From Labilibacter sediminis (GTDB lineage: Bacteria; Bacteroidota; Bacteroidia; Bacteroidales; Marinilabiliaceae), in NCBI RefSeq assembly GCF_005877885.1, contig NZ_VCHY01000006.1, forward strand, positions 62,001 through 126,000: DNA of 64,000 bases, read 5' to 3'. The translations under genes and the position numbers were made by a program. Shown here one piece after another: positions 1-64,000 of this stretch. Positions within the stretch are counted from its first letter, which is position 1. Every line of letters begins with the position of its first letter. The notes under the pieces are model-generated. The model was not told the DNA's origin and did no database searches. It saw only the letters and a program-made list of their open reading frames with translations.

Positions 1-359
1 TTGCTGCTTTTCTGTCCCATGCCTGAGCATCGTAGGTTATAGGCCAGCAATTATGACCGACACCTCGGCAAATGGTTAGTCTAGGTGTGTAAGTATTTTC
101 AAAATCTAATTTTTTTGCGGCCGTAGCTATATCAATACTTGCATATAAATCAACAGTTTGATCTTCAATACCGCGAAATGTCCAAACAGGGATATTGGTA
201 GGTTAAATCAAGATCCCCTTTCTCACATAAATGAAACTGTAATATTCTGGAAATACCATGTGTGCGTAGCAACTTTTCTTTACTGCTAAATGCATAGCCT
301 TCTTTTAAATATTGAGTATTTAGTTTCCAAGAAAGGATGCCAGTCACTATAACTTGCAT
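1..359 (-). pseudogene. Decayed alpha/beta-hydrolase esterase fragment
   Basis: Read on the minus strand, positions about 1-195 encode a stretch that aligns with the C-terminal half of the intact esterase at 32714-33646. NIPVWTFRGIEDQTVD matches NIPVWAFHGVDDNTVN, and TPRLTICRGVGHNCW matches TPKLTLYPGVGHDSW, so the catalytic Asp region and the catalytic His of the family are still visible. Around 190 the frame breaks. The preceding part (GDLDLTY, corresponding to GNPDLAH) continues in a different frame up to about 359, where similarity to the nucleophile region is poor. The fragment runs off the left edge of the window, so its 3' end is unseen. A pseudogene is the best reading because of the frameshift and the loss of the GNSMGG nucleophile motif. 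From 360 to 581 I see no gene, only a short hairpin. Confidence 0.7.
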
Positions 360-487
360 CTTAAGCTAAAACCTCAATTGGCATAACCGCATGGGATTGT
401 CTAATAAGTATTTTGTCTAAAAGTGGGACTTCCTATTGGTAAGATAAACAACTTATAAATCCCCATCCCACCGCCTCTGGCAGCCTA

Positions 488-517
488 CTTCCCCTTGCCC
501 ATAGGAGCAAAGGGAAG
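488..517. repeat. Short inverted repeat in the left-edge scar
   Basis: CTTCCCCTTG at 488-497 pairs with CAAAGGGAAG at 508-517, leaving a 10-base loop and one mismatch. It lies between the esterase remnant and the sulfatase-tail copy and is GC-richer than its surroundings. It could be the core of a small palindromic mobile repeat. It has no T-tract and is a poor terminator candidate. Confidence 0.45.
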
Positions 518-581
518 AGCTTTATTTATGGTGCTTACAATTTATTAGTTAAGACAAAATATTTCTTGCAGAGATTAAAGA

Positions 582-675
582 CTAGGATCGATACATGTAG
601 TTGACTTTGCCTCCTTTCCAGCCTGTCTCATCTAACCAATTCTGCAATGCATTCTCCAACTCAAGAATTTGCTTC
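582..675 (-). pseudogene. Copy of a sulfatase gene 3' end
   Basis: These 94 bases match the last 94 bases of the sulfatase gene at 30849-32429 with five mismatches, and both end at the same TAG stop (CTA at 582-584 on the plus strand). The encoded tail ends NWLDETGWKGGKVNYMYRS against NWLDETGWKGAKVKYMYRS in the intact gene. Similarity stops abruptly on both sides, and no sulfatase coding sequence continues above 676. This is a truncated copy left by duplication or recombination. It lies on the same strand as, and close to, the esterase fragment at 1-359, and the intact sulfatase also neighbours an intact esterase. From 676 to 869 I see no gene. Confidence 0.85.
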
Positions 676-869
676 ATTTTTTGAATTGTAAAACTAGTTT
701 ATTAATCACAAAATGAAATAATTGCAGGTGTGCCAATTCGCGACATTACTATGCCGATTTGCGACAATTTGTGACCTATTTTTGATTTTAAAAAATAGGG
801 TACGATTTAGCCACAAAACTATGTCGCTTTTTGGCAATTTTATCAAAGTACATACAGACAAAAGAGTAT

Positions 870-902
870 AAAAAAAGTCCTATAATATCTTGATATTGTA
901 GG
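870..902 (-). terminator. Rho-independent terminator, minus strand
   Basis: On the minus strand CCTACAATATC pairs with GATATTATAGG around a two-base loop (hairpin 879-902, one G-T pair), followed by ACTTTTTTT (870-876 region). It lies about 40 bases downstream of the tRNA-like 3' end at 941-968 and downstream of the HTCS1 stop, so it could serve either. Confidence 0.7.
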
Positions 903-940
903 GTTTGTATCTTTTGTGTCTTCTGTGGGTATTTTATTCA

Positions 941-968
941 GCGGAGAGAGAGATTCGAACCCGGTACC
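941..968 (-). other. tRNA-Ser-like 3' end fragment (possible attachment-site scar)
   Basis: The minus strand reads GGTTCGAATCTCTCTCTCCGC: a TTCGAAT T-loop followed by an acceptor strand typical of bacteroidotal tRNA-Ser. The 5' half of a tRNA, including anticodon arm and matching acceptor strand, is not present above 968, and the remaining T-stem pairs only partly. Such 3' tRNA ends are what integrative elements leave at their attachment sites. A terminator follows at once on the same strand. Positions 969-1058 hold no gene. Confidence 0.6.
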
Positions 969-1058
969 TTAATAACTATGGTTTTTAGGATAGAAGAAAA
1001 AAACCAATACATAGAAAGCTAAAGTCTATGCACATTATTATAAAAATAACAACATTTG

Positions 1059-4000
1059 CTAACTATTTTTATCAGCTATATACTCTGAAGCTGTTTTGCC
1101 AATAATCTTTTTAAATGTGGTATTGAAGTGTGAATAACTACTGAAGCCTACAGCTTCCATGGCTTCCTGGATGCGATCACAGCCCTGATCAAATAAATTG
1201 GTGGTAAACTTAATCTTAATCGTATTAATAAAACTTGTGGTCGTTTGGCCCACCAGAGACTTTAGCTTTCGGTGCAATTGCATCCGGCTTAAACCTATTT
1301 CTCTTGCCAGATCTTCAACAGTGAATGTTTCCTTGCTAATGTTTGCCTCTACCAGTTTTGTGACTTTACTGATAAACTTCTGATCGTAAGGAGTGTAATG
1401 CTGCTTGACTTCTAATGTGACATTTTGATCCAGTAAATAGGTTTTATACAGGTTCCGGGTTTTAATAATGTTATTGATTTTTTGCAGCAAAGACTCCGTA
1501 TTAAAGGGTTTAGAAATATAATCCCAGGCACCGGATTCTAAGCCTTGTTTTTGGTATTCTTCTGCTGACTTGGCCGTGAGCATTAGAATTGGAATATGGG
1601 ATGTTTGATTGTCATTTTTTAATTGCTGACACATTTCTACACCATCCATTTCCGGCATCATCACATCGGAAACAATAATGTCCGGTATATCTTTAATGGC
1701 CTTCTCAATGCCTTCCTTTCCATTATTGGCTTCTGAAATATGATAATTTGTTTGCAAACAATTTTTTAAATAAGCACGCAAATCGTGGTCGTCTTCAACA
1801 ACCAGTATCCGCTCGCGTTCTTCTGCAATTGTTTTATCCGTTTTTGGAACTTCCATAAAAACATCTTGTTGAGCAGGACGTGATTGAATCGTAGTTGAAA
1901 TCTCAGTATTGGAGAAGTTCTCTTTTGAAACGGGGATCGAAAGAATGAATTCAGCTCCGCCATAATTGCTGTCGGCAACATTGATATCTCCTCTGTGCGC
2001 TTTAATTAGAGTATAACTCAAATGCAAACCAATTCCTGACGCATATCGGTCTTTGCCATGGAAGTAGCGATCAAAGATTTTGTTCTTTTCATTATCAGGA
2101 ATTCCTTTGCCACTATCTCGTACCGTTAGGTTGGCAATTTGTTGATTGTCTTTCCAGATAGGTTTTAATTCCAACTCTATAATTCCATTCTCCGGTGTGT
2201 ATTTAAAGGCATTGGATATTACATTATAAAGTACTTTTTCAATAATGTCTTTATCGAAATAGCAAATGAATTCTTCAGGTTTCAGCACATTGAAATGAAT
2301 ATTTTCATTTTGGGCTTGCCATAAAAATGCTTGAGTCGTTTGTTGAATAAAGGCAGCCAGGTTACACTCTTCTACCTTTAGTATGTTCTTTTGAGCGTTT
2401 ATTTTTCTGAAATCCAGCAGCTGGCTCACCAGGAACATCATCCTTTGTGTATTGCGCGAGATGACATGAAAACAAAAATCCCGACTATCTTTCGTGAGAT
2501 TGTTTCGCATTAAATCATTAAGTGGACCAATAATTAAGGAAAGCGGTGTTTTAAATTCATGAGCCACATCGGTAAAAAACATGAGCTTAAATTCATGCAA
2601 CTCTTGTTCTTGTTGTTGATTTATTTGTCCTAATTCTATTTGATGCTTTAGTTTCTGACGGTTATGCCAGAAGTAAAGAAATATAAGGACAATGCAAACT
2701 AAAATAGATGTATATCCCATATAAGCCCATGTGGTTTGCCACGGTGCAGGAAATACTTTGATGCGTATTTCTTTTGGGTGTTCACTCCAAATGCCGTCTT
2801 GATTAGCGGCATCAACTATAAAAGTATAGTCTCCCGGTTTTAAATTGGAATAGGTGGCAAAACGGTGTTTACTAGTCGTATGAATCCACTTCCGATCATA
2901 TCCTTTAAGCATATGCCGGAATTTATTTTTATTGACATTGGAATAGTTGGTGCCGGCAAATTCAAAAAGGAAGTTATTCTGTTCGTAATTTAATACAATA
3001 TCAACCGTGGCATTAATCGAGTTTTTAAGTATTGGACTGCCAAAGTATTCTTCTCCGGGTTTTATACTCGTGTTATGTACCTTGAAGTCGGTTAGCTTTA
3101 CGTTTGATTTATAGGGGCTTGGTTTTATTTTGCCCGGATTAAAATAAGTAATGCCATTAATGCTTCCAAAATAGAGGGTCCCATCAGATGATTTTCCAAC
3201 GGCTTCAGTAAAAGTGCTCGTATTGAGGCCGTCGTTATAAGTGTATTTTTGAGTTTCATGGCTGTCAGGATCAAAAGAGATAATACCCTGTGAATTACTT
3301 AGCCATAGGCGTGATTGATCATCTTCCAGAATGCCCATTATTTTCTTATCCATAACTCCCGGCACTTCTATCTGGTTGAAAGCGTTCGAACCTTTAGGTT
3401 TTATTAATAGACCGGCATCTGTTCCGGCCCATAAATCTTCATTGGAATCTTTAAAGAAACACCAAATAGTATTGTTCGCAATATGGTAGTTGTTTTGCAT
3501 TTGGTGATTGTATATTTCCAGGGAAAGAAATTCTCCGTTTGAGGTTAAATTCATTTTGTATATACCATCAGCAATAGTGCCTATCCAAATGCAGTTTTCA
3601 TTTTGATCATACAGTAAGTCAAAAATCCTTTTACCTCTTAGTATTTCTGCTTTGGTTTGTATGTTGTGAATCCAGTTTGTAGATTCTTTATCTTGAACTA
3701 TTAGGCCCGAGAATGCGCCATAATATATTTTGCCCCATTTATCTGAACATATGGGGAAAATATTTCTTTGCATTAGAAGGTCAGTGCGTGCTGTGCTGCT
3801 CTGATGTGAGAAGTTGAGGTTGTCGTTATCTTGAATATAAACACCCTTATTCGTGGAAATGTAAATTTGATCGTTTATTTTTTCTATTCTGTTCGGATTT
3901 AATTTTCCGGGTTGTTGGATGTTTTCTAACTGTCTCGATTCCATATTAAACCTGTAACATTCACCTTGCTGAATACCAAAGTACAAATAATTATCATCGA

Positions 4001-5060
4001 TAAATAAAGCCCTGATATGTGGATGTTTATACTTATGAGATATTTCCTTTAGTGATATGTTTGAAAATTTCTTTGGATTTAGATTGGTATAACACAATCC
4101 CTGGCGGTTGGCTATCCAAAGGGTATTTGTTTTATCACAGCTTAGGTTTAATACAGAGTTACTCAAAAGACTCCTCTCTTCTGAGTAATCCGCGAGAATA
4201 TGATTTTTAATCGTCATTTGGGTGGGATCTAATTGATACAATCCCTTGTTCAAGGTGCCTATCCAGATGTCTCCATTTAAAGAAGTGCAAAGACTTTTGA
4301 TGGTCATATCAGAAAAGAAAGGAATAGTTTCTACCTGGTGTGTTTTGTTATAGGTCTTTATTCGTATTAATTCGCCGGATCTTGCGGCCCAAATGTTCCC
4401 GTTTTTGTCAAGTGTTAATCCCTGGTAATAAAAATTCTTTACTTGCTTTATTTGACTGCATTGGCCATTCTTTAACATCCAAATGCCACTGTTTGTAGTG
4501 AAATAAAAGGTATTATTGCTTGATGTTACTATATTGTTAACAGTCAAACCCGTTAGGGGGAGTTGCATTAACTCCGCATAAACATTTGTTTCGTCTTCAA
4601 CTATCTTTAATATGCCCAATGAAGTGCCAACTAATATTTCGCCCAGGCTATTTTCTGCGACTGCATTAATTCGGTTATATCTGTCAGGTGTTTTTACCCG
4701 TATGAATTTGTTGCTTTTTAAGGAGTAATAGTTCAATCCATAGCCGTCTGTGCCTATCCATAGCCGCTGTTTTGAATCTTCAAAAAGACATTTAATACGG
4801 TTGCTGGATAAGCTTTCCTCATTTTGGGATTCACTTGTATAGTTTATCACCTTATAGCCGTCAAAACGGTTTAAGCCATCGTAGGTACCAATCCATATGA
4901 AACCATAACTATCCTGTAAAGTGCAACTCACATCGTGTTGAGTTAAGCCGTCGTTTACAGTTAATGTGTTAAAATGGAATATATCACCATAAGCGCTGGA
5001 ACATATAAGTGTTACAAGTGCTAAAAACATGGTTCTTAAATGGGAGAGCAGTGCATTCAT
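1059..5060 (-). CDS. Hybrid two-component system regulator HTCS1
   Basis: This is a one-protein sensor and transcription factor of the type that controls PULs in Bacteroidota. In order it has a signal peptide (about 1-25), two seven-bladed-propeller-like regions of Reg_prop repeats (blades with W-I-G-T/D patterns, about 26-690), a Y_Y_Y domain (about 700-765), one membrane helix (about 778-799), a HisKA domain with H-box HEFKTP and His834, a HATPase domain with GxGIP and GIGLHLSY boxes, a receiver domain with phospho-acceptor Asp1132 in VSDVMMP, and a C-terminal AraC-type double helix-turn-helix. The 1333-residue length is normal for the family. It is transcribed away from the GH110-susCD operon, and the intergenic region carries two copies of a 21-bp-spaced direct repeat that is its likely operator. 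The periplasmic sensor probably binds an oligosaccharide of the target glycan; that is family knowledge, the ligand is unknown. Confidence 0.95.
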   Translation of the reverse strand: MNALLSHLRTMFLALVTLICSSAYGDIFHFNTLTVNDGLTQHDVSCTLQDSYGFIWIGTYDGLNRFDGYKVINYTSESQNEESLSSNRIKCLFEDSKQRLWIGTDGYGLNYYSLKSNKFIRVKTPDRYNRINAVAENSLGEILVGTSLGILKIVEDETNVYAELMQLPLTGLTVNNIVTSSNNTFYFTTNSGIWMLKNGQCSQIKQVKNFYYQGLTLDKNGNIWAARSGELIRIKTYNKTHQVETIPFFSDMTIKSLCTSLNGDIWIGTLNKGLYQLDPTQMTIKNHILADYSEERSLLSNSVLNLSCDKTNTLWIANRQGLCYTNLNPKKFSNISLKEISHKYKHPHIRALFIDDNYLYFGIQQGECYRFNMESRQLENIQQPGKLNPNRIEKINDQIYISTNKGVYIQDNDNLNFSHQSSTARTDLLMQRNIFPICSDKWGKIYYGAFSGLIVQDKESTNWIHNIQTKAEILRGKRIFDLLYDQNENCIWIGTIADGIYKMNLTSNGEFLSLEIYNHQMQNNYHIANNTIWCFFKDSNEDLWAGTDAGLLIKPKGSNAFNQIEVPGVMDKKIMGILEDDQSRLWLSNSQGIISFDPDSHETQKYTYNDGLNTSTFTEAVGKSSDGTLYFGSINGITYFNPGKIKPSPYKSNVKLTDFKVHNTSIKPGEEYFGSPILKNSINATVDIVLNYEQNNFLFEFAGTNYSNVNKNKFRHMLKGYDRKWIHTTSKHRFATYSNLKPGDYTFIVDAANQDGIWSEHPKEIRIKVFPAPWQTTWAYMGYTSILVCIVLIFLYFWHNRQKLKHQIELGQINQQQEQELHEFKLMFFTDVAHEFKTPLSLIIGPLNDLMRNNLTKDSRDFCFHVISRNTQRMMFLVSQLLDFRKINAQKNILKVEECNLAAFIQQTTQAFLWQAQNENIHFNVLKPEEFICYFDKDIIEKVLYNVISNAFKYTPENGIIELELKPIWKDNQQIANLTVRDSGKGIPDNEKNKIFDRYFHGKDRYASGIGLHLSYTLIKAHRGDINVADSNYGGAEFILSIPVSKENFSNTEISTTIQSRPAQQDVFMEVPKTDKTIAEERERILVVEDDHDLRAYLKNCLQTNYHISEANNGKEGIEKAIKDIPDIIVSDVMMPEMDGVEMCQQLKNDNQTSHIPILMLTAKSAEEYQKQGLESGAWDYISKPFNTESLLQKINNIIKTRNLYKTYLLDQNVTLEVKQHYTPYDQKFISKVTKLVEANISKETFTVEDLAREIGLSRMQLHRKLKSLVGQTTTSFINTIKIKFTTNLFDQGCDRIQEAMEAVGFSSYSHFNTTFKKIIGKTASEYIADKNS

Positions 5061-5169
5061 ACGATGAAATTTTTCGCACGTCTTTTTATTTTCAACAAAA
5101 AAGAAGCGTGGTATTACCTATTGTAAAAATACTATAAATGGGCTAATTATAGAGTGTCGAATAATACAA

Positions 5170-5286
5170 TGTTACAATAGTTGCTAAGGATGTTACATTA
5201 CAGAATTGAATAATAATGATAGCTGTTTTGCTGTGTAATCCCTATAAACAAAGGGATTGTTACAATAGTGTTTAAAGTGGTTACAT
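5170..5286 (+). promoter_or_regulatory. Duplicated direct-repeat operator, probable HTCS1 site
   Basis: Two 29-bp copies lie at 5170-5198 and 5258-5286, 88 bases apart and identical at 22 positions. Each begins TGTTACAATAGT and ends GTTACAT, so each contains GTTACA twice with a 21-bp period (5171/5192 and 5259/5280). Between the copies an inverted repeat AATCCCT/AGGGATT lies at 5237-5258. Direct repeats two helical turns apart are what an AraC-type dimer would contact. The site lies upstream of the GH110 gene and of a TAGATTTG promoter element. Binding is inferred. Confidence 0.7.
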
Positions 5287-5316
5287 GAGCTTAAATAAGA
5301 TTCAATGGTGGATACA

Positions 5317-5324
5317 TAGATTTG
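5317..5324 (+). promoter_or_regulatory. TAnnTTTG promoter -7 element of the first PUL operon
   Basis: TAGATTTG fits the bacteroidotal -7 consensus TAnnTTTG and lies 37 bases after the last operator half-site and 30 bases before the GH110 start codon. No clear -33 TTG is present, which would suit an activator-dependent promoter. Confidence 0.5.
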
Positions 5325-5354
5325 TATAGGTTTTAAATCACGAGAACATATTTA

Positions 5355-7253
5355 ATGAAAAGTTATATGAAAAAAATATTTGGAGGTTTAGTTTTTGCTC
5401 TCTTATTTAATGTGGGTTGTGCGCATACAACCATATCAGAAGAGCTGAATTTAAAGAATCGGGGTATTGAAGATGTAAAGGATATGACTCCTGTTGTTGT
5501 AGAGGCACTAAAGGAGTGTAAGGAAAAAGGAATCCGTAAACTTTCGATTCCTAAAGGTATTTATCATTTTTATCCGACATTTGCCCCCGACAGGTATTGT
5601 GCCATCACCAATAATGATAATGGATTAAAAAGAACGGCATTTCCAATTATCGGATTTAATGGACTGGAGATTGATGGCAATGGTTCGGAATTTATTTTTC
5701 ATGGTAAAATGCTTCCTTTTATCATAGAGGAAAGTAAAAATATCAAGGTGAAGAATTTAAGTATTAATTGGGAAGTTCCTTTTTGCTTAGAAGGTGATGT
5801 GGTTGCAAATAATCCTAAAGCAAAAACATTTGATGTTAAAGTTAGTACTCCTTATAAGGTAAGTGATGGACATCTGTATTTGTCCTTAGAAAGAGAAGAT
5901 TCTCCTTATGAAAGGAAGTACGGTTTTAGATTTGCAAAAGGTGAAAAGTACGACCAATTGATTGGACAAAACATTATTTGGGATCCAAAGACTATGGCAC
6001 CGATCTACGATCATGTAAAATATAGCGGATTCAACGTATTTCACTTTCCTGCAGAAGAATTAGAAGACGGTATCGTACGATTAACTACAATGTACAGAGA
6101 AGTGCCCCCTGTTGGTTCAGTGTTTTGTTCCAAAGGTGAATATCTCTATAATCGCGAAAATCCGGCCTTTAGATTGTTTAAAAGTCAGGAGTTGTATTTT
6201 AATAATGTGAATGTATATCACTCTGGGGCTATGGGAATGATTGCTGAGCGTTGTGAAAATATTACTTTAGATAGCTTCAACGTGGTCTTAAAAGAAGGTG
6301 AAGGCCGCATGGTTACCACTACTGCTGATGCCACTCATTTTTGTAACTGTAAAGGTTTAGTAACTATCAAAAACAGTACCTTCGAAAACATGCTGGATGA
6401 TGCCACCAATATTCACGGTACGTATGTAAGAGTTAATAAAGTATTGGATGATTACAGAGTAGCTGTTGAGACTTACCATCCTCACCAGAATGATTATCTG
6501 TTTGGTGAAGCAGGTGATAGTGTTCAAATTATCCATAAGGATGAATTGACTCCTACCACAGGTCATATGGTTCTGGAAAAAGTGGAGCGTGTTAACGAGA
6601 AGATTTCCATCCTTACATTTAATGAATCGGTGAAAGGTAAAGTAGACCTGTATTACGGGGTGGAGAATATTTCATGGCATGCAGCTGCTGTTATAGAGAA
6701 TAACATTGTTCGTAATAATCGCGCAAGGAGCTTTTTGATTTCAACACCAAGAAAAGTGGTAGTTAGAAATAACCAATTATCGTCTCAGATGTGTGCTTTC
6801 AGAATTACCGGTGACCTTGGTTTATGGAATGAGTCAGGGCCATGCGATAGTTTAATTATTGAGAATAATATCATTGGAGATTGTGTTTACGGAGGGGCAG
6901 GCAGAAAAGCAGCCATTCAAATTGATCCTCAATATGCTTCTAAGAAACATATGAAAGGCAAGTTTAGTCGTAATATTATTATTCGTAATAATACAATTAA
7001 TACTTTTGATGCCCCTATTTTATGGGCCATGTCGGTGGATGGATTAGTGTTTGAAGGAAATAAGATTAAGCAAACGGATACCTACCAGCCTTTTAATCCG
7101 AATATATCCAATTTAAGAATTGAAAATTGCGATAGGGTTTCTGTTAAAGACAATACCTATAAATCATTAAGTGGGAGTAACGGAACAATCTCAGTGGATG
7201 AAAAATCCTCACAAGTTAGTATTTCTGAAAAATCAGTTTTTAAACAATTATAA
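5355..7253 (+). CDS. GH110-type alpha-1,3-galactosidase, right-handed beta-helix lipoprotein
   Basis: This is a 632-residue secreted enzyme with a lipobox-like signal (LLFNVGC, Cys about 22) and many short beta-helix coils rich in N-N-x-I/V. Features I associate with GH110 exo-alpha-1,3-galactosidases are the segment NSTFENMLDDATNIHGTYV, the following YHPHQNDYLFGEAGD, and INWEVPFCLEGDV near residue 140. The length is close to the usual 600 or so. GH110 enzymes remove terminal alpha-1,3-linked galactose with inversion, some from unsubstituted digalactosyl motifs of sulfated galactans. It is the first gene of the operon, nine bases before susC and divergent from HTCS1, which suits a periplasmic or surface exo-enzyme of the PUL. 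The family call comes from motif memory without a search. The start could also be the Met at 5367. Confidence 0.8.
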   Translation: MKSYMKKIFGGLVFALLFNVGCAHTTISEELNLKNRGIEDVKDMTPVVVEALKECKEKGIRKLSIPKGIYHFYPTFAPDRYCAITNNDNGLKRTAFPIIGFNGLEIDGNGSEFIFHGKMLPFIIEESKNIKVKNLSINWEVPFCLEGDVVANNPKAKTFDVKVSTPYKVSDGHLYLSLEREDSPYERKYGFRFAKGEKYDQLIGQNIIWDPKTMAPIYDHVKYSGFNVFHFPAEELEDGIVRLTTMYREVPPVGSVFCSKGEYLYNRENPAFRLFKSQELYFNNVNVYHSGAMGMIAERCENITLDSFNVVLKEGEGRMVTTTADATHFCNCKGLVTIKNSTFENMLDDATNIHGTYVRVNKVLDDYRVAVETYHPHQNDYLFGEAGDSVQIIHKDELTPTTGHMVLEKVERVNEKISILTFNESVKGKVDLYYGVENISWHAAAVIENNIVRNNRARSFLISTPRKVVVRNNQLSSQMCAFRITGDLGLWNESGPCDSLIIENNIIGDCVYGGAGRKAAIQIDPQYASKKHMKGKFSRNIIIRNNTINTFDAPILWAMSVDGLVFEGNKIKQTDTYQPFNPNISNLRIENCDRVSVKDNTYKSLSGSNGTISVDEKSSQVSISEKSVFKQL

Positions 7254-7262
7254 TCTAAAGTT

Positions 7263-10200
7263 ATGTGCAAAAATCTATTATTATTGGTCCTCGTGTTGCT
7301 GTGTTCCTCGTGGATGATGGCTCAAAAACGCGTGACTGGTACCGTTACTGATGAATCCGGAGAAGTTATTCCGGGAGTAACAGTAGTTATAAAAAATACC
7401 AGCACAGGTTCAATTACTGGTATGCAAGGGGATTATTCTTTAAATGTTCCTGAAAATGCAAATGTGATTGTGTTCTCATTTATTGGAATGGAGACCCAGG
7501 AGCTTGAAATTAACGGACAAATAACGATCAATGTTGTTATGAAGAATGAGGCCGCTCTACTTGATGAAGTAGTGGCCATTGGTTATGGAACAGTTATTAA
7601 AAAGAGTGATCTGACAGGTTCTGTTGTTTCCGTAAAGAGTGAAGATATTGAGAAAGCGAGAACAGTGTCTGCACTTGAAGGACTTCAGGGACGTATGGCT
7701 GGTGTGCATATCACCAGTGAGTCTGGCGAGCCAGGTGCAGGAATGAGCATGGTTATCCGTGGTGGTAATTCAGTTAGTGGAGATAATCAACCCTTATACG
7801 TTATTGATGGTGTTCAAATCGAGGTTAATAATGAAGAGGTTTCTAGCGGTGAGTACGGCTCTACTTCAACATTTAATCCATTAGCATCTGTTAATCCATC
7901 GGACATTGAATCCATTGAAGTGCTAAAAGATGCTTCTGCAACAGCGGTGTTTGGTTCTCGTGGTGCCAATGGGGTAGTTATAGTCACAACAAAGCAAGGT
8001 AAGGGTGGTAGATCAACTGTTACTTTTGATGCATCAACAGGTTTGGCTTGGGCTTCAAAAAAGTTAGATGTGCTCGATGGCCCTGAGTATGGTTTAATGC
8101 GTTTTGAAAGGGACAGAACCAATGAAACCTATGGAGAGGATATTGATGGAGACGGTATTATGGATCAACCTATTGATTTTACTGACTCTTTACATGTTAA
8201 TTGGCAAGACGAAGCTTTTCGATTAGCAAAAACACAAAACTATAACTTGTCATTTTCAGGAGGTAATGAGAAATCAAATTACTCTACTTCATTCTCTTAC
8301 CTCGACAAAGAAGGTATTATTGAAGGTACTAGCTATGAAAGATATACAGGACGACTAAGTGTCAATCAGGATGCTAACGATTATTTAAAAGTCGGAGGAA
8401 GTTTGAATTTTTCTTACTCTGAAAATAACGGTGCTGCACTAAATGGAGGAAATGGTAATTACAATGGTATCATTCAATCATTAATATTGTATAATCCTTT
8501 GCGAATAGAAAATATTAATGAAACAGAGGCTGAAGCGCTGACAACGCCTTATTCAATGTTGTCTGATGCCTATAAAAATGCAGCATTTTCAAGGGTAATT
8601 GGTAATGCTTATGCTGAAATCAAATTCAGTAAACATTTAAATTTCCGATCTACTTTTGGTGGTACTTATACCGATTCAAAAGCAAAGGAGTTTTATGGTA
8701 AAGAAACCAGTTGGGGCCGATCCGTAAATGGTTTGGCTATTATTTCGGGAGCCAAATCCTTAAGTCTCTTTTCAAGGAATATTTTGAACTATAGAAGGAC
8801 ATTTAATGAGGTTCATAGAGTTCATTTGCAAGGAACTGCTGATTTTGAAAAGTATAACTGGGAAAACTACAGGATTAAAACTTCGGGTTATGATATTGAA
8901 GAAACAGGAGTTGATGATATGTCAAAGGCCCTGAATATTGATCAACCTGCAACCATGAGAATGGGTAATGCCAGGGTGTCTTATATGTCCCGATTAAACT
9001 ACGCACTTAAAGATAAGTACCTTATCACAGCAAGCTTTAGAGCTGATGGATCATCACGTTTTGCTGATGAGCATAAATGGGGTTACTTTCCATCTTTTGC
9101 AATTGGTTGGAGAATGAATCAGGAGGCATTTATGAGTAATTTATCTATGCTTAGTAATGCTAAATTGCGACTAAGTGCAGGAGCTACAGGTAATGACCGT
9201 ATTCCAAGCGGTGTTAATTATGATCAGGCAGTTACCACAGATTATGCTTCAAGTGGCTCTATTAGCAAAGGGATATCTCCTGTTTATATCGCGGCCAATG
9301 ATTTACGCTGGGAAACAACATGGCAATATAATGCTGGTATTGATCTCGGTTTTTTTAACAATCGCTTAACCGGAACATTTGATGTATACCATAAGGAAAC
9401 AACAGATCTTTTATTATACGCCAATATCCCAACGATAAAAGGACAAGCTCGTCAATGGATGAATATTGGCGGTGTTGAGAATCGCGGTATTGAATTAACC
9501 TTAAGTTCTTTGAATATCAATTCAGCAAACTTCAAATGGAAAACTGATTTTAATATTTCAGCCAATAGAAATAAGATTCTATCACTAGGGGATGTAGATG
9601 AGATTCCGGTAACGATACCTGGTGGTCATATGCAGGATGTGGCCAGATTGATCGTCGGTGAATCGATTGGAACTGCTTATGGCTATGTCCATGAAGGCAT
9701 TTATCAAAAGGGAGACTTCGCATCAGTAACTGATGCATCTGGTAACCTTGTAGATATGGAAGATGTGGATTGGCAAAACAGAGATGCCTATTCATTTGCT
9801 TTAAAAGAAGGCGTAACATCAATGGCTGGACGTAGTGTCCGTCCCGGTGACTTTAAATATAAAGACTTAGATGGTGATGAAGTGGTTGACGCACTTAACG
9901 ATCGCCAGGTTATCAGCAACAGCGATCCAAAGCACTATGGAAGTATCTCCAATACTTTTAATATTAAGAATTTCGATTTCAGCTTTATGTTCCGTTGGTC
10001 ATATGGCAACGAGGTGCTTAATGCAGCACGGATGCGTTATGAGGCCGGAGATGCTTATTATTTTAATGTCAGTCAGGATTATTGGGATGGGCGCTGGACA
10101 GAAAATAATGCTACCAATGGATATGGGCATGTGGATAATCAGGGTGCCAAAGATGTTTCTTCATACTATGTTGAAGACGCTTCATACCTAAGGTTGCAGA

Positions 10201-10418
10201 ATATTAGTTTAGGTTATACACTACCAAAACAATTAACACAACGATGGAAAATAAAAACAATGCGCCTCTATGCAGTTGTTGACAATTTGTGGGTGCTAAG
10301 TGGTTACACCGGTTTTGATCCTGAGGTCAACTTCAATAACAGAAGTTTAACAGGGTTTGATCGTTTGGTATACCCCAGACCAACGACCTTAACAATGGGA
10401 TTAACGGTTAATTTTTAA
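7263..10418 (+). CDS. SusC-family TonB-dependent outer-membrane transporter
   Basis: The 1051-residue protein has a signal peptide ending MMAQ, an N-terminal carboxypeptidase-regulatory-like domain (RVTGTVTDESGEVIPGVTV, about 22-110), a TonB-dependent plug (YGTVIKKSDLTGSV, then LYVIDGVQI and ANGVVIVTTKQ, about 125-245), and a long beta-barrel ending in Phe (GLTVNF), as usual for outer-membrane barrel proteins. It would carry oligosaccharides released from the target glycan into the periplasm, powered by TonB-ExbBD. It pairs with the SusD lipoprotein that follows almost immediately. Expression is probably from the promoter before the GH110 gene. No anomaly seen. Confidence 0.96.
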   Translation: MCKNLLLLVLVLLCSSWMMAQKRVTGTVTDESGEVIPGVTVVIKNTSTGSITGMQGDYSLNVPENANVIVFSFIGMETQELEINGQITINVVMKNEAALLDEVVAIGYGTVIKKSDLTGSVVSVKSEDIEKARTVSALEGLQGRMAGVHITSESGEPGAGMSMVIRGGNSVSGDNQPLYVIDGVQIEVNNEEVSSGEYGSTSTFNPLASVNPSDIESIEVLKDASATAVFGSRGANGVVIVTTKQGKGGRSTVTFDASTGLAWASKKLDVLDGPEYGLMRFERDRTNETYGEDIDGDGIMDQPIDFTDSLHVNWQDEAFRLAKTQNYNLSFSGGNEKSNYSTSFSYLDKEGIIEGTSYERYTGRLSVNQDANDYLKVGGSLNFSYSENNGAALNGGNGNYNGIIQSLILYNPLRIENINETEAEALTTPYSMLSDAYKNAAFSRVIGNAYAEIKFSKHLNFRSTFGGTYTDSKAKEFYGKETSWGRSVNGLAIISGAKSLSLFSRNILNYRRTFNEVHRVHLQGTADFEKYNWENYRIKTSGYDIEETGVDDMSKALNIDQPATMRMGNARVSYMSRLNYALKDKYLITASFRADGSSRFADEHKWGYFPSFAIGWRMNQEAFMSNLSMLSNAKLRLSAGATGNDRIPSGVNYDQAVTTDYASSGSISKGISPVYIAANDLRWETTWQYNAGIDLGFFNNRLTGTFDVYHKETTDLLLYANIPTIKGQARQWMNIGGVENRGIELTLSSLNINSANFKWKTDFNISANRNKILSLGDVDEIPVTIPGGHMQDVARLIVGESIGTAYGYVHEGIYQKGDFASVTDASGNLVDMEDVDWQNRDAYSFALKEGVTSMAGRSVRPGDFKYKDLDGDEVVDALNDRQVISNSDPKHYGSISNTFNIKNFDFSFMFRWSYGNEVLNAARMRYEAGDAYYFNVSQDYWDGRWTENNATNGYGHVDNQGAKDVSSYYVEDASYLRLQNISLGYTLPKQLTQRWKIKTMRLYAVVDNLWVLSGYTGFDPEVNFNNRSLTGFDRLVYPRPTTLTMGLTVNF

Positions 10419-10447
10419 AGACCATGTTTCTGATAAAAACAAAGATT

Positions 10448-12160
10448 ATGAATCGAATTATTAATAATATACGACACAACATAAGGGTACAAGCTATAAA
10501 TTTGTGGTCATCTATTCTATTAGTTGCTCTGCTATTAGTAGCATCAAGCTCTTGTACCGATTTTCTTGAAGTTGAACCATACTCAACCATAGATCCGGAG
10601 TTTTTCCTGGATAGTGAACCAAATGCTGAATTGGCTCTAGCAGGGGTTTACAATGTTTTAAATGCAGGTGATATCAACGGAGAAGGAAATGCTCACACAT
10701 TCCGAAGGGGATTATTGTTTATGTTGAATGCGAGTACAGATGAGTGTGCTCCGAACAATAAGAATCCACAGTATGAACCGTACATGAATTTCTCATACCA
10801 GTCAACTGACGTATTTGGTCGCTATGCATGGCTTTTTTTCTATGCAGGTATAACCAGAGCCAATTCACTACTGGAAGGTATTGATAATATCACATTTGAA
10901 ACAGAAGGCCGAAAAGAGCAAATTAAAGCTGAAGCCCGTTTCTTAAGAGGTATTTATTACCAGTACCTGGTTTGGATGTATGGAGGGGTACCTTTGACGC
11001 TTTCAACAAATGATCCCAATGAACTGGAGCGCAGTTCACTTGAAACAGTATATGAAAGTATTGAAAAGGATCTGCTTTATGCATACAATACACTAAATCC
11101 GGTATCGAATATTTCAGGCAGGGCTAATAAATGGTCTGCTGCCGGTTACCTGGCTAAGATGTATCTGTATCTGGCTAGTTGTAAGGAGAATAATGTAGGT
11201 GCAGAATTAACGCTTGATCTAAATAAATTTGATTGGGTGAACAGTGCTGATATGTACCAGAAGGCTTATGAAGTAAACAGTGCCATTATTGGTAATAAAT
11301 CTCTAACACCGGAGTATTTCCATCTGTTCCGTACCGAAAAAAATGATGATACGTATGATGAGGTGCTTTTTGGTGTTGAGGCAGTAAATAATCAGGATGT
11401 GGTAATGATCTATGTGAATGCCTTTATACCACAAGGCAATGTGAATACAGTGGGCGGAGGTTATGGATTTATGCGCCCTGGTTATGATTTGTATGCCAAA
11501 TATGACCGTGAAAATGATGTTAGATATGCCAATAACCTTACAGGGAACCTGGGTGGAAATCCGGCAACCAGAGATGAAGAGCTAATAGAAGGTACGCGCT
11601 ACTACATTCCAAATAAGATTCCTGCAAATATGCCTGCTGGCTATGGCTTAATATCAATAGGAAAATGGCGTTATCCCGTTCCAGGCACCCGTGCTATTGA
11701 GCCGTGGGCCAGTGATTGTAATTTCCAGTTAGTACGTTATGCCGATATCCTGTTAATGCAGGCAGAATTGGAGTTAAAGCATAACAATAATGAAACAGCG
11801 GCAAGGAATTACCTGACTAAAGTACGTGAAAGAGCAGCCGAATATGATCAAGCTCGTTTGGATGCCATGACTGCCAGTTACTTTAAAGGTGATTTGATGG
11901 ACGAAATCATGGACGAGCGTTCACGTGAGCTATGCTTTGAAACATGGCGACGTTTCGACCTTATAAGAACCGGCAGGATGCAATCAACCATAGATAATCT
12001 ATCCTTAACAGGTCATAAATATCAGCCTAATATGGGCGTGGTTAAAAATAATTATGAGCCCTATAAAATATGGTTCCCTATACCTGATAATGAAATGGCA
12101 GTGAACAAACTGATGGTTCAAAATGCAGGCTATGTAGCTGATGAAACACCAGCAGAATAA
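10448..12160 (+). CDS. SusD-family surface glycan-binding lipoprotein
   Basis: This outer-membrane lipoprotein caps the SusC barrel and binds substrate. The signal ends VASSSC followed by TDFLEVEPYS, a typical SusD N-terminus. The body carries SusD/RagB tetratricopeptide-like helices (RFLRGIYYQYLVWMYGGVPL) and the C-terminal signature ERSRELCFETWRRFDLIR. I chose the Met at 10448 because it gives a shorter n-region; an upstream Met at 10424 in the same frame is also possible. It directly follows susC. A stable hairpin lies just after the stop, so this may be the end of the most abundant part of the transcript. Confidence 0.94.
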   Translation: MNRIINNIRHNIRVQAINLWSSILLVALLLVASSSCTDFLEVEPYSTIDPEFFLDSEPNAELALAGVYNVLNAGDINGEGNAHTFRRGLLFMLNASTDECAPNNKNPQYEPYMNFSYQSTDVFGRYAWLFFYAGITRANSLLEGIDNITFETEGRKEQIKAEARFLRGIYYQYLVWMYGGVPLTLSTNDPNELERSSLETVYESIEKDLLYAYNTLNPVSNISGRANKWSAAGYLAKMYLYLASCKENNVGAELTLDLNKFDWVNSADMYQKAYEVNSAIIGNKSLTPEYFHLFRTEKNDDTYDEVLFGVEAVNNQDVVMIYVNAFIPQGNVNTVGGGYGFMRPGYDLYAKYDRENDVRYANNLTGNLGGNPATRDEELIEGTRYYIPNKIPANMPAGYGLISIGKWRYPVPGTRAIEPWASDCNFQLVRYADILLMQAELELKHNNNETAARNYLTKVRERAAEYDQARLDAMTASYFKGDLMDEIMDERSRELCFETWRRFDLIRTGRMQSTIDNLSLTGHKYQPNMGVVKNNYEPYKIWFPIPDNEMAVNKLMVQNAGYVADETPAE

Positions 12161-12175
12161 TAATGAAGTAATCAA

Positions 12176-12213
12176 TTGCTCATCGACACGATTCATTTGA
12201 TGTCGATGGGCAA
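12176..12213 (+). terminator. Intercistronic hairpin after susD
   Basis: TTGCTCATCGACA at 12176-12188 pairs with TGTCGATGGGCAA at 12201-12213, a 13-bp stem with one G-T pair and a 12-base loop. No T-run follows, so it is more likely a processing or stabilising hairpin that lowers expression of downstream genes than a complete terminator. Confidence 0.6.
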
Positions 12214-12244
12214 CAAATAAGTAATACTCTTAAATTATAATATC

Positions 12245-13486
12245 ATGAAAAGATTTTTTTACGCAACAGCTTTATTTCTAATGGTTTCTGTTTGGGCAAA
12301 TGCGCAAACTATTTTTAACAATAATGGAGGAGATAATTTGTGGTCCAACGATGCCAACTGGAGTGCCGGATTACCTGACGAAACAGACACCTATGCACAA
12401 ATAAATAACGACGTAAGCTTAGATGCAAACTCAACGGTATTGCAAATTAGGTCTGTTAACAACACTGTTAATGCAGGGGCAGGCAAGGTTACCATTACCG
12501 GAACGGCGGCAGGCTTGCTTCAAACCGGTGCTGTTGGGACATTCACTGTTGATGCTGCTGTGGATATTAATGGTAGTGGTGTGAAAAATCTTCAGGTTAA
12601 TGCAACAGATGGAAAGTTAGTTTTCGGTCCCAATTCAACATTAACCTTATTAAATTTTGCACAAGTTATTGCTTTGAAAACAGCAAATAGGGAAGTTCAG
12701 TTTAATGGTGCTTTGGAGGGAACAAGTGCGTTGAGATTTGGTAATAATTCAAATAGTTCCTTTGGTGCAACAGCCAATAATGCAAATTTTGATAGTGAAC
12801 TGGTATTTTATGCAGGTGCTGTAGTAACGGTTAACATGGCTGATAATTCTACTTTTATAAAAGCCGAAAAAAAAGTACAGATAAACGGCACCGGTGGTTC
12901 ATTAACATTAAACGGAGCTAATGTTTACAAAGGTAACCTTTCTATAGGAGGGGCAAATGCTTTTACCCTGGATGTGAACCAAAATCAAAACGACTTTGGA
13001 GCAATAGCATTAGCTGTTGACGGAACATTAACTATTAATATGGATGCAGCAGTTACAAACCTTTCTTTTATCAATACTTCAAGCTATAATTGGGGTACTG
13101 GCTCAGTTGTTATCAACGGTTTCAAAGAAAATGTGATACGTTTCGGAACAGATGCATCTGGTTTAACCATTGAGCAGTTGGGACAAATTAACGTGGGTGG
13201 ACAATCTGTGATGTTGGATGCTGATGGGTATTTAGTATATGGTACGCCTACAGACATTGAAACTACGCCATCTATGATTGTGGAAAGAAATTCTTATCCT
13301 ACACAAACTTCCGGATTGGTTAATTTTAAAACAGCTGTTGAAGGAGTTAAAGTAGTGAGCATCACCGGAAATATTGTTGAAAACATTGCTGACGAAGTAC
13401 GTTCAATTGATCTTTCAAACTTGTCATCCGGGATCTATTTTATCGTTTATGCTGATAATTCCATAGAGAAGATAATTAAGCAATAA
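12245..13486 (+). CDS. Secreted T9SS-sorted beta-strand-rich protein
   Basis: The 413-residue protein has a clear signal peptide (MKRFFYATALFLMVSVWANAQ). The mature part starts with a pattern W-S-N-D-A-N-W-S-A-G-L-P-D-E-T-D similar to the start of the large protein at 45598-48015. It continues as Asn/Gly/Thr-rich parallel beta-strand repeats (TVNAGAGKVTITG and alike) and closes with a T9SS type A sorting domain (residues about 340-413, ending LSSGIYFIVYADNSIEKIIKQ). No catalytic motif is visible. Its place directly after susCD is where surface glycan-binding proteins sit in PULs, so that role is my inference; a structural adhesin is the alternative. Confidence 0.75.
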   Translation: MKRFFYATALFLMVSVWANAQTIFNNNGGDNLWSNDANWSAGLPDETDTYAQINNDVSLDANSTVLQIRSVNNTVNAGAGKVTITGTAAGLLQTGAVGTFTVDAAVDINGSGVKNLQVNATDGKLVFGPNSTLTLLNFAQVIALKTANREVQFNGALEGTSALRFGNNSNSSFGATANNANFDSELVFYAGAVVTVNMADNSTFIKAEKKVQINGTGGSLTLNGANVYKGNLSIGGANAFTLDVNQNQNDFGAIALAVDGTLTINMDAAVTNLSFINTSSYNWGTGSVVINGFKENVIRFGTDASGLTIEQLGQINVGGQSVMLDADGYLVYGTPTDIETTPSMIVERNSYPTQTSGLVNFKTAVEGVKVVSITGNIVENIADEVRSIDLSNLSSGIYFIVYADNSIEKIIKQ

Positions 13487-13495
13487 CTAATGTAT

Positions 13496-13522
13496 GGATG
13501 GTGGTTGAAACAATCACCATCC
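13496..13522 (+). terminator. Hairpin after the T9SS protein gene
   Basis: GGATGGTGGTTG pairs with CAATCACCATCC around a three-base loop (12-bp stem, one G-T pair). A pyrimidine-rich but not pure T stretch follows, so it is a moderate terminator. The remaining 13523-13710 holds no gene that I can see. Confidence 0.6.
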
Positions 13523-13710
13523 TGCTTTGTGCTAATCCTTTCCTTTTGTATTATATTGCTTATTATTTCGAGTTCTCAGGAGTAAGTATTTCATGCTGAA
13601 GGTATAACGGGGAATGGAGAATTGCAGATTTATTTTAGTCACACGTTTTGATTCGTAATCGGTATTACATTGCATCGCCGTTAATAAAAGTACAAATCCA
13701 TAATTTCGCT

Positions 13711-15714
13711 ATGAAAAAAACGATTACATTCCTACTTACATTTTATTTTTTCGTTGGCCTGAAGGCTCAATTAAGCTTTGATCCAGCCCCCGAATATTTC
13801 AGAATACAACGAGCATTGCCGTTAGTGAGTATGAATACCACTCAGGATATACTTGTTTCTAATTATGGAGCTATTGCTAACGATGGATTAGATGATACAC
13901 AAGGCATCACTAATGCCATAAATGCAGCCAAAGCCCTTTCCTCTGTCTCTAACCCCGTGCGTGTGTTGTTCGATGCAAATGGTGCCTACGACCTGCATCC
14001 TGCAACCGGATCAACACACTCCATTTCTATCAGAGATGTTAAATATATCGTGTTGGATGGACAAAAGGCAGAAATATTTATACACAATCCGCAGGTTGGC
14101 TTTATGGATCTGTTGAGGTGTGAAAATTTTATAGTGCAAGATCTTTACATCGATTATGCGGTTCTTCCCTTTACACAAGGTAAGGTAACTGCTACAAATC
14201 CTTCCAATAACACATTTGATGTGGAGATTGATGATGGTTTTCCTTTGTTGAGCGAATCTCATTTTACCACCTCAACCGAAAAATGGGGCATGCTAAAAGA
14301 AACCGATGGCAGCCTGAAAAGAGGGGTTGACAATCTTTTTCCCTATCGCGGCTGGACACAACTACAAGGCAATACCTTTAGGGTTACACAGCCAAACGCA
14401 TCCTATATAAACCAGATAGATATAGGTGACTACTTCGTACAGATAGCCCGAAACAATGGAAAAACCATATTTAAAACAAATAATGGTAAAAACATCACCT
14501 ATCTTAACATTACAAGTTATGCAAGCCCTGCCGGTTCATACAGTGCATTCAATCATTATGAGTGGAGTATAATCAATTGCAAAATAATACCTAAAGCGGG
14601 TAGAGTACACAGTGCCAACGCCGATTGTGTTCACATCAGTGGTAGCTTTATGGGGCCATGGATTGAAGGTTGCAGGTTCGAAGCTTTTAGTGATGATGCA
14701 GTAAATATGAAATATGCCCATCGGAAAATAATTTCCATACAAAGCACTACTAAACTAACCGTTTTGTACAGTTTATTTGTTGGCGATACCGTTAGTTTTT
14801 ACAATCCACGAGAAGGCGAGTTATTGGGACGGGTAGAAGTTACTTCGGTTAGTAACCTTGGGAGTAATAATTACCAAATTACATTATCAGATCCTGTTAA
14901 CTTAACTATTGCCGGCGATCACCAATCGGCTGACCAGGCCTATGTAGATACCCGTTCTTGTGAATCATTTGTATTCCGAAATAATACCATCCGCAATTCA
15001 CGTCGTTACGGCATGTTGTTGCAAAACTCCTATGGTGTAGTAGAAAATTGTCTTTTCGAGAACCTGAGCAACATAGGTATCCGCATAGAAAATGGGGTTG
15101 ACTGGGGCGAAGGATTTGTTGCTAATAACATTGAAATTAAAAACAACACCTTTAATAATTGCGGTTTTGATGAAACCTTTATGAATGATGAAACAGCAGC
15201 GGCCATTAGTGTTAGAATGACTAAGTTGGGAACACCATGCGATGAAAATACTACTTGGTGCGGAGTTGAAACAGCTGAATGGCAAGGCTTAAACAATATT
15301 AGAATACGCAATAACCAATATAATTACAACAAAGCAGCCTTATTTCTGCAAAATATAAAAAGTGGGGAACTGAATGAGTGCGATATGATACATAATGCGG
15401 ATGATATTACAGTTCTTCCGGGGGTGGAACCAACACCGATTGTTATTAACAACTGCAATAATATATGGAATCAATGTGATGACAGCACAGATGTTGAAGA
15501 TACCACAAATGAGCAAATAACCATTTATCCTACCATGGTTGAGAAAAACCTCAATTTCTCAAAGGCAGTAAGTCGTATAGAAATATATAATCTTATGGGA
15601 GTTAGAGTACTCCAAGTAGAAGGTGAAACAATGTCTTTAGATTTATCCTTCCTTAACTCGGGATTGTACACAATTGTGTTGGATGGTGATGTGAAGAAGT
15701 TTATTAAGAAATAA
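13711..15714 (+). CDS. Right-handed beta-helix protein with T9SS tail, GH110-like candidate hydrolase
   Basis: The 667-residue secreted protein starts at ATG 13711, giving a signal peptide ending GLKAQ; an upstream in-frame start at 13648 would push the signal inside. The beta-helix shows IDYAVLPFTQGKV, YASPAGSYSAFNHYEW, HSANADCVHISGSFMGPW and EAFSDDAVNMK, then RNNTIRNSRRYGMLLQN. These conserved Asp, His and Asn clusters in consecutive coils look like an active-site face. It is closely related to the next gene and more distantly to the GH110 gene at 5355 and the protein at 19013. A T9SS sorting domain (about 600-667) sends it to the cell surface. It is probably a glycan hydrolase or lyase acting outside the cell; the family is not certain. 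Confidence 0.8.
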   Translation: MKKTITFLLTFYFFVGLKAQLSFDPAPEYFRIQRALPLVSMNTTQDILVSNYGAIANDGLDDTQGITNAINAAKALSSVSNPVRVLFDANGAYDLHPATGSTHSISIRDVKYIVLDGQKAEIFIHNPQVGFMDLLRCENFIVQDLYIDYAVLPFTQGKVTATNPSNNTFDVEIDDGFPLLSESHFTTSTEKWGMLKETDGSLKRGVDNLFPYRGWTQLQGNTFRVTQPNASYINQIDIGDYFVQIARNNGKTIFKTNNGKNITYLNITSYASPAGSYSAFNHYEWSIINCKIIPKAGRVHSANADCVHISGSFMGPWIEGCRFEAFSDDAVNMKYAHRKIISIQSTTKLTVLYSLFVGDTVSFYNPREGELLGRVEVTSVSNLGSNNYQITLSDPVNLTIAGDHQSADQAYVDTRSCESFVFRNNTIRNSRRYGMLLQNSYGVVENCLFENLSNIGIRIENGVDWGEGFVANNIEIKNNTFNNCGFDETFMNDETAAAISVRMTKLGTPCDENTTWCGVETAEWQGLNNIRIRNNQYNYNKAALFLQNIKSGELNECDMIHNADDITVLPGVEPTPIVINNCNNIWNQCDDSTDVEDTTNEQITIYPTMVEKNLNFSKAVSRIEIYNLMGVRVLQVEGETMSLDLSFLNSGLYTIVLDGDVKKFIKK

Positions 15715-15718
15715 TAGT

Positions 15719-17485
15719 ATGAGAATATTGAAATTTGAAATAGCATTATTGGTTCTGGCCATAGTTAGTCCGGTTGTTTTTGGACAATATAATTTTACTC
15801 AACCTGATTTTTTCAGGAAACAAAGGCAGTTGCCGTTAATCGAGCTGGATACAAAAAAACAGATTGAAATGGCTGATTTTGGGGCTATACCTGATGATGG
15901 TGAAGATGACCTGAAAGCATTTCTTACTGCTTTAAAAAAAGCCAAATCCAAAGCCTCGGAATATACTGCTGTTGAAATTGTTTTTGAAAAAGGACGATAC
16001 GACCTGTTTGCCAAAACTTCAGGAACACATGCCATTAATTTTGAGGATGCCCAAAATATAGTAATCAATGGCAATGGTGCCGAAGTAGTCATTCGTAATC
16101 CGGAGTGTGGCTTTTTTAAGTTGATGCGATGTAAAAATGTGATTATAAAAGATCTGTTTATCGATTACGATCCGCTACCTTTTACACAAGGCACTATTAT
16201 CGCCCTTGATACTCAAAACAAAACATTTGACCTGAAAATAGACGAAGGTTTTCCAAATTTGAGTGAATCCTATTTTGCCAGGGCAGGTCAAAATTGGGGA
16301 ATGTTGATGGATAAGGAGGTACCCGGTAAATTAAAAAGTGGTGTTGGTCACCTGTATCCAAATAAAGGATGGAAAGAGATTGAAGAAGGTGTGTTCCGTA
16401 TTCAATTGCCACCAAGCAAATTGATTAATGATATGGAAGTGGGGGATATCTTTGTGCAGATAGCTCGAAACAATGGCAAAACCATCTTTACTTCCTTTAA
16501 TGGTGAAAATATTACCTACCTGAACGTGACCAGTTATACCAGCCCGGCAGGTAGTTATGCGGCATTTGCTCAAAAGGAATGGAATATTATAGGTTGCCGA
16601 ATTATGCTGAAAGAAGGGCGTTACCATAGTGCCAATGCCGATTGTATTCATGTCAGTGGAAGTTTTTTCGGTCCTTGGGTAGAGAACTGCCTGTTTGAGG
16701 GGTACAGTGATGATGCAGTTAACCTGAAGTCTGATAAAAGGTATGTGTTAGATAAAATTTCACACACAGAATTGGTGCTGAAAGGTCATGTAAAAAGTGG
16801 TGAAATAATCCGGTTCTTTAATCCGCGTGAAGGTATGCTGCTAGGACAGGCCATGATACTAAAGGTCAAAGATATTGGTTCAAACAAATTTCAGGTAAGT
16901 TTAAGCCAAGCTATAGAAGGGATTACTAAAACAGGTGCAGATAAACGCTGTGATATTGCCTATTTGGATACAAGAGCTTGTGAATCATTTGTTTTTAGGA
17001 ATAATACACTTCGCAATGCTCGCCGATATGGAATGCTGTTGCAAAGTTGCTATGGAATAATTGAGAATAATATTTTTGAAAACCTGAGCCAATGTGCTAT
17101 TTCAATGAACAATGGAGTTGATTGGGGTGAGGGCTTTGTGTCTCACGATATGCTCATTCAAAATAACCGATTTATAAATAATGGTTACGATGCCACCTAC
17201 TTTAAGGATTACAATGCTGCGGCCATACGACTACGCGTAACGAAACTAAAAAATCCGGAGGCAAAGGGTAAGTGGTGTGGAGTAGCCACGGCTCCATGGC
17301 AGGGCTTGCAAAATATCTTCATACTCAATAACAGTTTCGTTTATAACAAACGTGCTATATCTATAGAATGTAGTAAGGATGTGTTCATAAAAGGCAATAC
17401 CTTTATTCATAATTCGGAGGATCCGGTATCTGAATTTGAGAATGTGTTTGAGCAAAACAACAGTAACCTAAACATAGAAAACTAA
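15719..17485 (+). CDS. Right-handed beta-helix protein, paralog of the preceding gene
   Basis: The 588-residue protein has signal peptide MRILKFEIALLVLAIVSPVVFGQ and the same domain as its neighbour: IDYDPLPFTQGTI, YTSPAGSYAAFAQKEW, HSANADCIHVSGSFFGPW, EGYSDDAVNLKS, RNNTLRNARRYGMLLQSC and NGVDWGEGFVS. Unlike the neighbour it ends without a T9SS tail (NNSNLNIEN), so it should stay periplasmic. The pair, four bases apart, therefore looks like a duplication split between an exported surface version and a periplasmic version. Catalysis is inferred from conservation of the Asp/His/Asn motifs and from the GH110-like fold; no named family is claimed. Confidence 0.8.
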   Translation: MRILKFEIALLVLAIVSPVVFGQYNFTQPDFFRKQRQLPLIELDTKKQIEMADFGAIPDDGEDDLKAFLTALKKAKSKASEYTAVEIVFEKGRYDLFAKTSGTHAINFEDAQNIVINGNGAEVVIRNPECGFFKLMRCKNVIIKDLFIDYDPLPFTQGTIIALDTQNKTFDLKIDEGFPNLSESYFARAGQNWGMLMDKEVPGKLKSGVGHLYPNKGWKEIEEGVFRIQLPPSKLINDMEVGDIFVQIARNNGKTIFTSFNGENITYLNVTSYTSPAGSYAAFAQKEWNIIGCRIMLKEGRYHSANADCIHVSGSFFGPWVENCLFEGYSDDAVNLKSDKRYVLDKISHTELVLKGHVKSGEIIRFFNPREGMLLGQAMILKVKDIGSNKFQVSLSQAIEGITKTGADKRCDIAYLDTRACESFVFRNNTLRNARRYGMLLQSCYGIIENNIFENLSQCAISMNNGVDWGEGFVSHDMLIQNNRFINNGYDATYFKDYNAAAIRLRVTKLKNPEAKGKWCGVATAPWQGLQNIFILNNSFVYNKRAISIECSKDVFIKGNTFIHNSEDPVSEFENVFEQNNSNLNIEN

Positions 17486-17554
17486 CATTATTATTAGTAA
17501 ATCAGATTAAATCGGCATGGCTTGTCCTAACCCGGATTAGGTAATAAAGACCAA

Positions 17555-17591
17555 CGTTCCATCAGCCTTGATATTAAAATTTAAACACATG
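17555..17591 (+). promoter_or_regulatory. Leader element before a sulfatase gene (copy D)
   Basis: CGTTCCAT (17555-17562) followed by AAATTTAAACACATG ending at the sulfatase start codon repeats the arrangement seen before 45598, 56485 and at 58080. No MKR mini-ORF is present in this copy. A small inverted repeat CCTAACCCGGATTAGG lies just upstream. Confidence 0.5.
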
Positions 17592-18974
17592 AATCAAAAT
17601 TCCTTTTCTATCAGCCTAATAGTAGTTGTGCTTTTCTGTAGCTGTACACCTAAATCAAAAGATAAAGCAGCCAATGCTGTTAAACCAAATATTGTTCTGT
17701 TTTTTGTGGACGATATGGGGTGGTCGGACCTTGGATTTCGCAACCCGGTATTTGAATCACCGAATATTGATCAATTGGCTAAGGCAGGCATTAGTTTTGA
17801 ACAGGCTTATATTGCCAGTCCTACTTGTAGCCCAAGCCGAGGTACTTTACTGACCGGTAAACATCCCGCACGACTCCAATTGGTTCGTCATATTCCCAAT
17901 GGAAAGAAAAATGGTTTTGATCAGTTCAACAGAGCTTCGAAGGAGTTTAATTACTGGCCAACAGACCCGGCTCAGTTTCCTTGTCGCAACTGGTTACCTC
18001 TGGAACATACTACCTACGCGGCTGCCTTAAAGGAGAATGGCTATTATAACCTGTTTGTGGGCAAATGGCACTTGGGGCACGAACCATATCATCCTATTCA
18101 TCAGGGGTTTCACAAACAGGTTGGCTTATCAAACTACGGACATCCAAGATCATATTATCCGCCTTATTTTAAGCAGGACAGCATTTTTCCTGATGCTAAA
18201 GGCAGGTATTTAACAGATAAACTGACCGATGAAGCCGTTGATTTTATTCATTCATATGACAAGGATAAACCATTTATGCTTACTTTCTCCTACTATTCAG
18301 TACACTCACCTCACCAGGGACGTAAAGACTTAGTGAAGCATTTTAAAGCTAAAGGTCTGGAAGGAAGGTATGCGCACTATGCCGCCATGGTAAAAGCCAC
18401 AGACGAATCAGTAGGACGGGTAACGGATGCCATCAAAGAAAAAGGAATAGAAAAGGAGACTATTTTCATTTTTCTGTCAGACCAGGGTGGTTATTTCGAA
18501 AATGCACCTTTCAGAGGCGGAAAAATGTCAGAGACACTGTTTGAAGGTGGGGCACGCGTGCCGTTTTTCTTTTATTGGCCGGGCGTTACAAAGTCCAATA
18601 GTCTGAATAATTCGATTGTACAGTCAACGGATCTATTTCCAACCTTGGTTGAAATTGCCGGAGGTGATATTTCAAAATATCAGGATTTAGATGGTATGTC
18701 ATTACGTTCTACAATAGAAGAGAATAGCCTGTTGAAACGTGAGCCAATTTATGGATATAGAGCTTATGAAGATCTGTATGTGTCCGTTCGTGATGGTGAT
18801 TGGAAGATGTTGGCTTACCGAAGTGGTAAAACAGAGCTTTACAATATTAAGAATGATATTAAGGAAAGCAATGATCTTACTAAACAAGAGCCAGAGAAAG
18901 TAAAGGAACTGCTGGATAAATTAATCCTGTGGGAAAAAGAGATGGAAGTAGAAGCGTATTCGGGTGTACAATAA
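17589..18974 (+). CDS. Family S1 sulfatase, lipoprotein
   Basis: This arylsulfatase-type enzyme hydrolyses sulfate esters from the glycan. The start at ATG 17589 gives a lipoprotein signal (VVVLFCSC, Cys19). The metal-binding VDDMGWSDLGF follows at about 40-50, the formylglycine site is Cys80 in CSPSRG, and GKWHLGHEPYHP and LSDQGGYFENAPFRGGK supply later active-site residues. The length of 461 residues is normal. The active Cys must be converted to formylglycine; no maturase gene is in the window. A diverged copy of the last 75 or so residues recurs at 21153-21386 beyond the next gene, a sign of duplication here. Confidence 0.93.
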   Translation: MNQNSFSISLIVVVLFCSCTPKSKDKAANAVKPNIVLFFVDDMGWSDLGFRNPVFESPNIDQLAKAGISFEQAYIASPTCSPSRGTLLTGKHPARLQLVRHIPNGKKNGFDQFNRASKEFNYWPTDPAQFPCRNWLPLEHTTYAAALKENGYYNLFVGKWHLGHEPYHPIHQGFHKQVGLSNYGHPRSYYPPYFKQDSIFPDAKGRYLTDKLTDEAVDFIHSYDKDKPFMLTFSYYSVHSPHQGRKDLVKHFKAKGLEGRYAHYAAMVKATDESVGRVTDAIKEKGIEKETIFIFLSDQGGYFENAPFRGGKMSETLFEGGARVPFFFYWPGVTKSNSLNNSIVQSTDLFPTLVEIAGGDISKYQDLDGMSLRSTIEENSLLKREPIYGYRAYEDLYVSVRDGDWKMLAYRSGKTELYNIKNDIKESNDLTKQEPEKVKELLDKLILWEKEMEVEAYSGVQ

Positions 18975-19012
18975 AAATGTAATCATATAGATATTTGATT
19001 TGTAAAATTCAT

Positions 19013-21136
19013 ATGAGAAATACAATTATTAGTTTTATTGCGTTATTAATAATGCCGGTTCTGGCGTTTGCACAAACAAAAGACCTAAGCTATTTTAGAG
19101 ATAAGATAAATACGGCATATCAATCAGGATCTGGTTCTGTAACACTGGATGCGGGAACCTATTATCTTGATATTTTAGATGGAGATAAACAGTTTTTTCT
19201 ATTAGATAAGATGCATGATTTCACCATTAATGCACCCAATACAAAGTTTGTTTTCACTTCGGGTAACCGTGCTTTTACCATAAGTAACTGTAATAATGTT
19301 GGCATTGATGGATTAACAATCGACTATTGGCCCTTACCTTTTACACAGGGCACAGTTACGTCTTTTAATGGAGAAAAAGCTATTGTCGCAATCCATGCGG
19401 GATATGCGGGGCAAGGTGAAGGTATGACAGCCACTTTTCGTGATAAGGCATATATTATTGAGGCTGATTCAAAAAAAGTAAAAGATGACACCTTCTCTAC
19501 CGGTAGTTTATCTGAAGTATGGCTGGATAATCGAAATGTTCAAATCTCTATCACCAAAGGAAAAAATCAAAATAACTTAGTTGTTGGCGATCGTTTGGTG
19601 TTTTTTTACACTAAATACGGTGGTTCCGGGCATACAGTGTATCTCGAAAATTGTTCAAATACCACTTTTACAAACTTAACCATAAATGCTTCCATAGGCC
19701 GGGCTTTTCTTGAAGCTACTGGACTGGGGAATACCCACTACACAAACGTAAAAGTTACCTATGGCGAAAAACCCAATGGTGCTAGCGAAGAGCGTCTTTT
19801 TACCTCTGTTGCAGCCGGTATCCGATGTATTGGTTTAGATGTAGGTTTGAAAATAAACAATTCTCTATTTGAAGGCTTAGGCGATGATGGCTTGAACCTT
19901 CAAGGTGACTATTTTTTGATATTTGAAAAGGGTGATAACTACATCAATATTGCATCTAAGAGGGATCAATATTTTGAAGTGAATGACACGCTGATATGTG
20001 TTAATAGCGACGGGGTTGAAGTTGGCATGGCTAGATTGACCGGCATTACAAATCAAACCAAACCGTTGGATTTTGAAACAAAGCGATCACATTATCTTAG
20101 CAGATCGTCGTATAATAATAGCACTTCTACTTTTAATGATTACTATCGATTTAATTTTGAAGGAGAGTTAAATGCCGAGGAAGGGAATTTTATTTATAAC
20201 ATAAATAAAGTTGGAGCTGGATTTAAAGTAGAGAATAGTACCTATCGAAACATTAGGGCAAGAGGCATTATCATAAAAGCCCCTAATGGCGTTGTTAGAA
20301 ATAACCACATTGAAAATATTACACAGGCTGGCATTATGGTTGCTCCTGAAATACATTATTGGTTAGAGTCGGGTTCCGCAAAGAATGTCCTTATTTCAGA
20401 AAATACGGTTAAAAGAACGAATTTTCGCCCTCAAATAAAAGATGGCACCCAATCGGCGGCAATAGTCGTTAGCTCAGAAGGTGAAGATATGAGTGGCAAT
20501 GTGTTATTTACTCCTGGCATCATTCATTCCAATATCATTATTGATAACAATACCATTAAGGACATACCTGGTCCAGGCATATTGGTAAGTTCAACACAAA
20601 ATGTTCAGATTACAAATAATGGTTTTGAGAACACCAATAACTGGTCCAATTGGCAATCAGGTGTGGATGCTGGTGTGGATGTTAAAGTAGCCCTTTACGT
20701 GACTCAAACGGACACGGTATACTTATGGGGAAATAAATTGCTTAACCAAGGTGCAAATAGAGATTCTGACATATTTTTATCCGAAACAGTGACACACGTT
20801 TTTGGTGAGTTTGATGGTGTTGACACATCTATTATTGAAAGCGAAATAGGAAGAGCAAATGCAAATTGCACCATCAACTCGGTGTATCCTAATCCGTTTA
20901 ACAAGTTAGCTACCATTAAACTAGGCATAAATAAAGCGGGATACTATAATTTAAATATTTATGATATATCCAGCATAAAAGTCAAGTCGTTTGATACTAT
21001 TTACCTGCCTATAGGGGAATATGAATTCATTTGGCAACCAAATGAATCTCTAAATAAAGGAATGTATCTATGTCTTCTTTCAGCATTGGATACCATGAGA
21101 ATAATAGATAGCAAAAAACTAATTTATAGAAAATAA
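19013..21136 (+). CDS. Right-handed beta-helix protein with T9SS tail
   Basis: The 707-residue secreted protein starts at ATG 19013 (signal peptide ends LAFAQ). It shares the motif IDYWPLPFTQGTV with the pair at 13711 and 15719, then GLGDDGLNLQGDYF in the place of FSDDAVNMK, and NSTYRNIRARGIIIKAPNGVVRNN near residue 410, in short coils. The end is a T9SS type A domain (VYPNPFNKLATIKLG onward). It is the most divergent of the three and keeps the Asp-Asp-Gly turn but lacks the HSANADC motif, so specificity probably differs. It sits between an intact sulfatase and a sulfatase tail fragment, which suggests it entered by a rearrangement. Confidence 0.78.
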   Translation: MRNTIISFIALLIMPVLAFAQTKDLSYFRDKINTAYQSGSGSVTLDAGTYYLDILDGDKQFFLLDKMHDFTINAPNTKFVFTSGNRAFTISNCNNVGIDGLTIDYWPLPFTQGTVTSFNGEKAIVAIHAGYAGQGEGMTATFRDKAYIIEADSKKVKDDTFSTGSLSEVWLDNRNVQISITKGKNQNNLVVGDRLVFFYTKYGGSGHTVYLENCSNTTFTNLTINASIGRAFLEATGLGNTHYTNVKVTYGEKPNGASEERLFTSVAAGIRCIGLDVGLKINNSLFEGLGDDGLNLQGDYFLIFEKGDNYINIASKRDQYFEVNDTLICVNSDGVEVGMARLTGITNQTKPLDFETKRSHYLSRSSYNNSTSTFNDYYRFNFEGELNAEEGNFIYNINKVGAGFKVENSTYRNIRARGIIIKAPNGVVRNNHIENITQAGIMVAPEIHYWLESGSAKNVLISENTVKRTNFRPQIKDGTQSAAIVVSSEGEDMSGNVLFTPGIIHSNIIIDNNTIKDIPGPGILVSSTQNVQITNNGFENTNNWSNWQSGVDAGVDVKVALYVTQTDTVYLWGNKLLNQGANRDSDIFLSETVTHVFGEFDGVDTSIIESEIGRANANCTINSVYPNPFNKLATIKLGINKAGYYNLNIYDISSIKVKSFDTIYLPIGEYEFIWQPNESLNKGMYLCLLSALDTMRIIDSKKLIYRK

Positions 21137-21141
21137 AAAAG

Positions 21142-21159
21142 ATGAAACGAGCATGCTAA
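21142..21159 (+). promoter_or_regulatory. MKR mini-ORF (copy E), MKRAC
   Basis: ATGAAACGAGC, six bases after the beta-helix stop, opens a five-codon frame MKRAC. The same start occurs at 45448, 56383 and 57990. Here it lies exactly where homology to the sulfatase tail begins, so it marks a rearrangement junction. Confidence 0.45.
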
Positions 21160-21386
21160 TATTCGGTTACAGAGCTTATGGTGATTTATATGTATCTGTT
21201 CGTGAGGGAGATTGGAAGGCGTTGGCTTATCGTTCCGGTAAAACAGAGCTTTACAATATTAAGAAGGATATTGCTGAAAGTAATGAATTGAGCGAGCAGG
21301 AGCCTGAGAAGTTAAAAGAGCTAATAGGAAAGCTGATTGATTGGGAGAAACAAATGAAAATAGAAGAATATCCGGGTGTACAATAA
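21153..21386 (+). pseudogene. Sulfatase C-terminal fragment
   Basis: The 77 codons read FGYRAYGDLYVSVREG onward and match the last 75 or so residues of the sulfatase at 17589-18974 almost residue for residue (AYRSGKTELYNIK shared, both ending GVQ). The remaining about 390 residues, including the formylglycine site, are absent, so it cannot be an active sulfatase. Divergence at the nucleotide level shows the duplication is not recent, yet the frame is still open. Either a second sulfatase gene was replaced by the beta-helix gene, or the tail was copied. Confidence 0.85.
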
Positions 21387-21418
21387 ACATCTTGGCAAAC
21401 ATTATTATTAATTGAAAA

Positions 21419-22819
21419 ATGAAATTTAGTGTTCTTATTACATTTTTGCTTTTATTAAAGATAATTGCATATGGCCAAACTAAAATGCCATCTTTTTTTG
21501 GTGATAATATGGTATTGCAGCAAGAAAAGAAGGTGCCAGTGTGGGGAACTGATACCCCCGGACAAAGAGTAAGCGTTAGAGCAAGCTGGGGTGAAAAAGT
21601 GCAAACGATAACCTCAGGTGAGGGAAAATGGCAGGTATATTTACACACACCTTCTAGTGGAGGAGAATATGACCTTGTAATAAAAGGTAGTACTAAATTA
21701 TCTGTTCAAAATATCACAATTGGAGAAGTTTGGATATGTTCTGGTCAGTCCAATATGGAGATGCCTGTCAAAGGATATAAGAATCAACCAATAGCTGGTT
21801 CTCAGGAAGCGATATTAAATTCGGGCAATAATCATATTCGGTATTTTCATGTAAAAAGAAGTGCAAGCCTAAAACCTTTAACGAATGTGGAAGGACAGTG
21901 GTTAATGGCAGGTACAAACACAACTGGAGACATTAGTGCAGTTGCCTACTTCTTTGGTAAAAAGTTGAATGCAGTTTTAGATGTACCAATTGGATTAATA
22001 ATTAGCTCTTGGGGGGCTTCGTCTGTAGAAGCCTGGATGAATAAAGAGATTTTACAGGAATTCGGAAATGTTGTAATTCCTTCTGAAGTATCCGAAAAGT
22101 GGCCTCAACAAACACCAACAGCCTTGTATAACGGTATGATGCATCCGATTGAAGGTTTCGGCATTAAAGGAGTAATATGGTATCAGGGAGAATCTAATCG
22201 TTCTCGGGCAAAAGAATATAAAGCGCTTTTCCCAGCGATGATTAATGCATGGCGAGAGTCCTGGAGTAACAACAAGTTACCTTTCTATTTTGCACAGATC
22301 GCTCCCTTTTCATATAGAGGCAATGTTAATTCAGCTTACATTAGAGAGTCTCAGCTGCATACAATGTTAACTGTTCCTTACACGGGGATGGCTGTGACTA
22401 TGGATGTTGGTGATAGTTTATGCATTCACCCTTCTCGAAAAAAAGAAGTGGGAGAACGATTGGCATTATGGGCACTCGCAAATGATTATGGGAAAGAGAA
22501 AATTTCTTTTTCAGCACCTGTATATAGAAGTATGTCCCTGATTGATAATGATAAGGTTAAGCTTTTTTTTGATAATGTAGGACTAGGTTTTACATCTTAC
22601 GGCAAGGAATTAACAACTTTTACCATAGCAGGTGATGATAGAATTTTCCATCCTGCTAAAGCCAGGATCATGAATGATCAAACGATAGTTGTATGGTCCG
22701 AGGAAGTTAAGTATCCGCGTGCTGTTCGTTATGCTTTTAAAAATTGGGTGAGTGGAGACTTATTTAATACAATGGGGCTACCTGTAAGTTCATTTAGGAC
22801 TGATGATTGGAGTAATTAA
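21419..22819 (+). CDS. Sialate O-acetylesterase-like SGNH esterase
   Basis: The 466-residue periplasmic or surface esterase has a signal peptide ending AYGQ. An N-terminal beta-domain (about 22-100) is followed by the catalytic SGNH-type domain with nucleophile Ser111 in GQSNMEM, the oxyanion block GVIWYQGESN (about 251-260), and the Asp332/His337 pair in DSLCIHPSRKKEVGERLA. These are the hallmarks of the sialate O-acetylesterase family, many members of which deacetylate plant or algal glycans rather than sialic acid. Lying between sulfatases it probably removes acetyl groups from the target glycan. The gene ends 10 bases before the next start. Confidence 0.88.
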   Translation: MKFSVLITFLLLLKIIAYGQTKMPSFFGDNMVLQQEKKVPVWGTDTPGQRVSVRASWGEKVQTITSGEGKWQVYLHTPSSGGEYDLVIKGSTKLSVQNITIGEVWICSGQSNMEMPVKGYKNQPIAGSQEAILNSGNNHIRYFHVKRSASLKPLTNVEGQWLMAGTNTTGDISAVAYFFGKKLNAVLDVPIGLIISSWGASSVEAWMNKEILQEFGNVVIPSEVSEKWPQQTPTALYNGMMHPIEGFGIKGVIWYQGESNRSRAKEYKALFPAMINAWRESWSNNKLPFYFAQIAPFSYRGNVNSAYIRESQLHTMLTVPYTGMAVTMDVGDSLCIHPSRKKEVGERLALWALANDYGKEKISFSAPVYRSMSLIDNDKVKLFFDNVGLGFTSYGKELTTFTIAGDDRIFHPAKARIMNDQTIVVWSEEVKYPRAVRYAFKNWVSGDLFNTMGLPVSSFRTDDWSN

Positions 22820-22829
22820 AATAAAGGAT

Positions 22830-24377
22830 ATGAGTATGGAAATTTTTAGTAAAGTGATTGTTTTGTTCTTACTTGGAGCTGGTTTTATGGCTTGTAAGGA
22901 AAATGTAAATAAGCAAAATGAGCATCCAAATATTATAATGATCTATTTAGATGATTTGGGATATGGTGACTTAAGTTGTTATGGAGCCACTGAATTGCAG
23001 ACACCAAATATTGATGCCTTAGCAAAAGGAGGGGTTCGTTTTACCAACGGATATGCATCCTCTGCTACATGTACACCTAGTCGTTATGCTTTATTGACTG
23101 GAACTTATCCATGGAGAAATAAAGACGCAAAAATATTGCCGGGAACAGCTCCTTTGTTAATTAGAACTGATCAGGAAACGTTACCAAAAATGCTTAAAAA
23201 TGTAGGTTATCAAACAGCTGTTATAGGTAAGTGGCATTTAGGTTTAGGAACAGGTAAGGTAAATTGGAATCAAAGAGTATCACCTGGTCCTAACGAAGTA
23301 GGGTTTGATCATGCTTATATTATGGCAGCTACACAAGATCGTGTACCAACAGTGTATCTTGAGAATGGACTGGTGGACGGTTTGGATGAATCTGATCCGA
23401 TAGAGGTGGATTATTCAAATAATTTCAAAGGTCAGCCAACAGGGAAAGACAATCCAGAACTCTGTGAAATGATGTGGCATCATGGGCATAACAGTTCAAT
23501 AATTAATGGCATTCCGCGTATTGGCTATATGAAAGGCGGCGAGTCTGCGCGATGGAATGATACAGATATGGCGGATCATTTTTTGAATAAAGTGAAGGCA
23601 TTTTTGCAAGAACCAAAGGATAAGCCTTTCTTTCTCTATTATGCGATGCAACAGCCTCATGTGCCAAGAACACCGCATCCGCGTTTTGTTGGAAAATCGG
23701 GTAAGGGACCTCGCGGAGACGTTATTTTAGAAGCGGATTGGTGTATTGGTGAATTGATGAAAACACTGGAAGAAAATAAACTTCTTGAAAATACCCTAAT
23801 TATATTCTCAAGTGATAACGGACCTGTACTTAATGATGGCTATTGTGATAGTGCAGTTGAAAAATTAGGTATGCATAAACCTGCAGGTCCTTTGCGTGGA
23901 GGAAAATACAGCTTATATGAGGCCGGAGCAAGAGTTCCATTCATTACTTTTTGGAAAAATACGATTAAACCGGCAGTATCAGACGCATTAATATGTCAGA
24001 TGGATATTATGGCATCTGTTGCCAATTTGGTTGATGGGAAAATGACACCTACTGATAGTCAGGAACTATTAGAAGTCTTATTGGGTAAAAGTAAACAAGG
24101 AAGAGAAAGCCTTATTATTGAGGCTACTAGTAGAACGGCCTTAAGATATGGTGATTATATGCTGATACCTCCATATGAAGGTGACTCTGTGAATGAATTA
24201 GTGAATATTGAGTTAGGTAATGCGAGCAATTATCAACTATATAACTTAAGAATGGACATAGGTCAGCACGAAAACCTGGCCAACGAAGAACCAGAAATGC
24301 TTAAAGAGTTGATTGATAAATTTATTGAGGTTAGAGGCGAAGATTATGCCGAGATTTCTAAGTTGGATTTGAAATAA
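22830..24377 (+). CDS. Family S1 sulfatase, lipoprotein
   Basis: The sulfatase has a lipoprotein signal (GAGFMAC, Cys22) and the usual order: YLDDLGYGDLSCYG at 39-52, formylglycine site Cys81 in CTPSRY, GKWHLGLG, then FSSDNGPVLNDG and GGKYSLYEAGARVPF. The length is 515 residues. I prefer the Met at 22830; an in-frame ATG at 22803 would overlap the esterase gene and put a charged extension before the signal. A second Met at 22836 is equally plausible. The arrangement resembles arylsulfatase A-like and N-acetylgalactosamine-sulfatase-like members. Substrate position cannot be read from sequence. Confidence 0.92.
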   Translation: MSMEIFSKVIVLFLLGAGFMACKENVNKQNEHPNIIMIYLDDLGYGDLSCYGATELQTPNIDALAKGGVRFTNGYASSATCTPSRYALLTGTYPWRNKDAKILPGTAPLLIRTDQETLPKMLKNVGYQTAVIGKWHLGLGTGKVNWNQRVSPGPNEVGFDHAYIMAATQDRVPTVYLENGLVDGLDESDPIEVDYSNNFKGQPTGKDNPELCEMMWHHGHNSSIINGIPRIGYMKGGESARWNDTDMADHFLNKVKAFLQEPKDKPFFLYYAMQQPHVPRTPHPRFVGKSGKGPRGDVILEADWCIGELMKTLEENKLLENTLIIFSSDNGPVLNDGYCDSAVEKLGMHKPAGPLRGGKYSLYEAGARVPFITFWKNTIKPAVSDALICQMDIMASVANLVDGKMTPTDSQELLEVLLGKSKQGRESLIIEATSRTALRYGDYMLIPPYEGDSVNELVNIELGNASNYQLYNLRMDIGQHENLANEEPEMLKELIDKFIEVRGEDYAEISKLDLK

Positions 24378-24384
24378 TTGAGTA

Positions 24385-25785
24385 ATGAGAAATATTGTTT
24401 TATTAATTATAATACACATCGCAGCTATATCAATGGCTCAACAAAAGCCAAATATTGTGTTAATAGTAGCAGATGATCATGGAACAGATGCATTAGGCTG
24501 TTATGGCAATTCAGTTATTAAAACTCCCGCAATGGATGCACTTGCAATGGATGGGATAAGATTTAACAATGCTTACTGTACGAGTGCAAGTTGTAGTGCC
24601 AGTCGTTCTACACTATTAACAGGTAAGTATAACCATGCCATTGGGCATTACGGGCATGAGCATGCGTTTCATCATTTTAGTACATTCAATAAGGAAAAAA
24701 GCTTAATGCACTATCTTGAAAAGGGAGGATACAGAACAGCACGCGTTGGGAAATATCATTTAGCACCCGAGAAAGTATATCATTTTCAAGAGGTATTTAA
24801 GGCCAACCTACGTAATCCTGTTCAGATGGCGAATGTGTGTGCTGATTTTATAGCCGATCAGTCCGAACCTTTCTTTTTATATTATTGCACCAGTGATCCA
24901 CACCGGGATGGAAAAACCGTTGATGTTGCTTATCAGCCCAATTCTTTTGGTAACCGCGAGGATGGCTTCTATCCGGGTGTAATCGAACAACATTATTCTC
25001 CTGAAGAGGTCATAGTTCCTGAATTTTTACCCAACACACCGGAGTGCAGAGCAGAATTGGCACAATACTACCAATCGGTTTCAAGACTGGATCAGGGAGT
25101 TGGTCGTCTTGTTGAATTGCTGAAGCAACAAGATGTTTATGACAATACGATTATTATTTATATATCCGATAACGGGATAGCTTTTCCAGGAGCCAAAACC
25201 ACTGTTTATGAGCCTGGTATTAAATTGCCTTGTATTATAAAACATCAGAATCAGAAACATGCCTCAACAGTGAGCAATGCTTTAATTAGTTGGGTGGATT
25301 TGACACCAACAGTGTTAACTATTGCAGGACTTTTTCCTGAAAAGAATTCATTTCATGGCAAGGCATTTGATAAAGTATTACAAGATCCTGACTTTTCCGT
25401 TCAAGATGAAATCTATGCCTCTCATACTTTCCATGAAGTTACCATGTATTACCCCATGAGAGTGATCAGGGATAAAAAGTTCAAGTTTATCTATAATATC
25501 GCACATCAGCTCGATTATCCCTGTGCAGCTGATCTGTGGGAATCACCTACTTGGCAATCGGTTTATAAAAAGGGAGAGAATAGTATGTACGGTCAACGCA
25601 AAGTCAAAGATTACTTGCATCGCTCAAAGTTTGAACTATATGATTTGGAGAAGGATCCAGGTGAAGCTTTAAATTTGGCAGAGAAGCAAAATTATCAGCA
25701 ATTGGTTGAAGCTTTTGTTGTAAAGATGAAGCAGTTTCAGGAAGATACAAAGGATCCATGGATAGTGAAGTGGGAGCATGAATGA
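24385..25785 (+). CDS. Family S1 sulfatase, N-sulfoglucosamine-sulfohydrolase-like
   Basis: The 466-residue secreted sulfatase has a signal peptide ending ISMAQ. The formylglycine motif is CSASR (Cys70), with Ala in place of the common Pro, a variant accepted by C-x-A/P-S-R. VADDHGTDALGCYG and GKYHLAPEKVYHF (GKYHL rather than GKWHL) plus ISDNGIAFPGAKTTVYEPG resemble the heparan N-sulfatase branch, and the protein at 36852 shares several of these features. That branch includes enzymes acting on O-sulfate of algal glycans, so no substrate is claimed. It follows its neighbour by seven bases and a terminator follows the stop. Confidence 0.9.
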   Translation: MRNIVLLIIIHIAAISMAQQKPNIVLIVADDHGTDALGCYGNSVIKTPAMDALAMDGIRFNNAYCTSASCSASRSTLLTGKYNHAIGHYGHEHAFHHFSTFNKEKSLMHYLEKGGYRTARVGKYHLAPEKVYHFQEVFKANLRNPVQMANVCADFIADQSEPFFLYYCTSDPHRDGKTVDVAYQPNSFGNREDGFYPGVIEQHYSPEEVIVPEFLPNTPECRAELAQYYQSVSRLDQGVGRLVELLKQQDVYDNTIIIYISDNGIAFPGAKTTVYEPGIKLPCIIKHQNQKHASTVSNALISWVDLTPTVLTIAGLFPEKNSFHGKAFDKVLQDPDFSVQDEIYASHTFHEVTMYYPMRVIRDKKFKFIYNIAHQLDYPCAADLWESPTWQSVYKKGENSMYGQRKVKDYLHRSKFELYDLEKDPGEALNLAEKQNYQQLVEAFVVKMKQFQEDTKDPWIVKWEHE

Positions 25786-25825
25786 TGTTTTGCATTTTAT
25801 GGCAAAATATTGTGCATTAAAAAAT

Positions 25826-25855
25826 CTGTAAGTGTTGACTTACAGGGTTTTTATT
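25826..25855 (+). terminator. Rho-independent terminator closing the first PUL operon
   Basis: CTGTAAGT at 25826-25833 pairs with ACTTACAG at 25838-25845 around a four-base loop, followed by GGTTTTTATT. It stands 40 bases after the sulfatase stop. The rest of the gap, to 26197, holds no gene but contains an IS-end-like sequence and an inverted repeat CCTGAGT/ACTCAGG. Confidence 0.75.
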
Positions 25856-26033
25856 AAAATTGTTTTTGCTTTAAGCAGAGTTAGAGAGGGAACTAAATTT
25901 TAATTTCAAGTGTCCAATTCTCAATATTTTACGAATTCATTTTTTAAAGTCCTCTGTAAGTCTACCAAAATGCCCGTTTCAAATGCGTTTTAATGAACTC
26001 ATTTAAACACAAAAATATATTTTTTTCCTTAAG

Positions 26034-26054
26034 TCAACCTGAGTTCGATATAAG
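26034..26054 (+). repeat. IS982-end-like sequence without a transposase
   Basis: This 21-mer matches the left end of the IS982-family element (27840-27860) at 17 positions, including the core TGAGTTCGA and the closing TAAG. It may be a relic end of a lost copy. CCTGAGT/ACTCAGG around it forms an inverted repeat that could instead be an operator. Confidence 0.4.
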
Positions 26055-26197
26055 ATTATTGACTCAGGTCGCTTATAAATAGGGCGTTTCGACTGAAAGT
26101 TATGAAAGAATAGCGGACTATTTTAAATAATTTTCAGGAAGAAAATCGCATAATCAGATATTTACAGTTAATAAATAAAATTAAAGAACAATTGGCT

Positions 26198-27741
26198 ATG
26201 AGAACTATTAGTCGGAAATATAATATGTTAAAAATCTACGGACTGGTTAATAAAGCACTTTGTCTTGTGTTCATGATGTTCGTTTTGTCTTGTGAAAATA
26301 AAACCAATGAATTACCTGAAAAAAATGATCATGTAGAAAGTGAAACAGGAGGTTTGGAATTTGACAGGACTATTAAGATTTGTGATCCCACAGGAAGAAA
26401 GATCACTCCTTTTCTTACCGGTATCAACACAGTATATGCACATGAAGATATGCGAACCTGGGACGACGGTAAAAAATTAAATCACCTCAAAAACTCGGGT
26501 ATCAGCGCACTTAGGTATCCCGAAGGCCATCAGGTAAGTTTTTGGGATTGGGAATTCCCTTACCATTTTCCCTATCAGGATTTTTGGAAGCCTCAATATG
26601 AAAGTACTCTAACTCAGACCAAACTTGATGAACTGAAAGAGGATAATAAGAATCGTATGCTGATAGATGACTATTTTGAAATATGTAAGGAGGGCAATAT
26701 AGAGCGGGTTATGGGGATTAATATGTTTCAGGGATGGATGTACAACCGCAAACAAGAGGCGATTGACAAAGCAGTTCGGCTTGTAGAATACTGTTTAGAA
26801 AAAGACCCTGAAATCACTTATTTTTTCCTTGATAATGAAGCGGGACATCAACAAAATTCTGTGCACTTAGACATATTCCCATTGATGATTATATAAATCT
26901 TATTCCGGATTATAGTCAGGCTATTAAGGCTGTGCATCCGGGGGCAAAGCTTATTCCAAATATTATGCAATGGAGTAAAGTGGAAAAAATGATCAGAGAA
27001 ACAGGACAGCATTGGGATGTATTCGACCAGCATTGGTACTATGGTTCAGGAGGACGATGGGCATATTTTAACCTTAATGATTGGCGAAAAGAGGTGGAAA
27101 GTGTAAATCAGACGAGAAAACTAGCCGACTTTAAGCGTTGGAAAGAGCAATATAACATGAACCATCTTGAGTTTAGTTATATGGAGTGGAATGCACCGCC
27201 TGTCAATTTGACTGACGATAGTAATCCCGCTACTATAAGTTACTCTATGCTCGGACTTATTCAGGCTGATATGCTGATGTTTTTTGCAAAAAATGATATA
27301 CACATGGCTACTGCATGGCCTATGATGTGGGAAGTTCCCGGTAATGATACTGATTTAAGTAAGTACAACAGAAATCTTCTGGATAGAGATGATAGCAATT
27401 GGCTTTCACCTTCTGCTACTATTTTTCAGGCTTTCTCTTATGTGCAAAATGGTGAAATTCTAGAAAATGATAATAATCCAGATTCTGGCTTAAGAGTTCT
27501 CACCGTCAAAAGAAAAGAAAATAAGGGATATGCGGTACTCGTTTTAAATAAATCCAGCAATGATCAAACAATAGAGATGGTATTACCCGATGGAGTCAAT
27601 ACAGTTACTGATGGAGGGCATTTCTCTGAAGGTGTAGGACCTCATAATGTACAGATCAATAACTTGTCGCCTGAATTGAATGAAAACAAGGTGTACGTGA
27701 CAATAGAAGGCACTTCTTTTGCTTTCATGTTGTTTGAGTAA
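26198..27741 (+). pseudogene. Glycoside hydrolase, TIM-barrel (clan GH-A-like), interrupted by a frameshift
   Basis: Two consecutive frames encode one protein of about 500 residues. The first runs to 26896 and the second resumes around 26875 with IPIDDYINLIPDYSQAIKA and continues to 27741; the shift lies near 26869-26880. The first part has a lipoprotein signal (FVLSC) and GINTVYAHEDMRTWDDGKK, RYPEGHQVSFWDWE and YFFLDNEAGH, whose Asn-Glu fits a clan GH-A acid/base. The second part has FSYMEWNAP, whose Glu fits the nucleophile, and a C-terminal beta-sandwich like those of GH39, GH51 and GH79. The family is not assigned. The gene stands about 100 bases before an IS element. As given it would yield a truncated protein lacking the nucleophile. 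A sequencing error of one base is the alternative. Confidence 0.8.
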
Positions 27742-27839
27742 TGGAGGAATATACTGCCAAAAGAAGTTGAATCGGTATTTAACCCGCAATATGCATTAAA
27801 AAATCTATTGCGAAATGAAACTACTACTAATCAAGTCGT

Positions 27840-28873
27840 TTAACGTGAGTTCGACGTAAGAAAACAGTGAATATAAAAGGAAAGAAACAAGGGTTTTGCT
27901 ATATTTAAGTGTCTTATATTTAAATATATAGTCACAAAACACTTGTTTCTTATGAAGGATAAAGTAACCGAAATTTTCTATTTAGTTGATGAATTTTGCA
28001 AAGAGTTTGACTTGGCTAAGGAAGGACATGTTTTAACTGAAGATAATGGCAAGAAGACCCGTAAACGCAAGTTTAAAATGTCCGATAGTGAAGTAATTAC
28101 CATACTGATATTATTTCACCTAGGTCAATTTAGAAATCTTAAGCATTTCTATATCAATTATATTCAGAAGCATATGACTGATGACTTCCCTCAAACAGTA
28201 TCCTACAATCGTTTTACTGAACTTCAACAAAAAGTTCTTATCCCAATGACTGTTTTTCTTCAGGTATCTTGTTTAGGTGAGTGCACGGGGATTTCTTTTA
28301 TTGATTCAACACCATTGCGAGTCTGTCATATTAAACGAGAAAGACAGAACAAAGTTTTCAAAGAACTTGCTCAAAAGGGAAAATGCTCAATGGGGTGGTT
28401 TTATGGGTTTAAATTACACCTGGTTATTAATGACAAAGGTGAGATTTTAGATTTCTTATTTACCCATGGAAATGTTGATGACCGAACTCCTTTAAAAGAC
28501 AAAAATTTTCATGATAAAATATTTGGCAAACTCATTGCTGACAAGGGATATATAAGTAAAACATTATTCGATAACCTGTTCATTGATGGAATACATTTGA
28601 TTACCAAAATCAAAAAGAACATGAAGAACTCATTGATGCATATACATGATAAAGTTCTGCTGACAAAGCGTGCTATTATTGAGACGGTTAATGACGAACT
28701 AAAAAACATTTGTCAAATAGAACATACCAGACACAGAAGTTTTGGTAATTTTCTTTCAAATCTAATTGCTGGTTTAGTTGCCTATCACTACTTACCTAAG
28801 AAACCTTCTCTAAATCTTGATATCATAGATGAAGATAGAATAACGAAGGTGGCTTAGGTCGAACTCACGTTAA
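27840..28873 (+). mobile_element. Insertion sequence of the IS982 family
   Basis: The element is bounded by 21-bp inverted repeats differing at one position: TTAACGTGAGTTCGACGTAA plus G at 27840-27860, and its mirror at 28853-28873. It carries one transposase gene. The total of about 1034 bp is normal for IS982. AAGTC occurs just outside the left repeat (27833-27837) and again overlapping the right end (28872-28876); a clean target duplication is therefore not certain. The copy looks complete. Confidence 0.88.
27952..28857 (+). CDS. IS982-family transposase
   Basis: This 301-residue DDE transposase contains the IS982 pattern: SDSEVITILILFH, YNRFTELQQKV, the first catalytic Asp in FIDSTPLRVCH, then SMGWFYGFKLHLVIND, the HGNVDDRTPL block, ADKGYISK with the second Asp, and a C-terminal NDELKNICQIEHTRHRS with the Glu. 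The start at ATG 27952 is preferred over an upstream TTG. The frame is intact. Confidence 0.93.
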   Translation: MKDKVTEIFYLVDEFCKEFDLAKEGHVLTEDNGKKTRKRKFKMSDSEVITILILFHLGQFRNLKHFYINYIQKHMTDDFPQTVSYNRFTELQQKVLIPMTVFLQVSCLGECTGISFIDSTPLRVCHIKRERQNKVFKELAQKGKCSMGWFYGFKLHLVINDKGEILDFLFTHGNVDDRTPLKDKNFHDKIFGKLIADKGYISKTLFDNLFIDGIHLITKIKKNMKNSLMHIHDKVLLTKRAIIETVNDELKNICQIEHTRHRSFGNFLSNLIAGLVAYHYLPKKPSLNLDIIDEDRITKVA

Positions 28874-28982
28874 GTCAAATAATTTGATTATAATCAAATA
28901 AAATACACATTGATGGTAATTATTTGGATGTATTCAATATTTCATGTATTTTAACGTAAAATTCGATTATATCCAAATATAC

Positions 28983-30263
28983 ATGAGCTATTCTTTAGAA
29001 ACCTTACAGCAAATTAACTACTGGGAAACAGAACCGAACTTTAACCTCGGTTTCATGAGGCATAAGTATACCAATGTCATTTGGCATTCTTTTGGCAATA
29101 AGCTTATAAAGGTTATTATCGGTCAGCGTCGTACAGGCAAGAGTTATATAGTACGTCAACTCATTAATAAACTTCTAACAGAAGAAAAAGTTAATACTAA
29201 AAATATATTCTATCTTAATAAAGAAATGTTTGAGTTTGAAAACATTCAAACAGCAAGCGATTTATCAGAAATCATTAAGCTATATGAGTCAACATATAAG
29301 CCCAAAGGTAAGGTTTATCTCTTTATAGATGAAGTCCAAAATATTAGCGAATGGCAAAAAATCATTGTTTCACTCGCACAGCATACTGTAAAAGAATACG
29401 AAATTGTTATTACCGGCTCTAACTCTAAGCTTTTATCTGGAGAATTAGCAACCTTACTATCCGGAAGATACATTGTAACCGAAGTTTTTCCATTCTCATA
29501 TCCTGAATATTGCGAAGTCAAAGAATTAAAAAACTCAAAAGAAACTTTTATCCAATATATATCATCAAGTGGGTTGCCCGAAAGCTTCAATCTTTCATCA
29601 AACGATACTATTGTACATTATTTTCAGTCATTGAAGAATACGATTCTTTTAAAAGATATTATGTACAGACATAAAATTAGAGACTATGTTCTTCTTGAAG
29701 ATATATTCCTATTCTTGCTACATAATGTTGGCAACATGACTTCCATCCCCTCAATTCTAAAGTATTTTAAGGATAAAAATAGAAAATCGGACTACACTAC
29801 GATCTCTCAATATATTTCATTTATGCAGGATGCATACATAATTCATGAAGCTCCAAGAATGTCTATCAAAACAAAAGGATTGTTATCTGGAGAGAAAAAA
29901 TATTTTATTAATGATCTAGGGTTCAGGAACTACTTATACCCTAGCCTGGTTAATGACATAGGAGCTATACTTGAAAATATTGTGTATACCCATTTAAGAA
30001 CAGCTGGATATACCATTAAACTTGTGGTGGGAAAGGGTTATGAAGTTGATTTTGTTGCAGAAAAAGATAATAACAAACAATATATTCAGGTTTCGTATGT
30101 AATGCCTACAAGTAAAACAATTGAGCGTGAATTTGGAGGTTTAGAAAAAATAAATGATAACCTACCAAAATATGTTGTTAGTATGGACGACTTATTGATT
30201 AAGCGTGAAAGTGGCATTGTTCATAAACACATTTGGGACTATATTTATGAATTAACTTTATAA
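28983..30263 (+). CDS. AAA+ ATPase with DUF4143 domain
   Basis: The 426-residue cytoplasmic protein has Walker A GQRRTGKS at 47-54 and Walker B VYLFIDEVQ at 111-119, then a sensor-like ITGSNS and the motif LSGRYIVTEVFPFSYPEY characteristic of the AAA_14/DUF4143 family. Its C-terminal half ends in a nuclease-like fold region (YEVDFVAEKDN), in which an Asp-Val-Asp-Phe pattern resembles restriction-like enzymes. The role of this family is unknown; many copies are encoded by commensal and environmental Bacteroidota. It is unrelated to glycan use and belongs to the accessory block with the IS element. I chose ATG 28983 over an upstream start at 28944 that would lie in AT-rich intergenic DNA. Confidence 0.88.
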   Translation: MSYSLETLQQINYWETEPNFNLGFMRHKYTNVIWHSFGNKLIKVIIGQRRTGKSYIVRQLINKLLTEEKVNTKNIFYLNKEMFEFENIQTASDLSEIIKLYESTYKPKGKVYLFIDEVQNISEWQKIIVSLAQHTVKEYEIVITGSNSKLLSGELATLLSGRYIVTEVFPFSYPEYCEVKELKNSKETFIQYISSSGLPESFNLSSNDTIVHYFQSLKNTILLKDIMYRHKIRDYVLLEDIFLFLLHNVGNMTSIPSILKYFKDKNRKSDYTTISQYISFMQDAYIIHEAPRMSIKTKGLLSGEKKYFINDLGFRNYLYPSLVNDIGAILENIVYTHLRTAGYTIKLVVGKGYEVDFVAEKDNNKQYIQVSYVMPTSKTIEREFGGLEKINDNLPKYVVSMDDLLIKRESGIVHKHIWDYIYELTL

Positions 30264-30281
30264 ATAGAATTTGATTTGGTA

Positions 30282-30573
30282 ATGGTCGACTTTAAATTAC
30301 AAGTTGAGAATACTGTCGAAAAAGCACCGGAAAAAATGCCTGTCAAAACTGACTCTGCGACCGATTAAGTACCGAAGCAAAAAAATACTAGTGCATATAC
30401 TTGATAAAAAAAGAATAATACGTAAGTCAGCTGTAGAATTATTAGAGGTTGGAGAAACTAAGATCAAAGAACTTTTCAACGATCTGTTACAGAAAGAACT
30501 TATAACTAGAAACGGTCGAGGAAGAAGCACATATTACAGTATACGAAAAAAGGAAAATAAAACAGGAGAGTAG
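30282..30573 (+). pseudogene. Winged-helix C-terminal remnant, RecG-like/AlbA-type ATP-binding protein
   Basis: One frame gives VENTVEKAPEKMPVKTDSATD and a stop; another continues with KKILVHILDKKRIIRKSAV and TKIKELFNDLLQKELI, then RNGRGRSTYYSI. Together they resemble the Pro/Lys-rich linker and winged-helix end of AlbA_2/RecG-like putative helicases, where the ending GRGRSTYY is typical. The frame change near 30350 and the absence of the N-terminal domains show a decayed fragment. Confidence 0.6.
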
Positions 30574-30574
30574 A

Positions 30575-30739
30575 TTACTTCAACATCTCAAACTCATCCT
30601 GACTAATGTTAAAGTGTTTCAGTATTGGAACAATGAATCCCAAATTGACTTTGTGGCAACACTCATGTAATAGAGTCAAATGCCTCCGGATTACCTGCGA
30701 AAGAACGCCTCTTGACTGCAAAAAAACATAAGCTTCCTG
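30575..30739 (-). pseudogene. 3' remnant of an unidentified gene
   Basis: On the minus strand an open stretch of about 54 codons reads QEAYVFLQSRGVLSQVIRRH and ends HFNISQDEFEMLK before TAA. It has protein-like composition but starts right after a stop codon and has no start of its own, so it seems to be the end of a lost gene. I do not recognise the family. The rest of 30740-30783 shows nothing. Confidence 0.45.
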
Positions 30740-30783
30740 TTAGTAGTGGGTGCTGGAAGTGCTGTTCTAATTTGAAGAGTTAC

Positions 30784-30825
30784 GGAACGATTCTGTATAA
30801 GCGTCATGTGGTACAGAACCGTTCC
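30784..30825. terminator. Strong hairpin between the accessory block and the sulfatase
   Basis: GGAACGATTCTGTA pairs with TACAGAACCGTTCC, a 13-bp stem with one mismatch and a 14-base loop. It stands 24 bases past the minus-strand sulfatase stop and could end that transcript. No long T-run is present on either side. Confidence 0.55.
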
Positions 30826-30848
30826 TATATTACTATTTGAACGGTCTG

Positions 30849-32429
30849 CTAGGATCGATACATGTACTTAACTTTGGCTCCTTTCCAGCCAGTCTCATCT
30901 AACCAATTCTGCAATGCATTCTCCAACTCAAGAATTTGCTCCTTATATGCACTGTCATTTACAATGTTTTCAGATTCATCGGGATCATTCTTTAAATCAT
31001 AAAAAAAGCTATCCCCATCATGGTAGATGATTAATTTGAATTGATCATTACGAACCATAAAAGACCCTTTTGCATCTTCCAGCACTTCACGGCTACCTTT
31101 GGAATTTGGTTTAATTCGCTCACAAAATGAATATTTAGGAGCTAGTGATCGATCCTTCTCTCCTGTTAAAAAAGGAATTAAATCTATACCTGCCACATCT
31201 TGTTCAAACGGTGTTTCGGTTACCGATAGAATGGTTGGTTTCATATCTACCAGGCTCACAGGTATGTCTGAAACTGCAGGTTTCAGTAACTTAGGGTAAC
31301 GGATTATGAAAGGGATAGCCGCCTGTTCTTCGTAAAACGATTCATTCACCTTCCAAACCATGCCGTGTCCTCCCATCATATCACCATGGTCTGAAGTAAA
31401 TATGATCAGGGTTTCATCCATCACACCTTGTTTCTCCAGCTCTACTAATATCTTGCCTACCCTGTCATCGAGGTATTTTACAGCACCATAATAAATACGC
31501 ATAAACTCTCTAAGGCCTTCGTCTCCATATCCCTTCACCATTCTTCTCGACCATGAGTTATCAAATTTTCCATCCGGAAACTGTGTAGAAGGCATTTGTA
31601 ATGAATCAGGATTAAACATGTCATAGTAGGGATCTGGAACAAAGTTAGGGTCGTGTGGCCAGATGAAAGACGTAGTAATCATAAAAGGATCGTTATTGGT
31701 GGCTGCACTTCTAATTCTTTCTACCGTTAGATTAGCTAACTTATCGTCAATCCAATCTTCTTGTTCTAACCTCAATCGTCCCATTTTAATAGGAAAGTCA
31801 CTGTTCTCATGATCCGCCCACAAAGATTCAAGATAATCTCTTTTTCCCTTCATATAAGGACTAACTTCTACAGGCCAAAACTGATTGTAAAAATTCATCC
31901 AATCCTTACCATCTTCCTTAAATATGGTAAGTCCCTTTTCTTCCATTTCTTTTTTGTACTGATAGCCATAGTCGTACTGGTCGGTATAGTAAGGCAAATA
32001 GTTTAAGGAATCACTCTCAATGTGCCACTTTCCAAATTGGTGCGTTTTATATCCCTTTTGGTTCAATAATTTACCTGTTGTTTCATCCTCATTAGTGATG
32101 CCTTCTTTTTGCTTAAACCCAAGGTTATGGGCCACACCATGCTGATGAGGATAAAGACCGGTTACAATAGAGGCACGCGAAGGTGAGCAAAACGGAGTAG
32201 TGCTATATGCTTTAGTAAATCTGACTCCTTCTTTGGCAATACGATCGATATTGGGCGTTGGCACAGGCCCGTCATAGCAACTTAAAGCTTTGTAATTTAA
32301 CTGATCACACATGATCACCAATACATTAGGTTGCGTTTGCCTTTGTATACCTTTTGAGGGCGGCTTACAAGCAGTACCCAGAACAAGTAGGATTAGCCCT
32401 ACAAAACCAATTTTAAATTTGTTATTCAT
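30849..32429 (-). CDS. Family S1 sulfatase, lipoprotein
   Basis: The 526-residue sulfatase has a lipoprotein signal (LVLGTAC, Cys21), metal-site MCDQLNYKALSCYD, formylglycine site Cys81 in CSPSR, GKWHIESD, and TSDHGDMMGGHGMVWK with a second-half active-site Asp-His. The DQ-LNY opening and the GDMMGGH segment place it with choline-sulfatase- or iduronate-sulfatase-like S1 branches. It is the second gene of a minus-strand unit behind the esterase at 32714-33646, with a 284-base gap that holds a regulatory site. The final 94 bases are duplicated at 582-675. Confidence 0.92.
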   Translation of the reverse strand: MNNKFKIGFVGLILLVLGTACKPPSKGIQRQTQPNVLVIMCDQLNYKALSCYDGPVPTPNIDRIAKEGVRFTKAYSTTPFCSPSRASIVTGLYPHQHGVAHNLGFKQKEGITNEDETTGKLLNQKGYKTHQFGKWHIESDSLNYLPYYTDQYDYGYQYKKEMEEKGLTIFKEDGKDWMNFYNQFWPVEVSPYMKGKRDYLESLWADHENSDFPIKMGRLRLEQEDWIDDKLANLTVERIRSAATNNDPFMITTSFIWPHDPNFVPDPYYDMFNPDSLQMPSTQFPDGKFDNSWSRRMVKGYGDEGLREFMRIYYGAVKYLDDRVGKILVELEKQGVMDETLIIFTSDHGDMMGGHGMVWKVNESFYEEQAAIPFIIRYPKLLKPAVSDIPVSLVDMKPTILSVTETPFEQDVAGIDLIPFLTGEKDRSLAPKYSFCERIKPNSKGSREVLEDAKGSFMVRNDQFKLIIYHDGDSFFYDLKNDPDESENIVNDSAYKEQILELENALQNWLDETGWKGAKVKYMYRS

Positions 32430-32489
32430 GTGTTTATAATTTGATTTTTAATTTCCATCCTAAAATTATATTGAGGCAGATCAAAATAA

Positions 32490-32517
32490 GTCTCAATATT
32501 GGTCAGATTAGTTTGTG
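32490..32517 (-). promoter_or_regulatory. Direct-repeat site of the second regulon (sulfatase, minus strand)
   Basis: On the minus strand CAAAC and GAGAC lie 21 bp apart around ATCTGACCAAT. The same core occurs at 56291 (ATCTGACCAATT), 42832 (ATCTGCCCAGTT) and 33799 (GACCAATT). The site is about 60 bases before the sulfatase start. The remaining 32518-32713 has only a short AGGCTT/AAGCCT hairpin at 32626-32640 and no gene. Confidence 0.6.
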
Positions 32518-32713
32518 AAGTCGTCAAGACGTGGGTTTATAAATAGTCTTTGCAAGAAAACTCAAACTACTGCGTTATGCTTGCCAGAAAAATACTCATT
32601 TACACAAGTTAAACTTCGTTTATTCAGGCTTCACAAGCCTTGTATTTTGAGCCTTCTTTTCAAAGTCTTAAAAATAATGGAGTTTTCATACTGGCACTAA
32701 ATAGATCTCTTTT

Positions 32714-33646
32714 TTACTCCTTCTTATACCTGAATAACCAGTCATAGATGCTCATATTGAACGCATCGAAATTCTCGTTTTCCTGTCCCATGCCGGAACC
32801 ATCATAGGTCATAGTCCAGGAATCGTGTCCTACACCCGGGTATAGGGTGAGTTTAGGGGTATAGGTGATTTCTATTTCCAACGCTTTAATGGCTTTAACC
32901 ATATCAACACTACCATTTACATTCACAGTGTTGTCATCAACTCCATGAAAAGCCCAAACGGGAATATTGGTAAATTGGTGGGCCAAATCAGGGTTGCCTT
33001 TTCCGCAGATAGGTATGATTGCAGCTGCAAGAGCTTCGTCCCCGTACTCTTGAATATAGTTCCAGGTGCCGAATCCACCCATGCTGTTTCCAGTCAAATA
33101 AATACGTTGCTCATTAACCCGGTATGTATCCATCAGGTATTGAATAAAAGCATGTACTTTCTTTGGATCCCAATTGGTTGATGTCAATGGCGCTACTACA
33201 ATGGCTGGATACGAAGGATTCCATTCTCCTTTTTTAATCAGGTTACCTGGACCCAGCCAAAGTACTTTTTTAAGATCGTCTAAATTGTTACCATCGCCTC
33301 GTTTCCCGGCTCCATGCAAGGAAATGATAAGTGGATACTTTTCTGTACCATCCTTATAAGCAGAAGGTGTATAGGCATAATAGCCATAGCTGGCAGAAGT
33401 AGTTCCTTTGAGATAGGCTATCTGTTCTCCACCGGTATCTGCAGGCAGGTTTTCAATATCTGCATAGTCAGCTACTTTATCTTTGTTTTCATTGCTGTTT
33501 TTCTCTTCCTCTTTTTCTTCAGGTTGAGTTTTCTTTTCAATTGTTTCATCATTGTTTTTATCACAGGCATATAGAGCTGTGAAAAAAGTGAACACCAAAA
33601 TAAACAGAAGCCTTGTCTTTAATAAAACAGAAGTGTTAGTTCTCAT
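32714..33646 (-). CDS. Alpha/beta-hydrolase esterase, lipoprotein
   Basis: The 310-residue protein has a lipoprotein signal (FTALYAC, Cys28) and a charged Glu/Lys/Asn linker (30-60), then a serine hydrolase domain: HG oxyanion (SLHGAGKRGD at 109-118), nucleophile Ser188 in GNSMGGFG, Asp237 or Asp238 in HGVDDNTV and His274 in GVGHDSW. It is of the polyhydroxybutyrate-depolymerase/carbohydrate-esterase CE1-like type. Its probable role is removal of an acyl substituent from the glycan. The start at 33646 is chosen because the upstream Met at 33709 places a long extension before the signal. A decayed paralog lies at 1-359. Confidence 0.85.
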   Translation of the reverse strand: MRTNTSVLLKTRLLFILVFTFFTALYACDKNNDETIEKKTQPEEKEEEKNSNENKDKVADYADIENLPADTGGEQIAYLKGTTSASYGYYAYTPSAYKDGTEKYPLIISLHGAGKRGDGNNLDDLKKVLWLGPGNLIKKGEWNPSYPAIVVAPLTSTNWDPKKVHAFIQYLMDTYRVNEQRIYLTGNSMGGFGTWNYIQEYGDEALAAAIIPICGKGNPDLAHQFTNIPVWAFHGVDDNTVNVNGSVDMVKAIKALEIEITYTPKLTLYPGVGHDSWTMTYDGSGMGQENENFDAFNMSIYDWLFRYKKE

Positions 33647-33787
33647 AATCAAGGATTTTTGAATTGTTAAAATGAGTATTAATTTAAAATCCAAAGATCT
33701 GATTCCCATCCTTTTCTTCGGTTTATTTTCCGGTCATACTGTTTTAATTTTAAACCTCATTTGTTTTTGTCATGATTATCAGGCTTT

Positions 33788-33863
33788 TCATGTTGTGTGA
33801 CCAATTCTCAAACCTTTATGGATAGTAATTGAGAAAAGAATGGAACCGGGAAATATACTTTTG
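33788..33863 (+). promoter_or_regulatory. Second-regulon site and promoter element before the GH2 gene
   Basis: TGACCAATTCTCAAACC at about 33798-33814 matches the second-regulon core; its downstream half-site CAAAC (33809) is good, while the half-site 21 bp upstream (TCATG) is poor. A TACTTTTG (-7 type) lies at 33856-33863. The region also separates the divergent esterase and GH2 genes, so it may serve both. Confidence 0.5.
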
Positions 33864-33897
33864 AATCAGGCAGAATAATAATTCAAGAAAAACAACA

Positions 33898-36747
33898 ATG
33901 AGACATATTGCTATCACATTTATAGTGCATTTTTTGGTTACAACACTATTCGCACAAAGCTACAAGTTGAACTATGGTTTAAAAGAACCACAACCCAAGG
34001 CAACTTTGCCAGTCTCCAAAGGAGCCATTCAAAAAGCAGAGCGAAAGAATAAGGTTGCAACTACCACTCAACTTATCAAAGGCCTCGATAACGAATTCAT
34101 TATTTCCGGTGGCTGGGAGATGTCAGCTGCGAAGGATGTGAATAAAGAAGGGAATGAGATTAGTGATAAAATAAACACCTCAGCATGGTACAATGCCACT
34201 GTTCCGGGAACGGTTCTAACCACATTGGTAGATCAGGGAGTGTATCCGGATCCTTATTATGGCCTAAACAATCTGAGTATTCCTGATACCCTTTGCCGTA
34301 TGGACTGGTGGTACAGAACTTCTTTTCCAAAGCCGAAAAACAGTTCAGATAAGAAAGTCCGCTTATTATTCAATGGTATAAATTATGAAGCTAATATTTG
34401 GTTTAACGGTACTCTGTTAGGTAGCATGAAAGGAGCTTTCATAAGAGGCGAATTTGAGATTACTGAATTGTTAAAAGAAATCAACCATCTGGCCGTTCAT
34501 ATCCTTCCTCCACCCAATCCGGGCATTCCTCATGAACAATCAGCCATATGGCCCAAAGGACATAACGGAGGTCAACTATGCAAAGATGGCCCTACATTTG
34601 TTTGCTCAGAAGGATGGGATTGGATGCCTGGAATCAGAGACCGGAATATTGGTATCTGGCAGGATGTACGTTTAAAAATTGGCGGTTCGGCAAAAATTAT
34701 TGATCCGCAAATTGTAACAGATCTTCCTTTACCGGATACAACAAAAGCTGATATAAGTGTAAAAACAGCAATAGACTGTTCTGCAGAAGGAGAGTATTCA
34801 TTGGAATTGAGTTTTGCAGGTAACAAGTTTTCAAAAAAACTGCAACTTAATAAAGGTACAAACACCATTGCTTTGTCTTCTGACGATAATAAGAAGCTAC
34901 AACTTAAAGATCCGAAGCTTTGGTGGCCTAATGGCTATGGGGCACCTAACCTGTACACCATGAAAATGGTACTGAAAGATTCAAATTCAGAGATCGTGGA
35001 TATTAAAACGATCCGCTTTGGAGTGCGCGAAATCTCTTACGATTTTGCCGTAGCAACTCAAAAAGATAAAGTGCAGCGAATTAACTTTAATCCGACCGAA
35101 GTTTCAAAGACAACGACTAAAGTATTGTTTGACAACTTAAACCATAAAGAAGTAGAACCAAACATTACCGTACCAACTCTTATGGATGATGCAGATATGG
35201 ATTTATTCACCAAGCTGGATGGTAACAATCCTTATTTGACCATTAAAGTAAACGGACAAGCCATCTTCTGCAAAGGAGGTAACTGGGGTATGGATGATGC
35301 TATGAAAAGAGTGAGTCGTGAGCGTTTGGAACCAAGTTTTAAGCTGCATAAAGAGGCTCATTACAACATGATTCGTAACTGGACGGCTGAAAGTACTGAA
35401 GAGGTGTTTTTTGAATTAGCCGATGAATATGGTATGTTGATATGGAACGATTTTGGTTTATCAACTCAAAACTACAACTTGCTTCCGGATGATTTTGATC
35501 TATGGATGACCAATGTTGTTGATATTGTAAAAAGATATAGAAACCACCCGTCCATTGTATTGTGGTGTGCACGCAATGAAGGTTATGCTCCGGAAGAAGT
35601 GGAAAAACGTTTGGCAACATTAGTAGCCACTGAGGATGGAACGCGTCATTACCAGAGCAATTCAAGAAAATTAAACTTAAGAAACAGTGGTCCATGGAAT
35701 TTCTTTCAAAGTAACATGGTGTACTTTAAAAAATTAGCAGATGGTTTTTCAACCGAGGTGGGTACTTTATCCATTCCCACAGCAGAATCCATGAGAAAAA
35801 TGATGCCGGAAGAAGATGTGTGGCCAATCAGTGATAATTGGTATTATCACGATTTGCATACCGGACATGAACAATACCGATCTACTTTAATAAAAAATTA
35901 CTCCGAACCGACCTCTCTTGAAGATTTTACCAAGAAAGCTCAACTGCTTAACTACAATAGTCACCGTGCTATTTTTGAGGCATGGAACAGCAAACTATGG
36001 GAAAATGCAAGTGGTATACTTTTATGGATGACGCATCCGGCATGGCCAAGTATGATATGGCAAACCTATTCATGGGATTTTGAAACCTATGGCGCTTATT
36101 ATGGTTCCAAGAAGGCCTGTGAACCTCTGCATGTTCAGCTAAACCAGCACGATAACAAAGTATTGGTAATAAACACCAGCCTTAAAGCTTATGCAAACCT
36201 AACAGTAAAAGCAAGCTTGCTGGATGAAAACGGCAAAATATTGCATGAACAGGATTCAAAAGTTGAGATTGATGTTAATTCAAAAGAAGAATGTTTTGTA
36301 TTTAGTATTCCACAAGGCATAGTATTACCTGAATACACATTTACCAAGTTAACCTTAACTGATAAAGATGGTAAGCTGCTATCTGATAACCTTTATTGGG
36401 ATTCGAGACAAAAATCCTGGAATAAGATGTTCTATGGTTTTAACGAACTGAAAAATGTTGAATTGCAATCAGAAGGTAGTTTCGAAGAGAAGAATGGTAA
36501 GATCATCGGGAAAGTAACAATCAAAAACCCTTCCGATGTAGTTGCCTTAACTCTTAAACTAAATCTTCGATGCAGTGAAACCGGAAAAGCAGTTTTACCA
36601 ACCTATTTCTCTGATGGCTATTTTTCATTATTCCCGGGAGAAGAAAGAGTGGTCACTTTCGAATGTGATAAAAACATTGCACCATCAAACTATTACATTT
36701 CAGCAGAAGGTTATAATGTAGAGAGAAAAGAAGTATTAAGTAGATAA
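33898..36747 (+). CDS. Glycoside hydrolase family 2 exo-enzyme
   Basis: The 949-residue secreted enzyme has a signal peptide ending TLFAQ, then the GH2 order: jelly-roll sugar-binding domain (GGWEMSAAKDV to VPGTVLTTLVDQGVYPDPYYG), immunoglobulin-like domain, TIM barrel with acid/base Glu561 in CARNEG and nucleophile Glu620 in FSTEVG, then C-terminal beta-domains. The N-terminal block and the WYNATVPGTV phrase are nearest to exo-beta-glucosaminidase and beta-mannosidase-like GH2 rather than classical LacZ. An insert of about 35 residues follows the Ig-like domain (around 380-440). It probably trims non-reducing beta-linked sugars in the periplasm. The gene is 104 bases before the next sulfatase, with a hairpin between. 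Confidence 0.9.
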   Translation: MRHIAITFIVHFLVTTLFAQSYKLNYGLKEPQPKATLPVSKGAIQKAERKNKVATTTQLIKGLDNEFIISGGWEMSAAKDVNKEGNEISDKINTSAWYNATVPGTVLTTLVDQGVYPDPYYGLNNLSIPDTLCRMDWWYRTSFPKPKNSSDKKVRLLFNGINYEANIWFNGTLLGSMKGAFIRGEFEITELLKEINHLAVHILPPPNPGIPHEQSAIWPKGHNGGQLCKDGPTFVCSEGWDWMPGIRDRNIGIWQDVRLKIGGSAKIIDPQIVTDLPLPDTTKADISVKTAIDCSAEGEYSLELSFAGNKFSKKLQLNKGTNTIALSSDDNKKLQLKDPKLWWPNGYGAPNLYTMKMVLKDSNSEIVDIKTIRFGVREISYDFAVATQKDKVQRINFNPTEVSKTTTKVLFDNLNHKEVEPNITVPTLMDDADMDLFTKLDGNNPYLTIKVNGQAIFCKGGNWGMDDAMKRVSRERLEPSFKLHKEAHYNMIRNWTAESTEEVFFELADEYGMLIWNDFGLSTQNYNLLPDDFDLWMTNVVDIVKRYRNHPSIVLWCARNEGYAPEEVEKRLATLVATEDGTRHYQSNSRKLNLRNSGPWNFFQSNMVYFKKLADGFSTEVGTLSIPTAESMRKMMPEEDVWPISDNWYYHDLHTGHEQYRSTLIKNYSEPTSLEDFTKKAQLLNYNSHRAIFEAWNSKLWENASGILLWMTHPAWPSMIWQTYSWDFETYGAYYGSKKACEPLHVQLNQHDNKVLVINTSLKAYANLTVKASLLDENGKILHEQDSKVEIDVNSKEECFVFSIPQGIVLPEYTFTKLTLTDKDGKLLSDNLYWDSRQKSWNKMFYGFNELKNVELQSEGSFEEKNGKIIGKVTIKNPSDVVALTLKLNLRCSETGKAVLPTYFSDGYFSLFPGEERVVTFECDKNIAPSNYYISAEGYNVERKEVLSR

Positions 36748-36756
36748 GGAATATCC

Positions 36757-36773
36757 CCCGGGTTCATCCCGGG
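36757..36773 (+). terminator. Small GC hairpin after the GH2 gene
   Basis: CCCGGG-TTCAT-CCCGGG forms a six-bp stem; CCCGGGTTCA is also repeated in tandem. No T-tract follows, so it is probably an intercistronic stabilising hairpin. Confidence 0.4.
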
Positions 36774-36851
36774 TTCAGGAATGGAAATCACGACATGCTT
36801 TAACCCATCAACCATTATCAGATATTAAGTCATTAAAAAGTAGAGCAGGAT

Positions 36852-38405
36852 ATGAGTGTGTATAAAAATTTATTTGCCATCTGTTTAATTGCGCTTATCA
36901 GCGCTTGTGGATTATCCAATAGAGTTGAAGCTAAAAGACCAAACGTTCTGTTCATTACAGTGGACGACATGAATTGGAACTCGGTGGGAGCTTTTGGTTG
37001 TAAGATTCCTGATATTACTCCCAATGTTGACGAACTTGCCCAATCAGGCATTAGATTTGAGCAGGCTTATGTACAAGCTCCCAACTGTTCTCCTTCCAGA
37101 AGCGTATTTCAAACCAGCCGTTATCCACACCAAAGTGGCATGCGTGGTTTTTACTATGTGGATGCTGATTTTAAAACATTACCCGAGATTTTAAAAGAAC
37201 ATGGTTATATTACCGGCGTGCTGAACAAGGCTGCCGATACCAGCCTGAGTCCTGATTTTGATAAATATTGGGATGTCAATGGCAAAGTGAGTGGTGCTGA
37301 AAAACGATCAGCAGATACCTACCGTAAGATGTTGAATAGCTTTTTAAAGGAAGTTGAATCGAGTAATAAACCTTTTTACTGTGTGGTAAATGTTGCCGAT
37401 CCTCACAAGCCATTTTTTAACGATCCGAAATCTGCTAAACAAGGATTTGATAAGTTTAAACCTTCAAAAATATTTTCTTTAGAGGATATAGAAGTGCCGG
37501 CATTTTTACCAAAGCACCCTAAAATAAAGCAGGAAACCCTAAATTATTACAACTCTGTTAAGCGGGGTGATGACTGTGTAGGGGCAGTAATGGAGGCTTT
37601 AAAGAAGAGTAAGTTTTACGACAATACCATCATTGTATTTGTCTCAGATCATGGTATGCCATTACCTTTTGCCAAGTCTACCATATATCAAAACGGGATT
37701 CGAACACCATGGATTATTAGCTGGCCCAATGCAATTGAACGAGGCACTGTGGACAAAACTCATCTGATTTCGGCAATAGATTTTATGCCAACCGTATTGG
37801 ATTTATTGAATTTACCAAAGGAGGCAGGCATGAATGGTAGTTCTTTTAAGCCCCAGATATTTGGTAAAAAAGATACAAACAGAAAATATGTTTTTGCACA
37901 ATTTGATGAGAATGCCGGAGGTATTCCCCGACCTTCACGTTCAATTACATCTAAAAAATATGGCTATGTATTTAATAGCTGGGCAACCGGCAAATACCCC
38001 TTTAAATGTGCAGCCGAATCATATGTGACTCATAAAACCATGAAAGCACTTGCAGAAACAGATGAAATAGTTGCAAAGCGTTTTAATCATTGGGTATATC
38101 GTACGGTAGAGGAATTGTACGATTATGAAAAAGATCCCGACGCCTTGAATAACCTGATTGAAGACCCTGCTTATAAAGAGGTGGCTGACGAATTACGCAT
38201 GGAATTAGAGAATTGGATGACAGAAACCAATGATTATGTGTTGCCGGCTTTTCAAAATAAAAACAATAAAGAAGTCTTAAATAAATGGATGGCCAAAGAA
38301 GATCAAAAAGCCATTGACCGTTCAAAAACCATTAAGTGGAAACGTTTTAGTAACAGAAGTGGAAAAACAAAGAAGGATAATAAGCTTTTTAGAGTTGTAG
38401 ATTAA
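36852..38405 (+). CDS. Family S1 sulfatase, N-sulfoglucosamine-sulfohydrolase-like lipoprotein
   Basis: The 517-residue sulfatase has a lipoprotein signal (ALISAC, Cys19) and metal-site TVDDMNWNSVGAFGC. The formylglycine site is Cys79 in CSPSRS, and ADPHKPFFND and VSDHGMPLPFAKSTIYQNG follow. The block GMPLPFAKSTIY is shared in form with the 24385 sulfatase (GIAFPGAKTTVY), so the two belong to the same S1 branch. In the place of GKWHL it has LNKAADTSL, a striking change in a usually conserved substrate-site segment. A basic C-terminal extension (KRFSNRSGKTKKDNK) is present. It precedes HTCS2 by 56 bases. Confidence 0.9.
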   Translation: MSVYKNLFAICLIALISACGLSNRVEAKRPNVLFITVDDMNWNSVGAFGCKIPDITPNVDELAQSGIRFEQAYVQAPNCSPSRSVFQTSRYPHQSGMRGFYYVDADFKTLPEILKEHGYITGVLNKAADTSLSPDFDKYWDVNGKVSGAEKRSADTYRKMLNSFLKEVESSNKPFYCVVNVADPHKPFFNDPKSAKQGFDKFKPSKIFSLEDIEVPAFLPKHPKIKQETLNYYNSVKRGDDCVGAVMEALKKSKFYDNTIIVFVSDHGMPLPFAKSTIYQNGIRTPWIISWPNAIERGTVDKTHLISAIDFMPTVLDLLNLPKEAGMNGSSFKPQIFGKKDTNRKYVFAQFDENAGGIPRPSRSITSKKYGYVFNSWATGKYPFKCAAESYVTHKTMKALAETDEIVAKRFNHWVYRTVEELYDYEKDPDALNNLIEDPAYKEVADELRMELENWMTETNDYVLPAFQNKNNKEVLNKWMAKEDQKAIDRSKTIKWKRFSNRSGKTKKDNKLFRVVD

Positions 38406-38461
38406 CGGCAATCTATATAAATTAGACATTGAGTTTTTATTAAATGTAGAGAAATATTGCC

Positions 38462-41400
38462 ATGGCATATACGAATAGGTTTCTAAAGTTGTTTGTAGTT
38501 TTATTGTTGTTATGTCCTTTAAATGCAGGTGCTTACGAGGTAAAGCATATAAGTGTTGAAGATGGTTTGAGCAATGGAAAAGTAAATGCCTTTGAAACAG
38601 ATTCGTTAGGATATATGTGGTTGGGTACTTCTATAGGTTTAAACAGGTATTCAGGTTACGAGATTAAGCAGTATGCTATATCCGAATTTTCAAAATCTAA
38701 AAACAATAATATTACAGAGATCATTAATTATAATGGCGAGCTTTTTATTATAGGGAGTGACGGTGTTCTTTTACAATATCGGTATGACCAGAATGATTTT
38801 GTAGAATTATTCTATCGGCCTTCATATAAATTTATTTCAGCTTGCGTTGTAGATCATAAAATCGTATTCGGATTGCCTCAAGGTATATTGATGTATGACC
38901 TGGATAAAAAAAGTTTAGGAGAGGTTATGTATCCGGGGTTTACATACAACCGTCGTTTAATTGTTAAGGAGCAATCAGTGTATTCAGCTACCTCAAAAGG
39001 CGTAGTTGTATACGATTATGAACAAGGAAATTTAAATGTTGTTGATACCCTGTTAAGCGGTAAGGATATTATCACAGTTTCTATTGATGATAAGAGGAGG
39101 GTGTGGATAGGGACTGAAAGAGATGGCCTTTTTGTTAAGGATAGTAATAAACTGATTGATGTTGAATTGTATAATTCATCATTGAAAACATATTCGGTTA
39201 GGGATATAGCGTTTAACACCCATGGAGATGCAGTGATTGCAGTTGACAGGTTAGGCTTATATATTGTAGACGACTCATTTGAGGTTAAGCATCATTTTAT
39301 GAATGATCCGGACCAGAAAAATACATTAAGGCAAAATAATATTGATCGAATATTTATAGATAATTCCAATGTGTATTGGCTTGCCGTTGGTGAAATAGGT
39401 GTCGATTTACTCTATTCAAAGGATAATCCTTTCGAAAATATCTCACATGTTTTAAATGATAAAAATAGCATCCATAACAATATCATCCGAAGTATTTATG
39501 AAGATGAGGATGGTAATTTGTGGTTTGGAACAGAGGATGGTATTAGCCGGCTTAATAAAAATGAGCAGTGGACCAACTTTAATAGATCCTTAAAATTAGA
39601 GAAAACATCTATTCTCAGCATCAATGAATATCAAGGAAAATTGATATTGGGTACCTATGGCGAAGGTTTGTTAATGATGGATGGATTATCAGGTCGAGCA
39701 AAGGAGTTGTTAAAAGATCAGCAAAAGAAACTGAATCTTATATTTTCAACTTTTACCAAAGAAGATGAGCTTTGGGTAGGAGGTAACGACGGCCCTTTGA
39801 GTTTGTATAATAAAGGTGAGTTTGTTCAGCAATTCCCCATAGGCAGAATAAGATGTATGGTTGAAGGGGATGATGATTTTATGTATGCAGGCTCTGTTGC
39901 AGGTGTTTTTATTTTAAATAAGCGTAATTATAGTTTTCAAAAATTAAATAATCCCCAATACCCTGATAAAAATGTTTTGGCCAATACTTATGCGCTTTGT
40001 TTAGATGTAAAACAGAATACCTTATGGATTGGCAATGATGCAGGTATTCATAGTTATAGCCTGAAAAATAATCAGTTTAAGCATTATGACTTACTGGATA
40101 CAAATAAGTTAGGTATTGTGTATTCTATTCAGCAGGATAATGAAGGTTTGCTGTGGATGGGAACTTCTACCGGTTTATGGCGATTTAATGTTCAGGATTC
40201 ATTTTTCAGGAAATATGATCAGGAAGAGGGAGTGGAGGCTAATGAGTTTGGTTTTGGTGCATCGACTAAACTTAGGGATGGAAGGTTGGCTTTTGGCGGG
40301 CCCGATGGAGCCGTAATTTTTAATCCGGAGCACCTGGTGCAGGATGCCTTAGCATCAAGCTTATTTGTAAGTGATTTTAAAATAAATGGTGTTCAGGCTA
40401 ATTCTATTATAAATACCGGTGATATCAATTATCAGAATAAATTAGAGTTAAATTATGACCAAAATTCCTTAAGTTTTACTGCAGAGGTGTTGAAATTTCA
40501 TGGACCTAAAAAGAATATGTTTCAATGGCAATTGAAGGGTTACGATGAAAATCCAATATTGTCAGAAGATAGCAGGACAGTTTCTTACTCTAAGTTGCCC
40601 TCAGGAAGCTATGTTTTAAATATTACATCCTTTAATGCAGATGGAGTGCAGGCTCCTTATGTGTTTAAAAAGGAGATTGTTATAAAAAATCCTTTTTGGA
40701 AAACATGGTGGGCCTATTTATTTTATTTTGTTGTTATAGGTGTTTTGGTATCACTTATCTTATTAATGGGAAGAGCCAGAAACCAGCAGCGTTTTAGCGA
40801 TGAAAAAATAAAATTCTTTGTGAATGTAGCCCATGATATCCGTACTCCGGTCTCGCTTATTCAATTGTTAATTAATCAACTATCTGCTACTGAGAGAAAT
40901 AAAGATGCCATTGAATTGATAAGGCGTAATACCAGTAGCTTAAATGAGTATGTTTCGCAGTTGTTAGAGTTTCAGAAAGCTGAGCGTCAGAAATTAAAGT
41001 TAAGTGTGGAGGAGGTAAAAATAAAAAGCTTACTTAAAGTACTTGCAACTGATTTTCAACCTTTATTGGAGAAGAAATCCATGGATCTCAATATTTCATC
41101 ACCAGATGTGAATGTATGGGTTGATAAAAGTAAAATGAGCCGGGTGATTAATAATTTAATATCTAATGCTATAAAATATGGAGAGGAAGGCGGCGCAATT
41201 AATATCCAGGTAAAGGTAAATGAAGACAATATTAAAATTGATTTCTCGGATAATGGTTTAGGTGTGCCGGAAAAGCAACAAAAACAAATATTCACCAGGT
41301 TTACTCGTGGTGATAATGTTCATCAAAGTGGTATTTCGGGTAGTGGTATAGGCCTTATGTTGGCAAAACGAATTGTAGAATTACATCAGGGTAAAATATC

Positions 41401-42289
41401 CTTGCAGAGCAAAGAGAACATTGGTTCAACATTTACTGTTGAACTGCAAAAGGGTTCCAAACACTTTAAAAATGATGAAATTAAAACTGTAGAAACCACT
41501 GATAGTGGATATGATAAGGTACCTGATATGATCGGAGAAAACAAACTGGCACTGCTGGTGGAAGATAATGAAGATCTTAGGGCGACAATTAAATCAGAAC
41601 TCGATAAAAGTTATCGTGTAATTGAAGCACCTAATGGTAAGGAAGGACTTGTTTTAGCCATTGAAAAAAATCCGGATATAATTATTACTGATGTAATGAT
41701 GCCTCAGATGAATGGTAAAGAATTATGCCAGATCATTAAAAGCAATATTAAAACAAGCCATATACCTGTGGTGATGATTACTGCTTTGGGAGGCGTTGAA
41801 GATAAAGTGGAAGGTCTTGATGTAGGAGCTGATGCCTATGTAGAGAAGCCATTTAGCATTGAGGTTTTAAAGGCTACAATAAATAACTTATTGCGTACGC
41901 GTCAGGCATTGGGTAATGTTGCAGGAAAAGAAGATATTAAGAAAGCCAATTATACTTCGCCCGATGAGGAGTTTCTGTCTACAGCAGTTGAATTGATTAA
42001 GGAAAATATAACTGACCGGGATTTTACCATTGATGTGCTTTGTGAAAAATTGGGATTTAGCCGTTCTAACCTCTTTAGAAAGTTGAAAGGCCTAACTGGT
42101 ATGACACCTTCTGATTTAATGATTAAGATTAAGCTGAATCATGCTGTAGAATTGTTTAAATCGAATCAAAATATGCGCATTGCGGATATTGCTTATGAGT
42201 CAGGTTTTCACGACCCTAAATACTTTAGTACTGTCTTTAAAAAGTTCTACGGAAAAACCCCTAAGCAGTTTATGGAAAGCCAGGAGTAA
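38462..42289 (+). CDS. Hybrid two-component system regulator HTCS2
   Basis: The 1275-residue sensor-regulator has the same architecture as HTCS1: signal peptide (ends GAYE), propeller repeats (GTSIGLNRYSGYE, WFGTEDGISRLNKN and more), Y_Y_Y domain (GYDENP to NPFWKTWW), a membrane helix at about 745-768, HisKA with His791 in AHDIRTPVS, HATPase with GSGIGLMLAKR, receiver with Asp1077 in ITDVMMPQMNG, and an AraC helix-turn-helix to the end. It is followed by a 670-base gap with repeats and a second-regulon site and then the second PUL, which it likely activates. Similar sites before the GH2, sulfatase and 56485 genes suggest it controls them too; that is inference. Confidence 0.95.
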   Translation: MAYTNRFLKLFVVLLLLCPLNAGAYEVKHISVEDGLSNGKVNAFETDSLGYMWLGTSIGLNRYSGYEIKQYAISEFSKSKNNNITEIINYNGELFIIGSDGVLLQYRYDQNDFVELFYRPSYKFISACVVDHKIVFGLPQGILMYDLDKKSLGEVMYPGFTYNRRLIVKEQSVYSATSKGVVVYDYEQGNLNVVDTLLSGKDIITVSIDDKRRVWIGTERDGLFVKDSNKLIDVELYNSSLKTYSVRDIAFNTHGDAVIAVDRLGLYIVDDSFEVKHHFMNDPDQKNTLRQNNIDRIFIDNSNVYWLAVGEIGVDLLYSKDNPFENISHVLNDKNSIHNNIIRSIYEDEDGNLWFGTEDGISRLNKNEQWTNFNRSLKLEKTSILSINEYQGKLILGTYGEGLLMMDGLSGRAKELLKDQQKKLNLIFSTFTKEDELWVGGNDGPLSLYNKGEFVQQFPIGRIRCMVEGDDDFMYAGSVAGVFILNKRNYSFQKLNNPQYPDKNVLANTYALCLDVKQNTLWIGNDAGIHSYSLKNNQFKHYDLLDTNKLGIVYSIQQDNEGLLWMGTSTGLWRFNVQDSFFRKYDQEEGVEANEFGFGASTKLRDGRLAFGGPDGAVIFNPEHLVQDALASSLFVSDFKINGVQANSIINTGDINYQNKLELNYDQNSLSFTAEVLKFHGPKKNMFQWQLKGYDENPILSEDSRTVSYSKLPSGSYVLNITSFNADGVQAPYVFKKEIVIKNPFWKTWWAYLFYFVVIGVLVSLILLMGRARNQQRFSDEKIKFFVNVAHDIRTPVSLIQLLINQLSATERNKDAIELIRRNTSSLNEYVSQLLEFQKAERQKLKLSVEEVKIKSLLKVLATDFQPLLEKKSMDLNISSPDVNVWVDKSKMSRVINNLISNAIKYGEEGGAINIQVKVNEDNIKIDFSDNGLGVPEKQQKQIFTRFTRGDNVHQSGISGSGIGLMLAKRIVELHQGKISLQSKENIGSTFTVELQKGSKHFKNDEIKTVETTDSGYDKVPDMIGENKLALLVEDNEDLRATIKSELDKSYRVIEAPNGKEGLVLAIEKNPDIIITDVMMPQMNGKELCQIIKSNIKTSHIPVVMITALGGVEDKVEGLDVGADAYVEKPFSIEVLKATINNLLRTRQALGNVAGKEDIKKANYTSPDEEFLSTAVELIKENITDRDFTIDVLCEKLGFSRSNLFRKLKGLTGMTPSDLMIKIKLNHAVELFKSNQNMRIADIAYESGFHDPKYFSTVFKKFYGKTPKQFMESQE

Positions 42290-42310
42290 AACGTAGAAAG
42301 GAAATTGATT

Positions 42311-42454
42311 TGCATCACTTTGATCTCATGCGTACCACTTTGGTATTATCTTGCATGGGGTTGATTATCCCCTGCATAACTTTAATGCGCTCTGCATGAC
42401 TATGGAGCAGTCTTGCATGAGTTTGATGTGGCGCTGCATCACTTTCGTGTGGCC
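42311..42454 (+). repeat. Degenerate tandem array with roughly 21-bp period
   Basis: Seven units start at 42311, 42329, 42352, 42373, 42393, 42414 and 42435. Each opens TGCAT (one TGCGT), and most follow with a variant of ACTTTGAT. Spacing is 18, 23, 21, 20, 21 and 21 bases, close to two helical turns. It lies immediately after the HTCS2 gene. I see no coding meaning; a protein-binding array is possible. Confidence 0.6.
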
Positions 42455-42510
42455 TGGCGCGGGTTACAGAAGGTTTATTTTTGCGCACGAATACAGTATT
42501 TTACGAAATG

Positions 42511-42680
42511 GGAATCGACTCTCCTCCTTTTTTCAAGGAGGAGGTACCTCGACATAGGAGAGGGGAGGTGGTTTAAACCTCTGTAATACCTTTAAGATTA
42601 ATGAAATTATAGAATTTAAAATCACCTCTCTGGTTCGTGCCTCATCGTACTCTCCCTTCGTAAGGAGGGGAGTCGATTCC
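42511..42680. mobile_element. MITE-like element with 19-bp terminal inverted repeats
   Basis: GGAATCGACTCTCCTCCTT at 42511-42529 is mirrored by AAGGAGGGGAGTCGATTCC at 42662-42680, one mismatch. Inside, AGGTGGTTTAAA and TAAAATCACCT form a second, looser inverted pair. There is no coding capacity. A non-autonomous repeat element is the best guess. From 42681 to 42824 I see no gene. Confidence 0.6.
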
Positions 42681-42824
42681 TATGATTTATAACATCTTGC
42701 TGAGCTAGAATCTCTTTTTCTCTACTCTTGATGGTATTTTCTACCCTTTTTTCTTGCCAGGAATAATAATTGTATGACGAGTAGGTGTCAGGTAATCAGT
42801 GAGTAATGTGATTAGGTTAGTCTT

Positions 42825-42865
42825 CAAACCCATCTGCCCAGTTTTCAAACCCATATTTGCATATA
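42825..42865 (+). promoter_or_regulatory. Second-regulon direct-repeat site before the second PUL
   Basis: CAAACCCAT occurs at 42825 and again at 42846, exactly 21 bp apart, with CTGCCCAGTTTT between. This is the best copy of the direct repeat. It is about 100 bases before the first hydrolase start and downstream of HTCS2. A DNA-bound AraC-type dimer would fit the spacing. Confidence 0.65.
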
Positions 42866-42961
42866 CTTTTTCATATTGCAATCGTGTTGGTATCATTAAT
42901 TCTAAAAGAAGCGGCCAATAAGTAAGTTTTTAAATACAAAAACAAAATAAAAGCAAGTTAT

Positions 42962-44215
42962 ATGAAGATTATCTATGTTATCATTGGATTAGTAATCATT
43001 ATTGGGGCATGGGCGTTGACGACTCCCAAAAAAGATGATGTTACTCAAAAGTTGATTAAAGACTACAATTATGTAATCGGTACCCAGACAGTGGGTTCTA
43101 AATATAAGTTTACAGAAGAGTCGATGTTGGTGGAAACAGCCCGTCAAATAAAAGACATGGGATCCAATCTGCTAAAATTCTCGATGCACCCACGTTATTG
43201 TACCGAAAATTATGGTTTACCTGAGAATAAGGAAATTACATCATTAACAAAACTGGCTCAATTAGAACCTTCAGTTAAAGAAGTCCTTAATATGGATTTT
43301 AAATACTATCATATCTGGGTATATGGTTTCTCGCAATATTCGCCCGAGCCAATAGGGAGTAAGAATGATACCACCCAAATTAAATTTATTGGAGGCTATC
43401 CTGATTGCTATGCCAAGGCATTATATGATGAGTTGTATGAGTTGACAACCTATATGTTAAAGGAGTTTAATAACTCGGGAAAAGTGTTTTACCTGGGTAA
43501 CTGGGAAGGTGATTGGCATTTGCGTTGGGATTATGATCGCACTAAACCAGCTGATGAAGCGACATTAGACGGCATGCTGAAATGGGTCAAGATACGTCAG
43601 AAAGCCATTGACGATGCTAAAAGGGATACCGAATATAAGAATGTGGAGATCTATCACTATGTTGAGGTGAACCTGGTAAGGCGTGCCATTGAACTAGGTG
43701 ATAAAGTGGTGACCAATACTATTATTAAAGAGGTCAATCCTGACTATGTTTCATACTCATCTTATGATGCAACCAACCCACCTAAAACAGAGGAAGAATT
43801 GCAAACTTCTTTGAGCGAAGCTTTGGATTATATTGAATCGCATCTTCAGCCCAAAGAAGGTTTGCCACAAGGTAAACGTGTATGGATTGGTGAATACGGA
43901 AGCCCTTTTATCAGTCACGGAGAAGAAGTTCAGGATGAGCGTGCTAAATGGGTGATTAATACCGGTTTAAAGTGGGGAGCCCCTTTTATTCTTTTTTGGG
44001 AGATGTATAATAATGAGATCAAAAAGGAAACAGGAGAGCAGGTGGGCTACTGGATGATTGACGATGAAGGTAGAAAACAGGAGATATGGCATACGCACAA
44101 TAAGTTTTATAAGGATAGTAAGCAATTTTTAAAACAGTATTATAAGGAAAATCAAAAGATGCCATCCTTATCTGTGTTTCAGGAGGAAGCTTTAAAGTTT
44201 AACGCCCTAAATTAA
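42962..44215 (+). CDS. Putative glycoside hydrolase of an unassigned family (paralog 1)
   Basis: The 417-residue protein has an N-terminal membrane anchor or signal (IIYVIIGLVIIIGAWALT) and no lipobox. The body resembles a TIM-barrel hydrolase. Conserved with the next two genes are GNWEGDW (180-185), YHYVEVN (231-237), DYVSYSSYD, IGEYGSP and FWEMYNNE. The acidic residues Glu182, Asp184, Glu235 and the Glu in IGEYG are candidates for catalysis. I cannot attach a CAZy family from sequence. It directly follows a regulatory site and begins the second PUL, where an endo- or exo-acting enzyme on the target glycan would be expected. Confidence 0.7.
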   Translation: MKIIYVIIGLVIIIGAWALTTPKKDDVTQKLIKDYNYVIGTQTVGSKYKFTEESMLVETARQIKDMGSNLLKFSMHPRYCTENYGLPENKEITSLTKLAQLEPSVKEVLNMDFKYYHIWVYGFSQYSPEPIGSKNDTTQIKFIGGYPDCYAKALYDELYELTTYMLKEFNNSGKVFYLGNWEGDWHLRWDYDRTKPADEATLDGMLKWVKIRQKAIDDAKRDTEYKNVEIYHYVEVNLVRRAIELGDKVVTNTIIKEVNPDYVSYSSYDATNPPKTEEELQTSLSEALDYIESHLQPKEGLPQGKRVWIGEYGSPFISHGEEVQDERAKWVINTGLKWGAPFILFWEMYNNEIKKETGEQVGYWMIDDEGRKQEIWHTHNKFYKDSKQFLKQYYKENQKMPSLSVFQEEALKFNALN

Positions 44216-45432
44216 TGGTTATGCGATTATATTTTTTATTCATATGCATTGTGTTTACTTGTCTGATTGACGGAAAAGCACAGCAGCTTGATGGTGAAAT
44301 ATTTGATAAGGCACCCAAGCTCGAAGACTACAATTTTGTTCTGGGAACACAGTCTATTGGAGCTCACTATAAGTTTACCAAAGAGTCATATATCGTTGAG
44401 CAAGCTAAGCATACTCTTGGTATGGGTTCTAATATCCTAAAAATTTCACTGGGTAAAAACTATGCCAAGTCGTACGGTATGAAGCCTGTTTCAGGAGTTA
44501 AAAGTACACTCGATTTACTCAAGAAAAAGAAAGACTACCAAGAGGTAATGGATATGGATTTTAAATACATATTTGCCTGGGTACACACTTTTACACCAGC
44601 TAAATGGCAGGATGGTTTAACCTCAGAGGAGAAACTGACACTTTACCGCGAGATGTACGAATTGACTGAATACGTTTTAAAAACCTATAACAATTCAGGC
44701 AAAACCTTTTTGTTTGGTAACTGGGAGGGTGACTGGCTTTTACATTCAGGTTACGATAAAAAAAGTATTCCATCTGAAGAAAGAATTCAGGGTATGATAG
44801 ATTGGTTTAATATCCGTCAGATTGCTGTGGAAGATGCTAAAAAAAATACCCCTCACAAAAATGTAGAGGTATGGCATTATATTGAGTTAAATCTGGCCTT
44901 AAAAGGAATGCAAGGAGAAAAGTGTATTGCGCAAAGTGTTCTGCCTAACATCAATCCCGATCTGGTTTCTTACTCAAGTTATGAGATTATCAAGCAAAAG
45001 GAGACTTACGAAGATTTAAAAAAGGATGTTGGTGCGGTAATGGATTACATCGAAAGTAAGCTTCAAACTAAAGAAGGTATTCCTTTTAAACGTCGTGTGT
45101 ACATTGGTGAATACGGTTATCAGACAAATAAAAAACAGGATGATAATGACCAGAATTTCTTAACCAAACGCATGATGAAAGTGAGTCTGGATCTGGATCT
45201 GCCATTTTCATTGCATTGGGAAATGTATAATAATGAATACACCAAAGCCGGTGTATCAAAAGGTATGTCAATGATTAGTGAAGAAGGTAAGAAAAAGCCG
45301 GTTTACTACTTGCATCAAAATTACTATTCAGCGATGAATGACTATCTGAAAGTTTATAAAAAGGAACACAAGTCATATCCTGGATATGATGTTTTCAAAA
45401 AGAAAGCCATCCAGGTCCTTGATAATCTTTAG
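44215..45432 (+). CDS. Putative glycoside hydrolase of an unassigned family (paralog 2)
   Basis: The 405-residue paralog of the preceding protein has a signal peptide (FLFICIVFTCLIDGKAQQ). It keeps GNWEGDW, WHYIELN, DLVSYSSYE, IGEYGYQ and HWEMYNNE. Start and stop overlap in TAATG, typical of translational coupling; ATG 44221 is an alternative start. Paralogs 1 and 2 align along their whole length (for instance MDFKYYHIWVYGF with MDFKYIFAWVHTF), so they are a tandem duplication with divergence. The mini-ORF leader begins 16 bases after its stop. Confidence 0.7.
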   Translation: MVMRLYFLFICIVFTCLIDGKAQQLDGEIFDKAPKLEDYNFVLGTQSIGAHYKFTKESYIVEQAKHTLGMGSNILKISLGKNYAKSYGMKPVSGVKSTLDLLKKKKDYQEVMDMDFKYIFAWVHTFTPAKWQDGLTSEEKLTLYREMYELTEYVLKTYNNSGKTFLFGNWEGDWLLHSGYDKKSIPSEERIQGMIDWFNIRQIAVEDAKKNTPHKNVEVWHYIELNLALKGMQGEKCIAQSVLPNINPDLVSYSSYEIIKQKETYEDLKKDVGAVMDYIESKLQTKEGIPFKRRVYIGEYGYQTNKKQDDNDQNFLTKRMMKVSLDLDLPFSLHWEMYNNEYTKAGVSKGMSMISEEGKKKPVYYLHQNYYSAMNDYLKVYKKEHKSYPGYDVFKKKAIQVLDNL

Positions 45433-45447
45433 AAGCAGCAATTATTA

Positions 45448-45600
45448 ATGAAACGAACATGTAAATTTTAATCTTAAAAATTACGCACCGGGTAATGAAA
45501 TACGAAGTATTCATGAGCACCTTAAAGTGTAAAGTTATAGTGAAAAATAAAATTTCTTGAGAGTTCCATGTGGCAAATGAAAGAAAATTTTAAACACATG
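45448..45600 (+). promoter_or_regulatory. Leader module copy A: MKR mini-ORF, GAGTTCCAT, AT-rich start region
   Basis: ATGAAACGAAC at 45448 opens MKRTCKF and a stop. GAGTTCCAT follows at 45561-45569, and AAAATTTTAAACACATG runs into the start codon of the next gene at 45598. The same parts recur at 56383-56487 and 57990-58082, with partial copies at 17555 and 21142. No TAnnTTTG promoter is visible in this interval. Confidence 0.55.
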
Positions 45601-48015
45601 AAAAAATATATCTACATATTACTTTGTTTATTCTGTGTCGTAAATATAAGTGCACAGATAGACTTTTCCGGAGCAGTTTACTCTGTCAAGAGTGGTAACT
45701 GGTCTGATCCAACCCTATGGTCCGGAGGGCAGGTGCCATCAGCTAGCAATGATGTGAGAATTATGGACAATCATTCTGTTTATATTGATATTCAGGGAAG
45801 TGTTTCGGAAGAAAGGGTTACCCTTTGCCGTCATCTTAAAATTAAGCAAACAGCCCGCCTAAGTATGGGGCACGATACTGGTAATTTTGCCAAAGATTTG
45901 GTAATTAACGGAAGTATAGAGTGTCAGGGCACATTCTCGGCGGGCCGTTTACAACCCGGTAGTACTGGTGATGGTTCTTTGTACAAATACAATAGCCGTA
46001 TATACATGAACCTGCAGGATGCAACAACTTATATAACAGGTAAGGGTTATTTTCATCCGGGGACATTAAATATTTATAGTGCAAGTGGTGAAAAGGATGT
46101 ACTTATTGATTTGTATAATTTGGTGACGGATGAAAATTTTGTTGTCAAATCGGATGCACGTGTAACTGTGACAACTGACCGTTACTCTTACATTAATGTA
46201 AAAGGTACGTTAGGGGTAACCGGTAGTACTTATCAATGGAGTTCAGCTACCGCTAAGGCAGATTTACATGTGAATGGCTTAATCGTTTGTAATGATATTA
46301 GTTTGTTTACGAAAAATACGACTATCGGGGAGGGCTCTTCCATTTCCATTAATGATGGGGGTAGCATCTATACCCAAATGATTAACAACGGTAATCTGAA
46401 CAAGAAATCAGAAGCAGCCGGGTTCAATCTAACTATAGCACAGAATGGGCTATTTCGTTTAGGTGAAGGTGTTAATTTTACCAATCTGACTTTGGATAAT
46501 CCAAATTTAACGCTTGTAAACAATGGCGAAGTTCGATCTCATTATAGCGAAACGCTAACGTCTTCTTCTCAGATAACCAATTTAGTCAATCAGTATAAAC
46601 CTTCGGTAAATACTGAAAAAGAAAAGCTGCGAGATATTTTTGGAGCGTCACACATTGCCGGTTGGTATCATTTTACCGATAAACCGTTTATGACCGAGGG
46701 CTTGGATTATTATGAGGAGTTTGGTTCATCGGCCATTAAAACAACCCTGAGTGCCATTAACGGTAAGATGAACTCTGCATATCCTTTTAACCATAGTTGG
46801 AGCAATGTCAATAGAGTGGTGGAATTATTGAATGTGCCGGAGATACAAGACCTGTATAGTCGTTCTAATATTAAAACGCACACTTTTTGGGTCACCTCAA
46901 AAAACAAGGGTGATTATAAAGACGGACCCGATTTTCAGCACGCTTCCTACGAAGATGAAGAACAGCAATACTATGAACTGACCGCAAAACTGCTTCAGGA
47001 CTATGGACACCTGGATAAGACCTTTGTATACCAAAATTGGGAAGGTGACTGGATGTTAAGAGGTCAGGGGGTTTTATGGGAGAAAGATCCGTCTTTGATT
47101 CCTGATGATGTGGAATGGAATATTGCCGGTATGGCACGTATGTTCAGGGCTCGCCAACGTGGAACAGAAAGAGCACGTTATGAGTTTCCGGATGCTAAAG
47201 CAAAGGTACTGCATGGTATTGAGTTGAATAAGTTATGGATGAAAGATAATAGTGGTAATCGCTTAACCATGATGGACAACAATACCCCTTGTCTGGCAGC
47301 AGATGTGATTCCACATTGTCGTATTGACTTAGCATCCTGGTCGGCCTATGACGGTGGTTGGGAGAATAATGATTATCCTTTTCCATCATCAATGTGGTCG
47401 GGTTTGGAAATGATAAAATACTACACCACAGGAACCGGAGAATATGGTGATATGCCTGTACAGGTTGGTGAATTTGCTATCAACGAAAATGCGCCATACA
47501 CAAGCCATAGTCGCTCTCAGATTCGCACTAAGTACGATAAGTTATGTGGCTTAGCTTTGGCCATGGATTTACCCTATTTCTATCTGTGGAACCTCTATTG
47601 CTCTGGTCAACAGGGTGCACCCGATGGCTTTACCTGGCAAAAGGGAGTGGAGTATGAAACAGCATTCTTATACGAATGGATGGATGGTAAATGGCTCATT
47701 GAACCCGATGGTACATGGGGACATGCCGCAGAATTCCTGATGGAGCAGTTTGATACGACCACGAATGTTAGAAATGAAAATTTGAAGCTTAATGAACTGT
47801 TTACATATCCTAATCCTGCTAAGTCTGAGGTTCGAATTGAGGGTGTAAGCGAAATAACAGGTGTGGATATTCTGGATGAAACAGGAAGGCTGGTCAAACA
47901 CAAAGACGTTGTTATAGGTAATAAAATTGATGTAAGTGATATTCCAAGTGGATATTATATTTTAAAAATAAAAAGTAAAGAGAAAGTATTTATTGCAAAG
48001 CTAATTAAGAATTAA
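45598..48015 (+). CDS. T9SS-secreted protein with G8-like beta domain fused to the unassigned hydrolase domain (paralog 3)
   Basis: The 805-residue secreted protein starts at ATG 45598 (signal ends NISAQ). Residues about 22-260 form a beta-rich G8-like domain (GNWSDPTLWSGGQVPSASND, then NGSIECQGTF). Residues about 340-720 form the hydrolase domain with NWEGDWMLRG, GIELNKLWMK, DLASWSAYDGG and VQVGEFAINE; the final FWEMYNNE of the paralogs is replaced by LWNLYCSG. A T9SS sorting domain (YPNPAKSEVRIEG onward) ends the protein. It is likely displayed on the cell surface to act on or bind the intact glycan. Loss of the last conserved Glu could mean altered catalysis or a binding role. Confidence 0.72.
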   Translation: MKKYIYILLCLFCVVNISAQIDFSGAVYSVKSGNWSDPTLWSGGQVPSASNDVRIMDNHSVYIDIQGSVSEERVTLCRHLKIKQTARLSMGHDTGNFAKDLVINGSIECQGTFSAGRLQPGSTGDGSLYKYNSRIYMNLQDATTYITGKGYFHPGTLNIYSASGEKDVLIDLYNLVTDENFVVKSDARVTVTTDRYSYINVKGTLGVTGSTYQWSSATAKADLHVNGLIVCNDISLFTKNTTIGEGSSISINDGGSIYTQMINNGNLNKKSEAAGFNLTIAQNGLFRLGEGVNFTNLTLDNPNLTLVNNGEVRSHYSETLTSSSQITNLVNQYKPSVNTEKEKLRDIFGASHIAGWYHFTDKPFMTEGLDYYEEFGSSAIKTTLSAINGKMNSAYPFNHSWSNVNRVVELLNVPEIQDLYSRSNIKTHTFWVTSKNKGDYKDGPDFQHASYEDEEQQYYELTAKLLQDYGHLDKTFVYQNWEGDWMLRGQGVLWEKDPSLIPDDVEWNIAGMARMFRARQRGTERARYEFPDAKAKVLHGIELNKLWMKDNSGNRLTMMDNNTPCLAADVIPHCRIDLASWSAYDGGWENNDYPFPSSMWSGLEMIKYYTTGTGEYGDMPVQVGEFAINENAPYTSHSRSQIRTKYDKLCGLALAMDLPYFYLWNLYCSGQQGAPDGFTWQKGVEYETAFLYEWMDGKWLIEPDGTWGHAAEFLMEQFDTTTNVRNENLKLNELFTYPNPAKSEVRIEGVSEITGVDILDETGRLVKHKDVVIGNKIDVSDIPSGYYILKIKSKEKVFIAKLIKN

Positions 48016-48034
48016 ATCAGTAAATTATAGTGTT

Positions 48035-51000
48035 ATGAAAAAACTACTAATGTTATTAATATTCCTGGTACCACTTGGTATTTACGCACAGGAGCGATCC
48101 GTTACAGGGAAGGTTTTTGATAAAGATAATGGAGAGGTTATTCCCGGGGTAACCGTATATATAAAAGGTACCTCAACAGGAACTATTACAGGTAACAACG
48201 GAGAATTTAATTTACAGGCAAAGCCTTCAGATGTTTTGGTATTCTCTTTTATTGGGATGAAAACAAAAGAAGTGGAAGTTGGAAGTCAGACTACCTTTAA
48301 TATACAAATGGAAGGTGACATTTCAGAACTTGATGAAGTGGTGATTAGTGTGGGGTATTTTAACGTTAAGAAAAGTGATTTAACGGGTTCCGTAGCACAA
48401 GTAACTTCCAGTCAAATGGAAAAAGTACGTACCAATTCTGTTGAGCGTATGTTACAGGGGCAAGTGGCCGGTGTTGTGGTAAATGAAAATTCTGAACCAG
48501 GTGGTGGAGTGAGTATTTCTATTCGAGGTACCAATTCTATGTTGGGAGGAACCCAGCCATTGTATGTTGTTGATGGTATTCCTATTGACCCAATTCAGGA
48601 TGCTCAGGGAAATAATGGCTCTGGACAGGCACAAAGTTCATTAAGTTTCCTCAATCCAAATGATATTGAGAAAATGGAGGTGTTGAAAGATGCTGCTGCT
48701 ACAGCTATTTATGGAGCTCGTGGTGCCAATGGTGTGGTGGTAATTACAACCAAGCAAGCAGACGGTAAAAGTACAAGAGATAACCTGTTTGTAACAGTGG
48801 ATTTTGCTATGTCGGAACTGAATCAAAAAATTGATGTATTAAACGGCCCACAGTTCGAGTCATACATGAATCAACGATCAATTAACCAATTATACATTGA
48901 TATTACAAACCCTGCTCGCGATGGTCTGGTGTATGATGGAACACAGGATTTAACACCAGAAAACTTTGAAGAGTTGGATGGTTTTACCTTACCTTACCCG
49001 ACTACAACAGGTATCAATACTGACTGGCAGGATGAGGTGTACCGAAAAGCCTACTCTAAGTCGTTTAATGTGGCGTACCGGGGAGGTGACAAAAACAGTA
49101 ACCTATCCATAAGTTTAGGTTTGTCAGATAATCAAGGAGTTATTACGAATACAGATTATAAACGAGCAACCTTTAATATGAATGGTATGCGAAAAGGCTT
49201 TAACAATAAGGTATCGTTTTATTCTAAAACAAATACTTCATTCGGAAAAGGTAGAGCATCTTCAGTGGGGAATGGACAGATGTACTCTGACCGCAGTGTT
49301 GTTTCTAGTGCCTTACGTTTTCAACCAATATTTGAATTGCTTGAAGCTGATCAGGGTGACGACATCTATGCTGATTTGAACGAAGGTCAGGTGATGTCAA
49401 ATCCATATACACTTGCTAAATATGTGGAAGATGAAAAAACAGCCATCACCTTTAATCAAGCTTTATCGGTAGTAGGTAAAATAACACCACACCTAAGTGC
49501 AACAGCTAAAGGATCGTTTAATTACCAAAAGAGTTTACGTGATAATTATTATCCAACATTTACAACTCGAGGGCGTCGTAATAATGGAGAGGCATCGCAG
49601 TCATATATTCAAAATATAAAGACATATGCCGAAGCCAATCTGCATTATGTAAGAAAGTTTAACGATCATAAACTTGATGCTATTGTTGTGGGTACCTATG
49701 AAGTGAACAACATCAGGTCAATGTTTAACAAAGCCTATGGCTATGGTAGTGATTTAACTACTTATTATACTTTTGAGTCAGCAACCGATATTATGGTACC
49801 ACAAACCAGGTTTACCAGGGTAGGTTTATTGTCTGGTCTGTTTAGAGTAGGGTATAATTACAAAGGAAAATATTATATCGATGTAAATGCACGTATGGAT
49901 AGCTCCTCCAAGTTTGCCGAAAACAAAAAGAGTGCTTTCTTCCCTTCTGTTGCATTAGCGTGGAGAGCTTCTGAGGAACCTTTCCTTAAGAGTATAGAAT
50001 CAATTTCTAACCTGAAGTTAAGAATGTCTTATGGTAAAACGGGAAGTAATCCCATTGCTGCATTCCAGTCTTTAGGTGTGATGTCGCCAATTCGCTATAA
50101 CTTCAATAATCAAGTAATGGTTGGTTATTATGAGCAGAACCTGGCAAATCCAAATTTAACATGGGAAACTACTGACCAATACAATGCAGGTATAGATTTT
50201 GGTATGTTTAACTCACGTTTAAACCTTACGGTTGATGCCTATTATAAGCTAACACATGACCTGTTGCAGTTGGTTAACCTTCCGGCATCTAATGGTTATG
50301 CTACACGTGTGGATAATTTTGGAGAGGTTGAAAACAAAGGGATAGAGTTCACTATAGGCGGTGATATTATCCGCAAAAACGACTTGCAGTGGAATATCTT
50401 AGGAACCTTGAGTGTAAACAAAAATAAATTGGTTAAGCTAAATTCAAACCTTGATCACCAATTAGGTCCTGCTGTTGGTTATGATAAAACATATCCATCA
50501 ATGTTTATGGAAGGTCAACCTTTAGGTATTTTCTGGGGAGCTGAAACAAACGGTGTTTATGCTGATTGGGATGAAGCCGTTGCCAGTGGTATTAATGATG
50601 CCGCGGCCGGTGAAATTAAGTACATCAACCACTCTGTTGATTACGACGACCAAGGTAACCCGCTGGACGTTCAAACCATCAACTTTGATGATTACGTACA
50701 GATAGGAGATCCGAACCCTGATTTTACGGCTTCGATCAACAATACTTTGAACTATAAAAACTGGGATTTAAGTGTTTTGTTTACAGGACAAAAAGGAGGT
50801 GATATACTTTGGGTGGATTCATGGCCGTTAAATGCTTTAAAGAAAAGTACCAATGTAGCTACAGAAGCTTATAATGATTCTTGGAAAGCACCAATGACTG
50901 TGACACCTGTGTATGATGAAGTATCTGAAGATTACTCGTATGAAGTGGCTTATGACCCATCTGTAGGTCAAATAAATGGCGTGGCAAACCCTGCCGCTGC

Positions 51001-51280
51001 AACAGATGGCGGACAACGAGCTATTGTATCAGACCGACAAATTTATGATGGTTCATTTATCAAACTAAAAAATATAAATGTTGGTTATACCTTCAGGTTT
51101 CAAAATAAAAAGAGCCTTAGGTTGTATGCTTCGGGACAAAATTTATTTACCTGGACCAACTACCCGGGTTATGACCCGGAAGTACAAGCCTTCAATAAAG
51201 ACCCACGACGCAGAGGAATTGACTTTGGTGCATTCCCGGGGACAAGAAACTATGTATTTGGCCTTAAACTAGATTTTTAA
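48035..51280 (+). CDS. SusC-family TonB-dependent transporter (second PUL)
   Basis: The 1081-residue protein has a signal peptide ending GIYAQ, a carboxypeptidase-regulatory-like domain (SVTGKVFDKDNGEVIPGVTV), a plug with YFNVKKSDLTGSVAQVTS, LYVVDGIPI and ARGANGVVVITTKQ, and a beta-barrel ending in LKLDF. It imports oligosaccharides of the second PUL. It is 20 bases after paralog 3 and 19 before susD. Divergence from the first SusC is clear through the plug (ISVGYFNV against IGYGTVI), so the two transporters probably take different products. Confidence 0.96.
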   Translation: MKKLLMLLIFLVPLGIYAQERSVTGKVFDKDNGEVIPGVTVYIKGTSTGTITGNNGEFNLQAKPSDVLVFSFIGMKTKEVEVGSQTTFNIQMEGDISELDEVVISVGYFNVKKSDLTGSVAQVTSSQMEKVRTNSVERMLQGQVAGVVVNENSEPGGGVSISIRGTNSMLGGTQPLYVVDGIPIDPIQDAQGNNGSGQAQSSLSFLNPNDIEKMEVLKDAAATAIYGARGANGVVVITTKQADGKSTRDNLFVTVDFAMSELNQKIDVLNGPQFESYMNQRSINQLYIDITNPARDGLVYDGTQDLTPENFEELDGFTLPYPTTTGINTDWQDEVYRKAYSKSFNVAYRGGDKNSNLSISLGLSDNQGVITNTDYKRATFNMNGMRKGFNNKVSFYSKTNTSFGKGRASSVGNGQMYSDRSVVSSALRFQPIFELLEADQGDDIYADLNEGQVMSNPYTLAKYVEDEKTAITFNQALSVVGKITPHLSATAKGSFNYQKSLRDNYYPTFTTRGRRNNGEASQSYIQNIKTYAEANLHYVRKFNDHKLDAIVVGTYEVNNIRSMFNKAYGYGSDLTTYYTFESATDIMVPQTRFTRVGLLSGLFRVGYNYKGKYYIDVNARMDSSSKFAENKKSAFFPSVALAWRASEEPFLKSIESISNLKLRMSYGKTGSNPIAAFQSLGVMSPIRYNFNNQVMVGYYEQNLANPNLTWETTDQYNAGIDFGMFNSRLNLTVDAYYKLTHDLLQLVNLPASNGYATRVDNFGEVENKGIEFTIGGDIIRKNDLQWNILGTLSVNKNKLVKLNSNLDHQLGPAVGYDKTYPSMFMEGQPLGIFWGAETNGVYADWDEAVASGINDAAAGEIKYINHSVDYDDQGNPLDVQTINFDDYVQIGDPNPDFTASINNTLNYKNWDLSVLFTGQKGGDILWVDSWPLNALKKSTNVATEAYNDSWKAPMTVTPVYDEVSEDYSYEVAYDPSVGQINGVANPAAATDGGQRAIVSDRQIYDGSFIKLKNINVGYTFRFQNKKSLRLYASGQNLFTWTNYPGYDPEVQAFNKDPRRRGIDFGAFPGTRNYVFGLKLDF

Positions 51281-51298
51281 TCCGAAAAATTACAAGCA

Positions 51299-52888
51299 AT
51301 GAACAATTTAAAATATATAGCAATACTAATTCTGGGAGTAATGGTTTTTACTTCCTGTGAAGACTGGTTAGAAGAAGAGCCTAAAACCCAAATCGGAACT
51401 GATTATTTCTATCAGGATAAAGACCAGTCTTTGATGGCTTTAACAGCGGCTTATGCTCAATTGAAAACCGGGGCAGGATATTATAATCAGCAATTTTTAT
51501 CCAATGTGTATGCTTCATCTGATCAGGGGACATCTAGCTGGAAACATGGTGATTTTAATAAAGGAATATTAACATCAACTAACGGAACCTTACCAGAAAC
51601 GTGGAATCAAATATATGTGGCCATTCGTGATGCCAATAATGTGATTTACAATGTGGCTGATGTTGATATGGATGAGGAAATAAAAGCAAGAATCATTGGT
51701 GAAGCAAAGTTTTTAAGAGCCTTGCATTATTTTAACCTGGTACGTTGTTGGGGAGAAGTGCCTTTGCGCACCGAGCCTGTTCAACCGGGTGAAGAAGGTG
51801 GATTGCCCGTATCTTCACGTACAGACATCTATAATGTGATAATTAGTGACCTGAAATATGCTTCTGAGTACTGCTGGGGAAGAGCTGAAGTGCGATTGGG
51901 TGAAACAAATCATTTAGGACGTGTTACCAATGCAACTGCTCAAGCTATGTTGGCTCGTGTTTATCTTCATATTGCTTCATCTGTACGAAGTGCGTCTGAG
52001 GGAAGTGAAGGTTGTGCGCCATACGCTGAATTTGGTACAGACTTTAAAGCTTACTACGATTCTTGTAGTGTAATGTGTGATTTAGCTTTAACGCAACCAG
52101 GTTATGCATTAACTGCTTCATTAGAAGAGTGGAAAACAATCTTTGATGCTGATAAAGGAAACAATCCGGAGATGTTATTTGATATCCAGGGTTCATCAGC
52201 AACAGGACAAGGTACTGCTGTTTCTAACCTCTTTAGTCCGAGAAATGCCGGATTAAGTGGCGGAGGCTGGGGAGGTACCAATAAAATGGTAGCCGGCTTT
52301 ACACAAAACAGTGTTGATTTCTCAGATGCACGATTTGACAATGGTATCATCCATTATTATGAGGATAACACCTATCGCTATGAATTGTTACCAAACTATA
52401 ATGGCTATGCCCGTTACTTCCTGGATTCAGGAAATAGAAAAGGCTCCGTTTGGACAGTATTCACCTCGAAATTTATAGACAGTGATGCTACTACAGAATA
52501 TACCAGTCAGCAGAACTGGCATGTGATCCGTTTGGCAGATGTTTACATGATGCGTGCAGAGGCCTTGGCTGAAATTAATGAGGATCCTTCACTAGCCAAT
52601 GTAGATTTGAATCAGCTACGTACTCGTGCAGAAATGGATGAATTGGATTTTACTGGCTTAACTATGGCTGAATTTAGAGAAGCTTTATTAAGGGAAAGAG
52701 CTGCAGAATTCTTCATGGAAGGTCAGCGTTGGTTCGACCTTATACGATTGGGTGTTTATGAGGAGAAGTGTAAGATTGCTTACGACCCCAATAATCAGGG
52801 CAAGATTCAAGGTATAAGAGGACCAGAAGATTACACCTGGCCAATTCCTATTACCGAAACTGCTGCAAATGATAATATTGACGAATAA
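51299..52888 (+). CDS. SusD-family glycan-binding lipoprotein (second PUL)
   Basis: The 529-residue lipoprotein has the signal VMVFTSC followed by EDWLEEEPKTQIG. It has a SusD/RagB fold with EAKFLRALHYFNLVRCWGEVPL and C-terminal RERAAEFFMEGQRWFDLIRLG, the family signature. It forms the lid of the SusC barrel encoded upstream. The stop is 10 bases before the likely sulfatase start at 52899, so the unit continues into sulfatase genes. Confidence 0.95.
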   Translation: MNNLKYIAILILGVMVFTSCEDWLEEEPKTQIGTDYFYQDKDQSLMALTAAYAQLKTGAGYYNQQFLSNVYASSDQGTSSWKHGDFNKGILTSTNGTLPETWNQIYVAIRDANNVIYNVADVDMDEEIKARIIGEAKFLRALHYFNLVRCWGEVPLRTEPVQPGEEGGLPVSSRTDIYNVIISDLKYASEYCWGRAEVRLGETNHLGRVTNATAQAMLARVYLHIASSVRSASEGSEGCAPYAEFGTDFKAYYDSCSVMCDLALTQPGYALTASLEEWKTIFDADKGNNPEMLFDIQGSSATGQGTAVSNLFSPRNAGLSGGGWGGTNKMVAGFTQNSVDFSDARFDNGIIHYYEDNTYRYELLPNYNGYARYFLDSGNRKGSVWTVFTSKFIDSDATTEYTSQQNWHVIRLADVYMMRAEALAEINEDPSLANVDLNQLRTRAEMDELDFTGLTMAEFREALLRERAAEFFMEGQRWFDLIRLGVYEEKCKIAYDPNNQGKIQGIRGPEDYTWPIPITETAANDNIDE

Positions 52889-52898
52889 GGAAAGTAAG

Positions 52899-54752
52899 AT
52901 GTATAGATTAGTTTGTTATCTTGTTATAAGTCTGGTGTTGATGCCAGGCTTATTGCAGGCTAAAAAGAAGAAGGAGAGTGAGCGTCCTAACGTTGTGTTC
53001 ATCATTTCCGATCAGCATAAAAAAGATGCGCTTGGTTGCTATGGTGATGAATTGGTGATTTCGCCAAATATTGATGCGCTGGCCAGGGAAGGTGTTCGTT
53101 TAACCAATTGTTATGTGGCTGCACCGGTATGTGCACCAAGTAGGGCTGCACTTATTACAGGTATGTATCCATTTGGCAATGGAGCGCCTTATCACAAAGC
53201 GCCGGTTACTATGTCTAACGGAAATGTGAAGCACTTAGGTTCTGGCTTTCTGCGCGAAACGGGTTATCACGAAGGTATTGTTACGTTGGCAGAAGCATTT
53301 AGAGCCAATGACTATATCACAGCTTCACCAGGTAAAATGCATGTGCATGGCGAGTTGCAAAAGAATGTTGATGAGGATCATCAGGATGGGAATGATTTAG
53401 GATGGGATGAGATTAGTACACGTTTTTACACGCATTTCCCAGGTGGTCATTATGAAGATGAAGTGGGTGAAGATACCTACCACCGCTACCGCCAGTTCAA
53501 GGCATATCAAAAGGTATATAAAGGTGGGCCCGGTCATTTAAATGAAAAATACGAGCCAACCTTGGTAAAAAAGGATGAAGATAATTTTGACATGGTGGTA
53601 GCTCGCAAATCGGTGGAGTTTATAAAAAAGAGAGGTAAGGATGGCGAAAACTTTTTCTTACATGTAGGTTTTGAAAAGCCACACCCACCGTTTACCACTA
53701 CACAAAAGTATCTGGATATGTATAATCCTGAAGATTTTACTTTGCCAGAAACGGCTACCGAGTGGCATGAAAATGGGAAATATCCGTGGATACCGGATTG
53801 GATATTCAGCGGTTGGCCTAAGAAATACCCGGAAGCAGCAAAAAACATTATGGCTTCTTATTATGCTTGTGTAACACAGGTAGATGATATGGTGGGACGT
53901 GTTGTAAAAGCCTTAAAGGAAAATGACTTGTATGATAATACCATCATTGTTTATACTACTGATCATGGTGAGCATTTATTTGAACATGGTTTGAGAGGGA
54001 AGCATTGTATGTATGAAGATGCGGTGAATGTGCCATTTATTATCTCGTATCCCAAAAGGTTTCCAAAAAATGAGGTTAATGATATGCTGGTAAGTTTTAT
54101 CGATATCATGCCTACTTTATGTGAACTGACTGAAACTCCGGTTCCTGAAACCGCTCAGGGGATTTCAATAGTAGAAAATCTCGTTGATGGAACACGCCTG
54201 CTTAACCGTCCTGTTTTTTCAGAATTCCGCGGTGGTAATTATAAAGGCTTCAATGATGTTAAGAATTTGCCATCACGTATGATGCGTGTCGATGATTATA
54301 AGTTTATCTATACACACGGTATCATCAGTCAGCTGTATAATGTAAAAGAAGACCCGGATGAATTTAATAATCTGGTATTGGATGCAGAATACAAAGACAT
54401 GGCTCGCGATTTGTGTTTTCACACATTAGTAGATAAATCAATTTTGGAGTACCAGCCAATGGATATCTCCATTAAATATAGAACCATTAAATGGGAAGCT
54501 TTTTCGCAGGCTGATAGTTATGCGGTGTATTATGCAGCAGACAATAACCCAGGTGCGGCAACAATGATTGTAGAAGGACTGACAGAGTTATCTTATAAAG
54601 TACCTAAGAAGGGGTTTTATTGGGTGATGGCAATGCCTAAATACACCAGGACTTCACCACGATTGGGAGATGTGCCTGTATTCATGGAAGAATACACCTA
54701 TCAGTTACCAATAACAGGAGCTATTGAGTTTCTTCCTAAGAATCAGAAGTAA
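52899..54752 (+). CDS. Family S1 sulfatase with C-terminal fibronectin-like extension
   Basis: The 617-residue sulfatase is longer than its neighbours. Signal peptide ends LLQAK; ISDQHKKDALGCYGD is the metal site; the formylglycine site is Cys78 in CAPSRA; GKMHVHGE stands in the GKWHL place; TTDHGEHLFEHGLRGKH has the second active-site block. After about residue 510 a beta-rich domain follows (IKWEAFSQADSYAVYYAADN to PITGAIEFLP) that looks like a fibronectin type III-like module, possibly glycan binding. The start at 52899 is preferred; the upstream Met at 52869 would overlap susD. Close coupling to SusD suggests it acts early on imported oligosaccharides. Confidence 0.92.
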   Translation: MYRLVCYLVISLVLMPGLLQAKKKKESERPNVVFIISDQHKKDALGCYGDELVISPNIDALAREGVRLTNCYVAAPVCAPSRAALITGMYPFGNGAPYHKAPVTMSNGNVKHLGSGFLRETGYHEGIVTLAEAFRANDYITASPGKMHVHGELQKNVDEDHQDGNDLGWDEISTRFYTHFPGGHYEDEVGEDTYHRYRQFKAYQKVYKGGPGHLNEKYEPTLVKKDEDNFDMVVARKSVEFIKKRGKDGENFFLHVGFEKPHPPFTTTQKYLDMYNPEDFTLPETATEWHENGKYPWIPDWIFSGWPKKYPEAAKNIMASYYACVTQVDDMVGRVVKALKENDLYDNTIIVYTTDHGEHLFEHGLRGKHCMYEDAVNVPFIISYPKRFPKNEVNDMLVSFIDIMPTLCELTETPVPETAQGISIVENLVDGTRLLNRPVFSEFRGGNYKGFNDVKNLPSRMMRVDDYKFIYTHGIISQLYNVKEDPDEFNNLVLDAEYKDMARDLCFHTLVDKSILEYQPMDISIKYRTIKWEAFSQADSYAVYYAADNNPGAATMIVEGLTELSYKVPKKGFYWVMAMPKYTRTSPRLGDVPVFMEEYTYQLPITGAIEFLPKNQK

Positions 54753-54769
54753 TTTATAATATATAGTAT

Positions 54770-54806
54770 GCAGGCATCTATTCCGATAGGTGTCTGCTTT
54801 TTTTTT
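54770..54806 (+). terminator. Rho-independent terminator after the susCD-sulfatase unit
   Basis: GCAGGCATCTAT pairs with ATAGGTGTCTGC (two wobble-type pairs) around a four-base loop, followed by nine T. It ends the transcript of the sulfatase at 52899. Confidence 0.85.
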
Positions 54807-54854
54807 AAATAAAGAGAAATGTGTTAATCTCTGTTTTTACGAAAACTCAAAAAT

Positions 54855-54932
54855 ATGGATACTAAATTTTTAAGATACTTTGCCTTAATAGCCTTATCAT
54901 TTATTTCTACTACCATCTATAATGCAGAATAA
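54855..54932 (+). CDS. Short signal-peptide-like ORF
   Basis: ATG at 54855 opens 25 codons, MDTKFLRYFALIALSFISTT and so on to a stop at 54930-54932. It looks like a bare signal peptide with nothing behind it. It lies between a terminator and the next sulfatase start (14 bases). It may be a truncated remnant of a secreted gene or a leader peptide. Without comparative data I cannot tell. Confidence 0.35.
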   Translation: MDTKFLRYFALIALSFISTTIYNAE

Positions 54933-54945
54933 TTAAACAGTCTTT

Positions 54946-56253
54946 ATGAAACATTTTTTTTTCATTTTTATACTAATGCTAAGTGTTCCTTCCTTGGCTC
55001 AACAACCAAATATTGTCTTTATCCTTGCTGATGATCTTGGTTATGGTGACTTATCCTGTTACGGAGCAACAGACCTTCATACTCCAAATATCGATAAGCT
55101 ATGCCATGAAGGAGTTAAGTTTACCCGTGCCTATGCCAACAGTACGGTTTGCTCACCTAGTAGGGCTGCTATTCTTACCGGAGATTATCCTGACATGGTA
55201 GGTGTTCCCGGGGTTATTCGCGACATGCCGGATAATACCTGGGGGAACCTGTCCGATACGGCTGTTTTTTTGCCGGAACGCTTAAAGGCTTTGTCTTATA
55301 ATACAGCACTGATAGGAAAGTGGCACCTGGGATATCAGTCGCCCGATTTGCCTAACGATAGAGGTTTTGATTATTTCAAAGGTTTTGTGGGCGATATGAT
55401 GGACGATTACTATACCCATAAACGAGCTGGTGTCAATTGGATGAGAGAAGATAAAACTGAGATTAATCCTAAAGGACATGCAACGGATATATTCTCCAAT
55501 TGGGCAGCGGATTATATTCTTCAACATTCAAAGAATAATGCACCTTACTTCTTATTTTTAGCTTACAATGCCCCACATGATCCAATTCAGCCACCAATCG
55601 ATTGGTTAAAAAAAGTGCAGAAAAGAGAACCTACTGTCGGCTTGAAGCGTCAAAAAATGATAGCTTTTATTGAGCATCTGGATGCTGGCATTAAAAAAGT
55701 GGTGGATGCCATAGGAAAAAGTGGAGAGGCCGACAATACTATCATAGTATTTACTTCTGACAACGGAGGAGCCTTGCAATATGGAGCAAACAATGGAGCC
55801 CTCCAAGGTGGTAAAGGCGATTTGTTTGAAGGTGGTATCCGAATTCCTTGTATTGTGAACTGGGCTAAAATATTAAAGCCAAAAGTTGAAGAAGAGTCAA
55901 TGGTGTTAATGGACTTTTACCCAACACTAATAAATCTTGCAGGAGGAAAAATAAATTCACCTGTTCCATCCCGGAATATTTCTTCTATATGTAATCAGGA
56001 AAAAAATCAGGAAAATAGAACCATGGTGTTTATGCGACGCGAAGGACACCGTTTTGGAGGGCGTATTTATTATGCTATTACCGATGGAGAATATAAGTTG
56101 ATGCAAAACTCACCATTTGAACCCTATCAATTATATCAATTGAAAGATAACTCAATGATTGAAGTGCCGGTTGATATTCCCGCTAAAAGAAAAGAATTAT
56201 TAAAGAAATTAACCAAGCATATTCAGGAAACAGGTAAAAAACAATGGAGGTAA
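54946..56253 (+). CDS. Family S1 sulfatase
   Basis: The 435-residue secreted sulfatase has signal peptide MKHFFFIFILMLSVPSLAQ, metal site LADDLGYGDLSCYGATDLHT, formylglycine Cys69 in CSPSRA, GKWHLGYQ, APHDPIQPP, and FTSDNGGALQYGANNG followed by LQGGKGDLFEGGIRIP. This is the arylsulfatase A-like, shorter S1 form. No lipobox is present, so it should be periplasmic. It follows a terminator and a short signal-like ORF; no obvious promoter element is visible before it. Confidence 0.93.
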   Translation: MKHFFFIFILMLSVPSLAQQPNIVFILADDLGYGDLSCYGATDLHTPNIDKLCHEGVKFTRAYANSTVCSPSRAAILTGDYPDMVGVPGVIRDMPDNTWGNLSDTAVFLPERLKALSYNTALIGKWHLGYQSPDLPNDRGFDYFKGFVGDMMDDYYTHKRAGVNWMREDKTEINPKGHATDIFSNWAADYILQHSKNNAPYFLFLAYNAPHDPIQPPIDWLKKVQKREPTVGLKRQKMIAFIEHLDAGIKKVVDAIGKSGEADNTIIVFTSDNGGALQYGANNGALQGGKGDLFEGGIRIPCIVNWAKILKPKVEEESMVLMDFYPTLINLAGGKINSPVPSRNISSICNQEKNQENRTMVFMRREGHRFGGRIYYAITDGEYKLMQNSPFEPYQLYQLKDNSMIEVPVDIPAKRKELLKKLTKHIQETGKKQWR

Positions 56254-56283
56254 TGTTTGGGTAATGAGTGTGTTATTAGTATT

Positions 56284-56338
56284 TGAACCTATCTGACCAA
56301 TTAGTAAACCTCATTTTCATAAGCAATAAATACTTTTG
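56284..56338 (+). promoter_or_regulatory. Second-regulon site plus TAnnTTTG promoter
   Basis: TGAACCTATCTGACCAAT at 56284 contains the shared core, with the second half-site TAAACC 21 bp downstream of the first (56284/56305). TACTTTTG at 56331-56338 matches the -7 consensus. The transcript would then start near 56345 and contain the mini-ORF leader at 56383 as 5' untranslated region. Confidence 0.6.
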
Positions 56339-56382
56339 ATTTTGAAGTAAAGAATTAAATCAAAAGTTAAATAAAAATGAAT

Positions 56383-56487
56383 ATGAAACGAGCCAATAAA
56401 TTTTAATGCTGAAATTGAAAATAAGATGCATGAAAATATTTCTGGCGAGTTCCATCTGACATTTGAAATCTAAATTTAATACAGATG
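56383..56487 (+). promoter_or_regulatory. Leader module copy B: MKR mini-ORF, GAGTTCCAT, start region
   Basis: ATGAAACGAGCC at 56383 opens MKRANKF and a stop. GAGTTCCAT lies at 56447-56455 and TAAATTTAATACAGATG runs into the start of the beta-helix gene at 56485. It stands about 45 bases after the TAnnTTTG promoter element, so it is probably transcribed as leader RNA. Confidence 0.6.
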
Positions 56488-57972
56488 AAAAGAACGTTTA
56501 CTCTACTAGTATTGGCAATGGCAATTGGTACTGCTTTTGCACAAACCGTAAAAATCGGTAGTACATCTTATACAACAATTTCAGAAGCAATTACTGCGGC
56601 GGTTGATAATGATGTGATTGAAATTACAGGTGTTCATACCGAATCGATTACAATTGATAAAAACATCACTTTACGTGGAACAGATCCTGCCACTGATATT
56701 ATTCAGGCAGCTGCCGATCAGGCTTCAGCAACATCACGTGTCGTCTATGTTGACGGACAGGGCGGAGCCTTAACTGTTACCATTGAAAATTTGACATTCA
56801 GAAACGGAAACGCAACTGATCATGGTGGAGGCATTTTTGCTGATAAAGTAACCGGATTATTGACACTTGAGAATGTGACAATAGACAACAGTACGACTAC
56901 CAAAAATGGCGGAGGAATGAGCACAGGTGGTTCTAATGTCAATATAAATAATTGCACCATTAAGAATAATTCATCGACGTTGACAGGTGGTGGACTGCAT
57001 ATTGTGCCAAACAATGGTGCGGCAATTGATGCAGTTGTTAATGTTAGGAATTCATTAATCACTAATAATCAAAGTACTTCAAAAACCGGTGGTGGATTTA
57101 TCGTAAATGGTAATCATCAGTATGGTGATAAATATACTATCACGGCTAACTTCGAAAATGTAACAATTACATCCAATTTTGCCGCAGTTTCTGGTGGAGC
57201 AGGACAGACTTTAGGTGTGGATCATGTAGCAGGAGGTAGTGAGTCTGTTACCATAGGCGATACAAACACTAGCCTTACCATGGTGCATTGTACTGTTGCT
57301 TATAATACTTGTGATGATATTGGCAAAGCGGGGCTTGCCTTTGCAAATGGCGCTGCTACAACTGGTCCTCACTTTTACTTATACAATTCAATTGTTGTAA
57401 GTGATGACGATGTAGCCAATAAGGCGCTGAACTTTGCTGCATGTAATCCTCATGATATTATCAATAACATGCTTGGAGGATTAAATGCTTTTCCGACTAG
57501 TCAGGATGGTAACAACAATGCAAAAGGGAAAACAGCTACATTCGCTGGTATTGCAACTGTTTTAACAGATGAAGGCGGTAAAGTAAAGGTATTGGCACTA
57601 GGAGATGGAGCAAATTCAGTCGATTACTGCACAACTGCAACAGGTATAACCTTGCCATCAACGGATGCCAGAACTTATTCACGTGATGCTACTCCAGATG
57701 CTGGTGCATACGAATATGCTGGTCTTCCAACAAGTGTTGGAAAAATTACTGCTTTAGAAGTGAGCATTAGTCCTAATCCGGCCAATGATTACTTTAGAGT
57801 AATAGGTAAGGATCAGGTAGTTAATATTAATATTTATTCATTAGATGGTACACTTGTTAAGTCGGTAACAAATTCTGCACAAGTAGATGTATCAGGATTA
57901 ATGAATGGCGTTTATCTTGTACAGGTAACAGGAGAAAATGGTGAAACCATTAAAAAGTTAGTAGTTAAATAG
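56485..57972 (+). CDS. T9SS-sorted Pmp-like beta-helix protein
   Basis: The 495-residue secreted protein has signal peptide MKRTFTLLVLAMAIGTAFAQ. Residues about 20-410 form a right-handed beta-helix with Asn/Gly-rich coils (GNATDHGGGIF, KNGGGMSTGG, STLTGGGLHI), a pattern shared with polymorphic outer-membrane and DUF1565-type surface proteins. A T9SS type A domain (SISPNPANDYFRVIG to GETIKKLVVK) closes it. No acidic catalytic cluster like that of the GH110-like group is seen. It could be a surface glycan-binding protein or a lyase-like beta-helix; I keep the function open. It is expressed from the promoter at 56331 with the leader B. Confidence 0.75.
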   Translation: MKRTFTLLVLAMAIGTAFAQTVKIGSTSYTTISEAITAAVDNDVIEITGVHTESITIDKNITLRGTDPATDIIQAAADQASATSRVVYVDGQGGALTVTIENLTFRNGNATDHGGGIFADKVTGLLTLENVTIDNSTTTKNGGGMSTGGSNVNINNCTIKNNSSTLTGGGLHIVPNNGAAIDAVVNVRNSLITNNQSTSKTGGGFIVNGNHQYGDKYTITANFENVTITSNFAAVSGGAGQTLGVDHVAGGSESVTIGDTNTSLTMVHCTVAYNTCDDIGKAGLAFANGAATTGPHFYLYNSIVVSDDDVANKALNFAACNPHDIINNMLGGLNAFPTSQDGNNNAKGKTATFAGIATVLTDEGGKVKVLALGDGANSVDYCTTATGITLPSTDARTYSRDATPDAGAYEYAGLPTSVGKITALEVSISPNPANDYFRVIGKDQVVNINIYSLDGTLVKSVTNSAQVDVSGLMNGVYLVQVTGENGETIKKLVVK

Positions 57973-57989
57973 TCTGGTTTATAAATATT

Positions 57990-58082
57990 ATGAAACGAGC
58001 CATAAGAGGAGTTCTCTCACACTGGTAAATGACTAGGTTGGCGAGTTCCATGTTTCAATTAAAAGAAAAATTTAAACACATG
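57990..58082 (+). promoter_or_regulatory. Leader module copy C: MKR mini-ORF, GAGTTCCAT, false start
   Basis: ATGAAACGAGCC at 57990 opens MKRAIRGVLSHW and a stop. GAGTTCCAT follows at 58043-58051, then AAATTTAAACACATG ends at 58082. The ATG there begins only MKAL and a stop, inside a terminator hairpin. The module thus has no proper gene attached; the sulfatase start is 46 bases further. Confidence 0.6.
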
Positions 58083-58117
58083 AAAGCACTTTGACCTAGA
58101 TTGAAGTGCTTTTTTAA
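58083..58117 (+). terminator. Rho-independent terminator or attenuator before a sulfatase gene
   Basis: AAAGCACTT at 58083-58091 pairs perfectly with AAGTGCTTT at 58104-58112 around a 12-base loop, followed by TTTT. It separates leader copy C from the sulfatase start at 58128. Confidence 0.8.
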
Positions 58118-58127
58118 TTCAGTTCAT

Positions 58128-59693
58128 ATGCAAAGGTATTTTTTTCTATTCGGTATAATTCTTTCATTAAATCTATTATCCGGATGTAATAAAAAAGTAG
58201 ACAAGCCCAATATTGTTTTTATTATGACCGATGATCATGCCAGTCATGCAATATCGGCTTATGGAGGTATCTATAGCAATATTGCACCAACTCCAAATAT
58301 TGATCGCCTTGCCAATGAAGGGGTGATGCTGAGTAACGTTTTTTGTACAAATGCCATTTGTGGTCCTTCTCGGGCGGCTATCTTAACCGGTAAATACAGT
58401 CATATTAACGGTTACATGAAGAACTATAAAGGAGGACGTTTCGACAATTCCCAGTGGACCTTTCCGAAAGAATTGCAGGCCAGTGGTTATGAAACAGCTA
58501 TGGTTGGCAAGTGGCACCTGGCATCTGAACCAACAGGTTTTAATTACTATAAATACCATGTAGCACGAGGTGAGCAGGGATTTTACTGGAATCCAATTTA
58601 CAACGATAATGGAGATACTATTCAGGTGCAAGGATATGCCACTAACTTAACCACTGATTTTGCTTTAGACTGGTTGGAAGAAAGAAACGAGAGTAATCCG
58701 TTTTGTTTAATGTTGCAATTTAAAGCACCTCATCGACCGTGGCAACCTGACTCTATTTATAATAACCTTTTTGAAGATATTGAAATACCTTACCCTTCAA
58801 CATTTAATGATGAATACAAAGGCAGAGAGCTGACAGCTGGTAATACAGAAATGACCATGAATGATTTCAGTCGTGAAGATATGAAGTTAACGCCTCCCGA
58901 TACCTTAAGCGGTAAGAAGCTCAAAAAATGGATCAATTATGGTATAAACCGAGATGAAAATGTGATTCCTGTAGAGGGTATGGATGAAGAAACAGCACGC
59001 AAGTGGAAATACCAGCGTTACATGAAAGATTATTTGGCCACCATACGTTCAGTCGACGATAATATAGGTAAAGTATTAGCATACCTCGATGATAAGGGAC
59101 TAACAGAGAATACTATTGTTATATATACATCAGATCAGGGTTTCTTCTTAGGTGACCATGGTTGGTTCGACAAACGTTTTATGTACGAACAGGCATTAAG
59201 AATGCCATTTTTGGTTCGTTACCCCAAGGCCATAAAAGCAGGTAGTGTGTGTGATGATATTATGACCAATATAGACTTTGCGCCAACGATCCTGGATATG
59301 ACAGGAGTAACTGCTCCTGAGGATGTGCAAGGGAATAGTTTCTTTGCCAATTTAAAGGGGCAAACCCCGCATAACTGGCGTCAATCCATGTACTATCATT
59401 ATTACGAATATCCTTTCTGGCACCATGTGCAACCTCACTATGGAATTCGCAACCAGCGCTATAAACTCATTTATTTTTATTATGATGTGGATGTGTGGGA
59501 GTTTTATGATTTGGAAAGTGATCCTGATGAATTAAACAACCTTATAGAATCTTCTATGCATCAGGACATAATCAACGAATTGAAAGTTGAGTTAAGGCTG
59601 ATGATGAACCATTATGGTAATGAATTCAGTATTGAGGATCTGAGAAAAGTTTCGGATATGGATTTTGGGGGGCTGGAATCAAATAAACATTAA
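58128..59693 (+). CDS. Family S1 sulfatase, lipoprotein
   Basis: The 521-residue sulfatase has a lipoprotein signal (LNLLSGC, Cys20), metal site MTDDHASHAISAYGG, formylglycine site Cys78 in CGPSRA, GKWHLASEPTGF, APHRPWQPD and YTSDQGFFLGDHGWFDKRF. The form resembles the iduronate-2-sulfatase/6-O-sulfatase-like S1 branch. The start at ATG 58128 is chosen because an upstream in-frame start at 58101 lies inside the terminator hairpin. It is the last gene of the PUL. Confidence 0.93.
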   Translation: MQRYFFLFGIILSLNLLSGCNKKVDKPNIVFIMTDDHASHAISAYGGIYSNIAPTPNIDRLANEGVMLSNVFCTNAICGPSRAAILTGKYSHINGYMKNYKGGRFDNSQWTFPKELQASGYETAMVGKWHLASEPTGFNYYKYHVARGEQGFYWNPIYNDNGDTIQVQGYATNLTTDFALDWLEERNESNPFCLMLQFKAPHRPWQPDSIYNNLFEDIEIPYPSTFNDEYKGRELTAGNTEMTMNDFSREDMKLTPPDTLSGKKLKKWINYGINRDENVIPVEGMDEETARKWKYQRYMKDYLATIRSVDDNIGKVLAYLDDKGLTENTIVIYTSDQGFFLGDHGWFDKRFMYEQALRMPFLVRYPKAIKAGSVCDDIMTNIDFAPTILDMTGVTAPEDVQGNSFFANLKGQTPHNWRQSMYYHYYEYPFWHHVQPHYGIRNQRYKLIYFYYDVDVWEFYDLESDPDELNNLIESSMHQDIINELKVELRLMMNHYGNEFSIEDLRKVSDMDFGGLESNKH

Positions 59694-60286
59694 AACCAGT
59701 TGTGCATTAAAAGAGAAGTCTTGCCTCTATTTAATGATGATTTCTTTTTTTATTTTTAACCCTAAACATTATGAGTCAGATGAATCATTATGTTTTCATT
59801 CTGAGTATGAGCTAAATATAATAATCAATACTAGTGGAACAATGAATATAGCTGGTTCTATTTCACAATTTGACACTATAGAATTAGTGTGAATTGGACC
59901 AAATATACCACAATAGATGCCTGAGGGATTTTGATAGCTAACAAGTGGTTGAAATTTTAGGCCCAGGCCACCTGTAAATAGTGAGATTCAATTTAGGCTT
60001 TGTTTGATAATTTTTAAGCCGAAGATTGCTATTTATAGGTGGTATTATCTTCGTTTTTTATTAAAACAATTACCTGCTTCTCAAAATTGTATCGCCATAG
60101 CTCACTATCCTTTAATAATTCTGCCTACATATCATATTTTATAAAGTTTGAGCTTTAATATTTTAATCGAACTTAGTCATTTAGCTTCTTTTGATAATAA
60201 AAAAACAAGTATTGATAAAAAAAAACAATGAAGTGACTTAATAAAAGATAATTTAGCTAGTGGAGTATCTTAAAAAATCACGCCCT
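59694..60286 (+). other. Gene-free boundary between the PUL and the exopolysaccharide locus
   Basis: The 593-base AT-rich gap has no supported gene. A terminator is visible at 60020-60059: CGAAGAT and ATCTTCG close an imperfect stem-loop that is followed by six T. The remaining sequence down to the ATG at 60287 may hold the promoter or leader of the polysaccharide export operon; I could not find a clear TAnnTTTG there. Confidence 0.55.
60020..60059 (+). terminator. Probable rho-independent terminator
   Basis: CGAAGAT at 60020-60026 pairs with ATCTTCG at 60047-60053; the inner 20 bases can pair loosely; TTTTTT follows. It may end the PUL transcript or act in the leader of the export operon. 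Confidence 0.6.
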
Positions 60287-61051
60287 ATGAGGAAGAATAC
60301 TTTTATACTGTTGCTTGCTATACTGGCCCTTGGATGCGTTCCTCAAAAGGACGTTGTGTATCTGCAAAATGACAAGAATACAACTGATTTGGAACAAACG
60401 TTTTCCAATATCAAATCTCAAAATACGATTAAAATATTCGACCAGATTTACATTCAGGTTTCCAGTTTCGACGATGGAAACTTAAACTTCATGAGTAATG
60501 ATGCCAATCGATATGGAGGGGGAAGATCAGAGGCAGACCTGGCTATAGTTTCTTATACCGTAAAGAAAGATGGCACAGTTGAATTACCAATTCTGGGAAA
60601 TACCAAAGTGGTTAATTTAACCCCGGATCAGGCTTCAGAAAAGATTAGAAAAGAATTACAGTCTTATTTAAATACTCCGTCTGTTAAAATATCCTTTGTC
60701 AACAAAAGTATTACAGTTATAGGAAGTGTAAATCAGCCTGGTAGATATTTTTATGCCAGTGAGCATTTAAATGTATTTCAGGCTTTAGGTTTGGCAGGAG
60801 ACATTTCAGAATATGGTAATCGCAAAGAAGTGGTTATCATACGAGATATAAATAATGAGGTAATAAAAAAGAGGATTAACCTTACCGATGTACAGTTATT
60901 GGGCAATACAGATTTATATATTCGACCGGATGATGTACTATATGTTGAACCTTTAAAAAGACGGCACTGGGGATTTCAATCTTTTCCGTGGGCTCTAATT
61001 TTAAGTTCAGTTACAACTTTTGTTTTGGTTGCTAATTATGTGAAAGAATGA
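60287..61051 (+). CDS. Wza-like polysaccharide export lipoprotein
   Basis: The 254-residue protein has the lipoprotein signal ILALGC (Cys17) after MRKNTFILLLA. A poly_export domain (SQNTIKIFDQIYIQVSSFD, KDGTVELPILGNTKVVNL) and an SLBB-type repeat (SITVIGSVNQPGRYFYA) follow, and a C-terminal membrane helix (WALILSSVTTFVLVANYV). This is the outer-membrane polysaccharide export channel component of capsule or exopolysaccharide systems. I prefer ATG 60287 to a GTG at 60260 that would add a charged extension. It overlaps the following gene by ATGA. Confidence 0.9.
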   Translation: MRKNTFILLLAILALGCVPQKDVVYLQNDKNTTDLEQTFSNIKSQNTIKIFDQIYIQVSSFDDGNLNFMSNDANRYGGGRSEADLAIVSYTVKKDGTVELPILGNTKVVNLTPDQASEKIRKELQSYLNTPSVKISFVNKSITVIGSVNQPGRYFYASEHLNVFQALGLAGDISEYGNRKEVVIIRDINNEVIKKRINLTDVQLLGNTDLYIRPDDVLYVEPLKRRHWGFQSFPWALILSSVTTFVLVANYVKE

Positions 61052-63426
61052 GTATAAAAAATGACCATAGCACAGGAGATAATTATCTTGATGTCAGGAA
61101 GATATTAAAACTAGTCCGAAAGAATTGGTACTGGTTTACCATCTCCGTTATTTTTTTTATAGGGTTGGCTTTTGCTGCTGGTAAAGTGTTAAAGCCAAAG
61201 TATTTGGTTTCAACAAGTGTTTATATAAAAGAAGATACAGGGCTTGAAGGACAAAAAGCCATGGAATTTATGCGTAGCTTCAATTTGTTTGATCAAAAGA
61301 TGAATCATCAAAATGAAATGCTGATTTTAAAGTCCTCACCCTTAATCAGGGAAGCTGTTGAGAAACTAAATCTGGAAACAGCTTATTATAAAAAGGAGAA
61401 TTTTCTGGATTCTGAAATTTATATGAAATCACCTTTTGTGGTGATGATTGACTCTTTGCATCCTCAAATTATTAATACATCTTTTAATGTAAGTTTTAAA
61501 GAAGATGGAAAGTTTATTCTATCGGTAAAAAACAAAGATTATAAAATCGTTAATTATCATACAGGAAAAAGTTTCTTAATTGAAAAGGAAATAGATGTTG
61601 AGGAGGAGTACTTTCAGTCTTCTGTAATTGAATCAGAAGATTATAAATTCAGGATCTTCCTAAAAAATGGTGTCGATCTTAAAAAGATTATTGGAGAACA
61701 ATACTCATTTAAGTTTTTTAGTAAAAATCAGTTAGTGCGAGAACTTCAGGAGGGGTTAAAAGTAGAACCTGTTAACCTGGAGGTGAGTGTTGTTGAATTA
61801 TCCATGAAAACACAATCTCGTACCAAAGGCATTGACTTTTTGCATACACTCACACAGTTATATCTGCATAAAAACTTAGAGCGAAAAAATCATCTTGCCT
61901 TAAATACCATCTCATATATCAATAGTCAGTTAAATGAAATTGCAGATTCTTTGAGTCTTGCGGAAAGCAGGCTGGAGGATTTTAGAGCATCTAATCAGGT
62001 TATAAATATAACAACCAAGGCCTCAGGAGTTTTAGAGCGTTTGCGTCAGCTTGAACTGGGCAAAGAAACAACCCAGAGAACTTTTAATTATTATAAGTAT
62101 CTGGATGAATATTTTCAACAAGGCTCTGATTACAGTGAAATTGTGGTGCCTTCGTCAATGGGAATCACTAATTTAACTTTAAGTGAATTGGTGAAAAATT
62201 TATTGATTCTGTCCAAACAGCGGGATGATTTGATTGGTCGAAAGCAGGAAAAAAGTCCTTATCTGAAAAATCTGGATGTTGAAATTAAAAATTTAAGCAA
62301 GAGTATTGTTGAAAACATTAGGTTCTCACTAGAGCAACTTCAACGTGAGTTAAATGACTACGATAAGCAGATTGTTGTATTAGAGGAGCAGGTTGAAAAT
62401 TTACCAAAAACTGAGCGTCAGCTGGTGGGTATAGAACGTAAGTTTCAGATTAATGATGCCATTTATACTTTTTTATTGCAGAAACGAGCGGATGCACAGA
62501 TTGCCAAAGCCAGTAATCTTCCTGAGCATGAAATAGTAGAGCCTGCGCGGGTAATTGAAAAGGTTTTTCCGGATACAAAAATACATTTGGTATTGGCAGT
62601 ATTTCTTGGTTTGTTAATACCGTCATTGATAATAACAATTCGTGAATTGATTGACGATCGTATTAAAAATGAGGATATGCTGACCGATACTTATTCGAAT
62701 ACTCCATTTTTAGGAACAGTTATACGCAACACGGAATCCGATGAAGAATTGGTAGTGCATAATTCACCAGTATCAGCTATTTCAGAAACTTTTAGAACCA
62801 TCAGAACCAATTTGTTTTTCTTTATTAAAAGGGAAGAGCATAAAACAATATTGGTCTCCTCTTGTATTGCGGGTGAAGGAAAAAGTTTTATAGCTTTTAA
62901 TCTGGCAACTTCATTAGCTACCATGGGTAAAAAAACAATTATTGTAGGATATGATATGCGTAAAAAGGGACAGTTTAAATCTTTTGAGCATAATCGAAGG
63001 ATTGGATTAAGCTCTTATTACGTAAAGGATAAAGTCATTGACGAGATTATTCAATCTTCTCATATCGATCATTTGGATTTTATTGTTCCGGGAGTCATTC
63101 CACCAAATCCATTGGAATTAATAGGTACTGATATGACAACCACATTGATTGAGGATCTTAAGAAAAAATACGATTATATTGTTTTTGATACTCCGCCGGT
63201 AGGTGTTTTAAGTGATGGCTATTTGCTGATGAAACATGCTGATGTTAACTTGTTTGTAGTCAGGGAAAAGTTTACCAGAAAACAGATTTTAAATACGGTT
63301 TTGCAGGATGTCCGTCAGAAAGAATTTAAGAATTTTGGTTTGGTGTTAAATGCCAGTAAAATGGATGGTAGGAGGTATAGGTATGACTATTATAATAAGT
63401 ATAATAATTCAAATGATCTATCCTAA
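61048..63426 (+). CDS. Wzc-like polysaccharide copolymerase and tyrosine kinase
   Basis: The 792-residue inner-membrane protein has two membrane helices (about 31-50 and about 510-530) enclosing a periplasmic Wzz/GNVR domain with long coiled-coil (about 270-460), then a cytoplasmic BY-kinase domain with Walker A AGEGKSF (Lys612), the Walker A-prime-like VGYDMRKKGQ and Walker B YIVFDTPPVG. The C-terminal tail is Tyr-rich (RRYRYDYYNKYNN), the usual autophosphorylation cluster. It regulates chain length and export with the Wza-like partner, with which it overlaps by four bases. Confidence 0.93.
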   Translation: MSIKNDHSTGDNYLDVRKILKLVRKNWYWFTISVIFFIGLAFAAGKVLKPKYLVSTSVYIKEDTGLEGQKAMEFMRSFNLFDQKMNHQNEMLILKSSPLIREAVEKLNLETAYYKKENFLDSEIYMKSPFVVMIDSLHPQIINTSFNVSFKEDGKFILSVKNKDYKIVNYHTGKSFLIEKEIDVEEEYFQSSVIESEDYKFRIFLKNGVDLKKIIGEQYSFKFFSKNQLVRELQEGLKVEPVNLEVSVVELSMKTQSRTKGIDFLHTLTQLYLHKNLERKNHLALNTISYINSQLNEIADSLSLAESRLEDFRASNQVINITTKASGVLERLRQLELGKETTQRTFNYYKYLDEYFQQGSDYSEIVVPSSMGITNLTLSELVKNLLILSKQRDDLIGRKQEKSPYLKNLDVEIKNLSKSIVENIRFSLEQLQRELNDYDKQIVVLEEQVENLPKTERQLVGIERKFQINDAIYTFLLQKRADAQIAKASNLPEHEIVEPARVIEKVFPDTKIHLVLAVFLGLLIPSLIITIRELIDDRIKNEDMLTDTYSNTPFLGTVIRNTESDEELVVHNSPVSAISETFRTIRTNLFFFIKREEHKTILVSSCIAGEGKSFIAFNLATSLATMGKKTIIVGYDMRKKGQFKSFEHNRRIGLSSYYVKDKVIDEIIQSSHIDHLDFIVPGVIPPNPLELIGTDMTTTLIEDLKKKYDYIVFDTPPVGVLSDGYLLMKHADVNLFVVREKFTRKQILNTVLQDVRQKEFKNFGLVLNASKMDGRRYRYDYYNKYNNSNDLS

Positions 63427-63436
63427 ATAGAAAACT

Positions 63437-64000
63437 ATGGCTGATCATGTTCCGCATAGTATTTGTTTTGTTATTCCAAACTTTGTAACATTTAGCACTG
63501 GAGGAGCTGAAATCCAGGTGCATTATCTCTCACAGGCTTTCTTGGAAAGAGGATGGCGTGTTGAAGTGGTGTGTGCTGGTGTAGGTCACGAAAAGGAAAT
63601 AGTAGAATCGCCATTTTATAATCGGCAAATTACTTATCATTATTATCAGAAGAAGAAAATAAGATCGCTAGAGTTTTTCAGTGTACTCAAATCTTTAAAG
63701 AAAACAAGTTCACGTTATTATTATCAACGTACTGATTTTGCGCTTACCGCAGCTACATTATGGTTTTGTAAGTTTAAAAAACAAAAGATGATTTACGCTT
63801 TGGCCTCCGATAGTGATGCCCAAAGAGGAAAGTACCTGACTTTGTTTAAAGAATATTCCTATAGCAGTCAGTACAAAAAAAATATTAGAAAATTAGATTT
63901 TCTGTTGCTGGATAAAATGATAGAATGTGCCAAGAGAAATAGTGATTATGTGATTTGTCAGAGTAAACAGCAGGTAATTGATTTCAAGAAAAACTTTAAT
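63437..64000 (+). CDS. Glycosyltransferase family 4-like, N-terminal part, cut by the window end
   Basis: From ATG 63437 the frame stays open for 188 codons to the last base. MADHVPHSICFVIPNF is followed by STGGAEIQVHYLSQAFLERG, the typical GGAE-x-L start of GT4-type enzymes. The N-terminal Rossmann-like domain continues to residue 188, so the donor-binding C-terminal half lies outside. Context (Wza, Wzc) says it builds the exopolysaccharide repeat unit. It starts 10 bases after the preceding stop. Confidence 0.85.
   Translation, partial: MADHVPHSICFVIPNFVTFSTGGAEIQVHYLSQAFLERGWRVEVVCAGVGHEKEIVESPFYNRQITYHYYQKKKIRSLEFFSVLKSLKKTSSRYYYQRTDFALTAATLWFCKFKKQKMIYALASDSDAQRGKYLTLFKEYSYSSQYKKNIRKLDFLLLDKMIECAKRNSDYVICQSKQQVIDFKKNFN

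Follow-up and report, generated by a model that had tools for sequence, protein, structure and literature searches.

A short, probably mobile DNA element that usually lies exactly at start codons in Bacteroidota

MITEs mobilized by DDE transposases are recognized by terminal inverted repeats and target-site duplication, IS91 inserts with no target duplication, and the integron attC site is a hairpin with a variable terminal loop and paired outer boxes of the consensus RYYYAAC/GTTRRRY. In Bacteroidota, a phylum without Shine-Dalgarno sequences, structured RNA leaders occupy the 5' leader position and hold the start codon in a helix. IS200/IS605 elements and the MITE-like forms derived from them combine a fixed short target, lack of target duplication, a subterminal hairpin and internal pairing between guide and ends. 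REP/REPIN sequences (TnpA-REP, RAYT) are short, non-coding intergenic hairpins, dispersed in high copy number, with a guide at the hairpin foot, given as canonically GT[AG]G in one source (PMC6006769). Here we describe a unit from Labilibacter sediminis that resembles several of these systems in part. It is very probably a mobile DNA element that is short, codes for nothing and is non-autonomous, and it is inserted without a scar into a host ATGAA, usually a start codon, with AT on its left and GAA on its right.

The window, i.e., the whole 64-kb stretch that was analysed, contains ATGAAACGARC at positions 21142, 45448, 56383 and 57990, as an earlier note on this DNA had reported; 0.06 occurrences are expected, and four were reached in 0 of 100 shuffles. 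The second motif of the recurrent module described there, GAGTTCCAT, was found again at 45561, 56447 and 58043, and with a fourth match at 23932, located inside an ORF (22803–24377), it occurs 4 times in the window against 0.49 expected. The third, AAATTTAAACACATG, is present exactly at 17577 and 58068 and with one mismatch at 45586, but with three mismatches allowed its 11 matches compare with 9.2 by chance. The modules at 45448, 56383 and 57990 proved to be one element: our model R1, trained on 27 sequences that include all three, finds them with E values from 4e-14 to 3e-13 (45448–45603, 85.6 bits, 5.6e-14; 56383–56490, 82.1 bits, 2.6e-13; 57990–58085, 86.3 bits, 4.1e-14).

Copy 1, the long form, occupies 45450–45599 (+, 150 nt; limits set by the derived junction) behind the host AT at 45448–45449, with GAAACGAAC on the left, the guide GAGTTCCATGTG at 45561–45572 and CACAT on the right. 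The start codon that closes it opens an 805-aa ORF (45598–48012, +) that carries Por_Secre_tail, the C-terminal sorting domain of the T9SS. Copy 2 (56385–56486, +, 102 nt) has the guide GAGTTCCATCTG at 56447–56458 and the right end CAGAT, compensatory to the GTG/CAC of copy 1, and its host gene (56485–57969, +) is a 495-aa ORF, also with Por_Secre_tail. Copy 3 (57992–58081, +, 90 nt; guide GAGTTCCATGTT at 58043–58054, right end CACAT) lies in an ATGAAA beyond the stop codon that ends this 495-aa ORF, where there is no gene start. A sulfatase ORF follows it (58128–59690, +; Sulfatase 5.9e-54, SGSH_C 1.9e-63). The closing ATG leads only to MKAL, and the likely ATG of the sulfatase lies about 46 nt past the end of the copy. 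By eye, a hairpin with a T run stands just after this closing ATG; it is absent from our terminator scan, which was restricted to loops of 3–8.

Across the genome ATGAAACGARC occurs 86 times, compared with 8 for the reversed control, and the pieces keep a fixed order and position, so they are not randomly distributed. The covariance model gave 149 matches at E ≤ 1, of which the three weakest were left out; the 146 elements used are a lower bound (150 candidates scored). The layout is fixed: GAAACGA comes first, then a variable hairpin and the guide GAGTTCCATNTG, after which an A-rich stretch leads to CANAT and the host GAA. The unit measures roughly 100 bases overall and 88–102 nt in 106 of the 146, and tandem arrays join copies directly, the right end of one running on into its neighbour's left end. 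Guide sites number 65 (G000, our own genome), 113 (G004), 39 and 51 in four genomes, against 0, 1, 0 and 0 for the control. Among 50 of the 65 G000 sites that were listed, 49 belong to known elements and one to a minimal copy, and no autonomous copy, enclosing a gene, was seen. Rfam returned weak unrelated matches alone, none of them at an element (window and eight loci), and neither Rfam nor the literature searched, with preprints and most subscription papers outside its scope, showed a description of the element.

Of 131 arrays, 95 close precisely on the ATG that opens an ORF, counting ORFs of at least 60 aa and those still open where the fetched stretch stops; with six reassigned by eye the number is 101. 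The 95 arrays amount to 73%, against 39% predicted from the non-coding availability of ATGAA, the preferred target (binomial p = 4e-15). The 30 arrays off starts include 8 that are antisense to both neighbours, and insertion at the RNA level was rejected on account of these. A target context of T at -7 and A at -2 is seen at non-start sites as well. The left dinucleotide is the host's (CG and TT also occur) and the right AT the element's; the left AT is missing from 8 of the 95 start arrays, partly through decay.

Relatives provide filled and empty versions of the same sites. Six identical 90-nt copies stand at six different gene starts in G006, and an identical copy occurs at two unrelated places in G004. 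Among nine congeners, our genome included, the hisH-like start is filled in G000 and G008 (in the latter by a copy that by eye looks different and decayed), empty in six and not read in G004, and the korA-like start is filled in one and empty in eight. In Breznakibacter, a repeat exists in 22 empty and 6 filled copies with the element in between, the filled count leaving out two G009 copies (L417, which lies at a contig edge, and L419, behind which stands a decayed second copy). The empty sites read exactly CTAAGCCGCCTTCG^GAAAATGG in 20 of 22 cases and are one base off in the other two; the junction is scarless, with a duplication no longer than the shared GAA(A). Since this host has CG rather than AT before GAA, the AT is a preference only. 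Part order, NTG/CAN' covariation, the scarless junction in one relative, dispersed identical copies and tandem arrays were thus established by sequence comparison, and mobility was judged in the same way, the relatives being different species. Identical dispersed copies, empty sites and the scarless junction bear out the mobile leader cassette that the earlier note had offered as one of two readings.

The guide NTG and the right-end CAN are paired at two positions in 90 and 92 of 101 elements (45 and 56 in shuffles), with no excess at the third guide position (63 vs. 62; n = 101) and none between the guide and the host left flank (19/101 and 49/101 vs. 28 and 52). These 101 pairs remain from the 146 elements after removal of 32 in which the guide or the ATG could not be read and of 13 preceded by another element. 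Public Bacteroidota records, with 8 of 114 left out for want of ATGA in the tail, show the same pairing in 95 of 106 (shuffle mean 34, maximum 56), and an ORF opens at the closing ATG in 89 of them. The pairing is kept off gene starts as well as at them (19/21 vs. 67/81); therefore, it seems to be a property of the element and gives no evidence of gene control. In the left helix, covarying cells number 16 against 6.2 in shuffles, with no excess of pairs changed on both sides (2 vs. 1.9). Because the left end is invariant, its pairing with the guide is compatible with the data rather than proven.

In its known neighbourhood the element stands apart from each system. Compared with REP/REPIN it is longer (the 88–102 nt given above), lies mostly exactly at start codons, has the guide GTTCCATNTG rather than GT[AG]G and a right end covarying with it, and no linked RAYT was found. 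With IS200/IS605 it has in common a guide at the hairpin foot that pairs with the right end and the absence of target duplication beside a fixed short sequence (22 empty and 6 filled sites, one relative), yet it has one hairpin and one guide common to both ends, no tnpA inside and no Y1 association in 31 genomes. An attC site was rejected, as the boxes ATGAAAC/GTTCCAT do not fit the consensus; moreover, the crossover lies in GAA and copies are dispersed, forming no cassette array. A DDE-transposase MITE was likewise rejected, GAAACGA.../...CANAT not being inverted repeats and no duplication exceeding the ambiguous GAA(A). Unlike the RNA leaders of Bacteroidota, the element is mobile, with no gene class apparent by eye and no Rfam match.

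Read from the sequence, insertion of the unit GAAACGA – variable hairpin – GAGTTCCATNTG – A-rich stretch – CAN'AT leaves the old start region and its AT upstream, where they now open a mini-ORF: 'MKR' is what the old start codon gives when reading runs on into the element. The gene's new ATG takes its AT, and the A-rich start region ahead of it, from the element, which leaves the host protein unchanged. Movement would presumably require a trans-acting enzyme using hairpin and guide, whose GTTC could pair with GAAC/GAAA at both ends and whose CATNTG could do so with the right end. On the opposite strand, the layout TTTC^[AT N TG - linker - guide - hairpin - GTTTC]^ resembles that of IS200/IS605 single-strand transposition, some details of the rules used for this comparison being general background. 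Either strand may be the active one, the bottom DNA strand being the more stable in 28 of 100. By this analogy an HUH single-strand mechanism is a tentative option. It is rather unlikely, in our estimate, that one guide reads both its own joint and the host ATGAA, giving start-codon landing and rebuilding, through an enzyme outside the known single-strand transposases tested. Start-codon insertion that spares the protein would explain some 150 copies before ordinary genes. It also alters the reading of 5' leaders and short ORFs in Bacteroidota, since an 'MKR' ORF upstream of a gene or a hairpin at its start codon can be a product of insertion, and filled and empty alleles would be natural experiments on translation initiation in this phylum. 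Covariation between guide and ends puts the recognition rule within reach of a test, and the enzyme, if new, could place leaders precisely.

Somewhat short of an even chance is that the element, having spread as DNA, was partly domesticated, with start-codon copies retained because their new start region or their hairpin at the start codon would tune expression. The start-codon excess beyond ATGAA availability fits this, as do the A-rich 3' ends upstream of the ATG, given that in Flavobacterium johnsoniae initiation is promoted by A at -3, -6, -12 and -13 (PMC6847099). However, position -3 of the element is usually C rather than A, and the excess may stem from a preference for the target context described above or from purging elsewhere.

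As to the enzyme that would move the element, none was found, and the Y1 and Y2 HUH transposases tested gained no support. A Y1 transposase (IS200-like or RAYT) acting on a REP-like element with a long guide is a possible mobilizer, though we lean against it. The sequence of parts, in which linker, guide and hairpin lie in this order between two end sites, and the insertion beside a fixed short target without duplication fit the IS200/IS605 rules given in PMC6006769, which also reports atypical structures on the flanks of the Bacteroidetes subclass 2.6 and a subclass 1.2 that lacks typical IS ends. Yet PF01797 is present in 17 of the 19 genomes with elements and in 10 of the 12 that have none, thus without co-occurrence, although a Y1 gene may have been lost after the spread; G004 has four Y1 matches, all partial and two with stops, despite its 113 guide sites; and the IS200-like TnpA of L108 finds nothing in 9 of 31 genomes, including the element-bearing G004, G014, G015 and G018. 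Near Y1 genes, R1 gave one match in 30 loci and four significant matches in 2 of 20 further loci, and the two in G009 interrupt RAYT genes. Y2 genes (PF04986) are commoner in element-bearing relatives (13/19 vs. 2/12, p = 0.009). Despite this association Y2/IS91 was rejected, as G000 has no PF04986 match and the IS91-like right ends of eight G004 copies (...AAAATCCTTATAAGTT; one genome, right ends only) are unlike the element's.

Returning to the mobile element, it is improbable that it is instead an RNA leader acting in cis, as a riboswitch, attenuator or thermosensor, and kept for control of the downstream gene, in which CAUNUG:CANAUG pairing would hide the start codon in alternation with AUGAAAC:GUUCCAU. 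The start codon does lie within a covarying helix, the two helices share CAU and are mutually exclusive, start sites are over-represented, and the RNA fold (-20.7 kcal/mol) is better than that of mononucleotide shuffles (-12.2 kcal/mol, n = 100). Covariation backs a structure, of RNA (as the earlier note proposed) or of single-stranded DNA, but the pairing is no evidence of gene control. Against a leader function speak the unrelated-looking downstream genes, the species-specific presence (orthologous genes filled in 2 of 9 congeners, one unread, and in 1 of 9), the identical copies at six genes, the lack of an Rfam match at elements, and the 30 non-start arrays, 8 antisense to both neighbours, with pairing kept. 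Peptide-coupled control is not borne out either, since the mini-peptides vary in sequence and length past MKR/MKQ. A chance or composition artefact, for which one might cite the AT-rich genome and the lack of enrichment of AAATTTAAACACATG alone with three mismatches, is already refuted by the window (4 vs. 0.06) and genome (86 vs. 8) counts, the 146 model-supported elements and the guide-site control.

On a crude score of N-termini only, 64 of 84 element genes are hydrophobic there, compared with 70 of 115 for the remaining ATGAA-start ORFs (Fisher p = 0.03), a weak association with the secreted proteins suggested earlier; by eye, many downstream genes look like ordinary metabolic ones. Two further sites had been counted with the module. 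The start region of a sulfatase ORF (17589), at 17544–17594 (+), is right-end-like but does not hold as a fourth copy (R1 E = 1.9 over the window, 0.0088 with 301 bases searched, 14.8 bits with filters off) and cannot be told apart from an ordinary start region. The site at 21142–21152 (+) is no full module, just an 11-nt left-end remnant (ATGAAACGAGC), followed by a 77-aa ORF whose Pfam match (E = 0.014) is below the cut-off and which by eye resembles a sulfatase C-terminus.

We found that the recurrent leader module proposed in the earlier note, an MKR mini-ORF followed by two further motifs, is one element, as seen in an alignment of 27 copies, and that it belongs to a family of small non-autonomous elements which, by sequence, is widespread. 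The four ATGAAACGARC sites (45448, 56383, 57990 and 21142) and the module's three GAGTTCCAT sites lie where they had been placed, both in excess of chance, while the third motif proved informative in its context but not by itself. A genome-wide search for ATGAAACGARC yielded 86 occurrences against 8 for the reversed control (6.36 Mb, 372 contigs). A covariance model built from the 27 aligned copies scored 150 candidates and gave 149 matches at E<=1, of which 146, a lower bound, were used. The only significant matches in the window are those at 45448, 56383 and 57990, all of which belonged to the training set. The model search of the window leaves 21142, listed in the note as a further copy, as a left-end remnant, and 17544-17594, put forward as a module start region, as indistinguishable from a normal one. 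The hosts in the window are two genes for T9SS-tail proteins; the third copy lies in the stretch 3' of one gene and 5' of a sulfatase gene. Window positions 45500-45550 and loci L003 and L005 share a long form, the hairpin of which bears an additional insert with AATACGAAGTATT.

The left end of the element, GAAACGA(G/A/C)C, is followed by a stem variable in length and sequence, a guide (GAGTTCCAT, then NTG), an A-rich stretch and the right end CAN'AT, directly after which comes host GAA. Units measure 41–150 nt (88–102 nt in 106 of 146); two minimal copies, ~51 nt long and with TTT at the apex (L018:1455-1511 and L019:1455-1511), keep the left end, guide and right end. Judging by complementarity, GAAAC of the left end can pair with GTTC(C). 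In the 27-copy alignment, columns 10/124, which adjoin the GA/GA step, show two-sided changes (G-C 9, A-U 4, C-G 2, G-U 1; unpaired in 11 of 27), as do columns 12/122 (A-U 17, C-G 9, U-G 1). Covarying cells number 16 against 6.2 in shuffled alignments; the number of pairs with two-sided change is not above the shuffles.

The clearest covariation is that between the guide NTG and the right-end CAN', with GTG/CAC (29), GCA/CGC (25), CTG/CAG (23) and ATG/CAT (10) among 114 copies. In the 101 copies not following another element, the first two positions pair in 90 and 92 cases (shuffles, 45 and 56), a level reached by 0 of 2000 shuffles, and the third shows no excess (63 vs 62). Neither do the three host bases 5' of the left end (19, 49 and 31 vs 28, 52 and 28). 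In copies collected independently from public genome records, by a pattern without the right end, guide and right end pair in 95 of 106 (shuffle mean, 34); an ORF opens at the closing ATG in 89 of the 106 and none does in 17. In 12 of the 146 elements a palindrome of ~19-20 nt (e.g., CAGCCTGTCGGCTGACAGG) separates the guide GTTCC from CAT (L178, L091, L129, L074, L170, L158, L134, L120, L105, L166, L109 and L094); L126 carries a variant beside the usual place, and a congener (G006, L447) shows the same arrangement. Such palindromes, found in both element subtypes, are second-order hairpin insertions.

Mobility of the element and the position of its junction are, from sequence comparison, well supported. 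In G006, six identical 90-nt copies precede six different ORFs, and in another congener, G004, an identical 100-nt copy recurs at two unrelated places, with a local duplicate as well. Among nine genomes, the hisH-like start is filled in L. sediminis, empty in six congeners, unread in one and occupied in G008, at the same codon, by a copy that by eye has decayed and looks different; the korA-like gene (361 aa) has the element only in L. sediminis. In the relative G009, which has a 400-mer in common with Breznakibacter xylanolyticus DSM 6779, a dispersed repeat of ~315 bp (GGCTCTATGTCGAATCCTGTGGG...AAGCCGCCTTCGGAAAATGGCG...) has at least 28 copies, of which 22 are empty and 6 filled (L437-L446 and L421, L424-L426, L430, L434). 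Twenty of the empty ones read exactly CTAAGCCGCCTTCG^GAAAATGG and the other two are one base off; the filled ones carry GAAACGAGCC...CAGAT at the caret, two of them differing in the flank by about one base, and may represent one insertion spread along with the repeat. The comparison assigns the dinucleotide left of GAAAC to the host and the right-end AT to the element. Two RAYT-like pseudogenes of G009, which the element interrupts in antisense at TT^GAAA (L378:2853-2946 and 5566-5659), agree, and two non-start copies with TT left and CACAT right have the same border.

ATG closes 139 of 146 elements, and 15 run into a next element. A long ORF opens exactly at the closing ATG in 95. By arrays, 95 of 131, or 101 once six others were inspected, sit at a gene start. 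Of the 124 ATG-ending elements without a following one, 107 have AAA as their second codon and 10 have AAT, so the site is ATGAA. Outside elements, in 688 kb of fetched sequence centred on elements and with ORFs called mechanically, ATGAA falls at 187 starts, 412 intergenic non-starts and 1524 sense and 817 antisense coding positions; even with the count restricted to tolerable sites, starts are therefore in excess (binomial p 4e-15). Non-start copies have AT before GAA in 29 of 36 cases, with T at -7 and A at -2 common to them, a bias that points to a sequence preference as well as selection. The left flank is A-rich at -13 to -10, as in 99 ordinary ATGAA genes, but T at -7 (0.58 vs 0.38) and A at -2 (0.69 vs 0.45) are commoner and A at -1 is rarer (0.13 vs 0.35). 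GAA(A) is probably the sole firm target requirement and the ATG preference statistical, since the G009 guide CAT needed no matching host AT (host CG). The downstream genes, compared by eye from N-termini only, are of varied types, among them HisH-, thiolase-, RidA-, methylglyoxal-synthase-, sulfatase- and SusD-like genes.

Upon insertion, the former start region and its AT come to lie 5' of GAAACGA, and the ATG formed at this border opens MKR-/MKQ- peptides of varying length and sequence, which we read as probable by-products. The new start region would comprise the A-rich 3' part, CANAT and host GAA. Initiation in Flavobacterium johnsoniae is promoted by A at positions -3, -6, -12 and -13 (PMC6847099); the element provides A at -6 and ~-12, whereas position -3 is usually C. 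In the RNA examples inspected, the predicted fold places the new start codon inside a short helix. We attribute the guide/right-end pairing to the likely needs of the element itself, because copies without a gene after them keep it equally well (19 of 21 vs 67 of 81 at starts).

Read on the strand complementary to the gene, the parts are host TTTC, AT N TG, linker, guide, hairpin, GTTTC and host, a layout resembling that of IS200/IS605, whose guides lie just 5' of the hairpin foot and fix the cleavage position by interacting with bases of the flanking or terminal tetranucleotide (PMC6006769). Against a possible movement of this kind, the presence of Y1 genes does not follow that of the element among the genomes compared, and G004 has partial Y1 matches only, despite its identical copy at unrelated places. 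Two IS200-like TnpA genes (Pfam Y1_Tnp; L108:7925-8377 and L170:4167-4718), both <2 kb from an element, have the Y---Q--HH motif, which PMC6006769 assigns to subclass 1.2, without typical IS ends. Y2/IS91 genes track the element loosely, but their different right ends speak against them as mobilisers. G004 contains eight IS91-like elements (L467-L474), nearly identical to one another and carrying a Y2 transposase gene, where the adjoining upstream frame looks tyrosine recombinase-like by eye. Among the 50 of 65 L. sediminis guide sites checked, none belonged to an autonomous version.

The family has no listing in the literature and databases searched. It is related in kind to REP/MITE elements, from which it differs in exact start-codon placement, delivery of a start region and covarying guide and end. 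Besides its own genome, 18 of 30 relatives carry the element; under stricter filters (E<=1e-5), so do 7 of 148 genomes drawn from across the phylum, own included. At least 112 stretches in public genomes match its pattern; among the matches listed (80 titles), nearly all are labelled Bacteroidota, of several orders.
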